Of a stretch of DNA of 64,000 nucleotides, positions 1 to 64,000 are shown in pieces (the stretch's first letter is position 1; every line of letters starts with the position of its first letter). The notes under the pieces are model-generated. The model made no database searches, was not told where the DNA came from, and saw only the letters and a list, made by a program, of their open reading frames with translations. This stretch comes from Siphonodentalium dalli (Eukaryota; Mollusca; Scaphopoda; Gadilida; Siphonodentaliidae): assembly GCA_032622095.1 (NCBI GenBank), contig CP136064.1:131633129-131697128 (forward strand), given 5' to 3'. Both the position numbers and the translations under genes were made by a program.

Positions 1-741
1 ACCATGGATTGTCATTGGGCAACTATAGATGTACAATCAAATAATCTGATCGAATATGAATGTACTGTAAACAGGAACGAAAGAACCGATCGTGAACATA
101 AACATCACAATAGAATCGGAACCTTTTGTTGCTTTTTGAGGCACTAATTTGAAGGAATTGTACGGCGAGGAACCGTCGGAAGGTATTATAATTATAATTA
201 TCTAATGTTCAACCATAAAACTTGACAAGTTTCAGTCCAATTTAAAGTAGACAAGGCCGATAATCTGAGCATCAAAGTGCTGCTTAATTTTCATGGGAAA
301 TGCACCCAAACGCACTACGTCTGTAACTGTGCACAACATGCAGCCGATTTTGCTTTACTGTCACCAATAAACGCGTATAAAGACATAATCTGTCGATTGT
401 TATTGGAGAAAACATTCTGTTTTGACATTCAGTCTATAAACAACGGTCAAAACTTAGAAAACATGTTTTAGAAATCGCGAAAGAGTCGGAACTTAATTCG
501 ATAGAGACGGAACCGGAAGGGCGATAGAATCGATTCTGGTGAAACAGTTTCCCCCCAGTGTAAATGTCCCCCAGGCGGACTTCAGAGGAGGAAATATGAT
601 GGCGCTGACATTGAAATATTGTCACACCTGGATCTTTCAATAATGCCCAGATTAAGTAAATGAATATAACATATCATATTCTCCTGAGGGTAGATTTATA
701 TTACCATTGGTCATTTATATAGGCGACAAATAACGACCGCG
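1..741. other. No recognisable feature
   Basis: AT-rich sequence with a few scattered gaaccg/cggaac words. Two short open frames (277-471 plus, 434-640 minus) overlap antiparallel and show no motif I recognise. I see no gene, hairpin or terminal repeat here. Confidence 0.5.
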
Positions 742-975
742 GTGATGATATTGAGGATTATGAGGACGATTACGATAATAATGACGATGACGAAGATGAT
801 GGTGTTGATGATGACGATGATGATGATAACAAAGGCGATGCTGATAATGACGACGATGATGATGGTGACGATGAGGATGAGGACGATGGTGATGAATGAC
901 GATGATGAAATGACGAGTAGTTGACGATTATGATCATTGCATGATATTGGTGATGATGATGATGATGATGCGACG
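742..975. repeat. Trinucleotide microsatellite (GAT/GAC)n
   Basis: Impure run of GATGAT, GACGAT and ATGATG triplets. It opens frames on both strands (Met/Thr/Ile-rich on plus, Ser/His-rich on minus). These are products of the repeat, not genes. Confidence 0.9.
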
Positions 976-1896
976 ACGATGATGACTGCATGACTATGTT
1001 GTAAATAGTGTATATATGTTCACATTCATCTCTAATTTCATGATTGAGTAAATAAAGCATTCACGGGCATGATTATGATACTGTACTCATCGGGACTTTC
1101 AATATTTTATTTCTGCCTATTAATGTCACTTAATCTCCCGTATTAGGTATTTATTGTGTTATTTCTTAATATACCTGTTCTATTATGCAAATTACATAAG
1201 CTACAGTCATTATCTGGTTTAAAATGTCAGATACACAAGACGATTTTCGGACCCAAGTGCAGAAATCGTTCGAATAAATCTCATGGACAGAACCGTCACA
1301 GCCATGATCGGTTTGAAATAGAACCGTAACACGCACCCGTGTTGATTACGAGGTCACAGCTCCCAATTATCAACCCCTATCGGGATACTTTCTCAGCTAT
1401 TTTACAAAAGAATAACACGGGTACACTTTATAGTCAGTGTTTGTCGTCAGAATGCGTTTCATATTTTATACGCCACGAAAAACAAAGAAATTGCGTCCAC
1501 GTGGCTTGATTTTCAGTGGTAACATGTTGATATTTACGCGTTAACTCGCTAATACCGAGTTAATTGTGGTCTAGAGTTCAGGTTTCGATAACACGGTACT
1601 TCTGCAGCCTCTGTTCATTCGGGAAAGTTTAATATATTCAAGATATCTATAATTATGCGTGATTTTGTCACAAAAATGGTTATTTTCAATCATCAGGAAC
1701 CGTAACAAATCAGGCAAGAACCATCACACTACCGGCGATAGAACGATTTCCGATGTAACAGTTCCTACACAGTGTATTTTACGAGTGCTAATCACAACAA
1801 GGTCACGCACACATTTTGATAAACATGTTTACCGCCAAAATAACTTGTTTACGTTACGTTCTACGTCATATGTGTTGCTAAAAACGTGTCAGTGTG
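976..1896. other. No recognisable feature
   Basis: Unique-looking AT-rich sequence. A 108-codon frame (1,659-1,985) runs into the hairpin element that follows and has no recognisable domain. Confidence 0.4.
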
Positions 1897-1978
1897 CCTA
1901 CGAGATAACTCGTAGTTGGCAATGGTGGTGGGAATACACAAATTCCTTCCGCCATTGCAGGCTACGAGTTATCTCGTG
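1897..1978. repeat. Hairpin (snap-back) element
   Basis: ACGAGATAACTCGT near the left end is the exact reverse complement of ACGAGTTATCTCGT near the right end. Inner arms (gcaatggtggtgggaat / attccttccgccattgc) also pair with a few mismatches. The whole 82 bp can fold into one stem, as in a miniature inverted-repeat element. Transposase class is unknown. Confidence 0.6.
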
Positions 1979-2126
1979 GTACTAACATCGCGTATGTCAC
2001 ATAAACTCGCTACGCCGTACAATTCTTGCTTCAATGAGGCCACACTAAGGTGTACAATGGGTACCTATCGTGTCACGATTTGGCAATCTGGCGAGATTAC
2101 TAATTGGTTTCCGGCACTCAACGTGT

Positions 2127-2277
2127 TAAACGAGATAAAAAAAAAAAGTATGGCAAGATATTATCTCGTTTAAACGAGAAAAAAAAGTATTGCAAGATAT
2201 TATCTCGTTTAAACGAGATAAAAAAAAGTATGGCAAGATATCATCTCGTTTAAACGAGATAAAAAAAAGTATCGCAA
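2127..2277. repeat. Tandem repeat built on palindrome CTCGTTTAAACGAG
   Basis: About four units of 40-45 bp, each with an A-tract, a variant of GTATGGCAAGATATTAT and the perfect palindrome CTCGTTTAAACGAG. The ACGAGATAA word is shared with the hairpin element 150 bp upstream, so the two are probably related. Confidence 0.8.
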
Positions 2278-2355
2278 GTGGGACTTACGGGGCTCCGTAT
2301 GGATGCACGGAAGGGAAGGGGGGGGGGGGGGGGCAAAATTGATATACTAATTCTA

Positions 2356-2930
2356 GCGCCGATTTCCACCAAATTGATATACATGTATATTCTGAATCAT
2401 GAAATCTAGTTGTGCGATTTGAATAGCCCAACTTGGTGTCGTTTGGATAAGAGATTGAGGTGTGCACTAAATTTGAGAGGACTGATCGTAGATTGCCACT
2501 ACCCTTATACAAAATCATCCCCATAGTATGAGGAGTCTGATGGTGTGGCTTACATTTTTTCAAAAGTATAGCCTCATTTGCGTCAGGTTGCACTGAAAGG
2601 GAGAGGGGCACCAACTTTGATACACAATATTTTCAGCGCAAATTTCTACCAAATTGATACACGTTCTTATCCATGATATGAGAAATCTATTCGTGTGATT
2701 TAAAGACATCTTATTGGTGCTGTTTGGGTGAGAGATGGTGGGGAGGGGTCGGAACCAAATTTGATAACAATTTGTTTAGATGCCAATTAGCACCAAACTT
2801 ATAATTAATCATCTTCATAATATCAGGAATGTAATTGTGCGGGTTTAGAATGTCACAAGTGGGTAATTCGAGTCCGTGTGTCTAGATGTGAGAGGGACAC
2901 ACACAAATGATGTGCATTATTTTTTTCAAA
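2356..2930. repeat. Four diverged tandem units of about 143 bp
   Basis: Phrases recur in order at about 143-bp spacing: caccaaattgatat / ctaccaaattgatac / caccaaacttata, then an atgaaatctagttgtgcg-type stretch, and ttttttcaaaagta(ta)gcctcatt in alternate units. Divergence is high, so this is an old array. The 109-codon minus frame at 2,285-2,614 lies inside it and is not a gene. Confidence 0.65.
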
Positions 2931-3338
2931 AGTAGCCTCATTCGTCGTGTTTTATTTTTGCGAACTGATGTGTTTATGATGTTCATGTATCCTAATATAA
3001 GGTCTGAAGTATACATGGTTGTAACTAAATAAATACTTCAATAGTTGTGGAACGGATTAATCGAGATAAACAAAATTACAATCCAAAAGGTGAGCCACTA
3101 CTTATATTCCATGAAAGTTATAGATATAGTTAGAATTAATGTGGTTATGGTTACGGCTAGAGCAACGTTATGCTTATAGAAAACATTTAGCCTTGGGACA
3201 TGGTACGGATTGCCGATAGGTATGGTTATGGTTAAGGTTTGGGTTATGGGAAAGGTAATGATTGAGAAGGGGTTTGGATTGAAATATATATAATTATATG
3301 GAAGTATCAAACTTCCAATTGGAAGTTTAAAATTTCTA

Positions 3339-3811
3339 GTTTACATTGAAATTGCTTAACTCGATTCTTTTGAAGCTTCACCCTTAATGAGCGTGTGTAT
3401 ATGAGGCCTTCAACCTCTATCTCGGGACGAGTAGTTTGATGCGCTGATCAATTTCGTCACACTTATTTATTTTATATAAAAAAAATCCATGATTGTCTCC
3501 ATTTAGCTGAGATGGCTTCCAGAATGGCCGAAATTTTGGTTAAAGCCGTGTGACAGACGTTTGGTTTATTTACATTGAAGTTGCTTAACTCGATTCATTT
3601 GAAGCTTGATACCTCTATCTCGGGACGGGTAGTTTGATGCGCTGATCAATTTCGTCACACCCGGATACCCGTGCGGCGTGACATTGACCTTTAAAATGAC
3701 CTTGAACCTGTATCTCGGTATCCGCTGGGCCGATTTCCACCATTTTCGTGGTGTTGGTGTAAAAAAAAACAACACAACGACTCTACCCCGTCAGGACGGG
3801 TACCCAGCTAG
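3339..3811 (+). mobile_element. Helitron-like 3' end, family D (5' end not found)
   Basis: The segment ends with a short hairpin (ACCCCGTC AG GACGGGT, one bulged C), then ACCCAG, then CTAG followed by T. That is the layout of a Helitron 3' terminus. The interior holds a 230-bp-offset direct repeat (ttacattgaa.ttgcttaact at about 3,341 and 3,571). It also has a gtgcggcgtgacattgacctt phrase that recurs in the family C elements at 44.7 kb, so D is a relative of C with a different hairpin. No 5' TC...TATATATTTTG motif is visible upstream. Confidence 0.65.
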
Positions 3812-3824
3812 TATATATATATAG

Positions 3825-4440
3825 ATGACAAGCAGCCACAGCACTATACCAGACTTGGATAATTTAGGTCTTGTGAGAGATCATCTGAGTTGAAAGACAT
3901 GTAAATAATTCACTGATTGGCTTGAAGCACTGATGACAGATAGTTTGTACCCATTGATAATGACATTAATGTTTGAGACAGTTGCTCGCTCTTTTTCCGT
4001 GCACACAATGATCTAGGTATTAGTTACATCAGGACAAGTTTACTTATATATGCATTGTCATTGTACAGGATACACACAATTCCATAATTTCTAACAATTT
4101 ACCGATTAGTCTGTCAACCAGCCCATTATCTAGCATTATGCCTTAACACTTTTGTTAGTCTACTGGAGCAACCTCTGTTATAATAAATGACAAACAGTCA
4201 CTATGCCAGACAGCCCAGACTTGGATATTTTAGGTGTTGTGAGAGTAACCGATCATGAGTTGATAGACATGCAAATATTTCACTGATTGGCTTGATGCAC
4301 CGATGAACAGTATGATGACAGTTATATTCTAGCCATTGATAGTCACATTAATGTTTGAGACAGTTGTTCGTTCTTTTTCCATGCACACAATGATCTAGGC
4401 TTTAGTTACATCAAGACAAGTTTATTTCAGTTGTACATTT
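3825..4440. repeat. Tandem duplication, period about 363 bp
   Basis: Two diverged copies share tgacaa.cag.cac, ccagacttggata.tttaggt.ttgtgagag, cactgattggcttga.gcac and gtgcacacaatgatctagg (second copy atgcacacaatgatctagg) in the same order. No open frame or terminal repeat is seen. Confidence 0.75.
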
Positions 4441-7342
4441 CTCGAAGCTTCTTTCCGAAGGGTGTCGGGAAGGAAAATTTTCACTCACCCGCCCCATATG
4501 CAACATGCCATAGCTTAATGTCATCTCCACTAAGGCCCATATGAGGACCCAGTATCATAAATATGGTGTTTGCAGTTATAAATTCTTATAATATGTTTTA
4601 AACTGTTACAAATGTCAAATACTAGTAAGGGCACAAAAGGTATTCAGTAAAAAATTTGCATGATGTTGTAAAAAACGCGTTTTTTTCCCCTTGGGCCACC
4701 CACCACCCCGGCATACGTTCCTGCAAATTTTTACTACCCCCCCCCTGTACAAAGGGTTAATTCCTGTGCCAATGGTTATTTTACCTATGGGATTTTAAAT
4801 CATAGGGAAGAGGTGTGATGATTTTTTTTATGCGAAAAGCACACAAGGCTATTGACCAATCAGCGCCCAGTGTCCATTTTATTCTCTCCTATATATTCCT
4901 CCCGCATCCGCTAGATGTCACCCCGAACCATATTTACACCAGTGTAACCTATTGTTCGAGATATCGCTTCGGTGTTGCGACAATCTTGTAGATAATGTAA
5001 TTCCGGTTCCAACGGTACCCGAACGGACGTTTCGTACCACTACGGTACTTAGGACAAATTGGAACTCAGGTCGCGAAATTTAAAAGGCAGTAAAATGTTG
5101 TTCAGTTTTAATGTCGAAAAAAAGCATTGCGTCAACTGAATAATATACTGATGACTATAAGAAATTGCAAAAATCACAATGGCTGAGTAATGTTTCAAAG
5201 TATAACCTTTTTTTGAGAGATCTTAAAGGCCCACTTAATTTTCGAATCACTGCGATCCGTTCGTAGACACTTTACGCATGGTGCGTACTGAAACATTTTC
5301 TATCCGACCGGAACCAAATTTTGTATATGAGTTTTTTTTTCGGAGTTATGGCATGCTGCGAAAACTCAAATAATGTTTAATCGATCGGAACAAAATTTGG
5401 CATGTGAATTTCGTAACCGACAATACAGATCGAGTTCGAATATGGGTTTGATCCGATGTCTTTTACAGAGTTAGGACTCTTTTGAAGTTAATTAATACAG
5501 GCTTCAGTGTGAGAGACAGTGACAAGAGATAATGTGGTTTATTGGATTAGAGTTATTTTTGGCCCTCGTATGTTAGCCCAATAAGAGAACTAACCACACA
5601 TTGGCCTTATCATGTTAACCATGTGTAAGCTGTAAACCTTTAATGAATCAATGGACTCTCCCATTCAGTTCTAAAAGTTAAAAATGGAATATCTGTAGGG
5701 ATGTTCTCAGACACAGAGAACCCCATTTAGTAGCACTAATTTAAATAATCCAAAAATCTTCTGCTGTCTCAATGGGCGGATTTCTATAATACATGGCATG
5801 GATAATTGCCATAAGACAGTTTATTATTTGTCCATGCATATGGTCATGGTTGAGTGAATTTTAGGGGACACCGATGGGTCAGAAGATTAACATTGAATAT
5901 TATTGATTTTAGCGTCCAAGCTACTTGCAAAACATTGCAATGTGTGAAATAATTCCATTGAGGGCTAATTACTACTTATGTTCTTTAATAACTGTTCAGA
6001 TTCTATAGATATGAGGATTTGTGAAATTCAAGATTTTTCTCCAGATCCAGAGAAATTCTTTGTTGAAATTGTCTTATATTTTTTGACTAGATTTATTGCA
6101 AAACGCACTTCTGACCCATAACAAATTCCCGGTGCTTGTGTCACAAAAAAAACAAAACGATTTTGTTCGCCCACTGTGTGGTTGGAAATCTAATTATCAT
6201 TTTTGGTTTAATCGAGTTTTGCCCATTTCAATATAAGAAGGTAGTTACTATATTGCCTGTCTACCCTCTTTATGTTTGAACAATTCCTAATTCAAACGCA
6301 GTGACCACAAGTGCACGCCCGGGCTCTGCACTCTGCAAATGTTTGATTTGTAAATACGAACTACACCAATATATAGATATCTATCTCCACAGGATCTCTG
6401 CCCAAATATGTCTTCACATTTGCCCACGTTATTGAAGCAACAATTAAGCTGAAAGATTTTAGAAGGATGTTAATTCCACAAATGCGTTTTCCTTGTTCAA
6501 TTCCGATTGATTGTATCAACATGATTTGACTATCATGAGGAGATAATAGTTATAATAGGATCTTCTAGTCGTTGGCAACAATACAAGGGGATTTGGCCTC
6601 AGATCGCAACGCTGCTAAGTTGCTTCGTTAATAAACCAATACTACTTATTATAGAAGAACTAGACTATTGTCGGCTCCCGGACGTCTCAACGAGTTATTG
6701 TCCGAAAATCAGACTGGGCCCGTCAAGTGCCCGAGAGAGGTTCTCTCTTAGCAATCATCTCCAGCACTGTAACCAGCAATGTCTGAGATTGTACCATATT
6801 CCCGGGGGTATTTTAATAATGAGGCCTATATAGCGCTTTTAAAACTCTCTAACATAAATGACCCTATAATCGCCGCACGTGCAATATTATCCCGATTGTT
6901 GAGCAATGTCGGGTCTTATACCTGCTGCAATTGTACATTACGGATTCTCATCCAGCAAACCATGCAGGTAACTTTTTAGGATCCAGGTGCGACGAAGATG
7001 TTAGCGTACTCAAGGATCTTACCCACCTTGCTCAAGGATCACAACTATATGCACCGTGCATATTTGAACAGCGTATAACTCTAAAATCACGCTCCGCTTA
7101 ACTCTAAACATGCCAATACTGAGATAAACTCAATATAGTCTATCGACGGGCTCGAAATCATCGATGTGTTGACTGCGAAGACAAACCAGACACGTTAACC
7201 ACACGACCACTCAGTTCCCTAACATGTTTCTAGACCATAACCAGCTAGTATTTTGTCTGAAAAGCTACAGTGCTCCAAAATTAAAAAAAAACAAAAAACA
7301 AACAAATAATGGGTTACCCCGGATCTATGTATAGGATAATGG
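4441..7342. other. Mostly unassigned AT-rich DNA
   Basis: No gene recognised. At 5,223-5,246 there is a 24-nt exact match to 58,897-58,920, the left arm of an inverted-repeat element (see the entry at 58.9 kb), so a degraded copy probably starts here. A 66-codon frame at 6,779-6,979 has no recognisable motif. Confidence 0.4.
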
Positions 7343-7417
7343 CTGTACATTATTTCAGGGAATGGATCGATCGAGACCGCAGGTCGATATCGTTCCATTC
7401 GCTGAAATAATGTACAG
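7343..7417. repeat. 75-bp hairpin element
   Basis: The left arm CTGTACATTATTTCAG followed by GGAATGGA is the near-perfect reverse complement of the right arm (ttccattcgctgaaataatgtacag), around a loop rich in CGAT. One or two mismatches. Likely a miniature inverted-repeat transposon remnant. Confidence 0.65.
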
Positions 7418-7559
7418 TTTGAAGCTATTATCTGACTTAAAACATGGCCGAGTCCATTTGTTTGATGCGTCACCTCTTATCAGAATGGATTAACCCGAAA
7501 TTGGGTCAAGACACCTGAGTTGTACCATGTGTTCGACCCCGGTGTGACTAAACACCGCC

Positions 7560-8300
7560 CGGACCAGCCCGGACCCCACATATGGACTATATGAGTAATT
7601 TAATTGGCAATATAAGTGCAGGGGTGTCACGGAAACACACTCAGGGTCGCTATTAACCCTCAAAATGCCGGCATCGGCGAAAATGTTCGCCGCGAAATGA
7701 AGCTAACAGCCCGGACCGCCCCTGCTGCGCCCAGGTGTGATTTTGGTATCCATATCTGTGCGAGGGTGTTAATGAAACCCAAATACGCACGGAGAGTGGT
7801 CAAGGTCAAACGGAAGTGCCGTTATCAACCCCTAAACTTCCCAGATTCAGCCAGAATTACAAAATTGTGCCCCCAATAAACAAACTCACAGCCCGGACCC
7901 CCTTAATGTCCTCGTACTTCTAATAACTCCTTACATATATGTTGCGGAACTACCCTCGACTATACACTCACGAAAACAAAAGGGCGAGTCGCCCACGAAT
8001 GCCTAGCAATTAACCCCCAAAATGCCGCCATCGTCGAATATGTTTACCGATATCGACGCTGACAGCCCGGACCAACCCGGACCCCACATATGGACTATAT
8101 GAGTAATTTAATTGGCAATATAAGTGCAGGGGTGTCACGGAAACACACTCAGGGTAGCTATTAACCCTCAAAATGCCGGCATCGGCGAAAATGTTCGCCG
8201 CGAAATGAAGCTAACAGCCCGGACCGCCCCTGCTGCGTCCAGGTGTGATTTTAGTATCCATATCTGTGCGAGGGTGTTAATGAAACCCAAATACGCACGG
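7560..8300 (+). repeat. 508-bp tandem repeat, interrupted at 8,300
   Basis: The stretch beginning atgcagg/cagg ggtgtcacgg occurs at 7,616 and again at 8,124 (offset 508), nearly identical for about 190 bp. Each unit contains several ACAGCCCGGACC words. The second unit breaks at ...ATACGCACGG (8,300), where a LINE starts. It resumes as 15 bp at 9,265-9,279, at 12,054-12,152, and in a further copy at 13,364-13,637. Open frames in it (7,616-7,879, 8,124-8,309) are duplicates of each other with no known domain. Confidence 0.85.
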
Positions 8301-8386
8301 ATAGGATAGGATAGGATCATTTATTTACAATATACATGAATTATACAATGGCAGAAATACATAATAAGGTAAAGCAGTATATTGTC

Positions 8387-8428
8387 GGGGGTAGCCTAGC
8401 CCTATCGGGCTGTCTTCCTGCTACCCCC
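8387..8428 (-). promoter_or_regulatory. LINE 3'-UTR hairpin (AGGAAGAC type)
   Basis: In the sense of LINE-1a: outer arm GGGGGTAGC, internal loop AGGAAGAC, inner stem AGCCC-GATA-GGGCT, 2-nt AG on the far side, outer arm GCTACCCCC. The same architecture with different stem bases occurs in the LINEs at 11.9 and 38.5 kb. It is a probable 3' recognition structure for the element's reverse transcriptase. Confidence 0.75.
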
Positions 8429-9063
8429 TAAAACAGGTATCAGTATAAATAATAGAAAAGATGCTTGTATCCATATCCACGCACAGACTATAATCATATA
8501 TAAAACTTTGTAGAATCCAGTACTTAGGGCATTTCAAAAACAAGTATTTGTGTGGTTGTGAGCCAATCCAGACGAGTTATAAGATCGAAAATGTATTATC
8601 TCTCCATATGAATGTTTTGAACTGTTCAGATTTTCTAAACATATGACAGTTTCCGTTCCAGTTCCGGTTCCATGGGTTTATTAGGAACAAAACAATTAGT
8701 TTTTTGTTGCTACAACGGATTCAGGCGAGAGATACCACCATCTTTAGTTCGGTAAACACAATGCGGATCTATAAAGATCGCCGGAAAGTCTCTTTGTTGA
8801 GTGAGGTTTTGGGATAATTCAGATTAACAATATTACATATATATAATGTTATAATTTTATTATTATGTATGTCTAGTGATATAGGGTCATTGCCACGTTA
8901 GAGTAATCATAATAATTTTATACGGTAACATCTATGATGTATCGTAGTGTATATGGGCATGCTAGGAACGAGAATCCGATGTGTGTCCACTTGCAGGTGT
9001 GAAGAACATTATTCGAGTAGAGTTAGGATTATACATCGCATATGACAATTAATGTTCGTAGTA

Positions 9064-9258
9064 TTATAGAGCACAATCGGGACATCCTTTGTTTTTACAG
9101 CGTACATTTTCTGGGTATTTTCTCAGCATGGCTATCTGTAAGCGCTTCTTCAATGTGTGCCTGCTTTGGCAAGAAGTATATACTTTTTCCATATTGTTCC
9201 ATGTTGTGGGGAAGGCGTGGTTGGGCAGGTTTCCTGACCAGTCAGTTCTAGGAAGTTC
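9064..9258 (-). pseudogene. LINE-1a ORF2 C-terminal remnant
   Basis: The minus-strand frame ends in a Cys-rich tail (VRCKNKGCPDC, two residues before the stop). Upstream is a block with WNN, matching the P..WN...FK tail of the longer LINE at 38.9 kb, whose end reads IKCKNKFCPDC. Only about 65 codons of the original protein survive. The Cys cluster resembles the C-terminal zinc-binding motif of this LINE group. Upstream residues of the open frame cross the insertion boundary and belong to host repeat, so they should not be counted. Confidence 0.75.
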
Positions 9259-9279
9259 CAACGGAGAGTGGTCAAGGTC

Positions 9280-11599
9280 TTCACTTAAGAAACAAGAACT
9301 ATATACCCGTAAACTAAGCTCGCCTTCCTCCATCCATACGAATTCCTACCTCAAATATCGACAACTATATAACAAACTTATCCGGAAAAGTAGAAGCATG
9401 TATTACTGTGAAATATTAGAAAAGAATAAGGATAGTTTTAAAATAACATGGAAGACCCTCAAAGGTGCAATAAAACGAGACAAAAATACGGACGGATACC
9501 CGAATGTTCTACATGATAACAACATACAGTTTACAAATCCTGACACTATCGCTGAAAAAGTTAATGACTATTTTTCCAATATAGGTAAAAAAACCACAGA
9601 ACTTATTGAAAATCACACAGATGTAAACTTCCTCGATTATTTAACGAATAGACAAAGCAACGAGCTAAATATTACGCCCACCACAATTCAAGAGGTTATT
9701 TTAACTTGCTACTCAATGAATGGACAAATCAGCAGTGACTTCAATGGAATATCTACAAAACTGATGAAGGAAACCATATTTTATGTAGCACCAGCATTAA
9801 AGCATATATTCAACTTGTCGTTCAAACAAGGTCATGTTCCCAACAAAATGAAAATAGCTAAAGTTGTACCAATACCGAAAAATAGTGACAAGGGGGATAT
9901 ATAGAGGATCTCACATGAGTTTCTATTTTATACGGAATTTATCAACCGAGTTCACTAAATTCGATTTTAGCCGAGGTTTACCGAGGCTCAAATAGAATTT
10001 AGTGGACGAGGTTGATAAATTACGTATAAAATAGGACGAGTGCGAGATACTTTTTATCACATGATCAAATAAACGCGAAGCAATGCGAAATATCCATCGA
10101 AAACAACGATAAAAACCGCAGCGATCGCAAGTCATTTGAAGAACGATGTGACGTCATCGCACGCGCTGATATTAAACGTGTCTCTTATCGATAATTATGA
10201 AACTGCTTTTATGGGCAAATTATGTGATAAAAACAATTATCGTCCAATAAGCATTATTCCCGTATTTTCTAAACTACTCGAAAAACTCATGCAAAAACGT
10301 TTAGTTGATTTTCTTAATGAATCGGACATCTTATTTAAACATCAGTACGGATTTCGCCCAAACCATTCAACTTTTCATCCCATCATTCATCTACTGGATC
10401 ATATTGTGAAAAATAACGACAAGCCCACGAAAGATTCCACCGTAGCCATTTTTCTTGATCTGTCCAAAGCTTTTGACACAATAAACCACGAAATCTTACT
10501 TACACAAATTGAACATTATGGAATTAGAGGCATGGCAAACAACTGGTTTCGAAGCTATCTCAATGAGAGACGACAATACGTAGAATTCAATGGAAGCAAG
10601 TCAAATCTCCTTAAAACATCATGTGGTGTTCCTCAGGGTCCTTTCTCGGGCCCATAAATTTTCTCCTCTACGTGAGCGATATGTCAAATTCAACTACTAT
10701 GGATCTCTTATCATATGCCGACGATACAACCCTAATGGCCAGTGGACAAAATGAAGCGTTAATCCAAAGTTATGTCAATAACGAATTAAGAAATCTATCT
10801 GACTGGTGTTGCTGCAACAAACTAGCCATCAATGCTAACAAAAGCAATTATATGCTCTTGCATCCACAAAACAATGACAAAAAATGGAATACAATTAAAA
10901 TATATCTCAATGGAGCCGAACTTCGACGGATAGGGAACATGCGGAACGAATCGTCTGCCAATTTTTTAGGTATCCATATAGATGAAAACCTGACCTTTAA
11001 TAAACACATTTCTATTGTATGCTCAAAAATGGCACATGCAATTTATTGCATTAATAAAGTTAAACATTTTCTCCCGAGCAAGGCTCTCAAAACATTATAC
11101 TTCGCCCTAATTCAAAGCCACTTAGTTTATGGCATCCAAATATGGGGACATGTATCGGCAGTGAAGAAACTATATTTATTACAAAAAACGAGCCATCAGA
11201 ATTATATGTAACAAAAAATATAGAAGTCACACCGATCCTCTTTTCAAACAAGAAAACATTTTAAAAATAGATGATTTACATAAATTACATGCATCCATTT
11301 TCATGCATGATTGGTACTACGATCGCTTACCGGTGTCTTTTTCTGGTATGCATGACAAGAGAGCAGAACAAAATAGACGACAACCTAATCCTATAGTACA
11401 AAAAAATTCAGGACCATTTCTAAAGTTCTCCCATACCATTCATTCCCCTTTATGTGGAATTCCCTAGAAATTAAATATACCTCTAAACAATCAAGACATG
11501 TGTTCCGAAAACGTTTGAAAACGGATATCATTACTACCTATTCAGCGAGCGTGCGATGCAAAAACCGAAGATGCCCTGATTGCACAAACGATACATAAT
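9280..11599 (+). pseudogene. LINE-2 ORF2 reverse transcriptase, broken
   Basis: Non-LTR reverse transcriptase that would copy its own RNA at a nicked target. Visible motifs in order: linker with SRSMYYCEILEKNK; VPIPK; NYRPISIIP at about 10,232; FLDLSKAFDTINH at about 10,450; CGVPQG at 10,621; YADDTT catalytic motif at about 10,717; FLGIHID at about 10,963; and C-terminal VRCKNRRCPDC at about 11,550. It is broken four ways: the 327-bp insertion, a frameshift just after PQG (about 10,640), a frameshift in the A-run at about 11,180, and a frameshift near 11,435-11,450. The open frame 9,089-9,904 starts artificially in antisense LINE-1a sequence. The first real LINE-2 codons are at about 9,282. 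Confidence 0.85.
9899..10225. mobile_element. 327-bp MITE inside LINE-2 ORF2
   Basis: It splits the protein between ...NSDKGD and KNNYRPIS; the related LINE at 38.9 kb reads straight through at this point (SGDQKIMGNYRPIS). GAT flanks both sides (9,896-9,898 and 10,226-10,228). The left part folds on itself: CTATTTTATACG, AATTTATCAACC and CACTAAATTC recur inverted before 10,050, as ACGTATAAAATAG, GGTTGATAAATT and GAATTTAGTG. Termini are not fully resolved. It adds 330 bp with the GAT copy, so the downstream frame is kept, but an in-frame stop (9,902) ends translation. Confidence 0.7.
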
Positions 11600-11926
11600 T
11601 TTCTGATAACAAAATAAACAAAACAATACAAAACAAAATTCACTCTAGTATGCATGTTAATTGAAAAAAAAAAAAAGAAAAAAAAAACAATTCCCAAAAC
11701 CTCACTCACATTATTCCTACTCGGTTCCACTCACACATGTATATTCATAGTAATCATTCATTATATCGACCAAGTAGGTACCCATACACACATATGAACC
11801 ACTTTTCGTACCATCGCCCTAACAACGCCTATATATTAAAAAACCCAGTCTGCACACAATAAACGTAACCTAAAAACAATCAAGTTAATTCGGCCATCTT
11901 CATCATATAATCTGTCACTACATCCA

Positions 11927-11966
11927 GGGGTGATAGGAAGACAGTCAGCCATGACTATATCACCCC
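11927..11966 (+). promoter_or_regulatory. LINE-2 3'-UTR hairpin (AGGAAGAC type)
   Basis: Outer arm GGGGTGAT, internal loop AGGAAGAC, inner stem AGTC-AGCCAT-GACT, AT, outer arm ATCACCCC; 40 nt. It has the same layout as the hairpins at 8.39 kb and 38.49 kb, with compensating stem differences. A duplicate lies at 19,677-19,716 in the captured copy. Confidence 0.8.
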
Positions 11967-12053
11967 TAGCAATATACATGTATAGTCTATTAATATTATA
12001 TTTATTTGTAATTGTACTTTCCATGTATGTGTATTGTAAATAAAAATTATCCT

Positions 12054-12152
12054 AACGGAAGTGCCGTTTATTAACCCCTAAACTTCCCAGATTCAGCCAG
12101 AATTACAAAATTGTGCCCCCAATAAACAAACTCACAGCCCGGACCCCCTTAA
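12054..12152 (+). repeat. Continuation of the 508-bp repeat after LINE-2
   Basis: Matches 7,810-7,900 (ACGGAAGTGCC ... CAGCCCGGACCCCCTTAA) and shows that the two LINEs split one repeat unit. Confidence 0.85.
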
Positions 12153-13363
12153 GTCTTTCGACCCGGCAGCGCGCTAAAGCGGACACGACGTAATTTACGT
12201 TCATCCCGGCAGTCCGCTTTAGCGGGCAGAGCGCAATTGTCGGGAATAATACAATATTTCCAGAGATTTACAAATGATTTTATTGGTTAGCGACTTGTAT
12301 ATCCTTTGGGTGATATTCGGTATCAATACTAATTTATTGGAGCTCACGAATACCTAGCATGTACCCCATTAAGAGAATTTCCGGGCCTAAATATAGACAG
12401 CACCTGTATGACGTCACGATTACTATCTTGGGGTTTTCTAAAAATCGATGACGCAATATACTGCCGACAGGTGTGGTGTTTTGAGTCATATTTGATTTTG
12501 GTTTATTGTTTATTACAAACACATACCGATAAGATTATTGTTATTACGTTTATGAAATAAAGAAGATAATGTTGAACTTTCTAACAATGTTTTATTTGTG
12601 GTATCCGTCTAATGTCTTCTATTTTCGACGCAATATTACGGAAATCACCGTGCCGCTCAACGTCGTGACTTTAATAATAGCTGCACGTGTATATTATAAA
12701 CATGACATCGACATTCATAATCATTTTGGGAATCCGACCAGGACATTGGCAGTTGTTTTATTTCTAATGTTACTCATAATTCCTCAACTTACTGACAAAT
12801 AAATCTCTGTGTGTCCATAATTGCTAAATGTGGGAGTATATGTCTGTTTCGGTCAAATGGCATCTCGTATGCGTATTACCTAGGTTAGTACTGGTCTGCA
12901 CTTGCCTTTGATAAAGCAATTATGTTCAATGAACCGATTGGTAAAACATTTAAAACCATGCAGGGTGTCACCACAACAACGATTATACACCACACTTGCA
13001 AAGAATGACACATACATGTACAGTGTATATGTATTTGTGGAAAACATTGATATGCGAAGTGGATATCCCAGATACAGGTGATACGTGCCACTATAGCATA
13101 TATTGGGGCTCAATGCCCCTTCTCGGTTCTCACCTGCACACAGCCACACACCTGATATATCATTTAGATTTGAAACCACAACTGGTATATAACATAAATT
13201 GAAGGTCACTTGCTAACGATAATAAAACACGCAATTTGCCATACCGGACATCACTCTAAAGGTAGTGTTGCAGCAAAATATCAGGGACACATAATTTTAC
13301 TTAGGCAAGCTGATAATCCAGGGTTCTGGGACATCAATATCTGTATATTCAGGGATGAAAGAG
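12153..13363. mobile_element. 1.2-kb insertion in the 508-bp repeat, class unknown
   Basis: In intact units CCCCTTAA runs directly into TGTCCTCGTACTTC. Here 1.2 kb separates them. Near the left edge is a perfect 12-bp stem (GCTAAAGCGGAC at 12,173 and GTCCGCTTTAGC at 12,212). Open frames (77 codons at 12,569; 109 at 12,880, minus) have no recognised domain; the first is hydrophobic. No convincing terminal inverted repeats are seen, so I cannot say whether this is a transposon or older host spacer. Confidence 0.45.
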
Positions 13364-13637
13364 GTCCTCGTACTTCTAATAACTCCTTACATATGTGTTG
13401 CGGAACTACCCTCGACTACACTCACGAAGATACAAGGGGGAGTCGCCCACGAATGATTGGCAATTAACCCCCAAAATGCCGCCATTGCCGATTATGTTTG
13501 CCGATAACGACGCTGACAGCCCGGACCGCCCCTGCTGCGTCTAGGGGTGATTTTAGTGTCCATATCTGTGCGAGGGTGTTAATGAAACCCAAATACGAAC
13601 GGAGAGTGGTCAAGGTCAAACGGAAGTGTCGTTTATT
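13364..13637 (+). repeat. Partial 508-bp repeat copy
   Basis: Corresponds to 7,900-8,060 joined to 8,217-8,300 and then AGAGTGGTCAAGGTCAAACGG, so it keeps the bases missing around the two LINE insertions. It ends by microhomology (TTTATT) in a Helitron family A fragment. Confidence 0.8.
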
Positions 13638-14188
13638 GCAATGGACGTGGCTAAACGACTGACCCCATGCGTCCGAAATACGGATGCGCGACGAAATGCA
13701 ATTATCTCGATTAAAAAGGCAGAATTGATCTAAGCAGCGTTTGTTTACAATTCAACGCAACGCTATCGCTCGAAATATTATGCAGAGAGATTTCACGACG
13801 GGATTAATTGACTGTCCGCTCTTTTCGGGGAGACGGGTACCATGAATTAACTCATTGAAAAACAAACAATGCGTTGTCTGTCGTTCCTAGGAAGGGGGGG
13901 GTTTCATCGGGTCAATTCGGGGACTAATCTAGGAACGGGGATGTTTAGGACGGGCACCATGAATTATCTCATTGAAAAACAAACAATGCGTTGTCTGTCG
14001 TTCCTAGGAAGGAGGGATTTCATCGGGTCAATTTTTTCCGCCAATAACAAAAAATTCATTTAAAAAATTAATTAAAACAATTTAAAATTAAAAACATTTA
14101 AAAATAATTAATTAAATTTAAAAAAACCATTAAATTAATATTAAAAAATTCAAAAAAAAAAATAAATAAAAACAAAATATTTAAAACA
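13632..14188 (+). mobile_element. Helitron family A fragment, both ends missing
   Basis: Starts at TTTATTGCAATGGACGTGG, an internal position of family A (compare 18,429 and 43,371). It continues through CCGAAATACGGATG, the TATCGCTCGAAATATTATGC box and the TAGGAAGG..GG box, then an A-rich tract. It has no 5' TATATATTTTGAG motif and no 3' hairpin/CTAG. A 120-bp internal duplication (ACCATGAATTA.CTCATTGAA twice) is present. Confidence 0.8.
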
Positions 14189-14538
14189 AGAAATTCAATT
14201 AATTGAGGAAAAACACCCACCGTCCTGAGTGGTATTGATAAGCTATTGGGGGGGGGGGTCTACCACTTCGCATGCAAAATAACACGAATGACACCAACAG
14301 CTTGGATGTGAGAATAATCCACCATATATGGTAGATATTCAACCAGACTGTGCTTAAGTTTCTCAATTGGTGACTGATGTACATATACAGTACACACAAA
14401 TAGTAATAACAATTAACGTTGTGATTTTGAAATTAACCATGCTAGAATATTGACGGTAAGGTGGTATTAACTACTACGAGCATAATAATAGTACTATTCT
14501 TTTATAATATATGTGGGCATGATGTATGGAAATATTAA
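14189..14538. other. No recognisable feature
   Basis: AT-rich spacer with a poly-G run near 14,250. No gene, hairpin or terminal repeat is seen. Confidence 0.4.
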
Positions 14539-15008
14539 AGGTACTCAATCCGATAAAACTCATCTCAATTACTATTTCAATGGCTTCGGGGGTCAAAAAT
14601 ATTTGATTCGAGTCGAGGAAGTCACCCATCAAAGCTCAGATTTGTTAGATATCGATTTTAGAAATCTATTATTTTTCATTATCGGGAATTCTTTCTGGCC
14701 CAGAAGACATTCAAAATTGCGTACCCTGATTATAGAGTTATCCATCCTTGTCTGTTTGAATAGAGTTTTGGCGTAAAATCTCGAGCAGGTTACCAAATTG
14801 ACGGCAGTTATTAGTACTCATCTCGAGCAATTAACAAATTTCAAAAATCAATATCTAATAACTCTGAGCTTTGTTTGATGGTTTCCTCGACTCGAATCAA
14901 ATATTTTTTACCCCCAAAGCCAAAGAAATAGTAATATAGGACCCTCTGATCGGATTGTTGTTGTTGGAATCTGTTGAGATGGGGACCCTCTTTTCGGATT
15001 GAGTACCT
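14539..15008. mobile_element. 470-bp TTAA-flanked inverted-repeat element
   Basis: TTAA stands immediately outside both ends (14,535-14,538 and 15,009-15,012). The termini are AGGTACTCAATCCG and its exact inverse. The inverted repeats then extend about 130 bp with indels (ttcggggg..aaaaatatttgattcgagtcgagg on the left mirrors the right). TTAA duplication is typical of the piggyBac superfamily, but the tip does not start CC, so the family is only suggested. No transposase. A relative lies at 52,023. Confidence 0.75.
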
Positions 15009-15065
15009 TTAAAGGACAAACCAATAGTTACAATACAATTATAACTGTTGTTTTTTTAATTAAGA

Positions 15066-15500
15066 GCAAGAAGAGCTAATTGTGCTTAAGCACAATAAGG
15101 GATATTCCTTATTGCGCTTATAAGCTCAATAATGGAATCTCTATTGTGCTTAAGCGCAATAAGGGAATATTTAATTGCGCTTAAGCGCAATGAAGAATAT
15201 TCAAATTTCGCTGATAAAGCCTAATAATGAATATCTTATTAAAGAATAATATATTATATATAGTACATAAACTCCTTATAATACAGATGGTGTAGTCCAT
15301 CTCCATTCTCCATGGCACAATGGGTGGAACAAATATAGGATTATTCTACTATTTGCAGAAGGGTGATCTAATGAGAGATATATTAATTGTGTTTAAGTGG
15401 AATGGGAAGTAACTGCGGTTAAGCATAATAAGGAAATTAAGGAATGTCTTATTGCATTCTCATTGGGCTTAAGCGCAATTAGAGATTCCTTAAGTTATTG
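15066..15500. repeat. Cluster of TTGCGCTTAAGCGCAA-type palindromes
   Basis: ATTGTGCTTAAGCACAAT, ATTGTGCTTAAGCGCAAT and ATTGCGCTTAAGCGCAAT occur within 130 bp, separated by AAGG(G)ATATTC spacers that are partly palindromic themselves. Degenerate copies follow to 15,500. Almost every 20-30 bp can form a small cruciform. Confidence 0.75.
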
Positions 15501-15887
15501 CGGTTAATCAAAATTGTCTATTAAATGTCAATTTTGATTCCCATAGAGATCATCAATGATGTCTATGCGCAAGGGCGACGTGCCAATCTTCTCTATTGGG
15601 ATTCCAATTGTTGGCTCATTAAATATGCACATATGCTTAAGATACAGTCGCGCATGAAGCGCGCTCCCGTAAGTCGGGTTTTGGATCCCAGTTAATGAAA
15701 ATATTATTGAAATAATCGGTTTTCCCCAATAAACAACCATATATTCAATATACATGTTTTGGAGCAGAATTAGGCTGTCCATATTGGACGCCATCATGGA
15801 ATTTATTTTTTTTGGTTTAATTTTCACACATATTTATTAGTTATGTGGATGAAGTTCTAATTAAACCTCACATCCTTATATTGGTTA

Positions 15888-16016
15888 CAGTAATGCCCAA
15901 AGTAATTGACCACTTAACCACATCAGAATTATTGGTAATTTTTCAGTATTTAAAATCCTGACAAATTACCCATTATTATGCTGTGGTTAAGTGGTCAATT
16001 ACTTTGTACATTACTG
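15888..16016. mobile_element. 129-bp TA-flanked MITE, copy 1
   Basis: The termini CAGTAATGCCCAAAGTAATT and its inverse sit between TA dinucleotides. The inverted arms are about 50 bp and nearly close the element into a hairpin. TA target and CAGT-type tips fit the Tc1/mariner superfamily. No coding capacity. Confidence 0.85.
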
Positions 16017-16062
16017 TATGAGGATTGAGTTATCATTACACCTCAAATCCTTATATTGGTTA

Positions 16063-16191
16063 CAGTAATGCCCAAAGTAATTGACCACTTAACCACAGCA
16101 GAATTATGGGTATTTTTTCAGCATTTAAAATCCTGACAAATTACCAATAATTATGCTGTGGTTAAGTGGTCAATTACTTTGGACATTACTG
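16063..16191. mobile_element. 129-bp TA-flanked MITE, copy 2
   Basis: Same length and ends as copy 1, 175 bp downstream. Both copies are flanked by similar host sequence (CCTTATATTGGT on the left, TGAGGAT on the right), so the pair arose by tandem duplication of element plus flank, not by two transpositions. Confidence 0.85.
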
Positions 16192-16849
16192 TATGAGGAT
16201 GGAGTTAAACCTCACATGAGTGTGTTGGGGATTTGGACCTTGACTTGGGACCTTTTGTTTTTAACGCGACAAATGCGCATACACCTTATACACAAATTTC
16301 TTATGTAACCAGAGTTTTTCTTGGATAAGATGAGTTTGAAGCCTGCTTACATTTCAAAATGTCGTCAGTTTTATATTGTCTGCAGCGGAAATTATCTATC
16401 TCTATAGATAGCACCAGGATTATATAGAAAGGAATAGTAATTGATATACGTATACGGTATACTATAGTAATACCATACACAAATAAGTACAAGTATCACA
16501 TGATAAAATATTACGTAACGTGACTATACCGATGAAAGAAATAAATAAATTGGACCGGGATTAGAGGTTGGGTTGGTTATATGTTGATAATTGGATATGG
16601 AATTCATACCGATGAAACGATACAAATTAGTGGAGTGATAAAGACCAATGTTGACATTTAGTCAGGCTACGCGGGAGAAAATAGGGGTTGATACGATAGA
16701 CCGAAATAAATTTGTCGGGTGATAATGACCAATGTTGACCTATAAAGTAACGCGACTGTACTGTCGGATAATTATCACGTGTAACCGGTCAAATATGAAC
16801 TCTAGTGACCAATTTAGAACAGCTCAGAAAACATTGGCAGGGCCCTAAA
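16192..16849. other. No gene; small internal duplication
   Basis: AT-rich spacer. Two related phrases with GACCAATGTTGAC (about 16,646 and 16,729) mark a diverged 83-bp duplication. Nothing else is recognised. Confidence 0.4.
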
Positions 16850-17390
16850 ATTTATTTAACACCGCATTTGCCATTAAAATCGATTTATATCGATAAAACT
16901 GTCATTTTTCAAAATTTTAAGCTGAGACTTGGGAGTGTGTGGGTGGGATACCTACATATTCCTAAAATGACAGAGTACAGCACGTAATTATGTTTTAGAT
17001 GGAAGAAATGAATTTTTTTCAATGACAAAAATTTAACATGGAATTTACCATTAACATCGATTTATGTCGATAAAACTGTCTTTTTTCAAACCTTTAGGCT
17101 GAGACTTGGTGCATGTGCGTGGGATACATATATGTTCCTAAAATGACAGAGTCCATCGCGTAATTATGTTTTAGATGGAAGAAATTGAATTTTTTTCGAT
17201 GATAAATTTTAACATGGAATTGTCCAATTCAAATCTATTTATGTCGATAAAACTGTTATTTTTCAAAAATTTAAGCTGAGACTAGGTGTTTCTGCGTGGA
17301 ATACCTATATATTCCGAAAACGGCAGGGTTAAGCACGTAATTATCTTTTAGGTGGAAGAAATTGATTTGTTTCGATGATAAAAATCCAGC
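16850..17390. repeat. Three tandem units of about 178 bp
   Basis: ATCGATTTAT(A/G)TCGATAAAACTG, GCTGAGACTTGG and TTATGTTTTAGATGGAAGAAAT recur in order at 178-179-bp spacing. Units are 80-90% alike by eye. No open frame of interest. Confidence 0.75.
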
Positions 17391-18055
17391 GTAAAATAAT
17401 CGCCAATGGAGGCTTCGCTTCGCATGGTTGGCAATTATCACGATACACAGGGAACACTTTGACGTTCGTACTCATATTTCACCAATTTTTGTACCTGGCT
17501 TTCCAATCCTAAGTTTCAAGGGGAAATGTCTAATTTTACTCTATTTGTCGTTATATACATATTATACATATTTATCACACCATTTATTATTCATTTTCAT
17601 AAAAATAAAATAAAAAAGCCGAAGATGACATGTTTAAACTGTTTGAAGCACGAATTTGGCGATAACTTATCAGAGTACGTTATACTTGTGATAGTTACGT
17701 TACGCACACGTGTTCCAATATCCTATTGCGATAATCGCTTAACCCTTCAGTTTTCAACGGCATTTCAATTGGTTGAAATTAAAATTTCTCAAGTTCCAGC
17801 TCAACACGAATCTAGTGACCTAATTGGTAGAAATACTTTAGCAGTAATTCTTAGTTTTATAAGTCATAACTCTAATTTTATTGACGATACGAGCTCAACA
17901 TCATAATATGTCACTGTTTATGGCGGTGTTATCCAAACGTGTGCTTTGATAATGGTTATAATTTTATTTTGCGATCAAACGTCAGTGCAGCCAAGCAGAA
18001 ACGCATAGGCACTAGTTCAATTCAGCAGAAACGCATAAGTCCTACGATTATAGTA
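17391..18055. other. Spacer with an unassigned 126-codon frame
   Basis: The frame 17,526-17,906 (plus) begins with a hydrophobic stretch of about 20 residues and has no domain I recognise. Base composition matches its surroundings. I do not call it a gene. Confidence 0.3.
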
Positions 18056-18093
18056 CACCCACTGAACGCGCTTCGCGCGTTGGTCAGTGGGTG
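18056..18093. repeat. GC-rich hairpin next to the array
   Basis: CACCCACTGA pairs with TCAGTGGGTG, and inside it ACGCGC-TTC-GCGCGT forms a second stem. It lies just before the solitary Helitron terminus that opens the large array, so it is probably the end of another element. Confidence 0.6.
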
Positions 18094-18095
18094 AA

Positions 18096-18145
18096 AAAAT
18101 GTCATGTTTCTGACCAACCACGCCAGTGGCGGGCTAACCTGCTAG
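18096..18145 (+). mobile_element. Solitary family A Helitron 3' terminus
   Basis: Only the last 50 bp remain: AATGTCATGTTTCTGACC, the CGCCAGTGGCG hairpin, then CTAACCTGCTAG. The next unit starts on the following base. Confidence 0.8.
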
Positions 18146-21100
18146 TCTATATATATATTGAGACTTCCGTATATATATATGTATATATGTGTGTATATAT
18201 ATATATGTGGGTACTTCATAGAATCGAAAACGCGTGTACAGATTGAGCTCAAATTTAGTATATAAGTGTAAAATCCCACGGACACCGTCGTGTTCGCGTT
18301 TTGGAGAAGGTCACAGAACATCTTCTCCCTTCCCAATCATCAAAATCACCGCAAACGCCACTTCGGGGGTTAAGGCATCGACGATCTTTATATTGACCAT
18401 ATTCGGAGGTGTTAAGGATTAACGCTCTTTATTGCAATGGACGTGGCTAAACGACTGACCCCATGCGTCCGAAATACGGATGCGCGACGAAATGCAATTA
18501 TCTCGATTAAAAAGGCAGAATTGATATAAGCAGCGTTTGTTTACAATTCAACGCAACGCTATCGCTCGAAATATTATGCAGAGAGATTTCACGACGGGAT
18601 TAATTGACAGTCCGCTCTTTTCGGGGAGACGGGTACCATGAATTAACTCATTGAAAAACAAACAATGCGTTGTCTGTCGTTCCTAGGAAGGGGGGATTTC
18701 CTCGGGTCAATTTTTCCGCCAGAAACAAAAAATTAATTTAAAATTAATTAAAACAATTAAAAATTTATTAATAAAAAAACAACATTAAATTAATATTAAA
18801 AAATAAAAAATTTATTGCATTAATAAAGTTAAACATTTTCTCCCGAGCAAGGCTCTCAAAACATTATACTTCGCCCTAATTCAAAGCCACTTAGTTTATG
18901 GCATCCAAATATGGGGACATGTATCGGCAGTGAAGAAACTATATTTATTACAAAAAACGAGCCATCAGAATTATATGTAACAAAAAATATAGAAGTCACA
19001 CCGATCCTCTTTTCAAACAAGAAAACATTTTAAAAATAGATGATTTACATAAATTACATGCATCCATTTTCATGCATGATTGGTACTACGATCGCTTACC
19101 GGTGTCTTTTTCTGGTATGTATGACAAGAGAGCAGAACAAAATAGACGACAACCTAATCCTATAGTACAAAAAAATTCAGGACCATTTCTAAAGTTCTCC
19201 CATACCATTCATTCCCCTTTATGTGGAATTCCCTAGAAATTAAATATACCTCTAAACAATCAAGACATGTGTTCCGAAAACGTTTGAAAACGGATAACAT
19301 TACTACCTATTCAGCGAAGATGCCCTGGTTGCACAAACGATACATAATTTTCTGATAACAAAATAAACAAAACAATACAAAACAAAATTCACTCTAGTAT
19401 GCATGTTAATTGAAAAAAAAAAGAAGAAAAAAAAAAACAATTCCCAAAACCTCACTCACATTATTCCTACTCGGTTCCACTCACACATGTATATTCATAG
19501 TAATCATTCATTATATCGACCAAGTAGGTACCCATACATACATATGAACCACTTTTCGTACCATCGCCCTAACAACGCCTATATATTAAAAAACCCAGTC
19601 TGCACACAATAAACGTAACCTAAAAACAATCAAGTTAATTCGGCCATCTTCATCATATAATCTGTCACTACATCCAGGGGTGATAGGAAGACAGTCAGCC
19701 ATGACTATATCACCCCTAGCAATATACATGTATAGTCTATTAATATTATATTTATTTGTAATTGTACTTTCCATGTATGTGTATTGTAAATAAAAATTAT
19801 CCTAACGGAAGTGCCGTTTATTAACCCCTAAACTTCCCAGATTCAGCCAGAATTACAAAATTGTGCCCCCAATAAACAAACTCACAGCCCGGACCCCCTT
19901 AAGTCTTTCAACCCGGCAGCGCGCTAAAGCGGACACGACGTAATTTACGTTCATCCCGGCAGTCCGCTTTAGCGGGCAGAGCGCAATTGTCGGGAATAAT
20001 ACAATATTTCCAGAGATTTACAAATGATTTTATTGGTTAGCGACTTGTATATCCTTTGGGTGATATTCGGTATCAATACTAATTTATTGGAGCTCACGAA
20101 TACCTAGCATGTACCCCATTAAGAGAATTTCCGGGCCTAAATATAGACAGCACCTGTATGACGTCACGATTACTATCTTGGGGTTTTTCTAAAAATCGAT
20201 GACGCAATATACTGCCGACAGGTGTGGTGTTTTGAGTCATATTTGATTTTGGTTTATTGTTTGTCACAAACACATACCGATAAGATTATTGTTATTACGT
20301 TTATGAAATAAAGAAGATAATGTTGAACTTTCTAACAATGTTTTATTTGTGGTATCCGTCTAATGTCTTCTATTTTCGACGCAATATTACGGAAATCACC
20401 GTGCCGCTCAACGTCGTGACTTTAATAATAGCTGCACGTGTATATTATAAACATGACATCGACATTCATATTCATTTTGGGAATCCGACCAGGACATTGG
20501 CAGTTGTTTTATTTCTAATGTTACTCATAATTCCTCAACTTACTGACAAGTAAATCTCTGTGTGTCCATAATTGCTAAATGTGGGAGTATATGTCTGTTT
20601 CGGTCAAATGGCATCTCGTATGCGTATTACCTAGGTTAGTACTGGTCTGCACTTGCCTTTGATAAAGCAATTATGTTCAATGAACCGATTGGTAAAACAT
20701 TTAAAACCATGCAGGGTGTCACCACAACAACGATTATACACCACACTTGCAAAGAATGACACATACATGTAGAGTGTATTTGTATTTGTGGAAAACATTG
20801 ATCCGAAATACGGATGCTGGACGAAATGCAATTATCTCGATTAAAAAGGCAGAATTGATCTAAGAAGCGTTTGTTTACAATTCAACGCAACCTTATCGCT
20901 CGAAATATTATGCAGAGATATTTCACGACGGGATTAATTGACTGTCCGCTCTTTTCGGGGACTACGGGGAAGTTTAGGACGGGTACCATGAATTAACTCA
21001 TTGAAAAACAAAGAATGCGTTGTCTGTCGTTCCTAGGAAGGGGGGATTTCATCGGGTCAATTAGAATAAAAATTAAATAAATAGGTCACTTAGAATAAAA

Positions 21101-21281
21101 ATAAAATAAATATAACAAAATTCAAAAAAACATAAATTAAATTTTAAAAACATTAAATTAATATTAAAAAATTCAAAAAAAAAATATATTAAAAAAAATA
21201 TATATATATAAATAATAAAAAAATAATAAAAAAAATGTCATGTTTCTGACGAACCACGCCAGTGGCGGGCTAACCTGCTAG
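18146..21281 (+). mobile_element. Array unit 1: family A Helitron with captured 2-kb segment
   Basis: 5' end TCTATATATATATTGAG; 3' end CGCCAGTGGCG hairpin, CTAACCTG, CTAG at 21,278-21,281. Sequence 18,146-18,809 is family A as far as its A-rich tract. 18,810-20,802 is a copy of 11,041-13,051. From 20,803 (CCGAAATACGGATG) the family A interior starts again and runs to a normal terminus. The second half resembles the 42.6-kb copy (GGGGACTACGGGGAAG) more than the first half, so two A elements contributed. No Rep/helicase gene. Confidence 0.8.
18810..20802 (+). repeat. Copy of 11,041-13,051 carried in a Helitron
   Basis: About 99% identical over 1,993 bp. It spans the last kilobase of LINE-2, the 100-bp piece of 508-bp repeat and 900 bp of the unknown insertion. 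It differs by single bases and a 20-bp deletion (near 19,314), so the 11-kb copy is the likely source, since only there does LINE-2 continue upstream. The LINE hairpin is kept at 19,677-19,716. The two LINE frame remnants it contains are non-functional. Confidence 0.9.
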
Positions 21282-21669
21282 TCTATCTCATATATATTTT
21301 GAAGACCTCTGTCTGTCTGTTTGTCTGTTTGTTTGTCTGTCATTGATACAAATCTACGATTCTCGACCGATCGGGACGAAACATGGTACTTGTGTGTAGT
21401 TTGACCAGGCGGTCGACGTTGTCGTATTGGCGAGCCCGTGCGGCGCCCGCTTCGCGCATGCGCAGACGAGATCTCGGAAACGGGTGGAGCTATCGACTTG
21501 AAATTTGGTATGTGAATGTATCTTGCCCCGGATACGAAGTTTATCGGGTCGCCGAGCCCGTGCGACGCCAGCTTCGCGCATGCGCAGACGAGATCTCGGA
21601 AACGGGTGGAGCTATCGACTTGAAATTTGGTTTTTGAATAGCCCGGACAACGTCGGGCTCATCGGCTAG
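21282..21669 (+). mobile_element. Array unit 2: family B Helitron
   Basis: 5' TCTATCTCATATATATTTTG, a GTCTGTCTGTTT tract, CGACCGATCGGGACGAAAC, then two 122-bp-type modules, and the hairpin AGCCCGGACAACGTCGGGCT, CATCGG, CTAG. 388 bp, non-coding. The antisense open frames across the modules are repeat artefacts. Confidence 0.85.
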
Positions 21670-22040
21670 TCTCATATATATTTTGAAGACCTCTGTCTGT
21701 CTGTTTGTTTGTCTGTCTGTTTGTCATTGATACAAATCTACGATTCTCGACCGATCGGGACGAAACTTGGTACGTGTGTGTAGTTTGACCAGGCGGTCGT
21801 CGTTGTCGTATTGGCGAGCCCGTGCGGCGCCCGCTTCGCGCATGCGTAGACGAGATCTCGGAAACGGGTGGAGCTATCGACTTGAAATTTGCTATGTGAA
21901 TGTATCTTGCCCCGGATACGAATTTTATCGGGTCGCCGAGCCCGTGCGACGCCAGCTTCGCGCATGCGCAGACGAGATCTCGGAAACGACTTGAAATTTG
22001 GTTTTTGAATAGCCCGGACAACGTCGGGCTCATCGGCTAG
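21670..22040 (+). mobile_element. Array unit 3: family B Helitron
   Basis: 5' TCTCATATATATTTTGAAG directly after the preceding CTAG; 371 bp. The last module has lost GGGTGGAGCTATC. Normal family B hairpin and CTAG (22,037-22,040). Confidence 0.85.
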
Positions 22041-22423
22041 TCTCCTATATATTTTGAAGACCTCTGTCTGTCTGTATGTCTGTATGTCTGTATGTCATTT
22101 ATACAAATCTACGATTCTCGACCGATCGGGACGAAACTTGGTACGTGTGTGTAGTTTGACCAGGCGGTCGTCGTTGTCGTATTGGCGAGGCCGTGCGGAG
22201 CCCGCTTCGCGCATGCGCAGACGAGATCTCGGAAACGGGTGGAGCTATCGACTTGAAATTTGCTATGTGAATGTATCTTGCCCCGGATACGAATTTTATC
22301 GGGTCGCCGAGCCCGTGCGATGCCAGCTTCGCGCATGCGCAGACGAGATCTCGGAAACGGGTGGAGCTATCTACTTGAATTTTTTTTTTGAATAGCCCGG
22401 ACAACGTCGGGCTCATCGCCTAG
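22041..22423 (+). mobile_element. Array unit 4: family B Helitron
   Basis: 5' TCTCCTATATATTTTGAAG; a GTCTGTATG tract instead of GTTTG; a T-run before the hairpin; CATCGC then CTAG. 383 bp. Confidence 0.85.
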
Positions 22424-23473
22424 TCTATACTATATATTTTGAGACTTCGTATATATGTGTGTGTGTGTGTGTGTACTTCATAGAATCCAAAACGCGTGTA
22501 CATATTGAGCTCAAACTTCCTATGTAAGTGTCAAATCCCACCGACACGACCGTGGTCGCGGTTTAGAGAAGCTCAGAGCACCCGTTCTCCAATCTCAAAT
22601 CACCGCAAAGGCACGGCGTGGGTTAATCAAGTGATTATTTAATGAGCGTTTGTTTTTGACGCATCTCTATAAAGAGCGTCTGTTTCCCATTCAACGTTAT
22701 TGGCATCTGCAGAGTTATACGGGAACGCAAACGTTATCGCTCGAAATTTATTCCCTGCGAGCACGGATGGCGCGCTTTGTTTTTACAGTATATACCTTTG
22801 GTATATACCGAAATCATCCCAGATAATCACGAATATAGCATCAGATTTCTCCCCAGATATACCGTTATAAAGCTACTGGAATCTGCCAATCTACTATTAA
22901 TATATGTGTATATTTGTGGGTACTTCATAGAATCGAAAACGCGTGTAGGAACGGGCATCCCCACGGCAATGTCGGCAAATATATATGAGTGTGTCCTTTA
23001 TAGACTCGAACCGATTGAGCTCAAACTTGCTAAATATTTACTGGGAAATTCCAGGCAATGCCGATTGAGCTCAAACTTGCTACCTACGGGAAGTGTCATA
23101 TATATGTGTGTGTCCTTTATAGACTCGAACCGATTGAGCTCAAACTTGCTAAATACGGGAAGTGTCATGGACGGGTTCATTGAAGAAAAAAAAAAATTGG
23201 GTAAAATTGAAAAACAAAATTAAAAAGGCACAATTAACACCTAGAAAAACCAAAAAAAATCGGGTAAAATTTAAAAACAAAAGCACAATTAACTCATTGA
23301 AAAACAAAATAATTAACTCATTGAAAAACAAAAAATTAAATTAAAATTGTCATGTTTCTGACTATTGCCGAAATTTGCTGCAAATGCAGCACAAGTGTCT
23401 CGGAACCTGTTGCAATTGCTTTTTCGAACAAAGCCATGGGACGAATGCCGCCAGTGGCGGGCTAACCTGCTAG
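22424..23473 (+). mobile_element. Array unit 5: family A Helitron, subtype III
   Basis: 5' TCTATACTATATATTTTGAG; 3' hairpin CCGCCAGTGGCGG, then CTAACCTG, CTAG. The interior has a CCGATTGAGCTCAAACTTGC phrase repeated three times and a TATACC-TTTG-GTATATA hairpin. It shares CCTGCGAGCACGGATGGCGC with unit 16. Confidence 0.85.
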
Positions 23474-24295
23474 TACTATATATTTTGAGAACTCCGTATA
23501 TATATGTGTGTATATGTGTACTTTATAAAATCGAAAAAGGCTGGTCGGATCGAGCTCAAATTTCGTATATAAGTGTAAAAACCCACGGACACCGTAGTTG
23601 TCGTGTTTTGAAGAAGCTCAGAGCCCCCGTTCTCCAATCTCAGTCACAAAAAAACGGTACTGCGGTGGTTAATCAAGTGATAATTTAATGAGCGTTTGTT
23701 TTTGACGCATCGCTATAAAGAGCGTGTGTTTACCATTCAACGTTATTAGCATCTGCAGAGAGATATACGGGAACAATACTTTTGAGTGGTTTCCTATGCG
23801 GGGAGATTTATTGGATGCCATAGTACTCTTACAACATCATTGTTATAGTATGTATGACACTTAGGTCAGGGCTTAGGGTGGGGGGGGGGGGGGTGGTAGT
23901 TAGTGTGGATATAGGCATAATGCTTCTCAGAAATCCCGGTTACAAACCAACACTCACAATTTCGTCTTTTGCATCAGATACCAACACCTCGACCGATCGG
24001 GACGAAACTTGGTACGTGAGTGTAGTTTGACCAGGTGGTCGTCGTTGTCGTATTGGCGAGCCCGTGCGACGCCCGTGCGGCGCATGCGCAGACGAGATCT
24101 CGGAAACGGGTGGAGCTATCGACTTGAAATTTGGTATGTGAATGTATCTTGCCCCAGATACGAATTTTATCGGGTCGCCGAGTCCGTGCGACGCCAGCTT
24201 CGCGCATGCGCAGACCAGATCTCGGAAACGGGTGGAGCTATCGACTTGAAATTTGGTTTTTGAATAGCCCGGACAACGTCGGGCTCATCGGCTAG
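23474..24295 (+). mobile_element. Array unit 6: A/B chimera ending in the B terminus
   Basis: 5' half is family A (TACTATATATTTTGAG, then GGCTGGTCGGATCGAGCTC). After a poly-G tract at about 23,880 it joins family B at CTCGACCGATCGGGACG, contains two modules and ends in the B hairpin and CTAG. The same join occurs in unit 18. Confidence 0.85.
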
Positions 24296-24871
24296 TCTAT
24301 CTCATATATATTTTGAAGACCTCTGTCTGTTTGTATGTTTGTCTGTATGTATGTTTGTCATTTATACAAATCTACGATTCTCGACCGATCGGGACGAAAC
24401 TTGGTACGTGTGTGTAGTTTGACCAGGCGGTGGACGTTGTCGTATTGGCGAGCCCGTGCGGCGCCCGATTCGCGCATGCGCAGACGAGATCTCGGAAACG
24501 GGTGGAGCTATCGACTTGAAATTTGGTATGTGAATGTATCTTGCCCCGGATACGAATTTTATCGGATTGCCGAGTCCGTGCGACGCCAGCTTCGCGCATG
24601 CGCAGACGAGATCTCGGAAACGGGTGGAGCTATCGACTTGAAATTTGCTATGTGAATGTATCTTGCCCCGGATACGAATTTTATCGGGTCGCCGAGCCCG
24701 TGCGACGCCAGCTTCGCGCATGCGCAGACCAGATCTCGGAAACGGGTGGAGCTACCGACATGAAATTTGGTTTTTGAATAGCCCGGACAACGTCGGGCTC
24801 ATCGGCTACTTGAAATTTGGTTTTGAATAGCCCGGATGAATAGCCCGGACAACGTCGGGCTCATCGGCTAG
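24296..24871 (+). mobile_element. Array unit 7: family B with doubled 3' end
   Basis: 576 bp with three modules. The first terminus reads CATCGG-CTAC (24,806-24,809) instead of CTAG. It is followed by a second, then a third partial copy of the terminal segment, the last ending in CTAG. Confidence 0.85.
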
Positions 24872-25422
24872 TCTCATATATATTTTGAAGACCTCTGTCT
24901 GTATGTATGTTTGTTTGTTTGTTTGTTTGTTTGTCATTAATACAAATCTACGATTCTCGACCGATCGGGACGAAACTTGGTACGTGTGTGTAGTTCGACC
25001 AGGCGGTGGACGTTGTCGTATCGGCGAGCCCGTGCGGCGCCCGCTTCGCGCATGCGCAGACGAGATCTCGGGAACGGGTGGAGCTATCGACTTGAAATTT
25101 GCTATGTGAATGTATCTTGCGCCGGGTACAAATTGTATCGGGTCGCCGAGCCCGTGCGACGCCAGCTTCGCGCATGCGCAGACCAGATCTCGGAAACGGG
25201 TGGAGCTATCGACTTGAAATTTGGGGTGTGAATGTATCTTGCCCCGGATACGAATTTTATCGGGTCGCCGAGCCCGTGCGACGCCAGCTTCGCGCATGCG
25301 CAGACGAGATCTCGGAAACGGGTGGAGCTATCGACTTGAAATTTGGTATGTGAATGTATCTTGCCCCGGATACGAATTTTATCGGGTCGAATAGCCCGGA
25401 CAACGTCGGGCTCATCGGCTAG
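24872..25422 (+). mobile_element. Array unit 8: family B Helitron
   Basis: 5' TCTCATATATATTTTGAAG; (GTTT)n tract; about three and a half modules; the last module is cut and joined straight to AATAGCCCGG of the terminal hairpin. 551 bp. Confidence 0.85.
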
Positions 25423-26588
25423 TCTATCTATACTATATATTTTGAGACTTCGTATATATGTGTGTATATGTGTGTGTGTGTACTTCATAGAATCCAAAAC
25501 GCGTGTACAGATTGAGATCAAATTTCGTATGTAAGTGTAAAATCCCACCGACACCGCCGTAATCGTGTTTTCGAGAAGCTCTGAGCACCCTTTATCCACT
25601 CCCAGTCATCGAAATCAGCTCAAACGGCACGGTCGGGGTTAATAACGTCATTATATATATATATGAAGTCAGAGTCTCCAAAGTTATACCGGAACAAACA
25701 CGTGTTTACGTCGTCTTGGGGGTCCACGATGGGAGTCTGACTTCAATGCAATGTTATCGCTCGAAACACGTGTTTACTTCGTGTTGAGGTTCACGATGGG
25801 AGTCTGACAATTGTTATCGCTCGAAATAGTACATTAGGACGGGAACGGCTGGACAGATTGAGCTCAAACTTCCTATCTAAAGGTAAAATAACACGTACGA
25901 TGTCGTCCACGCGTTTTCCAGAAGCTCCGAGCACCCGTACTCCACTCCCAGTCATAAAAATCAGCTCAAACGGCACGGTCGGGGTTAATAACGTCATTAT
26001 ATATATATATACGAAGTCAACGTTATTAGCATCTGCATTGAGTGCATTTCCTAGAACGCAACACGTGTTTTACGTCGTCTTGAGGTTCACGATGGGAGTC
26101 ATTTCAATGCAATGTTATCGCTCGAAACACGTGTTTACTTCGTGTTGAGGTTCACGATGGGAGTCTGACATTTCAATGCAATGTTATCGCTCGAAATATT
26201 ATGCAGAAAGGCAGATCTCGGAAACGGGTGGAGCTATCGACCTGAAATTTGCTATGTGAATGTATCTTGCACCGGGTACAAATTTTATCGGGTCGCCGAG
26301 TCCATGCGACGCCCGTGCAGCGCATGCGCAGACGAGATCTCGGAAACGGGTGGAGCTATCGACTTGAAATTTGCTATGTGAATGTATCTTGCGCCGGGTA
26401 CAAATTTTATCGGGTCGCCGAGTCCGTGCGACGCCAGCTTCGCGCATGCGCAGACCAGATCTCGGAAACGGGTGGAGCTACCGGGTACAAATTTTTCTTA
26501 TTGAAACGCGTGGAGCTAAAAATTAAAAACAAATATTAAAAAAATGTCATGTTTCGGACAAGCCGCCGGTGGCGGGCTAACCTGCTAG
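25423..26588 (+). mobile_element. Array unit 9: family A Helitron, subtype II
   Basis: Starts TCTATC then TATACTATATATTTTGAG. The interior has the duplicated box with AACACGTGTTTAC, TTCACGATGGGAGTCTGAC and GTTATCGCTCGAAA, then two family B modules, then the A 3' end (CCGCCGGTGGCGG, CTAACCTG, CTAG). Nearly identical to unit 10. Confidence 0.85.
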
Positions 26589-27776
26589 TACTATATATTT
26601 TGAGACTTCGTATATATATGTGTGTGTATATATGTGTGTACTTCATAGAATCCAAAACGCGTGTACAGATTGAGATCAAATTTCGTATGTAAGTGTAAAA
26701 TCCCACCGACACCACCGTAATCGTGTTTTCGAGAAGCTCTGAGCACCCTTTATCCACTCCCAGTCATCGAAATCAGCTCAAACGGCACGGACGGGGTTAA
26801 TAACGTCATTATATATATATATGAAGTCAGAGTCTCCAAAGTTATACCAGAACAAACACGTGTTTACGTCGTCTTGGGGGTCCACGATGGGAGTCTGACT
26901 TCAATGCAATGTTATCGCTCGAAACACGTGTTTACTTCGTGTTGAGGTTCACGATGGGAGTCTGACAATTGTTATCGCTCGAAATAGTACATTAGGACGG
27001 GAACGGCTGGACAGATTGAGCTCAAACTTCCTATCTAAAGGTAAAATAACACGTACGATGTCGTCCACGCGTTTTCCAGAAGCTCCGAGCACCCGTACTC
27101 CACTCCCAGTCATAAAAATCAGCTCAAACGGCACGGCCGGGGTTAATAACGTCATTATATATATATATACGAAGTCAACGTTATTAGCATCTGCATTGAG
27201 TGCATTTCCTAGAACGCAACACGTGTTTTACGTCGTCTTGAGGTTCACGATGGGAGTCATTTCAATGCAATGTTATCGCTCGAAACACGTGTTTACTTCG
27301 TGTTGAGGTTCACGATGGGAGTCTGACATTTCAATGCAATGTTATCGCTCGAAATATTATGCAGAAAGGCAGATCTCGGAAACGGGTGGAGCTATCGACC
27401 TGAAATTTGCTATGTGAATGTATCTTGCACCGGGTACAAATTTTATCGGGTCGCCGAGCCCATGCGACGCCCGTGCAGCGCATGCGCAGACGAGATCTCG
27501 GAAACGGGTGGAGCTATCGACTTGAAATTTGCTATGTGAATGTATCTTGGTCCGGGTACAAATTTGATCGGGTCGCCGAGCCCGTGCGACGCCAGCTTCG
27601 CGCATGCGCAGACCAGATCTCGGAAACGGGTGGAGCTACCGGGTACAATTTTTTCTTATTGAAACGCGTGGAGCTAAAAATAAAAAAAAAATATAAACAA
27701 ATGTCACAATTAACTCATTGAAAAACAAAAAATGTCATGTTTCGGACAAGCCGCCGGTGGCGGGCTACCCTGCTAG
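26589..27776 (+). mobile_element. Array unit 10: family A Helitron, subtype II
   Basis: Near-duplicate of unit 9 (offset about 1,158 bp); 5' end is the short form TACTATATATTTTGAG. Terminus CTACCCTG then CTAG (27,773-27,776). Confidence 0.85.
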
Positions 27777-28919
27777 TCTCTATCTATCTATACTATATAT
27801 TTTGAGACTTCCGTGTGTGTGTACTTCATAGAATCCAAAACGCGTGTACAGATTGAGATCAAATTTCCTATGTAAGTGTCAAATCCCACCGACACGAAAG
27901 TGGTCGCGGTTTAGAAAAGCTCAGAGCACCCGTTCTCCACTCCCATTCATCAAAATCAGCTCAAACGGCACGGCCGGGGTTAATAACGTCATTATATATA
28001 TATATGAAGTCAGAGTCTCCAGAGTTATACCGGAACAAACACGTGTTTACGTCGTCTTGGGGGTCCACGATGGGAGTCTGACTTCAATGCAATGTTATCG
28101 CTCGAAACACGTGTTTACTTCGTGTTGAGGTTCACGATGGGAGTCTGACAATTGTTATCGCTCGAAATAGTACAACGGCTGGACAGATTGAGCTCAAACT
28201 TCCCATCTAGAGGTAAAATACCACGTACGATGTCGTCCACGCGTTTTCCAGAAGCTCCGAGCACCCGTACTCCACTCCCAGTCATTAAAATCAGCTCAAA
28301 CGGCACGGCCGGGGTTAATAACGTCATTATATATATATATGAAGTCAGAGTCTCCAGAGTTATACGGGAACAAACACGTGTTTACGTCGTCTTGGGGGTC
28401 CACGATGGGAGTCTGACTTCAATGCAATGTTATCGCTCGAAACACGTGTTTACTTCGTGTTGAGGTTCACGATGGGAGTCTGACAATTGTTATCGCTCGA
28501 AATAGTACATTAGGACGGGTACGAAATGCATTTATCTCGATTAAAAAGGCAGATCTCGGAAACGGGTGGAGCTATCGACTTGAAAATTGCAATGTGAATG
28601 TATCTTGCGCCGGGTACAAATTTTATCGGGTCGCCGAGCCCATGCGACGCCCGTGCAGCGCATGCGCAGACGAGATATCGGAAACGGGTGGAGCTATCGA
28701 CTTGAAATTTGCTATGTGAATGTATCTTGGGCCGGGTACAAATTTGATCGGGTCGCCGAGTCCGTGCGAAGCCAGCTTCGCGCATGCGCAGACCAGATCT
28801 CGGAAACGGGTGGAGCTACCGGGTACAATTTTTTCTTATTGAAACGCGTGGAGCTAAAAATAAAAAAAATATATAAACAATGTTTCGGACAAGCCGCCGG
28901 TGGCGGGCTAACCTGCTAG
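27777..28919 (+). mobile_element. Array unit 11: family A Helitron, subtype IIa
   Basis: The 5' end has extra TCTC/TATC tetramers before TATACTATATATTTTGAG. Interior: two AACACGTG boxes and two modules. Units 13, 14 and 17 are almost the same sequence. Hairpin CCGCCGGTGGCGG, CTAG. Confidence 0.85.
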
Positions 28920-29547
28920 TCTCATATATATTTTGATGACCTCTGTTTGTTTGTGTGTCTGTATGTTTGTCTGTCATTGATACAAATCTACGATTCTCGA
29001 CCGATCGGGACGAAACTTGGTACGTGCGTGTAGTTTGACCAGGCGGTGGACGTTGTCGTATTGGCGAGCCCGTGCGGCGCCCGCTTCGCGCATGCGCAGA
29101 CGAGATCTCGGAAACGGGTGGAGCTATCGACTTGAAATTTGCTATGTGAATGTATCTTGCCCCGGATACGAATTTTATCGGGTCGCCGAGCCCGTGCGAC
29201 GCCAGCTTCGCGCATGCGCAGACGAGATCTCGGAAACGGGTGGAGCTATCGACTTGAAATTTGGTACGTGAATGTATCTTGCCCCGGATACGAATTTTAT
29301 CGGGTCGCCGAGCACGTGCGACGCCAGCTTCGCGCATGCGCAGACCAGATCTCGGAAACGGGTGGAGCTATCGACTTGAAATTTGCTATGTGAATGTATC
29401 TTGCCCCGGATACGAATTTTATCGGGTCGCCGAGCCCGTGCGACGCCAGCTTCGCGCATGCGCAGACCAGATATCGGAAACGGGTAGAGCTATCGACTTG
29501 AAATTTGGTTTTTGAATAGCCCGGACAACGTCGGGCTCATCGGCTAG
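28920..29547 (+). mobile_element. Array unit 12: family B Helitron, four modules
   Basis: 5' TCTCATATATATTTTGATG; the 122-bp module repeats at exact 122-bp steps (for example 29,017, 29,139, 29,261). B hairpin and CTAG (29,544-29,547). It separates two nearly identical subtype IIa units. Confidence 0.85.
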
Positions 29548-30676
29548 TACTATATATTTTGAGACTTCCGTGTGTGTGTACTTCATAGAATCCAAAACGC
29601 GTGTACAGATTGAGATCAAATTTCCTATGTAAGTGTCAAATCCCACCGACACGAAAGTGGTCGCGGTTTAGAAAAGCTCAGAGCACCCGTTCTCCACTCC
29701 CATTCATCAAAATCAGCTCAAACGGCACGGCCGGGGTTAATAACGTCATTATATATATATATGAAGTCAGAGTCTCCAGAGTTATACCGGAACAAACACG
29801 TGTTTACGTCGTCTTGGGGGTCCACGATGGGAGTCTGACTTCAATGCAATGTTATCGCTCGAAACACGTGTTTACTTCGTGTTGAGGTTCACGATGGGAG
29901 TCTGACAATTGTTATCGCTCGAAATAGTACAACGGCTGGACAGATTGAGCTCAAACTTCCCATCTAGAGGTAAAATACCACGTACGATGTCGTCCACGCG
30001 TTTTCCAGAAGCTCCGAGCACCCGTACTCCACTCCCAGTCATTAAAATCAGCTCAAACGGCACGGCCGGGGTTAATAACGTCATTATATATATATATGAA
30101 GTCAGAGTCTCCAGAGTTATACGGGAACAAACACGTGTTTACGTCGTCTTGGGGGTCCACGATGGGAGTCTGACTTCAATGCAATGTTATCGCTCGAAAC
30201 ACGTGTTTACTTCGTGTTGAGGTTCACGATGGGAGTCTGACAATTGTTATCGCTCGAAATAGTACATTAGGACGGGTACGAAATGCATTTATCTCGATTA
30301 AAAAGGCAGATCTCGGAAACGGGTGGAGCTATCGACTTGAAAATTGCAATGTGAATGTATCTTGCGCCGGGTACAAATTTTATCGGGTCGCCGAGCCCAT
30401 GCGACGCCCGTGCAGCGCATGCACAGACGAGATATCGGAAACGGGTGGAGCTATCGACTTGAAATTTGCTATGTGAATGTATCTTGGGCCGGGTACAAAT
30501 TTGATCGGGTCGCCGAGTCCGTGCGAAGCCAGCTTCGCGCATGCGCAGACCAGATCTCGGAAACGGGTGGAGCTACCGGGTACAATTTTTTCTTATTGAA
30601 ACGCGTGGAGCTAAAAATTAAAAAAATATATAAACAATGTTTCGGACAAGCCGCCGGTGGCGGGCTAACCTGCTAG
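29548..30676 (+). mobile_element. Array unit 13: family A Helitron, subtype IIa
   Basis: 5' TACTATATATTTTGAGAC, short GTGTGTGT tract; otherwise like unit 11. CTAG 30,673-30,676. Confidence 0.85.
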
Positions 30677-31809
30677 TCTATACTATATATTTTGAGACTT
30701 CCGTGTGTGTGTACTTCATAGAATCCAAAACGCGTGTACAGATTGAGATCAAATTTCCTATGTAAGTGTCAAATCCCACCGACACGAAAGTGGTCGCGGT
30801 TTAGAAAAGCTCAGAGCACCCGTTCTCCACTCCCATTCATCAAAATCAGCTCAAACGGCACGGCCGGGGTTAATAACGTCATTATATATATATATGAAGT
30901 CAGAGTCTCCAGAGTTATACCGGAACAAACACGTGTTTACGTCGTCTTGGGGGTCCACGATGGGAGTCTGACTTCAATGCAATGTTATCGCTCGAAACAC
31001 GTGTTTACTTCGTGTTGAGGTTCACGATGGGAGTCTGACAATTGTTATCGCTCGAAATAGTACAACGGCTGGACAGATTGAGCTCAAACTTCCCATCTAG
31101 AGGTAAAATACCACGTACGATGTCGTCCACGCGTTTTCCAGAAGCTCCGAGCACCCGTACTCCACTCCCAGTCATTAAAATCAGCTCAAACGGCACGGCC
31201 GGGGTTAATAACGTCATTATATATATATATGAAGTCAGAGTCTCCAGAGTTATACGGGAACAAACACGTGTTTACGTCGTCTTGGGGGTCCACGATGGGA
31301 GTCTGACTTCAATGCAATGTTATCGCTCGAAACACGTGTTTACTTCGTGTTGAGGTTCACGATGGGAGTCTGACAATTGTTATCGCTCGAAATAGTACAT
31401 TAGGACGGGAACGAAATGCATTTATCTCGATTAAAAAGGCAGATCTCGGAAACGGGTGGAGCTATCGACTTGAAAATTGCAATGTGAATGTATCTTGCGC
31501 CGGGTACAAATTTTATCGGGTCGCCGAGCCCATGCGACGCCCGTGCAGCGCATGCACAGACGAGATATCGGAAACGGGTGGAGCTATCGACTTGAAATTT
31601 GCTATGTGAATGTATCTTGGGCCGGGTACAAATTTGATCGGGTCGCCGAGTCCGTGCGAAGCCAGCTTCGCGCATGCGCAGACCAGATCTCGGAAACGGG
31701 TGGAGCTACCGGGTACAATTTTTTCTTATTGAAACGCGTGGAGCTAAAAATTAAAAAAATATATAAACAATGTTTCGGACAAGCCGCCGGTGGCGGGCTA
31801 ACCTGCTAG
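30677..31809 (+). mobile_element. Array unit 14: family A Helitron, subtype IIa
   Basis: Almost identical to unit 13 over its full length, with the long 5' form TCTATACTATATATTTTGAG. It contains an intact empty site for the nested family C insertion of unit 17 (ATTATATATATATA followed by TGAAGTC). Confidence 0.85.
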
Positions 31810-32827
31810 TCTATACTATATATTTTGAGACTTCGTATATATGTGTGTGTGTGTGTACTTCATAGAATCCAAAACGCGTGTACAGATTGAGATCAAATTT
31901 CGTATGTAAGTGTAAAATCCCACCGACACCGCCGTAATCGTGTTTTCGAGAAGCTCTGAGCACCCTTTATCCACTCCCAGTCATCGAAATCAGCTCAAAC
32001 GGCACGGCCGGGGTTAATAACGTCATTATATATATATATGAAGTCAGAGTCTCCAAAGTTATACCGGAACAAACACGTGTTTACGTCGTCTTGGGGGTCC
32101 ACGATGGGAGTCTGACTTCAATGCAATGTTATCGCTCGAAACACGTGTTTACTTCGTGTTGAGGTTCACGATGGGAGTCTGACAATTGTTATCGCTCGAA
32201 ATAGTACATTAGGACGGGAACGGCTGGACAGATTGAGCTCAAACTTCCTATCTAAAGGTAAAATACCACGTACGATGTCGTCCACGCGTTTTCCAGAAGC
32301 TCAGAGCACCCGTACTCCACTCCCAGTCATAAAAATCAGCTCAAACGGCACTTCCGGGGTTAATAACGTCATTATATATATATATACGAAGTCAACGTTA
32401 TTAGCATCTGCATTGAGTGCATTTCCTAGAACGCAACACGTGTTTTACGTCGTCTTGAGGTTCACGATGGGAGTCATTTCAATCGAAACACGTGTTTACT
32501 TCGTGTTGAGGTTCACGATGGGAGTCTGACATTTCAATGCAATGTTATCGCTCGAAATATTATGCAGAAAGGCAGATCTCGGAAACGGGTGGAGCTATCG
32601 ACCTGAAATTTGCTATGTGAATGTATCTTGCGCCGGGTACAAATTTTATCGGGTCGCCGAGTCCGTGCGACGCCAGCTTCGCGCATGCGCAGACCAGATC
32701 TCGGAAACGGGTGGAGCTACCGGGTACAAATTTTTCTTATTGAAACGCGTGGAGCTAAAAATTAAAAACAAATATTTAAAAAATGTCATGTTTCGGACAA
32801 GCCGCCGGTGGCGGGCTAACCTGCTAG
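31810..32827 (+). mobile_element. Array unit 15: family A Helitron, subtype II
   Basis: Like units 9 and 10 but with one module and a deletion between ATTTCAATC and GAAACACGTG. 3' CCGCCGGTGGCGG, CTAG. Confidence 0.85.
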
Positions 32828-33946
32828 TACTATATATTTTGAGACTTCGTATATATGTGTGTGTGTGTGTGTACTTCATAGAATCCAAAATGCGTGTACA
32901 GATTGAGCTCAAACTTCCTATGTAAGTGTCAAATCTCACCGACACGACCGTGGTCGCGGTTTAGAGAAGCTCAGAGCACCCGTTCTCCAATCTCAAATCA
33001 CCGCAAAGGCACGGCGTGGGTTAATCAAGTGATTATTTAATGAGCGTTTGTTTTTGACGCATCTCTATAAAGAGCGTCTGTTTGCCATTCAACGTTATTT
33101 GCATCTGCAGAGAGATAAACGGAACATACATTAAATTTAAAAAACATTTGTTTCTGACCAACCCTGCGAGCACGGATGGCGCGCTTTGTTTTTACAGTAT
33201 ATAGTTATATACCGAAATCATCCCAGATAATCACGAATATAGCATCAGATTTCTCCCCAGATATACCGTTATAAAGCTACTGGAATCTGCCAATCTACGG
33301 GAAATTCCAGGGAATGCCGATTGAGCTTAAACTTGCTACCCACGGGAAGTGTCATATAATATTATATGAGTGTGTCCTTTATAGACTCGAACCGATTGAG
33401 CTCAAACTTGCTAAATAAGAAAATAGCCCCCAAGCCGTAAATATCAACAACAACGATATTACTAAATACACGTTTTCGGCAATGTGAGAGTTTTCGAGTA
33501 GCCGTGATGCCAACAACAACGACCCGAAGCCCTGAATGCCAACAACAGATTCAATGCAATGTTATCTATTATGCAGAGAGATTTCACGACATTACGACGG
33601 GTACGGCAGACTCAAAATATTATGCAGACAGATTTCCCGACGGGAAGCGTTTGTTTTAAATTCAATGCAATGTTATCGTAGAGAGATTTCACGAAACAAA
33701 GAATGCGTTGTCTGTCGTTCCTAGGAAGGGGGGATTTCTACGGGTAAATTTTTCCGCCAGAAACAAAAAAATTAATTAAAACAATTTAATTAAAACAATT
33801 TAAAATTAAAAAAAATTAACAATAAAAAAACAATTCAGAAACAAAATATATTAAATTTAAAAAACATTAAATTCATATTCAAAAATGTCATGTTTCTGAA
33901 ACAAAGCCATGGGACGAATGCCGCCAGTGGCGGGCTAACCTGCTAG
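32828..33946 (+). mobile_element. Array unit 16: family A Helitron, subtype III
   Basis: 5' TACTATATATTTTGAGAC; shares most of its interior with unit 5, then has a stretch with CCGTGATGCCAACAACAAC words (also seen at 37.4-37.6 kb), the TAGGAAGG box, an A-rich tract and the A terminus. Confidence 0.85.
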
Positions 33947-34970
33947 TCTATACTATATATTTTGAGACTTCCGTGTGTGTGTACTTCATAGAATCCAAAA
34001 CGCGTGTACAGATTGAGATCAAATTTCCTATGTAAGTGTCAAATCCCACCGACACGAAAGTGGTCGCGGTTTAGAAAAGCTCAGAGCACCCGTTCTCCAC
34101 TCCCATTCATCAAAATCAGCTCAAACGGCACGGCCGGGGTTAATAACGTCATTATATATATATACTAGAAGGTGACCCGACTTCGTCCGGGCTATTCAAA
34201 AACCAAATTTCAAGTCGATTGCTCCACCCGTTTCCTAGATCTGGTCTGCGCATGCGCGAAGCTGGTGTCGCACGTGCTCGGCGACCCGATAAAATTCGTA
34301 TCCGGGGCAAGATACATTCACATACCAAATTTAAAGTCAATATCTCAACCCGTTTGCGAGATCTCGTCTGCGCATGCGCGAAGCTGGCGTCGCACGTGCT
34401 CGGCGACCCGATAAAATTTGTATCCGGGGCAAGATACATTCACATACCAAATTTCAAGTCGATAGCTACACCCGTTTCCGAGATATATAGCCCAATGTCA
34501 TTTGCGGATACCTCGGCCGGTGATGAGTTAACGCGACACAGTCAAATGCATCGGCAGGGTGAGAGTTAACGTAATCTAACTTTATGACCTCTGACGACGT
34601 CATAGAAATTACGCATTGATTTTATCCCGATAAAAGCATTGTACCACTTGTACCTAATAATTGAGGCAGATAACTAAAACGGATACATACATATTATATA
34701 TCGTTGGAAAGATGAAGCCACACAGATTCTAACCGTGCAAATTATATGACTGGCAATTTATTATTCGCGCTATATCGAATCGATTTGTGAGCACCGAACT
34801 GAAATATATTAGCGCAAAAACGGCGTAAAAATAGATTTGACCTCCGCACGTGAAAAGTTGACCTCGCACGGACAAATAAATATGCCTATGTTCGTCTCCG
34901 GCCGAAAACACATCCAAATACCAAATTTCATCGAAATTGGCTTAGTCGTTTTCGAGTCCATCGATTTCAA

Positions 34971-35001
<31 letters not shown>

Positions 35002-35951
35002 AACACATACACAGATCTTTCAAAATATATAATAGATGAAGTCAGAGTCTCCAGAGTTATACCGGAACAAACACGTGTTTACGTCGTCTTGGGGGTCCAC
35101 GATGGGAGTCTGACTTCAATGCAATGTTATCGCTCGAAACACGTGTTTACTTCGTGTTGAGGTTCACGATGGGAGTCTGACAATTGTTATCGCTCGAAAT
35201 AGTACAACGGCTGGACAGATTGAGCTCAAACTTCCCATCTAGAGGTAAAATACCACGTACGATGTCGTCCACGCGTTTTCCAGAAGCTCCGAGCACCCGT
35301 ACTCCACTCCCAGTCATTAAAATCAGCTCAAACGGCACGGCCGGGGTTAATAACGTCATTATATATATATATGAAGTCAGAGTCTCCAGAGTTATACGGG
35401 AACAAACACGTGTTTACGTCGTCTTGGGGGTCCACGATGGGAGTCTGACTTCAATGCAATGTTATCGCTCGAAACACGTGTTTACTTCGTGTTGAGGTTC
35501 ACGATGGGAGTCTGACAATTGTTATCGCTCGAAATAGTACATTAGGACGGGTACGAAATGCATTTATCTCGATTAAAAAGGCAGATCTCGGAAACGGGTG
35601 GAGCTATCGACTTGAAAATTGCAATGTGAATGTATCTTGCGCCGGGTACAAATTTTATCGGGTCGCCGAGCCCATGCGACGCCCGTGCAGCGCATGCGCA
35701 GACGAGATATCGGAAACGGGTGGAGCTATCGACTTGAAATTTGCTATGTGAATGTATCTTGGGCCGGGTACAAATTTGATCGGGTCGCCGAGTCCGTGCG
35801 AAGCCAGCTTCGCGCATGCGCAGACCAGATCTCGGAAACGGGTGGAGCTACCGGGTACAATTTTTTCTTATTGAAACGCGTGGAGCTAAAAATAAAAAAA
35901 ATATATAAACAATGTTTCGGACAAGCCGCCGGTGGCGGGCTAACCTGCTAG
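33947..35951 (+). mobile_element. Array unit 17: family A subtype IIa with nested family C
   Basis: Without the 872-bp insertion at 34,165-35,036 it is about 1,133 bp, the length of unit 14, and the two halves join exactly. A terminus CTAG at 35,948-35,951. Confidence 0.9.
34165..35036 (-). mobile_element. Nested family C Helitron, reverse orientation
   Basis: On the minus strand: TCTATTATATATTTTGAAAG, a GT-rich tract, GATGGACTCGAAAACGAC, a middle part matching 62.64-62.77 kb, two to three 122-bp-type modules and the hairpin CCCGGACGAAGTCGGG, TCACCTT, CTAG. It sits between A and T of ATATATA|TGAAG with no duplicated or lost base relative to units 11-14. 872 bp, non-coding. Confidence 0.92.
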
Positions 35952-36894
35952 TACTATATATTTTGAGAACTCCGTATATATATGTGTGTATATGTGTACT
36001 TCATAGAATCGAAAAAGGCTGGTCGGATCGAGCTCAAATTTCGTATATAAGTTTAAAAACCCACGGACACCGTAGTTGTCGTGTTTTCAGAGCCCCCGTT
36101 CTCCAATCTCAGTCACAAAAAACGGTACTGCGGTGGTTAATCAAGTGATAATTTAATGAGCGTTTGTTTTTGACGCATCTCTATAAAGAGCGTGTGTTTA
36201 CCATTCAACGTTATTAGCATCTGCAGAGAGATATACGGGAACAATACTTTTGAGTGGTTTCCTATGCGGGGAGATTTATTGGATGCCATAGTACTCTTAC
36301 AATATGTATGACACTTAGGTCAGGGCTTAGGGGGGGGGGGTAGTTAGTGTGGATATAGGCATAATGCTTCTCAGAAATCCCGGTTACAAACCAACACTCA
36401 CAATTTCGTCTTTTGCATCAGATACCAACACCTCGACCGATCGGGACGAAACTTGGTACGTGAGTGTAGTTTGACCAGGTGGTCGTCCTTGTCGTATTGG
36501 CGAGCCCGTGCGACGCCCGTGTGGCGCATGCGCAGACGAGATCTCGGAAACGGGTGGAGCTATCGACTTGAAATTTGGTATGTGAATGTATCTTGCCCCG
36601 GATACGAATTGTATCGGGTCGCCGAGCCCGTGCGACGCCAGCTTCGCGCATGCGCAGACCATATATCGGAAACGGGTGGAGCTATCGACTTGAAATTTGG
36701 TTTTAGAATAGCCCGGACAACGTCGGGCTCAACAATTTTTCATCGGGTCAGTTCTTTCCGCCCGATGTACCTTAAATCTTTTAGGGACGGGTACCATAAT
36801 TTCTCTTGATTAAAAGGGCACAATTAACTCGTTGAAAAGCCAAAAAAATGTCATGTTTCTGATGAACGCCGCCAGTGGCGGGCTAACATGCTAG
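35952..36894 (+). mobile_element. Array unit 18: A/B/A chimera
   Basis: The first 760 bp follow unit 6 (A head joined to B modules). The B hairpin is present (36,710-36,729) but is followed by CAACAA instead of CATCGG-CTAG. The sequence then runs into a family A tail and ends at the A hairpin and CTAG (36,891-36,894). Confidence 0.85.
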
Positions 36895-37740
36895 TCTACT
36901 ATATATTTTGAGAACTCCGTATATATATGTGTGTATATGGCAGGTCGGATCGAGCTCAAATTTCGTATATAAGTGTAAAAACACACAGGATCGTCAACGT
37001 CGCACTTTGGACAAGCTCTGAGCACTCCTTGATCCTTAAAGTGCGACCTTCGTTTGGATACAATGGGTTTCGCTATCGATTCGCTCGCGACCCAAGAGGC
37101 GTAACTCGACATTTTTTATATCTATATGTATATTTTTATATCAATATTCACTTCAAACTGCTAAACCCGTTGAGCCAAAACTTGCTAATACCTCGCAAAA
37201 TATAGAATTTACATTTTCTGATATATTCATTTTTTGTTACGGCTGAAAATCTTAGTCTATTTCCGATACATTCATATTTTAAAACTATAAACTTACACCC
37301 CTCAATTCGTGCTAACTCACGCAGCTTATCTGGCTGCTGAAAGTTCAGTAAATACGAGGCATTGTGATACGTCCCCGAATCTGACGGGACTTCCACTGCC
37401 TTGTCCCTTGACCATCTCGTAAAGGTGGGGTCACCCCCAAGCCGTGAATGCCAACAACAACAACATTTTTGGCGAGAAAATAATTATTAAAAATTACTAA
37501 ATCCACACAATGCTATTTTCTCTTTACGGCAATGTGAGAATCTTCGGGTGGCCCCCAAGCCGTGAATGCCAACAACAACAACATTGTTGGCATACCTCTT
37601 TTAGGGACGGGTATCATAATTCCTCTTGATTAAAAAGACAGAATTAACTCATTGGAAAACAAAAAATGCGTGTTGTGTGATTCTTATGTCTGTCGTTCCT
37701 ATGAACGGGGAATTTTTCATCGGGTCAGTTTTTTCCGCAA
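36895..37740 (+). mobile_element. Array unit 19: family A 5' end, no 3' end
   Basis: Starts TCTACTATATATTTTGAG and follows family A to about 36,980. It then carries sequence not seen elsewhere, GTGAATGCCAACAACAAC repeats (about 37,443 and 37,563), and a family A stretch (TTAGGGACGGGTA, CTATGAACGGGG). It fades near 37,740 without hairpin or CTAG. Confidence 0.65.
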
Positions 37741-38396
37741 CATGCTATTTATTCTATAAAGTAGCTGAGGAAATATCCCGATGTGGGTTGAAAATTTGGA
37801 GCATTAGCCTCGAAATCACAACTTATGAGTATTACGGTTCTATTTCAAGGAAATCACGGCTGCTTACATGATATTTATTCGAACGATTTCTGCACTTTGG
37901 GCTCATATAGTTGTTTGTAACAAACGTTTAAAAACTCGACAATGATTGTAGTGTATGTTATCTACTTAATCCAGCATGGACATTAAGAAATAAGAGTATA
38001 GCTATCTAGTATAACACAAGATTAGAATTACTTTAGTAAAATGTAACTGATTACTTTTCGATTACATCCGATTAATGTTTTTAGTTTCCAGCCATTTTGA
38101 TCCCATAGTAATAAATAATGAAATAACAAAATTAAAATATCAAATTTTATTTAATACAAACATCACTATATTATTTGTAAACAGGGAATGTTTGAACAAT
38201 TAAAACAAGCAAGAAATAAGCACATAAGTACACAAACATATTGGGAATAGACCATATTTTATGTGGATTTATTTCGTTAACATAGTTTTCATTTTGTTCT
38301 TGCCATCCAAAATATCATCGAGTGAAATGTTAATACGCTGGTATATGGTTAGCTGACTTTGTTTAATTGTTTATTTCTCTGGTTCCATTACAACAT
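37741..38396. other. No recognisable feature
   Basis: AT-rich unique-looking sequence between the array and the LINE-3 tail. Confidence 0.4.
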
Positions 38397-38488
38397 TGTA
38401 AGCAAGTAAGTAAATATTTTATTATGGCATATCATCATAAAATGTGTTACACATATATAATTAAATAATAAACAATAATATGTCATAT

Positions 38489-38528
38489 GGTGGTGGCATG
38501 ACCATCTGGTCGTCTTCCTGCCGCCACC
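38489..38528 (-). promoter_or_regulatory. LINE-3 3'-UTR hairpin (AGGAAGAC type)
   Basis: Sense strand: GGTGGCGGC, AGGAAGAC, GACC-AGAT-GGTC, AT, GCCACCACC; 40 nt, one mismatch in the outer stem. Same plan as in LINE-1a and LINE-2. Confidence 0.8.
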
Positions 38529-38914
38529 ATTTGGAAATGGAAAATATGGACAAAAATATGGAAGATATACAAATTTATACAAAATTGGCATTTATGCAAA
38601 ATTGACATACTTGGTGGGGTTCAAATCATATAATATAATGAAATAATAATGACACGAGGCTTTGTGTGTGTCTGCGTTCTTTACAATTTGATTAAATTTT
38701 TTTAATCTTTAGCTATAAGGTTCAAAATAAAACTGTTCAAACTAGACAATGTTCTAATCAGTTTGCACCAAATAGTTAATATTTGCACTGAATATAGGCA
38801 CTCAACAACACAGAAGATAGGAAAAAAAAATATCTACATGCATATATACACATAAGCGCATACATACATGCATTTACATATATATATATATTCATCAGGC
38901 ACATCTTCTCATTT

Positions 38915-40882
38915 TTAAAAATTCATTTTACTAATGAGAGAAGGTCGTTTTATAGTTATAATTTCTTTCCTTATTGGAAGTTCAATTCCAAAAGTTAGAG
39001 TTAATTCTATCTTTTTAGTACAATCTGGACAAAACTTGTTTTTACACTTAATATTCGAAGAATAATTGTCAATAATTGATTTGGTAAATTTGTTCTTAAA
39101 GCCTGGCTTTGATTGGATATTCTGTAGAGTAACGTCAAGAGTGTTCCAAATTTTTGGAAATACATGGAGGGGTAGTTTTTCAGTGAATTTAATGCGAGCC
39201 CTTGTTTCCTGTATTTTTCCTGAGGACCTAGTACTCATACTCGGATGTTTATATATTCTAAAACTATTAACAAATGATTTGGGAACATTTACATATTTCC
39301 AGTCGTGCATAAATAGACATATCCGATGCATATACTCATCCTGCAGCTTCAAAATGTTATTAGATTTAAATAATGGTTCGGTGTGACTATTGTAGCGTTT
39401 TTTATTAATAGCTCGAATTGCCTTTTTCTGAAGTACAATAACTTGATTTTGAGTACTCGCATTTCCCCATAACTCAATTCCATAAAGAATGTGAGAATGT
39501 ACTAAGGTAAGATATAGCATTCTAAGACAATCGAAAGAAAGGAAATTTTTTACTCGATTTATAGCATAAAGAGAATTAGACATTTTCGCACAAACAGCTT
39601 TCACATGGTATTCAAATGTCAGATGTTCATCTATGTGAATACCTAAAAATTTGAAAGATTTTTCTTGACAATCGGATCCTATCCTTTCAATCGGCTGTTT
39701 ATTTATATTCAACATTCTATTTGCAACTAAATACGGGCCATTTATTGGTTGTATCACCATATATTTAGTCTTATTTGTATTTAATGATAGTTTGTTTGCT
39801 CTACACCAAGTACTCAATTTTTCAAGCTCTTTGTTGAAGTAGTCATACAAATAATCAAGGTTGTGATGTGAAGAATACACAGTTGTGTCATCAGCAAAGG
39901 ATAAAAGTGATAGGTTATTAGATCTGTGCATATCATTAACATAGACCAAAAAAAGAATCGGACCTGCAACAGATCCCTGGGGGACTCCACATGTAATTGG
40001 AAGTTTAGAAGAAACCATACCTTCCAGTTCCACACATTGGTATCTATTTGTCAGATAATTTCTAAACCACTCATTGGCTTTGCCTCTTATTCCATAAGAA
40101 TCGAGTTTATTTAGCAAAATTTCATGATTTATTGTGTCAAAAGCTTTGGAAAAATCAATAAATACAGATAGCGTACAATCTTTATCCTTCTTATCATTAT
40201 TCAAACCCACATCATAGAGTAGCTTCAAAATTGGATGAATTGTTGAATGATCTTTTCTAAACCCATATTGATTATGATAGACAGTATCATGTTTATTTAA
40301 AAAAACAACTAGTCTGTGACATACAATCTTTTCTAAGATTTTAGAAAAAATGGGCAGAATACTTATTGGGCGATAATTTCCCATTATCTTTTGGTCGCCT
40401 GATTTGAAGAGGGGTATAACTTTTGCTATCTTCATGTCTTCTGGAACAATTCCTGTTTCCATTGAGAGATTGAAAATATGACATACGGGTTGTGAAATTT
40501 CCGAGATAACTTTCTTCATAATGAAAGAGCTAAGACCATCTTTGTCAATGCTGTGCTTCCCTTTACTTAAGGAAACCGTTGTATGAATTTCTTCCGGTGT
40601 AGTGGGATGAAAAAAGATTGTTTCACTACAAGGTGTAGGTAAGTATGAAGAGTATTTGTTACAAGTTTGTGATATTTTCTCAGCCGCAGTAGCGCCAATG
40701 GTAGAAAAATATTCATTAAAGGCGTCAGCAGCTTCTTTCCTATTTCTACTTTCGACACCCCCAATAATGAATGACATGGGATATTCTAATTTTTTAGATC
40801 TTTGTTGCATTATCTCACCAATCAGTTTCCATGTTTTTTTCATATTATGTTTATATTCATTTATCATATTTTTATAGTACAA
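38915..40882 (-). CDS. LINE-3 ORF2 reverse transcriptase (partial, 655 codons open)
   Basis: Non-LTR reverse transcriptase for target-primed reverse transcription of its own RNA. Residues counted from the first Met: NYRPISILP 169-177, QYGFRKDHST about 205-214, FIDFSKAFDTINH 241-253, GVPQGS 299-304, catalytic FADDTT 329-334, FLGIHIDEHLTF near 400, thumb/connection region following, and C-terminal CKNKFCPDC 613-621. No frameshift or stop is seen. A complete protein of this group would start several hundred residues earlier with an APE-type endonuclease; that part is missing. The first Met is an accident of truncation, since the frame continues upstream to about 40,985. Plus-strand frames here are shadows. 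The exact clade (Crack, Daphne, CR1) cannot be settled by eye. Confidence 0.9.
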   Translation of the reverse strand: MYYKNMINEYKHNMKKTWKLIGEIMQQRSKKLEYPMSFIIGGVESRNRKEAADAFNEYFSTIGATAAEKISQTCNKYSSYLPTPCSETIFFHPTTPEEIHTTVSLSKGKHSIDKDGLSSFIMKKVISEISQPVCHIFNLSMETGIVPEDMKIAKVIPLFKSGDQKIMGNYRPISILPIFSKILEKIVCHRLVVFLNKHDTVYHNQYGFRKDHSTIHPILKLLYDVGLNNDKKDKDCTLSVFIDFSKAFDTINHEILLNKLDSYGIRGKANEWFRNYLTNRYQCVELEGMVSSKLPITCGVPQGSVAGPILFLVYVNDMHRSNNLSLLSFADDTTVYSSHHNLDYLYDYFNKELEKLSTWCRANKLSLNTNKTKYMVIQPINGPYLVANRMLNINKQPIERIGSDCQEKSFKFLGIHIDEHLTFEYHVKAVCAKMSNSLYAINRVKNFLSFDCLRMLYLTLVHSHILYGIELWGNASTQNQVIVLQKKAIRAINKKRYNSHTEPLFKSNNILKLQDEYMHRICLFMHDWKYVNVPKSFVNSFRIYKHPSMSTRSSGKIQETRARIKFTEKLPLHVFPKIWNTLDVTLQNIQSKPGFKNKFTKSIIDNYSSNIKCKNKFCPDCTKKIELTLTFGIELPIRKEIITIKRPSLISKMNF

Positions 40883-40990
40883 GGTCTTACTTGCTCGTTT
40901 TATTTTATTAAAAAGTTTACAAAATTCTTTGTATTCTGTTACATTAGATACATTGAGATGACTATGTATAGATGATGCATTTATCTAAAT

Positions 40991-41211
40991 AACCAAATTG
41001 TACAAGTAAGCCCAAAATAGAGTTAAAAAGAACTTTCATTACAAACTGTTTACCGGAAATCGACTGCACGGCTAAATCGACTCGAACTCACTTTATCATT
41101 CATACTGCTACATATGCAATGACAATTGTGTGCAAAATTAAATTAAAAAATGTGTTTTGGAAATTAGTGCATTAAATTATATATATGTATATATATACAT
41201 GTAGGGATCCC
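40991..41211. other. No recognisable feature
   Basis: AT-rich spacer between LINE-3 and a SINE-like repeat. Confidence 0.4.
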
Positions 41212-41560
41212 CGGTGGCTCAGTCAGTAAGGATTATGATGTAATAGACTGCCAAGAAGTGACGTGTTCCCAAGTAAATAGAGATTACACAGGGTGTCGTA
41301 TGGTGGCGCACATGACATCCAAATTCAGTTGACCGCCGTCCATTTTGGATCGGGTGGGGTTTGTGGTGAATATTTAGGGTGGCTGGGGGCACGTTAGAGC
41401 ACCCGTTGTTTGACCTAAATATATAAAGGAACCGAGAAATGGCATGTATCACCTATTTGAAGCCCACGTTTTTTCGTATAAGTTGAATACAAGCTGAAAA
41501 TGCGGCTTTTTGAAAGTGGTGGCCATTTGGAAAACAAGTGGCGGCCTTGGTTTGTTGGGG
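41212..41560 (+). repeat. SINE-like repeat, copy 1
   Basis: The head CCCCGGTGGCTCAGTCAGTAAG resembles a tRNA-type A box; a weak B-box candidate (GTGTTCCCAAGT) follows about 45 bp later. The body contains CCGTCCATTTTGGATCGG, GACCTAAAT, CGAGAAATGGCATG and GTTGAATACAAGCTGAAAA, all of which reappear inverted at 47 kb. The tRNA origin is suggestive only. Confidence 0.5.
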
Positions 41561-42621
41561 AAAAACAGTCATTCATGCCAAATTACATGCTTTGCGTCAC
41601 AATAAACTGAACGATTCTGTTACTACTGTTGACACATACTTATATATATAAGAATGATGTGTAAGTTAGTGTAACTCACCGAATTGATCATAAGTGGTGT
41701 AAAATCAACATAATGCATATTTTGTAGTGTTTACTTTGTTATTTTCACGAATCCTTCCAAATAATAGTCATAGTATTTCCCGTACAGAACCGATTAAATT
41801 GGGAGAGAACCGACTCGATCGAGATATATCACAATTTGAGGTGTTCGTCGTTGTTATGACTCGCAAAATGGGATTTTCATTTTGTTTACATTATTTGGGA
41901 CAACAGATTATTAGGGGAATGGAAACATTAATCGCAATCTAGATTGCTCAAAAATTTCGTTTTAACTGTCAAGAACTCTGGAAAAACACAGGGGCCTGTA
42001 ACGCGCTCCGCTGTCCGCCCCCCTTTTGCGCTGCCCATATACGCCGCTGCTATATACGCGCCTGCTTCACGCTAATGGTATAATAATAGCACAAGGGTAA
42101 CTGTAGAAATTCACCTTTTTACCATCACTCGCCGATCGATCAAATATAGATCATTCACACCAGTAATGCCACAGATATAACCACGGATGTATCGGCGAAG
42201 AATTCATCTTTCAATCAATACCACAAACTCCCATCAAAACCATTCATATACATAGCATTTGATAATTTTTTAACCACCGAATATTGTCTCCGAAGACCGT
42301 AAATTTTCATTTTGATCCGGCTCAGAACAAAATGTCCGAAATCTTCCTATAACTTCACCCCCGCGCGGCTCACTATAATTAAAAATCGGCCAAACGATCA
42401 ACTAAACGTTTAGCGCTCAGTGATTTCTTGTCGGCTAATAATTTATTTACTCATACAAATCAACAGATCGTCAGTAAACAATTTCTATAGAGGAGAAATC
42501 TGTCGATAATTGCAACTTTAAAAAAAAAATTGGTCAAGTCACAAAGTTCCTATAGCCAATACAGCCAATCACCGCTCAGTGTTTGAATCGAGGTCAGGTC
42601 ATAATGAATATTAAAATGATC
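41561..42621. other. No recognisable feature
   Basis: Spacer with a GC-richer patch near 42,000. A 71-codon frame at 41,727 has no recognised motif. Confidence 0.4.
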
Positions 42622-43094
42622 TTTATTGCAATCGACGTGGCTAAACGACTAGCCCCATGCGTCCGAAATGCAATTATCTCGATTAAAAAGGCAGAATTGA
42701 TATAAGAAGCGTTTGTTTACAATTCAACGCAACCTTATCGCTCGAAATATTATGCAGAGAGATTTCACGACGGGATTAATTGACTGTCCGCTCTTTTCGG
42801 GGACTACGGGGAAGTTTAGGACGGGTACCATGAATTAACTCATTGAAAAACAAAGAATGCGTTGTCTGTCGTTCTTAGGAAGGGGGGATTTCATCGGGTC
42901 AATTAGAATAAAAATTAAATAAATATAAAAAAAATTCAAAAAAACATAAATTAAATTTAAAAAACATTAAATTAATATTAAAAAAAATATAAAATTATAT
43001 ATTAAAATTAAAAAAAATATATAAATAATTGTTTTTTTTTTTTTTAAATGTCATGTTTCTGACCAACCACGCCAGTGGCGGGCTAACCTGCTAG
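42622..43094 (+). mobile_element. Second array, unit 1: family A Helitron, 5' truncated
   Basis: Begins at CTTTATTGCAATCGACGTGG, the same internal point where the 13.6-kb fragment begins. It continues through the TATCGCTCGAAATATTATGC box and ends with the CGCCAGTGGCG hairpin and CTAG (43,091-43,094). Confidence 0.85.
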
Positions 43095-43908
43095 TCTACT
43101 ATATATTTTGAGACTTCCGTATATATGTGTGTATATATGTGTGTATATATGTGGGTACTTCATAGAATCGAAAACGCGTGTACAGATTGAGCTCAAATTT
43201 CGTATATAAGTGTAAAATCCACGGACACCGTCGTGTTCGCGTTTTGGAGAAGCTTAGAGCACCTCTTCTCCATTCCCAATCATCAAAATCACCGCAAACG
43301 CAACTTCGGTGGTTAAGGCATCAACGATCTTTATATTGACCATATTCGGAGGTGTTAAGGATTAACGCTCTTTATTGCAATGGACGTGGCTAAACGAATG
43401 ACCCCATGCGTCCGAAATACGGATGCGCGACGAAATGCAATTATCTCGATTAAAAAGGCAGAATTGATCTAATCAGCGTTTGTTTACAATTCAACGCAAC
43501 GCTATCGCTCGAAATATTATGCAGAGAGAGTTCACGACGGGACAAACAATGCGTTGTATGTCGTTCCTATAGGAAGGGGGGATTTCATCGGGTCAATTCG
43601 GGGACTAATCTAGGAACGGGGATGTTTAGGACGGGTACCATGAATTATCTCATTGAAAAACAAACAATGCGTTGTCTGTCGTTCCTAGGAAGGGGGGATT
43701 TCATTGGGTCAATTTTTCCGCCAGAAACAAAAAATTCATTTAAAAAATTAATTAAAACAATTTAAAATTAAAAACATTTAAAAATAATTAATTAAATTTT
43801 AAAAAACATTAAATTAATATTAAAAAATTCCAAAAAAATAAAAACAAAATAATTTAAAAAAATGTCATGTTTCTGACCAACCACGCCAGTGGCGGGCTAA
43901 CCTGCTAG
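43095..43908 (+). mobile_element. Second array, unit 2: full-length family A Helitron
   Basis: A good reference copy of subtype I, 814 bp: TCTACTATATATTTTGAGAC, CGCGTGTACAGATTGAGCTC, CCGAAATACGGATG, TATCGCTCGAAATATTATGC, TAGGAAGGGGGGATTTCAT, A-rich tract, AATGTCATGTTTCTGACC, hairpin, CTAG. Non-coding. Confidence 0.9.
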
Positions 43909-44719
43909 TCTCCTATATATTTTGAGAACTACGTATATATATAAATATATGTGTCCTCTATAGAATCTAAAACGGCTGGCTCGATTGAGCTCAAACTTCC
44001 CATCTAATGGTAAAATCCCACGGGAATCGTCTTCGCGGCGTTTTGGAGAAGCCCTGAGTACTCATTCTCCACTCTCAGTCATCAAAATCACCGTCCTCGG
44101 CACTGCGGGGGTTAAGGCAATCACGCTCTTTATATTGATCAAATTTGGCGTTGTTAACCGAGTAACGCTCTTTATTGCCATCGGCGTTGCTAAACGGTCA
44201 CCCTATGCGTACGAATGCGTACGCACCGGAACCGGAATGCATTTATCTTGATTAAAAAGGCAGAATTAACTCATTGGAAAACAACAAATGCGTGTCGTGT
44301 GATTCTTATGTCTGTCGTTCCTATGAACGGGGGAGATTTTCATCGAAACATACATCTTTTAGGGACGGGTACCATAATTTCTCTTGATTAAAAAGGCAGA
44401 ATTAACTCATTGAAAAACAAAAAATGCGTGTTGTGTGATTCTTATGTCTGTCGTTCTTAGGGAGGGGGGAGAATTTCATCGGGTTAGTTTTTCCGCCCTA
44501 GGGACGGGTACCATCATTTCTCTTGACCTTAAAAATGATAAATTCAAGGTCAAATCGGGTCAAATTAAAAAACAAAAAATTAAATTGAAAAATTAAAAAT
44601 TAAAATTAACTCATTGAAAAACAAAAAAAATCGGGTAAAATTGAAAACAAAAAATTAAATTAATGAAAAACAAAAATATGTTTCTGACAATTGCCGCCAG
44701 TGGCGGGCTAACCTGCTAG
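43909..44719 (+). mobile_element. Second array, unit 3: diverged family A Helitron
   Basis: 5' TCTCCTATATATTTTGAG; 811 bp; interior related to unit 2 but clearly diverged, with the ATTAACTCATTG box repeated. 3' hairpin CCGCCAGTGGCGG, CTAG (44,716-44,719). Confidence 0.85.
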
Positions 44720-45319
44720 ACTATTATATATTTTTGGAAGATCTGTTTGTGTGTTTGTGTGTGTGTGTAATCGATGAACTCGAAAACGGCCGACCCGATT
44801 TCAATGAAACTTGGTATGTGGGGGTATTTTCGGCCGGGGGGGGGGGGGACACAGGCCTATTGATTTGCCCGTGCGACGTTACCTTGACCTTGAACTCGGG
44901 GTCATTTCAAGGTCAAACGCCCGAATATCACGGGATTTCGATGAAACTTGGTATGTGGGGGTACTTTCGTATGGGGAGTCTCATAATCATATTCATTTGC
45001 CCGTGCGACGTGACATTGACCTTGAAATCGGGTCAATTCAAGGTCAAATCGCCAATTTTGATGGTATTTCGACGAAATTTTATACATAGGGTTACTTTTG
45101 TCCACTTGGTGTTTCGTGACCCTGACCTGACCTTGACCTTCAAAATGATCAATTCAAGGTCAAATCGGGTAAAACCGGATGGATTTCGACGGGTAATTTT
45201 GTCGGGTACTTTTGTTCGGGCAGTGTTTCGGACGAGTCAAATCGTGACCCCACTTGACATTGGCCTTCAAAATAGACAATTCAAGGTCAAAGCCCGGACG
45301 AAGTCGGGTCACCTTCTAG
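44720..45319 (+). mobile_element. Second array, unit 4: family C Helitron
   Basis: Begins ACTATTATATATTTTTGG on the base after CTAG (expected first bases TCT are altered), then a GT tract, GATGAACTCGAAAACGGC and repeated TTCAAGGTCAAA / GACCTTGAA words, which are mutually inverted. Ends with CCCGGACGAAGTCGGG, TCACCTT, CTAG (45,316-45,319). A 217-codon open frame crosses it but consists of these repeats and is not considered a gene. Confidence 0.85.
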
Positions 45320-46189
45320 TAGTATATATGTTCTTACGCGGACACCGGTGTGCCCGCGGTCCGTGTACTATATATATTCATTTTTAAAAATATTTAATAG
45401 TTAATAGTTTATCAAAAATATGACGCAAATATAATAAATGTATGTATGATATTAGATCCACGTGGGTGGATTATGATCATATGCACTGGGGGCCACCGCT
45501 CCTGCTGAATCCGTCAGAAATCGCATAATCGTCCGGAGGATTGAACAATCAGAAATTTATCATTTCGTTTTCCACATTTTACCGTAACCTGCATGCGGCG
45601 ATAAAGTTTGTTTTTAGACCAGAAATGGGACATTCCAATGGGTAAACCATAGTTTTCTGGTAAGTTTGTTATCTCCGGGACACGAAAATGCGAACATATC
45701 TGAACAGGTTTACAGGTGGCACATAAAAGACAAGCACACGGTGGATCCAGTCGAAATTTTTATGGCTCCAGTTCGAAAACGAACAAACATGATAAGCTCC
45801 AGTGCGCACCGACGATAAATAATTTCGATATTGCACATAATCCATCGAGAATTTAGTAGATTATTTATAGGCGTTATAGCCGAGCATAATGACATTTTAT
45901 CTAATATTTGTGTACAAATTTGTCTGCGCTTTGCAGAGCAAATATAGATGTTACCATTGCAAAAACCACAGTGTCCCCAGAAACGTGGCAAGTCGACGCC
46001 GCTTTGTTAAAGAAATAATTTTTTTTTTTTGAAGTCGAAAGGGTTAATAATTCCGTAAAGAAATATTTTTTCCGTCATCTATATACATGATGCACATCTC
46101 CAATGTGTGGGTAACAATACTCTGAAGTTTCAAATATCTACGATCAAACTGTAGGAGGAGTTGATTACACCATGAAGGTACCCTCATAC
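45320..46189. other. No gene recognised
   Basis: Unique-looking sequence. A GC-rich partial palindrome lies at about 45,338-45,368 (gcggacaccggtgtgcccgcgg). A 118-codon minus frame at 46,044-46,400 overlaps the following tandem repeat and is not supported. Confidence 0.4.
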
Positions 46190-46880
46190 AGAAAATTATA
46201 AAAATGTTTTTCAAAATCGAAAGGCCCATAATTCTGGGAAAAAATAATTGGATCAAACTCAAATTCGAATTTGACCTGTATTTTGATATGAACGACCCAC
46301 AAAAAAAAACAGAATTTCCAATTAAACAATCCAAACGAGTTATCATCCGGAAACTAAAGAAACAAGAAGAAAAATTTAATTTTCTAAGTGAAAAAATCAT
46401 CGGATCAAACTCAAATTCAAACTTGACCTGTATTTTGATATCAATGACTCACAAAAAACGGAATTTTCAATTGAACAGTCCAAACTTCAGTTATCATCCG
46501 GAAACCAAAGAAAAAAGAAGGAAAATTGAATTTTCTAAGTCGAAAAAAATCCATAACTCTAGGAAAAATCATCGGATCAAACTCAAATTCGAGTTCAACC
46601 TGTATCTTGATATGACTGATCCACTTGAAAACGGTATTTGCAATTAAAGCATCCAAACTTAGATATCATCCGGAAACCGAAAAAGTGAGAAATTTTCTAA
46701 GTAAAAACAAAGTTGAAAAAAAGGGAAATAACTCAATAAAAGAACATCGGATCAAACCCAGAATTGCAGAGCACCTTTGTTCTTGGTTGAGATACCTACA
46801 TACCAAGTTTCAATCAAAATCGGATGATCAATTCTGGAGTTATAACTCCGGACGGACGGACGCATGCACGGACGGCCAGA
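46190..46880. repeat. Four diverged tandem units, 150-177 bp
   Basis: GGATCAAACTCAAATTCG-type phrases at about 46,251, 46,404, 46,575 and 46,752, with TATCATCCGGAAAC and TTTTCTAAGT between them. It ends in CATACCAAGTTTCAATC..AATCGG and a CGGACGGACGGACG run, a combination common in molluscan spacer repeats. The 147-codon plus frame at 46,204 comes from this repeat. Confidence 0.7.
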
Positions 46881-47029
46881 CGGACGCGGCTGATTACAAT
46901 AGTCCCCAAAAAAAAAAAAATTCGGGAGATAATAAGGCGGCTAATTGTCCCTTTATATGCAAACCTGACATTTGGCATGCATGGCCAGTGTATGCCAATT
47001 ATGAAGACTGATTTGTTTCCGACAAATCA

Positions 47030-47380
47030 ATCACAATGGTCGACATATTCAAAATGGCCGCACTTTTACGAAATGGCCGCCGTTTTCAGCTTTTATTCAA
47101 CGTATACGACGAATGTGACTTCTATTCCTAATTGAAAATGTTATAAAGGGTGTTGTAGGATGGCCGCAAGACTCCATTTACACACCCCCCTCAAATTGGG
47201 CCCAATCCAAAATGGACGCCGTCAAGAGGGATTCAAATGGGGAACCCATGCCAGTTCTCGGCCCTTTACCGATTTAGGTCGAACAATTAGTGGAGTATAG
47301 GGCTGCCCCCAATACACCCCACATATTAACCAAACACATCCGATTCAAAATGGGCGCCGCTCAGAGGGGTCCAAATATGG
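47030..47380 (-). repeat. SINE-like repeat, copy 2 (inverted)
   Basis: The reverse complement contains CGGCGCCCATTTTGAATCGG, GACCTAAATCGGTAAAGGG, CCGAGAACTGGCATG, a second CGTCCATTTTGGATTGGG block and GTTGAATAAAAGCTGAAAA, in the same order as at 41.2-41.56 kb. No tRNA-like head is visible. Strongly diverged. Confidence 0.6.
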
Positions 47381-47833
47381 GACCACTGGGTTTGAACTTT
47401 ACAACTGTTGCAAATTTCCAACAAACCTGACACCACCTATAATGTTGGTATATTTCCAATTGATAGCAATTTCAGACCAAAATTTGGACTAAATATAACA
47501 AATATTTGCTAGTTGGTCTAAAGCAACAAATGTCCCACTAATTATTTGTTGGAAAATCAACAAACTAACAATTTCAACCTATAAGTGGTGTAAAACTTCC
47601 AACAAATGTTGTGTGAACTCTATAGTCCGGTCTTGGTGGTTTACAGTTGGAAGTGGACACCCCACCAATCGCGAAACACTTGGCTACGTCTCTGCTATAG
47701 TGTGCCAGATGGTTATTAATTACTACAATTTCTGGAATATCCCTCCGTGTGTGCAAGATTTTATTTAGTTAAAGGTTTTTATAATAATATATATACATGA
47801 ACTAGATCCCATCCATCTTTCCGATAAAGGCCG
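47381..47833. other. Diverged repeat shared with 54.9-55.05 kb
   Basis: A stretch near 47,640-47,700 (GGTTTACAGTTGGAAGTGGA ... GGCTACGTCTCTGC) resembles 54,978-55,040. Nothing else assigned. Confidence 0.35.
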
Positions 47834-48000
47834 GTCATAACTTAGGTGTTAACTTTAAGATGATCTTACGACCCAGACTTAAAGTTAAGACTGAAGTTAA
47901 GACCATCTTAAGTTAACACCTTGTTCGTGGAACGGATTTAACTCTGAAGTTTGAACTTAAAGACTATCTTAAGTACCAACTATGTCATAAGTTGCTCTCA
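47834..48000. repeat. Hairpin element with TTAAGTTAACACC arms
   Basis: TAGGTGTTAACTTTAAGATG on the left pairs with CATCTTAAGTTAACACCTT on the right (47,843-47,922). A third, weaker arm (ACTTATGACATAG on the opposite strand) ends near 48,000. The layout is that of a MITE; its family is not established. Confidence 0.6.
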
Positions 48001-48547
48001 TGAAACAGTGCGCAGTGCAATACATACTTTTTTTTTTACAATTGGACCTTTCTAGGACAACAAATATGGAATAAAATCCGACCTCATTGGCCACAATCGT
48101 TCTACAATTTGGTTGCATCTATGCCGCGGTTGCGAACCTTTTCGCTGTTGTTTCTTTCTCTGTGTAAACTGTTACGTCATGGCACGTTTGCACTGTTACG
48201 TTGCCAAAGGGAATGGTCATGATAATATTTATACGCTCGCTTTGAAGAAGAATACATTGGTCCATCGGTTAAATATCCGCAACGAAATTAATAAATAAAG
48301 TCAGCTCGATAAGTAAAATGGTCTGTATTTTTCCATATATACTCTTAAATTTTCATTTGCTGTGCGTTACCCATATTTGGGCGGTACTTTAGTCATATAA
48401 TTAAAAATACCAAATAGTCTTTATTTATCCGGGACTATTCCTTTACGTGGCCAAACAACGCATAGTTACGTGATAAGAATGTTAGTTTCGAGTCCCATTT
48501 GTTGATTTAAGTATGTTTTGTCTAGATTTTGGATCATGTAATAAATA

Positions 48548-48659
48548 GAATCTACAACTCGTCCCCAGTTTATAGCGAAATTTACAAAACTCGTTCAGTA
48601 AATTTACAAAACTCGATTTGTAAATTCTGCTATGAACTGGGGACTCGTTGTAGATACTC
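48548..48659. mobile_element. 112-bp TA-flanked hairpin MITE
   Basis: Arms (g)aatctacaactcgtccccag and its inverse (ctggggactcgttgtagata) enclose ATTTACAAAACTCG repeats, themselves inverted (CGATTTGTAAATT). TA stands on both sides. No coding capacity. Confidence 0.7.
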
Positions 48660-48964
48660 TATATATTAAATATATATAGATCGATGGTCGTATCTATAGT
48701 TTGAACCTTAACCGATGTGTGTCAGATAATTCAGTTACATACTGCTATTTAGATGGTCAAAAGCGACACCACGATGGTCTCAAATAGTCCATTGCCAATT
48801 GTTATTCTTATGTCTCATCGGTGTATTGATAATCGGCACTGATCGGATGTGTGTTCTTTTTGTTGTTGCAGTTACATCAGTAATTCATCACGATGATAAC
48901 CAGCATGGTAAATTCCAGATATTTAACTCGTTTGGGACGTGATTCTTTTGAGAAAACATTACTC
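48660..48964. other. No recognisable feature
   Basis: AT-rich spacer. Confidence 0.4.
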
Positions 48965-49690
48965 ACAGACGAGATTGTTTGCAGAAATGCTTACTTTTAT
49001 ATAATTTTATATCAATTTATGCGTTTATTCAATGTTGGGCCAGACCATGGCAGAATTCTTCGCGTGAAAACTCATACTATATGGGTGATCATCCGTAGTC
49101 TATAAATCTTCTATAAATTTTGGGTAGATACCACCAAATTGCGACCGGTTGCCATAGCAACCTACATGTATTAGCGGAAATTTATTATTCTGGGGGCTGT
49201 AATTCCGCTATATGACGATATGTTTTGCGACATTTTGAATCAAATATAAATGGTTTCCAAAGTTAAATGATCCAGGAATATTTTGCCAACATCTGGTACT
49301 AACCTTCCTAGAAAATCACCCATCACCGACAGAGGGCGCCATTCAAAATGGCCACCAAACCCCCGTTTTCTAACGTTAAAATGCTTACTTTTAGATCATT
49401 TTATAGCAATGTATGCGTTAATTTAATGCTGGGTCAGACTATTTGTCATGATAGAATTCTCCACGTGACAACTCATAATATACGGGTGATCATCCGTGGT
49501 CTATAAATCTTCCAAAAATTTTGGGTATATACCACCAAATTGCGACCGGTTGACATGGCAACCGATTTTCGGAAAATTATGCGTTTGGGGGCTGTAATTT
49601 CGCTATACGAGATGTCTGCATGCGACATTTTGAATCAAATGTAATTAATTTCCCAAAAATATGGTCCAGGAATATTCTTAAATTGCTATC
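48965..49690. repeat. Two diverged tandem units of about 402 bp
   Basis: GGGTGATCATCCGT.GTCTATAAATCTTC, TACCACCAAATTGCGACCGG and GGGGGCTGTAATT.CGCTATA recur in order at 400-bp spacing. The 70-codon frame at 48,893 runs into the first unit and is not supported. Confidence 0.75.
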
Positions 49691-49967
49691 GCTTCTTTGT
49701 CCTTCCGCTGAAGTGGTCAAGATTCACCTGCCATGTTGATTACCACCCGACAACTTGTCTACGCGTCTACGACTTAGGCTACTAGGCGCCGACATTTTGG
49801 AACAATGACGTCACGAATCACGTCACGCGACCCTCACGTGACGCCAAAAATAGGTTACATCTTCCTGGACCCCTCACTGAGTGATCGGCCTATATATTGA
49901 ATACATGATACTATGCGCAAACATTTAATTATAAAAGATTCATTCGCTGATAACAAGTGCATGAAGT
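49691..49967. other. No recognisable feature
   Basis: Spacer with several CGTCACG words; no gene. Confidence 0.4.
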
Positions 49968-50034
49968 GGGAAACGGATATATCCGTTTCCCGTCCTGTAG
50001 GTAATGTTTTGGGAAACGGTTATATCCGTTTCCC
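49968..50034. repeat. Two 24-bp GGGAAACGG palindromes
   Basis: Arm GGGAAACGGATA followed by its exact inverse makes a perfect 24-bp palindrome at 49,968-49,991. A copy with a one-base centre change lies at 50,011-50,034. Both are followed by CGTCCT. Confidence 0.85.
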
Positions 50035-50735
50035 GTCCTAAACGAGTTAAGGAGGTGAATATAAGGAGTCATACAAGCGAATTTCTTGCATCTATATATA
50101 TATATATGAGAACACTGAATCCAGTTCATGACACATAATGGAAATATAATATGTTCGGTTCGAATAAATACATTTGCGTACATAAACTAATGGATCTGCG
50201 AGTTTAATTTATGCCGGATATACATGTAACACCCCGACAAGAAGAGGCAAATATATGCATATAGATAGTGTGTGTTGTGTGTGTGTTTTTTTCTTTCTGA
50301 TGTTTGCGTTGCATGTATTTGGTCGGATGCAAGTTCATCTGTATGCATTGTGTCAATTTGTGTGTGAGATTTATTGTCTTTCGTTTTAATATTTTGTGTC
50401 ATATTGTCTTCCAACTGTATATGTGTTACAACTATGTTAGCTCTTCATTTCTGGAGGAAATAAAAAGATATCTATATATTTATATACTCAGAACAGTATC
50501 ATGAACTAATTATAAAACGGCATGCAACAACGCGATGTTATTTTTTTTATGTGATATCTTCTATCACCATGTACATAGTTCCCCATTTAATAGTAGGCCT
50601 ACTGGTGTGTAAACGAGCAATTACTCTAGGTTTAATTTAATCATATGTACTTTGAGCAGTTTAAAATTTTGCGCATCTACCTCAGATCACCCTCCAGAAT
50701 AATTATTTTTTAAGACGATGTTACCTAACAAAATA
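50035..50735. other. No gene recognised
   Basis: AT-rich spacer with TG-rich tracts. Short frames on both strands (50,187-50,414 minus, 50,304-50,504 plus) overlap each other and have no motif. Confidence 0.4.
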
Positions 50736-51096
50736 TAAAGCCACATATAATGTTTGAACGTTTTTTCAACATTATCGAGGGCACAAAATCCCCAAAAATA
50801 AGCTGAAATAAACACAATTTTATTGAATGCTAAGGGCATATATAAGCTAACAAAAATATGTAGCACTTTCGATAACTTTATTCAACAGACCAATAAAAAT
50901 TGACTTTTCTTTAGAGTGAACTCGTGATCAAATTTCTTGAAATCAATAACTAAATTAATGACATGTAATTTTGTCTTTATTTGAATTGCATATAAATTTC
51001 ATCTATATATGTTTCATTTTCTTGTCTTATTTTTGTGAAATTTAATGTTCTTTCAAATTTTAATACTTTGAAGTTCAAACATTATGTGGGACTTTA
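50736..51096. mobile_element. 360-bp element with 24-bp inverted ends
   Basis: Left end AAAGCCACATATAATGTTTG continues with AAC. The right end inverse reads AAAGTCCCACATAATGTTTG then AAC; a TA-rich flank lies on each side. The interior is AT-rich and non-coding. Confidence 0.6.
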
Positions 51097-52018
51097 AATT
51101 GATTGGCATGTTGCATCGCAGCGGAAATTTATACGGACGCCCTGCATGTATAATATATGAGGCGACCGTTCCTACGAATGGAGCGATGCCTGCACACCGA
51201 AACAAGAAAGAATCTGCTCGACTCACCACTTGTGTATCTTCTTACAATTATAGAACTGTTATTTCAAAACACACTGTAATTGCCAAGCATATACATTACG
51301 AATGTCGGTAGACGTAGCACACACAATGCATATATACAATAGACATTCTGGTAGTATACATACGCGATACGGAGTCTCATTCACAATTTACTGGTCTGAT
51401 GTATGCAGGCACGTTGTTTTACTCCCGGTTTATGTCTGTCATTTGTATGCTGTTCTAAGTATCGCCCATGCGTCACTCTCACAGCAAATTAACATTTAGA
51501 TCGCACACGCACAAAGACCCATTCGACGCAATACACATGCATGATTTAAAAGCAGTTTCATTCCGCGACCCAAATTCGTCACACATATAATACGTTGTTT
51601 TCAATAAGTATTACAGAATGCCCCATGCTTATTGTGAGGCAGGATTGAGACAGCAAGCTATAGGATAGATATCCACTGCCAGAGACTCTCGGATTAACTC
51701 AGAGTATCATATACATGTTACACCCAAAGTGAAGACCATATATTATATTCCATGGAGTGACATTGGATTAATCACCATCGATTTGAATTCATTGCGACGA
51801 TAAGAATTAAACTTTATATTAAGGTAAGCAGAAATGTGTTGGGATCCTTCGTATTTTGATTTTAAGTGGTCTTTAGCAAACCATGCAACTAACAGAGTTT
51901 CCTCGATCGCCACTCAGAGAAAGGCGATATTTTGGCCTAACTCCTTCTGATATCAGTGATAATGCCCATTTGCGATAGGCTTCTGTTAATTAGGAAACTA
52001 CATGTAGGCATACTCAAA
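51097..52018. other. No recognisable feature
   Basis: Short open frames at 51,084 and 51,302 have no motif. No repeat structure noted. Confidence 0.35.
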
Positions 52019-52022
52019 TTAA

Positions 52023-52170
52023 AGGTATATACTCAATCCGATCAGACGCTCCTAAATTACTATTTCTTTGGCTTCGGGGGTAAAAAATATTTGATTCGAG
52101 TCGAAGCTCAGAGTGATCAGATAACGATTTTTGAATTAGCACACGAGCAATATAACCTATTTATTAAGAA
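52023..52170 (+). mobile_element. Left end of a TTAA-type element
   Basis: After TTAA, AGGTATATACTCAATCCGAT leads into CTATTTCTTTGGCTTCGGGG and AAATATTTGATTCGAGTCGA, as in the 14.5-kb element. The right end is absent. Its open frame (51,956-52,276) is incidental. Confidence 0.7.
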
Positions 52171-53422
52171 AATGAACGTGTGCTTACTGGTTACAGTACA
52201 CCAATTATTCTCCATAGGCGACAGTGTTAATGTCCCGGGCTATGCTCGACTCCTTGTGGATGCAGGAACTTTCTAACCTAGTCAATTTTGAAGAATGACT
52301 CTTCGGACCCAATATGACCCAAAAAATTAATAGGTCCGTGTGCCTTTTCCGTCTTTAAATGTACCGCTTTTGATACTGCCCTAATTCCGCACAAAAAATC
52401 ATCACCAAATTTTCAAACATACCCCCATGAAATGCCAGGTTAATTATTTCACCCACACTGGATCAATATTCATCTAGGTATAATATTTCCATGGTGGCTT
52501 TGATTTTTTCTTGTTTTTGCATTAATTTTATCCAAATCATAATCAACCATTCAGCTGCCAGATGTGATTTTATGCTGACTTGAGTGTGGATGACAGCACA
52601 CCAAGGGGGGGGGGGTAATTTTTTATATTTGTGTACTATAACCTACTGGTGCGATCCAATACATTATTTCCAACTGTCCATTACGTTCGGATGGGGGCCT
52701 GTATTAGTAATTTAATGTCATTTTTGACGAGCCAATTTACCCCCCTAAAATCGGTGGACATCCGGAAGGGGGGGGGTGTGAAAAGGAAAACGGTCTGCCG
52801 TGTTTTATGCATCTTATAATTTTTGGGGTACCCTTCCCGAACGGGCAAATACAAATATTTTGTTTGCATACTATCCTAAAATTTGCTAATTACCAGAAGT
52901 AGGACAACTTGTTGAGTTTGATAGTTAATTTATGAGTTTGTAGAATATATCGCATGCAGGTTTTGGTACATGGTACTATGTCTATAAATGGTTTTGGTAC
53001 ATGGTAATATGTCTTTAAATTCGCAGAAAATGATTTCGACAGACATCCCCTTTCTTGGCGCAAAAATACACCAAAAAAAATTCCCGAGGCGACTGAGTTT
53101 GTGACTCAGTATTCGTGTTCGTACGTTGCTTCAATGTCCGAGAACAAGGTTTAGCAAACGTTATGAATAATTCTAAATATGTGTGTATGCACTATAGCTG
53201 ACATAATAATATGCCTCCGAAATAACTGGTAATTGAAAGTGAACAAAACTTGGAAAACAAGAGACACTAAACATTGACTCTATTACATCGGCTATGCAGA
53301 GAATAGATGTATGCACAATGTAGGTACTAACAAGTCATGGGCATGACCTCAAGAGAGTTATTGAGTTAAAAGCTCTCTTAGATCGCCTTTAACCATACAC
53401 TGTCTTTATTATTTGACAAACA
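52171..53422. other. No gene; small repeats
   Basis: Contains two poly-G runs and a 32-bp direct repeat around 52,960-53,018 (GGTTTTGGTACATGGTA twice). Nothing else recognised. Confidence 0.4.
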
Positions 53423-53432
53423 TGATTCCTAT

Positions 53433-53692
53433 TAGCGTATGAAGTGAAATACTCAGCGCCGCTATCCACTTCCAAGACACAGAAACTTATCGAAACATTT
53501 TCCGATAGATCTTCTTTGATTCCATCGCCGATGTTTACCGATCCATTTTGGCGCGCAGAACTCCCAGAGGTGGTTAGCAAATTTGTTCCACTGAACATCC
53601 TCCTTGAAGACGGGGCCAATTTAGACAGGAAGGAAGCTGCCTATTCCCTATTCCAATTAAACACCCTCGCATCTTCGCGGGAGATCACGTAA
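53433..53692 (+). CDS. Candidate 3'-terminal exon, unknown protein
   Basis: An open frame of about 85 codons begins just after a possible acceptor (TTCCTATTAG, 53,426-53,435) and ends in TAA at 53,690. The stretch is GC-richer than its surroundings and has a balanced, protein-like composition (includes MFTDPFWRAELPEVVSKFV). AATAAA follows at 53,842-53,847. No domain recognised, and there is no Met near the start, so it could only be an internal or last exon. An antisense frame (53,389-53,619) overlaps and is an alternative. Chance is not excluded. Confidence 0.25.
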
Positions 53693-53847
53693 TACTTGTG
53701 GACCGGGATTACCTCTTTTTGTGAGTTTCTTTCCCGCGGGATATTCTCGCCTTCAAAAACATAACACTGAACAATTCTTCTAGAACTTTATTCCTGTAAA
53801 CATATTTATTTCTGATGAGTCATGCAGTTAACAACACATATAATAAA

Positions 53848-54139
53848 TTATCAACCACAGAGAAAACGGATTTGACAATAATAGGCGGACGCATGTGAAT
53901 GCGTATAGTATATGGTGTTCACATCCAAGCGGTATATACTAATTTTGGTGGTAGTGTTTTGTAAAGTAAAGAATGTACCGTGCATATTTTATGCACACAA
54001 AATGGATGCACGTAGTCAGCTCGAGGCTGGCCAAAAAGAGCGCGACAAGGAGGCTGTGGGCGTGTTGTCACATTGCGTCCAATCGTATAGTCTGTCTCAA
54101 CAGCGAGACACATGCATGCGTATTATTAGCTCACCCAGT
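53848..54139. other. No recognisable feature
   Basis: Overlapping frames on both strands (53,912-54,166 plus, 53,919-54,113 minus), none with a motif. Confidence 0.35.
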
Positions 54140-54610
54140 GACTCACATTCAGATTTGTTCAACTGAGGTCACTGGGTCAAATAGTTACAAAACCAGGACC
54201 ATAACTCTTTGGAACCCTACATAGTAATTCTTAAAACGACTTCTTCTCAAGTACCATCGGACCAAACGGTTTCATATTTGGCATGAAGGGTCCTTGGGCG
54301 ACTGGGGTTCATATTTGTTCAAATGAGGTCACAGTCTCAAATATGGGCGGAACCAGGTATATAAATCAAATTGTTTGAGATTGTAACTACTTGCTCAATC
54401 TAACCAAAAAGAAAACCTTTCTACTTTAAACAAAAATGTGAATTAAATTATTTTTTTCTTCAAATTAAAATTTCAAAAACTTGCATTATAACATCCACTG
54501 GATACTCCGAATCACCACACCAAATTTGGTTGAAATCAGTCCATGGTCTGGGAGAAACACCAGGAACAGACAGATTATTCCTTGCCATTTGAAGGGTCAA
54601 ACACTCATAT
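54140..54610. repeat. Diverged molluscan-type spacer repeat
   Basis: Phrases TTGTTCAA.TGAGGTCAC, CATAACTCTTTGGAACC, TCTCAAGTACCATCGGACC, CATATTTGGCATGAAGGGTC and ACCAAATTTGGTTGAAATC. TTGTTCAA.TGAGGTCAC occurs twice about 160 bp apart. Related copies lie at 59.85-60.14 kb. Confidence 0.6.
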
Positions 54611-55448
54611 TACCTTGTTATTTCACATTCCCAAATGAAACTAAATTTCTCTGACAAGTCATGACTTTCACTATAAAAAATAAGCTTAATATAAACAATA
54701 AGTTTAATAAGTCAACACATGCCGCCCTCTCTCATGAGCTATTCAGTGGTAATTACAGATCATGTTATCTGCCACTGTGGGTGGGGGGGGGGGGGGGGGG
54801 TTGACCCCAACTTTGGTATTCACTGGAAAATATGTTGTAATTAGGCAACTACATTTAGAATATTTCTAACTTTATGAGGGATGGAATGTTGGAAATTTCC
54901 AACCGTTTGGGAGCATGAAGTACCAGTTGTAAAATATATAGTTTGGTCCAGTTGGGAGTCCACTGGCTATAAGTCAGGGGTTTGCAGTTGAACACCCTCT
55001 GTCCCCGGTCTGTCAAAGACGACCGTCTAGCTATGTCCCTGTTTATAACTACTTGTTTTAAAGTGATTTGACAAGTACTGAATATTGTAGTCGTCATAGT
55101 CCCAGTCTATTCCGTCTTTAAAGTCATGTGAGCACTTCACAGTCATTGTCTGTCTTGTTTTTTTTACAGTTGTTGCTATTATATGACATTTCAACGTCAC
55201 AGTTGTGTCGGACGTTTGATCTCGAATGGTTGAGAAAGGTTCATCGGTATGTGTCGATTGTTTCATATAAAAAACAATAAACAATACAAAATATATAAGT
55301 CACACATATCCGCTGATTAAAACTATGGACATTTTGAAATTCAATGATATCTATACTCTGCATTGAAACCTCCTTGTGCATGATTGGTTTCACGACCAGT
55401 CACCGAATTCATTTGAAAATGTCTTCACATTTTCCTAAAATGACACAC
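54611..55448. other. No gene recognised
   Basis: Contains a poly-G run at about 54,781-54,800 and the stretch similar to 47.6 kb. An 85-codon minus frame at 55,027-55,284 has no motif. Confidence 0.35.
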
Positions 55449-55657
55449 GACAAGATGGTATGCTCATATCTGGGACACCGAAAAGTGTCTTCTCGGAAAA
55501 CTATCTTCCAAAGATGTGGAATTCCCCGGACGACAAACTAAAACGTATTCCAACACGAACAATGTTCAAAAAAGATTACTCTCGAAATATTCTATCTTCA
55601 TATCAACTGAATCCCAAATGTACATACACACATTGTCCTGGCTGCAACGATGTGTAG
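55449..55657 (+). pseudogene. LINE-4 ORF2 C-terminal fragment
   Basis: The frame contains YLPKMWNSPDD, TRTMFKKDYSRNILSSY and a final CTYTHCPGC close to the stop. It aligns with the tail of the LINE-3 protein (FPKIWN, FKNKFTKSIIDNYSS, CKNKFCPDC). Only about 70 codons remain, so it is a strongly 5'-truncated copy of a further LINE family. No AGGAAGAC hairpin is found behind it; the following sequence is the dispersed repeat at 55.72 kb. Confidence 0.7.
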
Positions 55658-55717
55658 TAAGTAGTATATTATTCGTATAGCGATAACTGACATTGTATAA
55701 TAAGAGAGAAGGATAAA

Positions 55718-56110
55718 CAAGAAAACCATAGTCAGAAATGGTAACGCCCTCAAGATCATACTATTAGCCATATATACAATATAAGAACTTTAATGAGGTG
55801 TTTGTGAACAATCTTTATACAGGTAACGCCTATGCAGTTGATTATATGTGATATATTTTTTTCTGATTTCATTTAAAATAGTGGTCTGAATACGCATGAA
55901 ATAGCATGCAGAATAATAATCGGGCAAAAATTTGCGATCTTCGTAACATGATTCAAGTACGCAAACACCGAGCACGTTTCTAATCAAATTTAGTATCCAA
56001 TTACGCAAATACCGAGTATGTTTTAATCACATTTAGTCCACCACTTCCTGCGACATGGTCAGATATACTTGCTAATATACATCCTAGGAGGGCGTAATGC
56101 TGATCTGAGA
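55718..56110 (+). repeat. Dispersed repeat, copy 1
   Basis: Starts AACAAGAAAACCATAGTCAG, then AAATGGTAACGCCCTCAAGA; ACGCAAATACCGAGTATG follows about 280 bp later. The same blocks occur in the same order at 60.3 kb. It may be the LINE-4 3' region, since it follows that ORF directly. Confidence 0.65.
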
Positions 56111-56299
56111 ATGGCCTCATGTAATGCTCTCCTGATATGACCTCACACACGGATTAATTAAAATACAGGTATGGTTCCATGAGGGTAAATTAAAATATTG
56201 TCACACACAGAGAAACATTATACACGCGGAGCAAGCAACACGCACAATAAACAGCGCGACTGTAGCTGGGCATTTCGCTTCTCGGTGAGGTTTTGATGC

Positions 56300-56395
56300 G
56301 TCCGAACCTGAACGAAAATTGTCCGAACCTGAACGAAAATTGTTTCTGAACCTGAACAAAATCATTGGAAATATTGCGAATCTGAACCTGAACAT
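56300..56395. repeat. Short tandem repeat CGAACCTGAACGAAAATTGT
   Basis: Two exact 20-bp units followed by diverged TGAACCTGAACA units. The antisense Phe/Arg-rich frame here is a product of the repeat. Confidence 0.75.
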
Positions 56396-58443
56396 TTTGA
56401 AATTTTCAAAGGTCGTTTTTCGGAGTTAGACAATAAAAATATTGCCGGTTATGCATTCCGAAGATGTGTGGTAGCATAATCTACTCTGGACAATACATAA
56501 ATTTGCGGATCCATGAGCCCATGGCCAAAAAATTACGAAAAAGCGAACATTTCGCCACCTTGATAAAATTTCGAAAATTTATGACGACTTGACACTCCAA
56601 ATACAACATTTCGCATGCCTGTCATGGGAAAGGCATGTTACATATGTGTTGGGCATACAAATTCCCACATAACTGTTTAAAGGTGTATCACCGAAAGATG
56701 TCGTTAATTGACGCTTGAAGACAATATATACACTTACCGTTTATCCTGTCCACTAGCTGGGCGCCGCCATCTTGAAACGTCCAAACCTAAACGGGTATCC
56801 GACAGTGATATATGGCAACATGCGATGCTATTGTATGATGTATACATGTAGAATGACATGTCCGTGACATTTCTAACATGCGGGAGCTGGAGTATAGTAG
56901 ATATGCAATTACACAAATATTCGCCTCTATCACATTCTGGTGGTTATAATTATTTCACACAGACGTGGGAAATTAATGGACTGTCCAATTATGCAAAAAC
57001 AAAAAAACACACAAAAATTATAACGCAGAACGCTCTCTAAACCACAATCAGAACGGGACCCGTTCCTTCCCCTTGATACGTAATTTCTTTCATTGTGTGA
57101 CTCTGTTCAATGCATATGCCATCTGAAAATATGTGTCCATACGTATTTCAAGCAAGGTGTCCGTGTTGGTGAATTAACGTAACAACAGAAAAATGAGCAA
57201 TTACTTGATTTCATATGTAATCGTTGTTGCAGTATTTCACTGTTCACAAAACACTTTAATACATATGACTATACATGTATAACAACACGTAATAGGCATT
57301 ATCATTTGTGTCAGTGATTGCCAGGTGTCAGTGATTTCTACGTGTAGTTGAATTATTCGACAGGGAAATAACTTCATTGCACGTAGAAACCACCGTCACT
57401 GACATTACATTCCCCAATCCGTGTATATTTCACAAATTCGGATGGCATATTATACTACGCACCTGTCCGACTAAGTCACTTCGACCCTATGTTATCATTT
57501 TAAAAGTATTTCATTGAATACAAAACAGTTCTTACGTTAATACATATCGCACATGTAACTAAATACATGACAATAGATTCGAGGCGTTTGTCAATGCTAA
57601 CATCAAGATGATGTACACGATTTTGGGCATTCCCTTATTGTTATCTGCTCAATGAGTAACGGGATATATGAGTGTTTGTCGGGCGTCAAATATTTATCGT
57701 GCAGTTGAATCATTCCACCCACAAATCACTCCACGGCAAATAAAAACCACCGTCACCGTACAGTAACTGACAAACTTTGCCAGACGAGCGCATCATGTTA
57801 CCATTTATGTCCGTAAATCACAAATCGGCGCTTGTCTGGATTTGAAGGGGCCAAATTCGCATTTGTTGGACGGCGTATTTGACCCATTATGCCATAACAA
57901 TAAAAATTGTCGCCATGTTACGGTGTAAGGAGTACATGTAGTATATTGTGTATATTTATTGGATATATCAAGGGATATACAGTGGGCTTTTATACTCTCC
58001 AAGCCACCAATAAATTCAAGGGTTAGCACAAACTTACCATACTCTGTGTGTTGAATAGGTCGGTATATTATACAAAGGTATGCATTGGATACATTACGGC
58101 CATTGTGCATGCATTTTGTCCGTGCTTGCGTTATGGAGTTATGGCCACTAAACCGACCTATCACATTTGTCGACAGCTGTGGAGTATCGATGGAACGCAT
58201 TGAGGTAGCGGAACGGGACAAATATTGTGATGTAGAGCAATTTAAACTTATCTTCATTTCTACAAAATGGCTGTATATTGACAAATTGGCAAATTCCACA
58301 GAAACTCAAAGGGGTGGGACGGTAAACAAAATCGCGAATCTAGATAACAAACTTGACGAGTGGATGAGATGGGTAGCATCTATGTGCAACATTAGTGCGA
58401 TTTTCTAAGTTTCCGAGCGAACGAGTGTAGAATGTAGTATGGT
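56396..58443. other. No gene recognised
   Basis: Two stretches near 57,320-57,400 and 57,690-57,765 share GTAGTTGAAT.ATTC and AAACCACCGTCAC phrases about 370 bp apart (diverged duplication). A 164-codon minus frame (57,805-58,299) and a 107-codon plus frame (58,085-58,408) overlap; neither shows a known domain. Confidence 0.35.
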
Positions 58444-58495
58444 TTATTATACTATTTCACCGTCATGATCAAGTAATATTATCGGGTATAGGGTT

Positions 58496-59525
58496 CTCTA
58501 TTCCGAAGGTTCATTATTCCGAAGGTTCGCTATTCCGAAGGTTCATTATTCCGAAGGTTCATTATTCCGAAGGTTCGCTATTCCGAAGGTTCGCTATTCC
58601 GAAGGTTTTCTATTCTGGGCGTATTTAACCAGAAATTAATGAAAATTTGCACCCCACCACAAAAAACACACGAGGAATGAAAAATACTATTACCCTAGTA
58701 TTCACATATAGTACATATATACACCCACTTCTAATTCCCAAATTGTTCCAGATGTCCGTTATTGATAGCAAGAAGACAGTATCAGTTTATCGTTTATTAT
58801 GGAAAGTTGAAAACACGATGACTGAAATAAACTACATGCATGTAAGAGATATAGTTTTTCCGAACTGGCTATCAGTATTTGAAAGAAACATCAACATTAA
58901 AGGCCCACTTAATTTTCGAACACACTTATGTTGCATTCTAGGAGCCATAACGGGGGGTATCTTTTTATGATTTAAGCTGTTTTCTATTTCTCTATGGACA
59001 TCTTCTGATACAGACGTTTCAAATGGTGATGAACTATAGTGTTTTAATCATATTTTATGGCATATATTGTTATTAAAACCTGATATCAAGGCACTATAAA
59101 AAAAATAGTCGGTGACTCGAAAATTAGCTAGCCTTTAGCTGGCGTATTCTTGCCTCTAAGATAATTGAGATATAACGTCATACGTGATGACATTAAATCC
59201 TATGGAAACATAGCAATTGTGTGGGCTGCCTGACGTGAATATGTTTTGGTAAATAACGTCATACGTAATAACATTTAATCTCAAGGAAACCCGGGCCGCG
59301 AAGAAAAAAATCGGTCACATTTATTGTTTGAATGTTTTAAGTTATTTCCTTCAGAAAAAGAGTCTTCGTGATAAAGAACCCTCTCAATACTTTAGAATAT
59401 AGAATTAACCTTTAAAATAACAAAAATCTTCGGAATAGCGAACCTTCGGAATAGAGAACCTTCGGAATAGCGAACCTTCGGAATAGTGAACCTTCGGAAT
59501 AGCGAACCTTCGGAATAGAGACATG
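58496..59525. mobile_element. Foldback element with 16-bp tandem-repeat arms
   Basis: The left arm (58,496-58,616) is seven to eight units of ATTCCGAAGGTTCGCT or ...CATT. The right arm (59,427-59,525) is about six units of its inverse (AGCGAACCTTCGGAAT). About 810 bp of AT-rich DNA lies between. Arms made of short tandem units are typical of foldback-type DNA elements. An open frame of 107 codons inside (58,647) has no recognised domain. Outside the arms, TTATTATACT and CGTCATGATCAAGTAA occur directly on both sides (58,444-58,476, 59,563-59,588). Confidence 0.75.
58898..59137. mobile_element. MITE nested in the foldback element
   Basis: The left arm AAAGGCCCACTTAATTTTCG is mirrored by CGAAAATTAGCTAGCCTTT on the right (some mismatches). 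The left arm also occurs at 5,223-5,246. About 240 bp, non-coding. Confidence 0.55.
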
Positions 59526-59839
59526 TTCCCAATATTATCACCAACAAAAGGGTGCGTGATTTTTATTATACTCGTCATGATCAAGTAAATCTGTTACAAC
59601 TGTTACTATTATAAGTAGAGAACTACATCGTGTATCATGCTTTATACACCACCAGGCATGTTTGAGATCACTTCCAGTTCATATACTAGGTCGATACATA
59701 CACAACGTGCATACGTGTAGTCAATAGCATGCATGTGCACGATATTATGTTTTCTTATTCATTTCTTTTAATTATCTAACATATAATTTCCAATTAATAT
59801 AAAGACTGTGTTCATTAAAAATGAACACATTTCTGGCAT
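59526..59839. other. No gene recognised
   Basis: Contains the right-hand direct repeat noted for the foldback element; otherwise unique-looking. Confidence 0.35.
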
Positions 59840-60140
59840 TTCAGAAATTTAAATCCTTGTTGAATTCAAATTGTTCATATGGGGTCATCGGATAAAATAG
59901 TGAGGTTAACCAGGGACATAACTCTTTTTCGCGATAGTAATTATTAGAACGTCTTCATCTCAAAAAACATCATGTATATATATGGTAGTGAAGGTCCGTG
60001 TGTGACTGGGATTTATTCAAATGGGGTCACAAAGTCAATTAGTCCAGAGACGCTTTAGTTCCATAATAATTCTTAAAACATCTTCTCAAGAGCCAGCATG
60101 CCTATTCAGTTTATATTTGGTATTGGGAGTACTTGGGTAA
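59840..60140. repeat. Diverged molluscan-type spacer repeat, second locus
   Basis: TTCATATGGGGTCATCGG, GGGACATAACTCTTTTTCG, TTCAAATGGGGTCAC and AATAATTCTTAAAACATCTT align with 54.14-54.36 kb in the same order. Confidence 0.55.
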
Positions 60141-60312
60141 CTTGGATTCAATATTGAAAATTCAAAACTTGTCCACCATGGAAGGGAGCGTGAGCGACAA
60201 CCCCTTCCAAAACACCCCCATATCGGCGCTACGCGCCTCGGAGTCGCGCAAGAATGAGCGCATCTTTCATCCATCACCCCCATATCATATACCTTCCTAC
60301 CGGCCTGATAAT

Positions 60313-60760
60313 AACAAGAAAATCATAGTCGGAAATGGTAACGCCCTCAAGATCATATTATTTGGCATATGTTGGAGATTTAATTTGTGATTTTGTGTAT
60401 GTGTGTATGGTGTGATTGATGACGAAGCATCTGAAACATTTTTAAAATAGGACTTGCCAAACTAAAGTTATGGCAATTTTGAAATATTTATACACCATGC
60501 GTCACGTATAATATGTGTTCACAAAGGGCGCATATGTTGCAATTGGTTGAAAGGTTCATCGGTAAGAATGCAACACCCATTGCATTTATACACACATAAC
60601 ACATCCATTGACAGTACGCAAATACCGAATTCGTTTTAAATAATATTTAGTACATTACCCCCTGCGAGAAGGACAGATACTTATATACACGCGTAATTAG
60701 CTTATATATAAACACTATATGGCTGGAGTTATATTATTAACGCCCCCGGTGTATACTGTT
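60313..60760 (+). repeat. Dispersed repeat, copy 2
   Basis: AACAAGAAAATCATAGTCGG, AAATGGTAACGCCCTCAAGA, then ACGCAAATACCGAATTCG at about 60,615, as in the 55.7-kb copy. The rest is strongly diverged. Confidence 0.6.
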
Positions 60761-60999
60761 CTACATATTTTAGAAAGCTGTGGTCCGCTGAGCATTTTAT
60801 AAAATGATAATGGGGTTTTCCGGTTATTTTGGGACGCAATAAAGTTGTACTGCGACCCCGAGGCCGGTAAAAGCAGTAGTTGGAATTTCAATTTCGTTTA
60901 TTTATTGTCGTTGATTTTGGTTTGTGATAAGCTATGCCAATTACAAATAGAAGAAATGAAAAATATTATTTGTAAAATGCGTATGTCTGAGTGTAGTCT
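60761..60999. other. No gene recognised
   Basis: A 61-codon frame (60,845) runs into the following tandem duplication; no motif. Confidence 0.35.
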
Positions 61000-61365
61000 G
61001 AGACAGCCGAGTCAGCCACCGGTTCGTTAATTAGGTGCTGATCGGCGTGACAGTTTGCAGTAGGTCCCCTATTTGCCGAGGCATTTGCGAAAATCTCCGA
61101 TTTCTAGGAGTTCCCCTAAAATGGTCGAAATATGTTAATTTTAATAAGGGAACGGGTGCGTATATCTCAATTGATACGTATTTTAAAGAGGTTAGTCGGA
61201 TACAGCTGAATCCGCCACGGTTCGTTAATTGGTGCTGATCGGTGTGACAATTTGCAGTAGGTCCCTATTTGCGGAAGTCCCCGAATTCGCTGATTTCCTC
61301 TAAAATGGTCGAAATATGTTGTACGGGTGCCGTATATGTCAATTGATACGTATTTTAAACAAATA
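61000..61365. repeat. Tandem duplication, 175-198 bp
   Basis: CGGTTCGTTAATT.GGTGCTGATCGG, TTTGCAGTAGGTCC, AAAATGGTCGAAATATGTT and CAATTGATACGTATTTTAAA occur twice in order. Confidence 0.8.
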
Positions 61366-61404
61366 ACGACACGATCATCATAATAGTGGTTTGTTCTATC
61401 AATC

Positions 61405-61465
61405 CTATCATCATCATCATCGTCATGATGATGATGAAGATGATGATGATGATCATCATCGATAA
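61405..61465. repeat. Palindromic CATCAT/ATGATG microsatellite
   Basis: A CATCATCATCATCG run turns into GATGATGATG and back into CATCATC, so the tract is self-complementary. Confidence 0.85.
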
Positions 61466-61639
61466 TGCGGAACAAGGCTTTTCGTCCAATAACATTATTT
61501 GCAATGTTTGTTTACAAATATATGTATCGTCATTCGATATTTACTTGTGAGTCACTTGAACATATTAATAACTAATTCTTGTCGTCGAACTCGTATTTTA
61601 TATAATAGAAGAATGAGTCTATATATATTTTGAATTGAT

Positions 61640-62060
61640 CGAGTGTTGTAGCCTCAACAGCGAAGTCTTGACAGAGAGTTCCAGCTATTTACCACCCTCT
61701 GCGTGAAGACATATTTTCCTATAGCCATGTTAACAATGGGCATCTGTAACTTTTTATTATGTCCTCTTGTTCTTCCTGATGAATGTCTTTCTAATATGTC
61801 ACATGCATTGATATTGTAATGACCATTCAACAGTTTATATACCTCGATTAGATCTCCTCTAAATCTTCGATATTTTAAAGACACCAGATTGAGTCTTATC
61901 ATTCGGTCTCGGTAGCATAGAGCACGAACTAGTTCCGTTGCTTTTCTTTGTATTTCTCTAACACAATGCTTTGATATGTGTGATGTGCGCTCCCTGCAGA
62001 GTTACAGTATTCGATGATAGTCTGACCATGCTTATGTAGAGCGATTAGAAAGTGTCGATG
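61640..62060 (-). pseudogene. LINE-5 (CR1/L2-type) ORF2 C-terminal remnant
   Basis: Minus-strand conceptual translation gives EYCNSAGSAHH, then after a frameshift near 61,965 VREIQRKATELVRAL, LKYRRFRGDLIEVYKLLNG, TRGHNKKL and QRVVNSWNSL. These are the familiar last blocks of CR1/L2-type LINE reverse transcriptases. It lacks the Cys tail of LINEs 1-4 and is clearly a different clade. It is frameshifted and truncated on both sides. Confidence 0.85.
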
Positions 62061-62480
62061 TCCAAGTTCGTGGAAATTCTATTGACTATGCCGACGATTT
62101 GAGAAGCTTGATTGTTTTAGGATATTGTAGGAATGCTAATCTGGCCGTGTCAAATTGAGCTATAGAGATGGGATATCTCGCAGGACAACACATTTCGGGT
62201 TTTCGTGGGGTGTGTATTCGCTGGGTGTCTTATAGTTGCAGCATGTAACTATTATGACCGCGTTAATTGCGTTCGATGTTTAGGTATGAACAATGGCTGG
62301 GCCATGCAAGATTTTATGGCGGGAACACAATTTTTGATCCGCATTTAGAAGCTTTCTGGTTTGGTGAATGAGAAACCTGCAGTAATAAGCCGTAGTTTTT
62401 TGTAATAATTTGAAGGATTAATTGTTTTAACGGAATTCTGAGGCGGTGCATTCATGTAACCAATATATTTTATATTATAC
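62061..62480. other. No recognisable feature
   Basis: Unique-looking spacer; may include further decayed LINE-5 sequence that I cannot align. Confidence 0.3.
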
Positions 62481-63074
62481 TCTATTATATATTTTGGAAG
62501 ATCTGTGTGTGTATCTGTGTGTGTGTGTGTTCGCGATGAACTCGAAAACGGCCGACCCGATTTCGATGAAACTTCGTATGTGAGGATACTATCGGTCGGG
62601 AAGTGGCATAGGCATATTAATTTTCAGATCCGAGGTCAACTTTTCACGTGCCGAGGTCAAATCTGTTTTTACGCCGTTTTGCGCTAATATATTTCAGTTC
62701 GGTGCTCACAAATCGATTCGATATAGCGCGAATAATAAATTGCCAGTCATATAATTTGCACGGTTAGAATCTGTGGCGCTTCATCTTTCAAATGATGTAT
62801 CACACGCATGTGTACGTTTAAAGTTTCTACCTTAATTATCGGGAAGAACGCAGGACCATGCTTCGCTCATCGAAAAACATTCAGTAAATATATTACGCCG
62901 TCAACAGATCGTGACGTGATCGCGTTTAACTCTTAACCGGCCGATGTCGCGTTAACTAATCACCGGCCGAGGTATCCGCAAATGACATTGGGCTATGTAT
63001 CTCGGAAACGGGTGGAGCTATCGACTTGAAATTTGGTTTTTGAATAGCCCGGACGAAGTCGGGTCACCTTCTAG
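62481..63074 (+). mobile_element. Solo family C Helitron
   Basis: 5' TCTATTATATATTTTGGAAG, GT tract, GATGAACTCGAAAACGGCC, a middle part shared with the nested copy (TACGCCGTTTTGCGCTAATA), one module start (CTCGGAAACGGGTGGAGC) and the hairpin CCCGGACGAAGTCGGG, TCACCTT, CTAG, followed by T. 594 bp, non-coding. The base before TC is C rather than the expected A. Confidence 0.88.
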
Positions 63075-63078
63075 TTTA

Positions 63079-63140
63079 TATATATGGCTAATAATATGAT
63101 CTTGAGGGCGTTACCATTTCTGACTATGGTTTTCTTGTAA
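63079..63140 (-). repeat. Dispersed repeat, head only, inverted
   Basis: The reverse complement reads AACAAGAAAACCATAGTCAG and AAATGGTAACGCCCTCAAGA, matching the first 60 bp of the 55.7- and 60.3-kb copies. It begins four bases after the solo Helitron ends. Confidence 0.75.
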
Positions 63141-64000
63141 CAACATGCCTCTGTGTCATCGTCGAATACGAGGACGAGAATATACATTATTAGAATATAA
63201 TTATGCAAAGCGCTCATTTGACACAGCGAAGGAAGAGAAGAAACTGCATGCGTGGCACGCACGCGGCACCCCTGTGTCCAGTCATATGAACCGTACCATA
63301 TTCATTCACATCAGAGACGTACAGCCCGGATGATGCCGATGAAAAACATTTATGCAATCATTATTTGCTTTGTGCATTTACATATACTATACACATTCAT
63401 GTATCACTCAGTATATCCAGTTTATAATTGAAGTATTTTTTTCTGGAATTAAATACGAGATGTAGACGACGCGAATCTCTTTATATCCAGCCAGCCGATA
63501 CGGACGCTCGTCTCTTTCACGCAAATGGCATTTGTTTGTAATTCTCTGGGGAAATCTTATTCTTCAAACAAAATGTGGTAATCCAATGTTTGACCAAAGG
63601 ATACGAATTAGAAACATTGGATTCTATAGTGTAGTTTCCGCAGACAAATATAGTTATTCCACCAATCTCCAAGACTAATCATTTTTGAATTACCAAGTCT
63701 ATTGTCGTGCTCGGGCTGTATAATAGCTGAATGTCGCGCGCTAAATGGGTAAACAAAAATCCACTATATACTGCGTGTAGACATGTAAATTGTATGTCAT
63801 TCCCCTGAAACAAGTCATATAGCACTAAATGCGCCTAATTAATAGTAATTATAAGACGAGGTTCTTTCCTCCTGATTTGCTGAATGTATAGGTGAGATCG
63901 CTTACTTGCGGTCAATCAGCCATTGGTCACCCGGAGGCCACAGTTGGGAAGTAGCATCTATGGAACCTTTATTTTGTCCTATATAATTACCCTTTGTCTA
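63141..64000. other. No gene recognised
   Basis: A 62-codon frame (63,145) has a charged, His-rich middle but no known motif. The rest is AT-rich. Confidence 0.35.

Follow-up and report, generated by a model that had tools for sequence, protein, structure and literature searches.

The window, by which we mean the whole 64-kb stretch of DNA that was analysed, contains at positions 18146-36894 (+ strand) an array of exactly 18 units, each with a hairpin and CTAG at its 3' end that abuts the 5' end of the next unit, and each edge of the array is occupied by one partial unit (U00 and U19). All 18 units have both the 3' end and the 5' core, and two families, A and B, are interleaved along the array. 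The units are given below together with elements of a third, related family, C; a caret in the text marks a point of insertion or joining, and the bracket terms refer to gains (open) and losses (close) of the tetranucleotide TCTA at 5' junctions.

18094..18145, + strand: U00, partial, A-type 3' end (hairpin and CTAG) with nothing recognisable as a 5' end before it, left edge set by eye
18146..21281, + strand: U01, A-type, with an inner part of about 2 kb (18809-20802)
21282..21669, + strand: U02, family B, extra TCTA at 5' junction (open; putative partner U06 by bracket order)
21670..22040, + strand: U03, family B
22041..22423, + strand: U04, family B, start TCTCC
22424..23473, + strand: U05, family A
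23474..24295, + strand: U06, composite with A-type 5' end and B-type 3' end, without TCTA (close)
24296..24871, + strand: U07, family B, extra TCTA (open; bracket order gives U18 as putative partner); the CTAG end in use is preceded by an earlier 3' end with CTAC
24872..25422, + strand: U08, family B
25423..26588, + strand: U09, family A, extra TCTA (open; putative partner U10)
26589..27776, + strand: U10, family A, without TCTA (close)
27777..28919, + strand: U11, family A, extra TCTCTATCTA, 10 bases (open twice; putative partners U13 and U16)
28920..29547, + strand: U12, family B
29548..30676, + strand: U13, family A, without TCTA (close)
30677..31809, + strand: U14, family A, with the empty site matching the C element of U17
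31810..32827, + strand: U15, family A
32828..33946, + strand: U16, family A, without TCTA (close)
33947..35951, + strand: U17, family A, with a C element within
34165..35036, - strand: C-family element inside U17, 872 bp, TC...CTAG
35952..36894, + strand: U18, A/B/A composite, without TCTA (close), with an inner B-type 3' end lacking CTAG
36895..37681, + strand: U19, partial, A-type 5' end, no intact 3' end, end approximate (last A-like match, 37681)
42620..45319, + strand: second short array, a left-truncated A unit (left edge set by eye), then A (43095-43908), A (43909-44719) and a C element (44720-45319) followed by T

The window contains 20 matches to the pattern CTAGT-N(0-16)-TATATATTTTGA, against a mean of 0.00 in 100 dinucleotide shuffles: 18 fall at array junctions between 21278 and 36891 and two in the second array (43091 and 43905). 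The junction at 18142 has the core with a one-letter variant; thus, the exact core is present at 18 of the 19 array junctions, and CTAG behind an A- or B-type palindrome is present at all 19. A mismatch-tolerant search of both strands (up to 6 mismatches in 23 positions for A and up to 8 in 28 for B) identified 24 A- or B-type 3' ends in the window, 15 of A and 9 of B. CTAG is found on 22 of these, every one of which directly adjoins a 5' terminus, with the exact core in 20 cases, the variant core at 18142 and a C-type end reading ACTATTATATA at 44716; a CTAC end (24806-24809) and a hairpin end without the tetranucleotide (36712) adjoin none. The initial annotation had reported 18 head-to-tail units here, and both this count and its family order (A, B, B, B, A, A/B and so on) agree with what we observe. 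The presence of several near-identical 1.1-kb units could be taken to mean that an assembler joined repeats from separate places; however, different families interleave and the joins coincide with element ends at 19 of 19 junctions, which makes such an artefact extremely unlikely.

The termini are those of canonical Helitrons: a 5' TC is present at 14 of 19 array junctions and on the C element, and a 3' CTRR, here CTAG, follows a short hairpin at 19 of 19. Six ends folded as DNA formed stems of between 4 and 10 pairs, and no end did clearly better than shuffles (z from -1.84 to 0.02). Helentrons (Helitron2) have a 3' end other than CTRR and a T^T target; here, the ends are CTAG and the only empty site found lies at A^T. 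A simple satellite would consist of one monomer with a near-constant period, whereas these 18 units range from 371 to 3136 bp and belong to two interleaved families. The description as Helitron-like, mixed-family and not a plain satellite is upheld by the 3' ends, the unit list, the C empty site, the junction count and the relationships among units. No transposase (Rep/helicase) was detected by Pfam in 7 of the 44 frames of at least 110 aa (two matched reverse transcriptase and five matched nothing), and Rfam gave no matches at gathering scores. The inner part of U01 recurs at 11040-13051 (98.3% over 2014 bp). The junction pattern also occurs in at least 120 stretches of viral contigs; a stem of 6 or 7 precedes CTAG in 3 of 120 among the viral matches listed (L059, L080 and L092), and a blastn comparison (dust on, E 1e-3) of the units with the viral loci listed gave no hits. 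We take these matches as chance products of AT-rich sequence.

The 5' starts at the 19 junctions are not uniform: 14 read TC, and five, short of TCTA, read TAC. Four of the 14 TC junctions carry extra bases, TCTA in three and the longer string of U11 in one. The claim that units are joined without a spare base must therefore be amended: 4 of 19 junctions have extra bases and 5 of 19 lack TCTA; these gains and losses, which hint at a mechanism, were absent from the initial annotation. Every one of the five shortened starts lies at the A^T of TCTA^TAC, and they can be explained as products of insertion into the 5' end. U13 and U14 are alike at 1125 of 1126 positions, and their junctions differ by exactly TCTA. 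Over the 17 inner junctions, surplus and deficit of TCTA pair up as nested brackets. Coming from one array, this balance is only suggestive (P is 0.17 when the 17 inner junctions are permuted, 0.49 with families fixed in place and 0.05 with independent draws), and it is what insertion at A^T at the resident 5' end or four bases inside it would be expected to give.

We consider it probable, at roughly 60%, that the array consists of non-autonomous Helitrons stacked singly and in the same orientation at the A^T of a resident's 5' edge; the transposase would have been supplied from elsewhere. A resident in its site would read A^TC..., and the A^T target would stay alive because the resident's own first T supplies it. 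A newcomer entering there would place its CTAG against the resident's TC. Units of family A have a second A^T four bases in (TCTA^TAC), and insertion at this position would strand TCTA on the newcomer's left, with TAC as the new start of the resident. With both target positions available, the array would therefore grow 5'-ward and by nesting. The preference might arise if the transposase nick at the resident's left end doubled as the target of the incoming circle. The Helraiser transposase is described as cutting the single-stranded left end between the flank and the 5'-TC, and the other strand at an internal AT (PMC4778049); in maize, a host A together with the T of the 5' TC was proposed as the target of a second Helitron (PMC2267711). 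More tentatively, and with odds that we put below even, the left end may be a self-made landing pad, at which the mobilisation nick captures circles of any family that shares this end, in one orientation, giving rise to 5'-ward and nested growth, the bracket ledger and the composites (U06 and U18).

We also asked whether the array can be peeled back to one unit, in each case leaving out the partial unit U00 and granting an unseen host A at the left edge. Without a 5' variant, the observed array is not peelable, and neither is any of 2000 shuffles. Once a single ad hoc 5' variant is allowed for U16, A^T targets alone suffice to peel it completely, and the same holds for 1172 of 3000 arrays shuffled within families and for 328 of 500 with a single change; the test is weak because surplus TCTA goes unpunished. 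Entry at the 3' end is an alternative, in which newcomers would have used the G^T formed where CTAG meets a flanking T. This possibility was raised for maize (PMC2267711) and would also yield zero-gap junctions; however, it needs a non-canonical target and by itself explains neither the TAC starts nor the extra TCTA, and we regard it as very improbable.

Direct evidence for the target comes from family C. The C element of U17 sits at an A^T with no target duplication, as seen by comparison with the empty site in U14; the base preceding the TC of a lone C element at 62481 is C, not A. Because neither solo copies nor empty sites of A or B were seen in the 64-kb window, A^T insertion is demonstrated only for C, and for A and B it is read from the junctions. 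Terminal A^T sites make up about 0.25% of the oriented AT sites in the window (by our count of ends) and are so scarce that random insertion would not be expected to stack elements.

Head-to-tail junctions could also come from a rolling-circle concatemer, in which the transposase missed the stop at CTAG or a CTAG^TC circle was copied repeatedly, and the multimer integrated in one step. CTAG^TC junctions would result directly, they are present in the circles that Helraiser forms, and the existence of tandem Helitrons has been cited in favour of a rolling-circle mode of transposition (PMC4778049, PMC5876387). Locally, this scenario fits U13-U14 and the runs of B units. On the other hand, a TC-joined circle would not be expected to give five junctions without TC and four with extra bases, families and subfamilies interleave, and the closest relative of a unit is its neighbour in only 2 of 18 cases (with near-ties to a neighbour for U02, 0.974 versus 0.973, and U10, 0.988 versus 0.989). 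A concatemer as the source of the array is thus unlikely.

Alternatively, unequal crossing-over or gene conversion may have enlarged a short founding array, the TCTA differences being scars of slippage or repair. Near-identical units do recur (U11, U13, U14 and U17; U09, U10 and U15), and same-subfamily neighbours are mildly enriched (6 versus 2.95 expected, P 0.05, with subfamily labels set by us). In a comparison of 15 pairs that left out the flanks of U17, several pairs were alike in their flanks too (upstream and downstream similarity 0.99 and 0.92 for U10/U15, 0.94 and 0.92 for U13/U14, 0.97 and 0.92 for U03/U07), although as a test of whether similarity stops at element ends this comparison is unclean, partly because neighbours share A and B ends. 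Against recombination, B-B is the sole ordered neighbour pair that repeats (by our labels), and U11 and U17, identical over 1126 of 1126 bp and about 5 kb apart, differ in their 5' junction strings and are flanked by units that belong to other subfamilies. Furthermore, slippage, including that of a TCTA microsatellite, is not expected to halt at the single A^T inside the A-type terminus in five cases out of five. We therefore judge this origin improbable as well. The U11/U17 identity and the mostly non-adjacent closest relatives favour one-by-one insertion, and some local amplification may also be at work.

Head-to-tail Helitrons as such are already published, with interpretations that invoke either the rolling circle or consecutive insertion (PMC2267711, PMC5148889, PMC5876387, PMC12628747). 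A 2008 report describes head-to-tail CTAG^TC Helitrons of Myotis, together with a pair of unlike maize elements that it explains by consecutive insertion (PMC2267711). The maize pair resembles our array in its zero-gap CTAG^TC between unlike elements; however, it has two units, and the available text mentions neither a second inner A^T nor a chain of displaced 5' pieces. The Myotis lucifugus elements (Pritham and Feschotte, via PMC2267711) share the perfect head-to-tail junctions but are described as tandem repeats, in contrast to the mixed families here. Tandem Helitrons are recorded from several genomes and plant centromeres (PMC5148889, PMC12628747). The plant arrays, of several to several hundred repeats (Xiong et al. 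2016, via PMC12628747, PMC5148889), differ in that their units are described as truncated, many of them carrying several 5' ends and a single 3' end, and are attributed there to rolling-circle amplification. For three tandem copies in the fungus Metarhizium acridum, repeated 5'-end insertion was weighed against rolling-circle replication and the mechanism was left open (PMC5148889). In Drosophila, site preference builds tandems through double insertion, as proposed here, but dimers rather than a long mixed Helitron array are described (McGurk and Barbash, via PMC12628747). The suggestion that the arrangement was undescribed is upheld only in part: tandem Helitrons in general are on record (PMC2267711, PMC5148889, PMC12628747), and a limited literature search, with most subscription journals outside its scope, found no description of a long mixed-family array. 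What is new here is the length of the array, the mixture of families and the junction ledger.

Because its units are unlike and displaced 5' pieces lie at the junctions, such an array could separate rolling-circle replication from consecutive insertion on the basis of sequence alone. It could also reveal in what order and direction units were inserted and how mixed arrays give rise to composite elements, and it suggests a way in which dispersed transposons might turn into satellite-like DNA. If serial insertion at the 5' edge is true, then the array is a readable record of how the stack grew.

The main array consists of 18 Helitron-like units of 371 to 3136 bp (U01 to U18), all in one orientation, delimited by 19 hairpin-plus-CTAG ends between 18142 and 36894 and bordered by partial units. 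Helitron-like sequence is also found as follows:

~42620-45319: second short array
34165-35036, minus strand: element of family C, 872 bp, starting with TC and ending with CTAG

The pattern CTAGT-N(0-16)-TATATATTTTGA, in which a 3' terminus is followed by the 5' core, occurs 20 times in the window (18 matches in the main array and 2 in the second), whereas 100 shuffles gave a mean of 0.00. The 5' core alone is found 22 times against 0.08 expected; at junction 18142, the core differs by one letter. An exact core also lies outside both arrays, at 61618-61633, after TCTA and G, with nothing alike downstream by eye. Six units belong to family B (U02, U03, U04, U07, U08, and U12), and the remaining 12 have an A-type 5' end and form several subfamilies, assigned by our reading of unit comparisons. 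This count agrees with the initial annotation of 18 same-direction Helitron-like units in mixed families. The units had also been described as joined without a spare base: each CTAG end does directly abut a 5' terminus, but 4 of the 19 junctions carry extra bases and 5 lack TCTA. All array results are based on a single locus in a single assembly.

The empty site of the C element at 34165-35036 is visible in the near-identical unit U14, revealing an exact insertion between A and T with no base gained or lost. The left ends of A, B, and C can be aligned over their first part. A lone C-family element (62481-63074) has T after CTAG, but C instead of A preceding its 5' TC. In the 7 of 44 open frames that were scanned, no transposase was found, and 2 of the 7 contained reverse transcriptase. 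Downstream of the array, a 689-codon frame on the minus strand (38915-40984) contains RVT_1 (E 6e-40). Another RVT_1 frame, at 10073-10657, lies upstream of 11040-13051, which is repeated inside U01 at 18809-20802 (98.3% over 2014 bp); given this upstream frame, the shared ~2 kb may represent the 3' portion of a LINE. Two mutually inverted arrays of 16-bp repeats (58492-58615 and 59423-59521), with arms that reach 97 nt, have 90 to 95% complementarity, and are separated by 0.8 to 0.9 kb, look like a foldback-type element, and a 41-bp tandem repeat of 3.7 copies at 2126-2278 has a core that is self-complementary by eye.

Allowing mismatches, we identified 24 A- or B-type 3' ends in the window, 22 of which have CTAG. 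All 22 are directly followed by a 5' terminus: 20 by the exact core, one by the variant at 18142, and one by a C-type start (ACTATT, at 44720). Two ends lack CTAG, the first one in U07 and the inner B-type one in U18, and neither has a 5' terminus after it; in U07 (24782-24871), the first end reads CTAC and is passed over, and the unit terminates at a second copy with CTAG. Stacking is absent at some Helitron-like 3' ends, because the three C-type ends found by a near-exact pattern each precede T and never a 5' terminus. Six 3' ends that we folded have stems, none clearly better than shuffles. Immediately 5' of the array's first 3' end, at 18056-18093, a long inverted repeat (CACCCACTGA ... 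TCAGTGGGTG) was noted by eye.

U06 (23474-24295) has an A-type 5' end and a B-type 3' end and is 98.5% alike to U18 (35952-36894) over 785 bp. U06 stops at its B-type end, whereas U18, in which this inner end lacks CTAG, continues to an A-type end, which suggests that 3' ends are used alternatively. Both are comparable to the maize Helitrons with several ends derived from nested ones, as described in PMC3288121.

Fourteen of the 19 junctions start with TC and five with TAC (after 23470, 26585, 29544, 32824, and 35948), the latter being the full A end, TCTATAC, minus TCTA. Extra TCTA is present at three junctions (after 21278, 24292, and 25419) and extra TCTCTATCTA at one (after 27773). Full and short starts both occur among units with similar bodies, for example U13 and U14 (1125/1126 alike). 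With extra TCTA read as an opening and missing TCTA as a closing, the brackets balance across the array; from their order, the pairs can be read off as U02-U06, U09-U10, U11-U13, U11-U16, and U07-U18, the pairing itself not being observed. Such balance has P 0.17 when the 17 inner junctions are permuted, 0.49 when each family is fixed to its places, and 0.05 under independent draws. If U16 is granted one extra 5' variant, stepwise removal of insertions between A and T peels the array down to a single unit; this also works for 1172 of 3000 arrays shuffled within families and for 328 of 500 with a single change. Without the variant, neither the array nor any of 2000 shuffles can be peeled. In both peel runs, the partial unit U00 was omitted and the left edge was taken to have a host A. 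By itself, this evidence for serial insertion is not decisive.

Relatedness among units, with the closest relative ranked within family by identity times coverage, counts towards insertion one unit at a time. A neighbor is the closest relative in 2 of the 18 units (U02 and U10 are near-ties), and U11 and U17, identical over all 1126 aligned bases, are ~5 kb from each other, both flanked by units of other subfamilies. By our labels, B-B is the only ordered neighbor pair that recurs. On the other hand, parts of the array may have been amplified locally, since same-subfamily neighbors are mildly enriched (6 vs 2.95, P 0.05) and several alike pairs, such as U10/U15 and U13/U14, are also alike in their flanks. 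Any insertion model needs a preference for element ends, because, of the oriented AT sites that the window contains, ~0.25% are terminal by our count of ends.

Tandem Helitrons are already known. Head-to-tail junctions in Myotis are cited in PMC2267711. PMC5148889 notes that Helitrons have inserted in tandem in bat, Drosophila, rice, and maize, and mentions a fungus with three copies in tandem and one FoHeli4 located 2 bp upstream of the 5' end of another. PMC12628747 describes truncated Helitrons arrayed in plants, as well as transposon dimers formed through site preference. As far as searches of open-licence literature can show, a long array of mixed families with such a ledger of junctions is new.

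A newcomer inserting between TCTA and TAC of a resident would produce exactly the pattern of extra TCTA plus TAC start, and one inserting between A and TC at the edge would yield the remaining zero-gap junctions, the A being either the host's or the last base of a displaced TCTA. Helraiser transposase cuts single-stranded DNA of the left end: on the top strand, the cut falls where the flank meets 5'-TC, and on the bottom strand, at an internal AT (PMC4778049). It also forms circles in which TC is joined to CTAG, and it inserts at AT (PMC4778049, PMC5876387). We infer that an incoming circle could use the nick at a resident's left end as its target, which would account for the same orientation, the zero gap, the 5'-ward growth, and the participation of families with a common left end.
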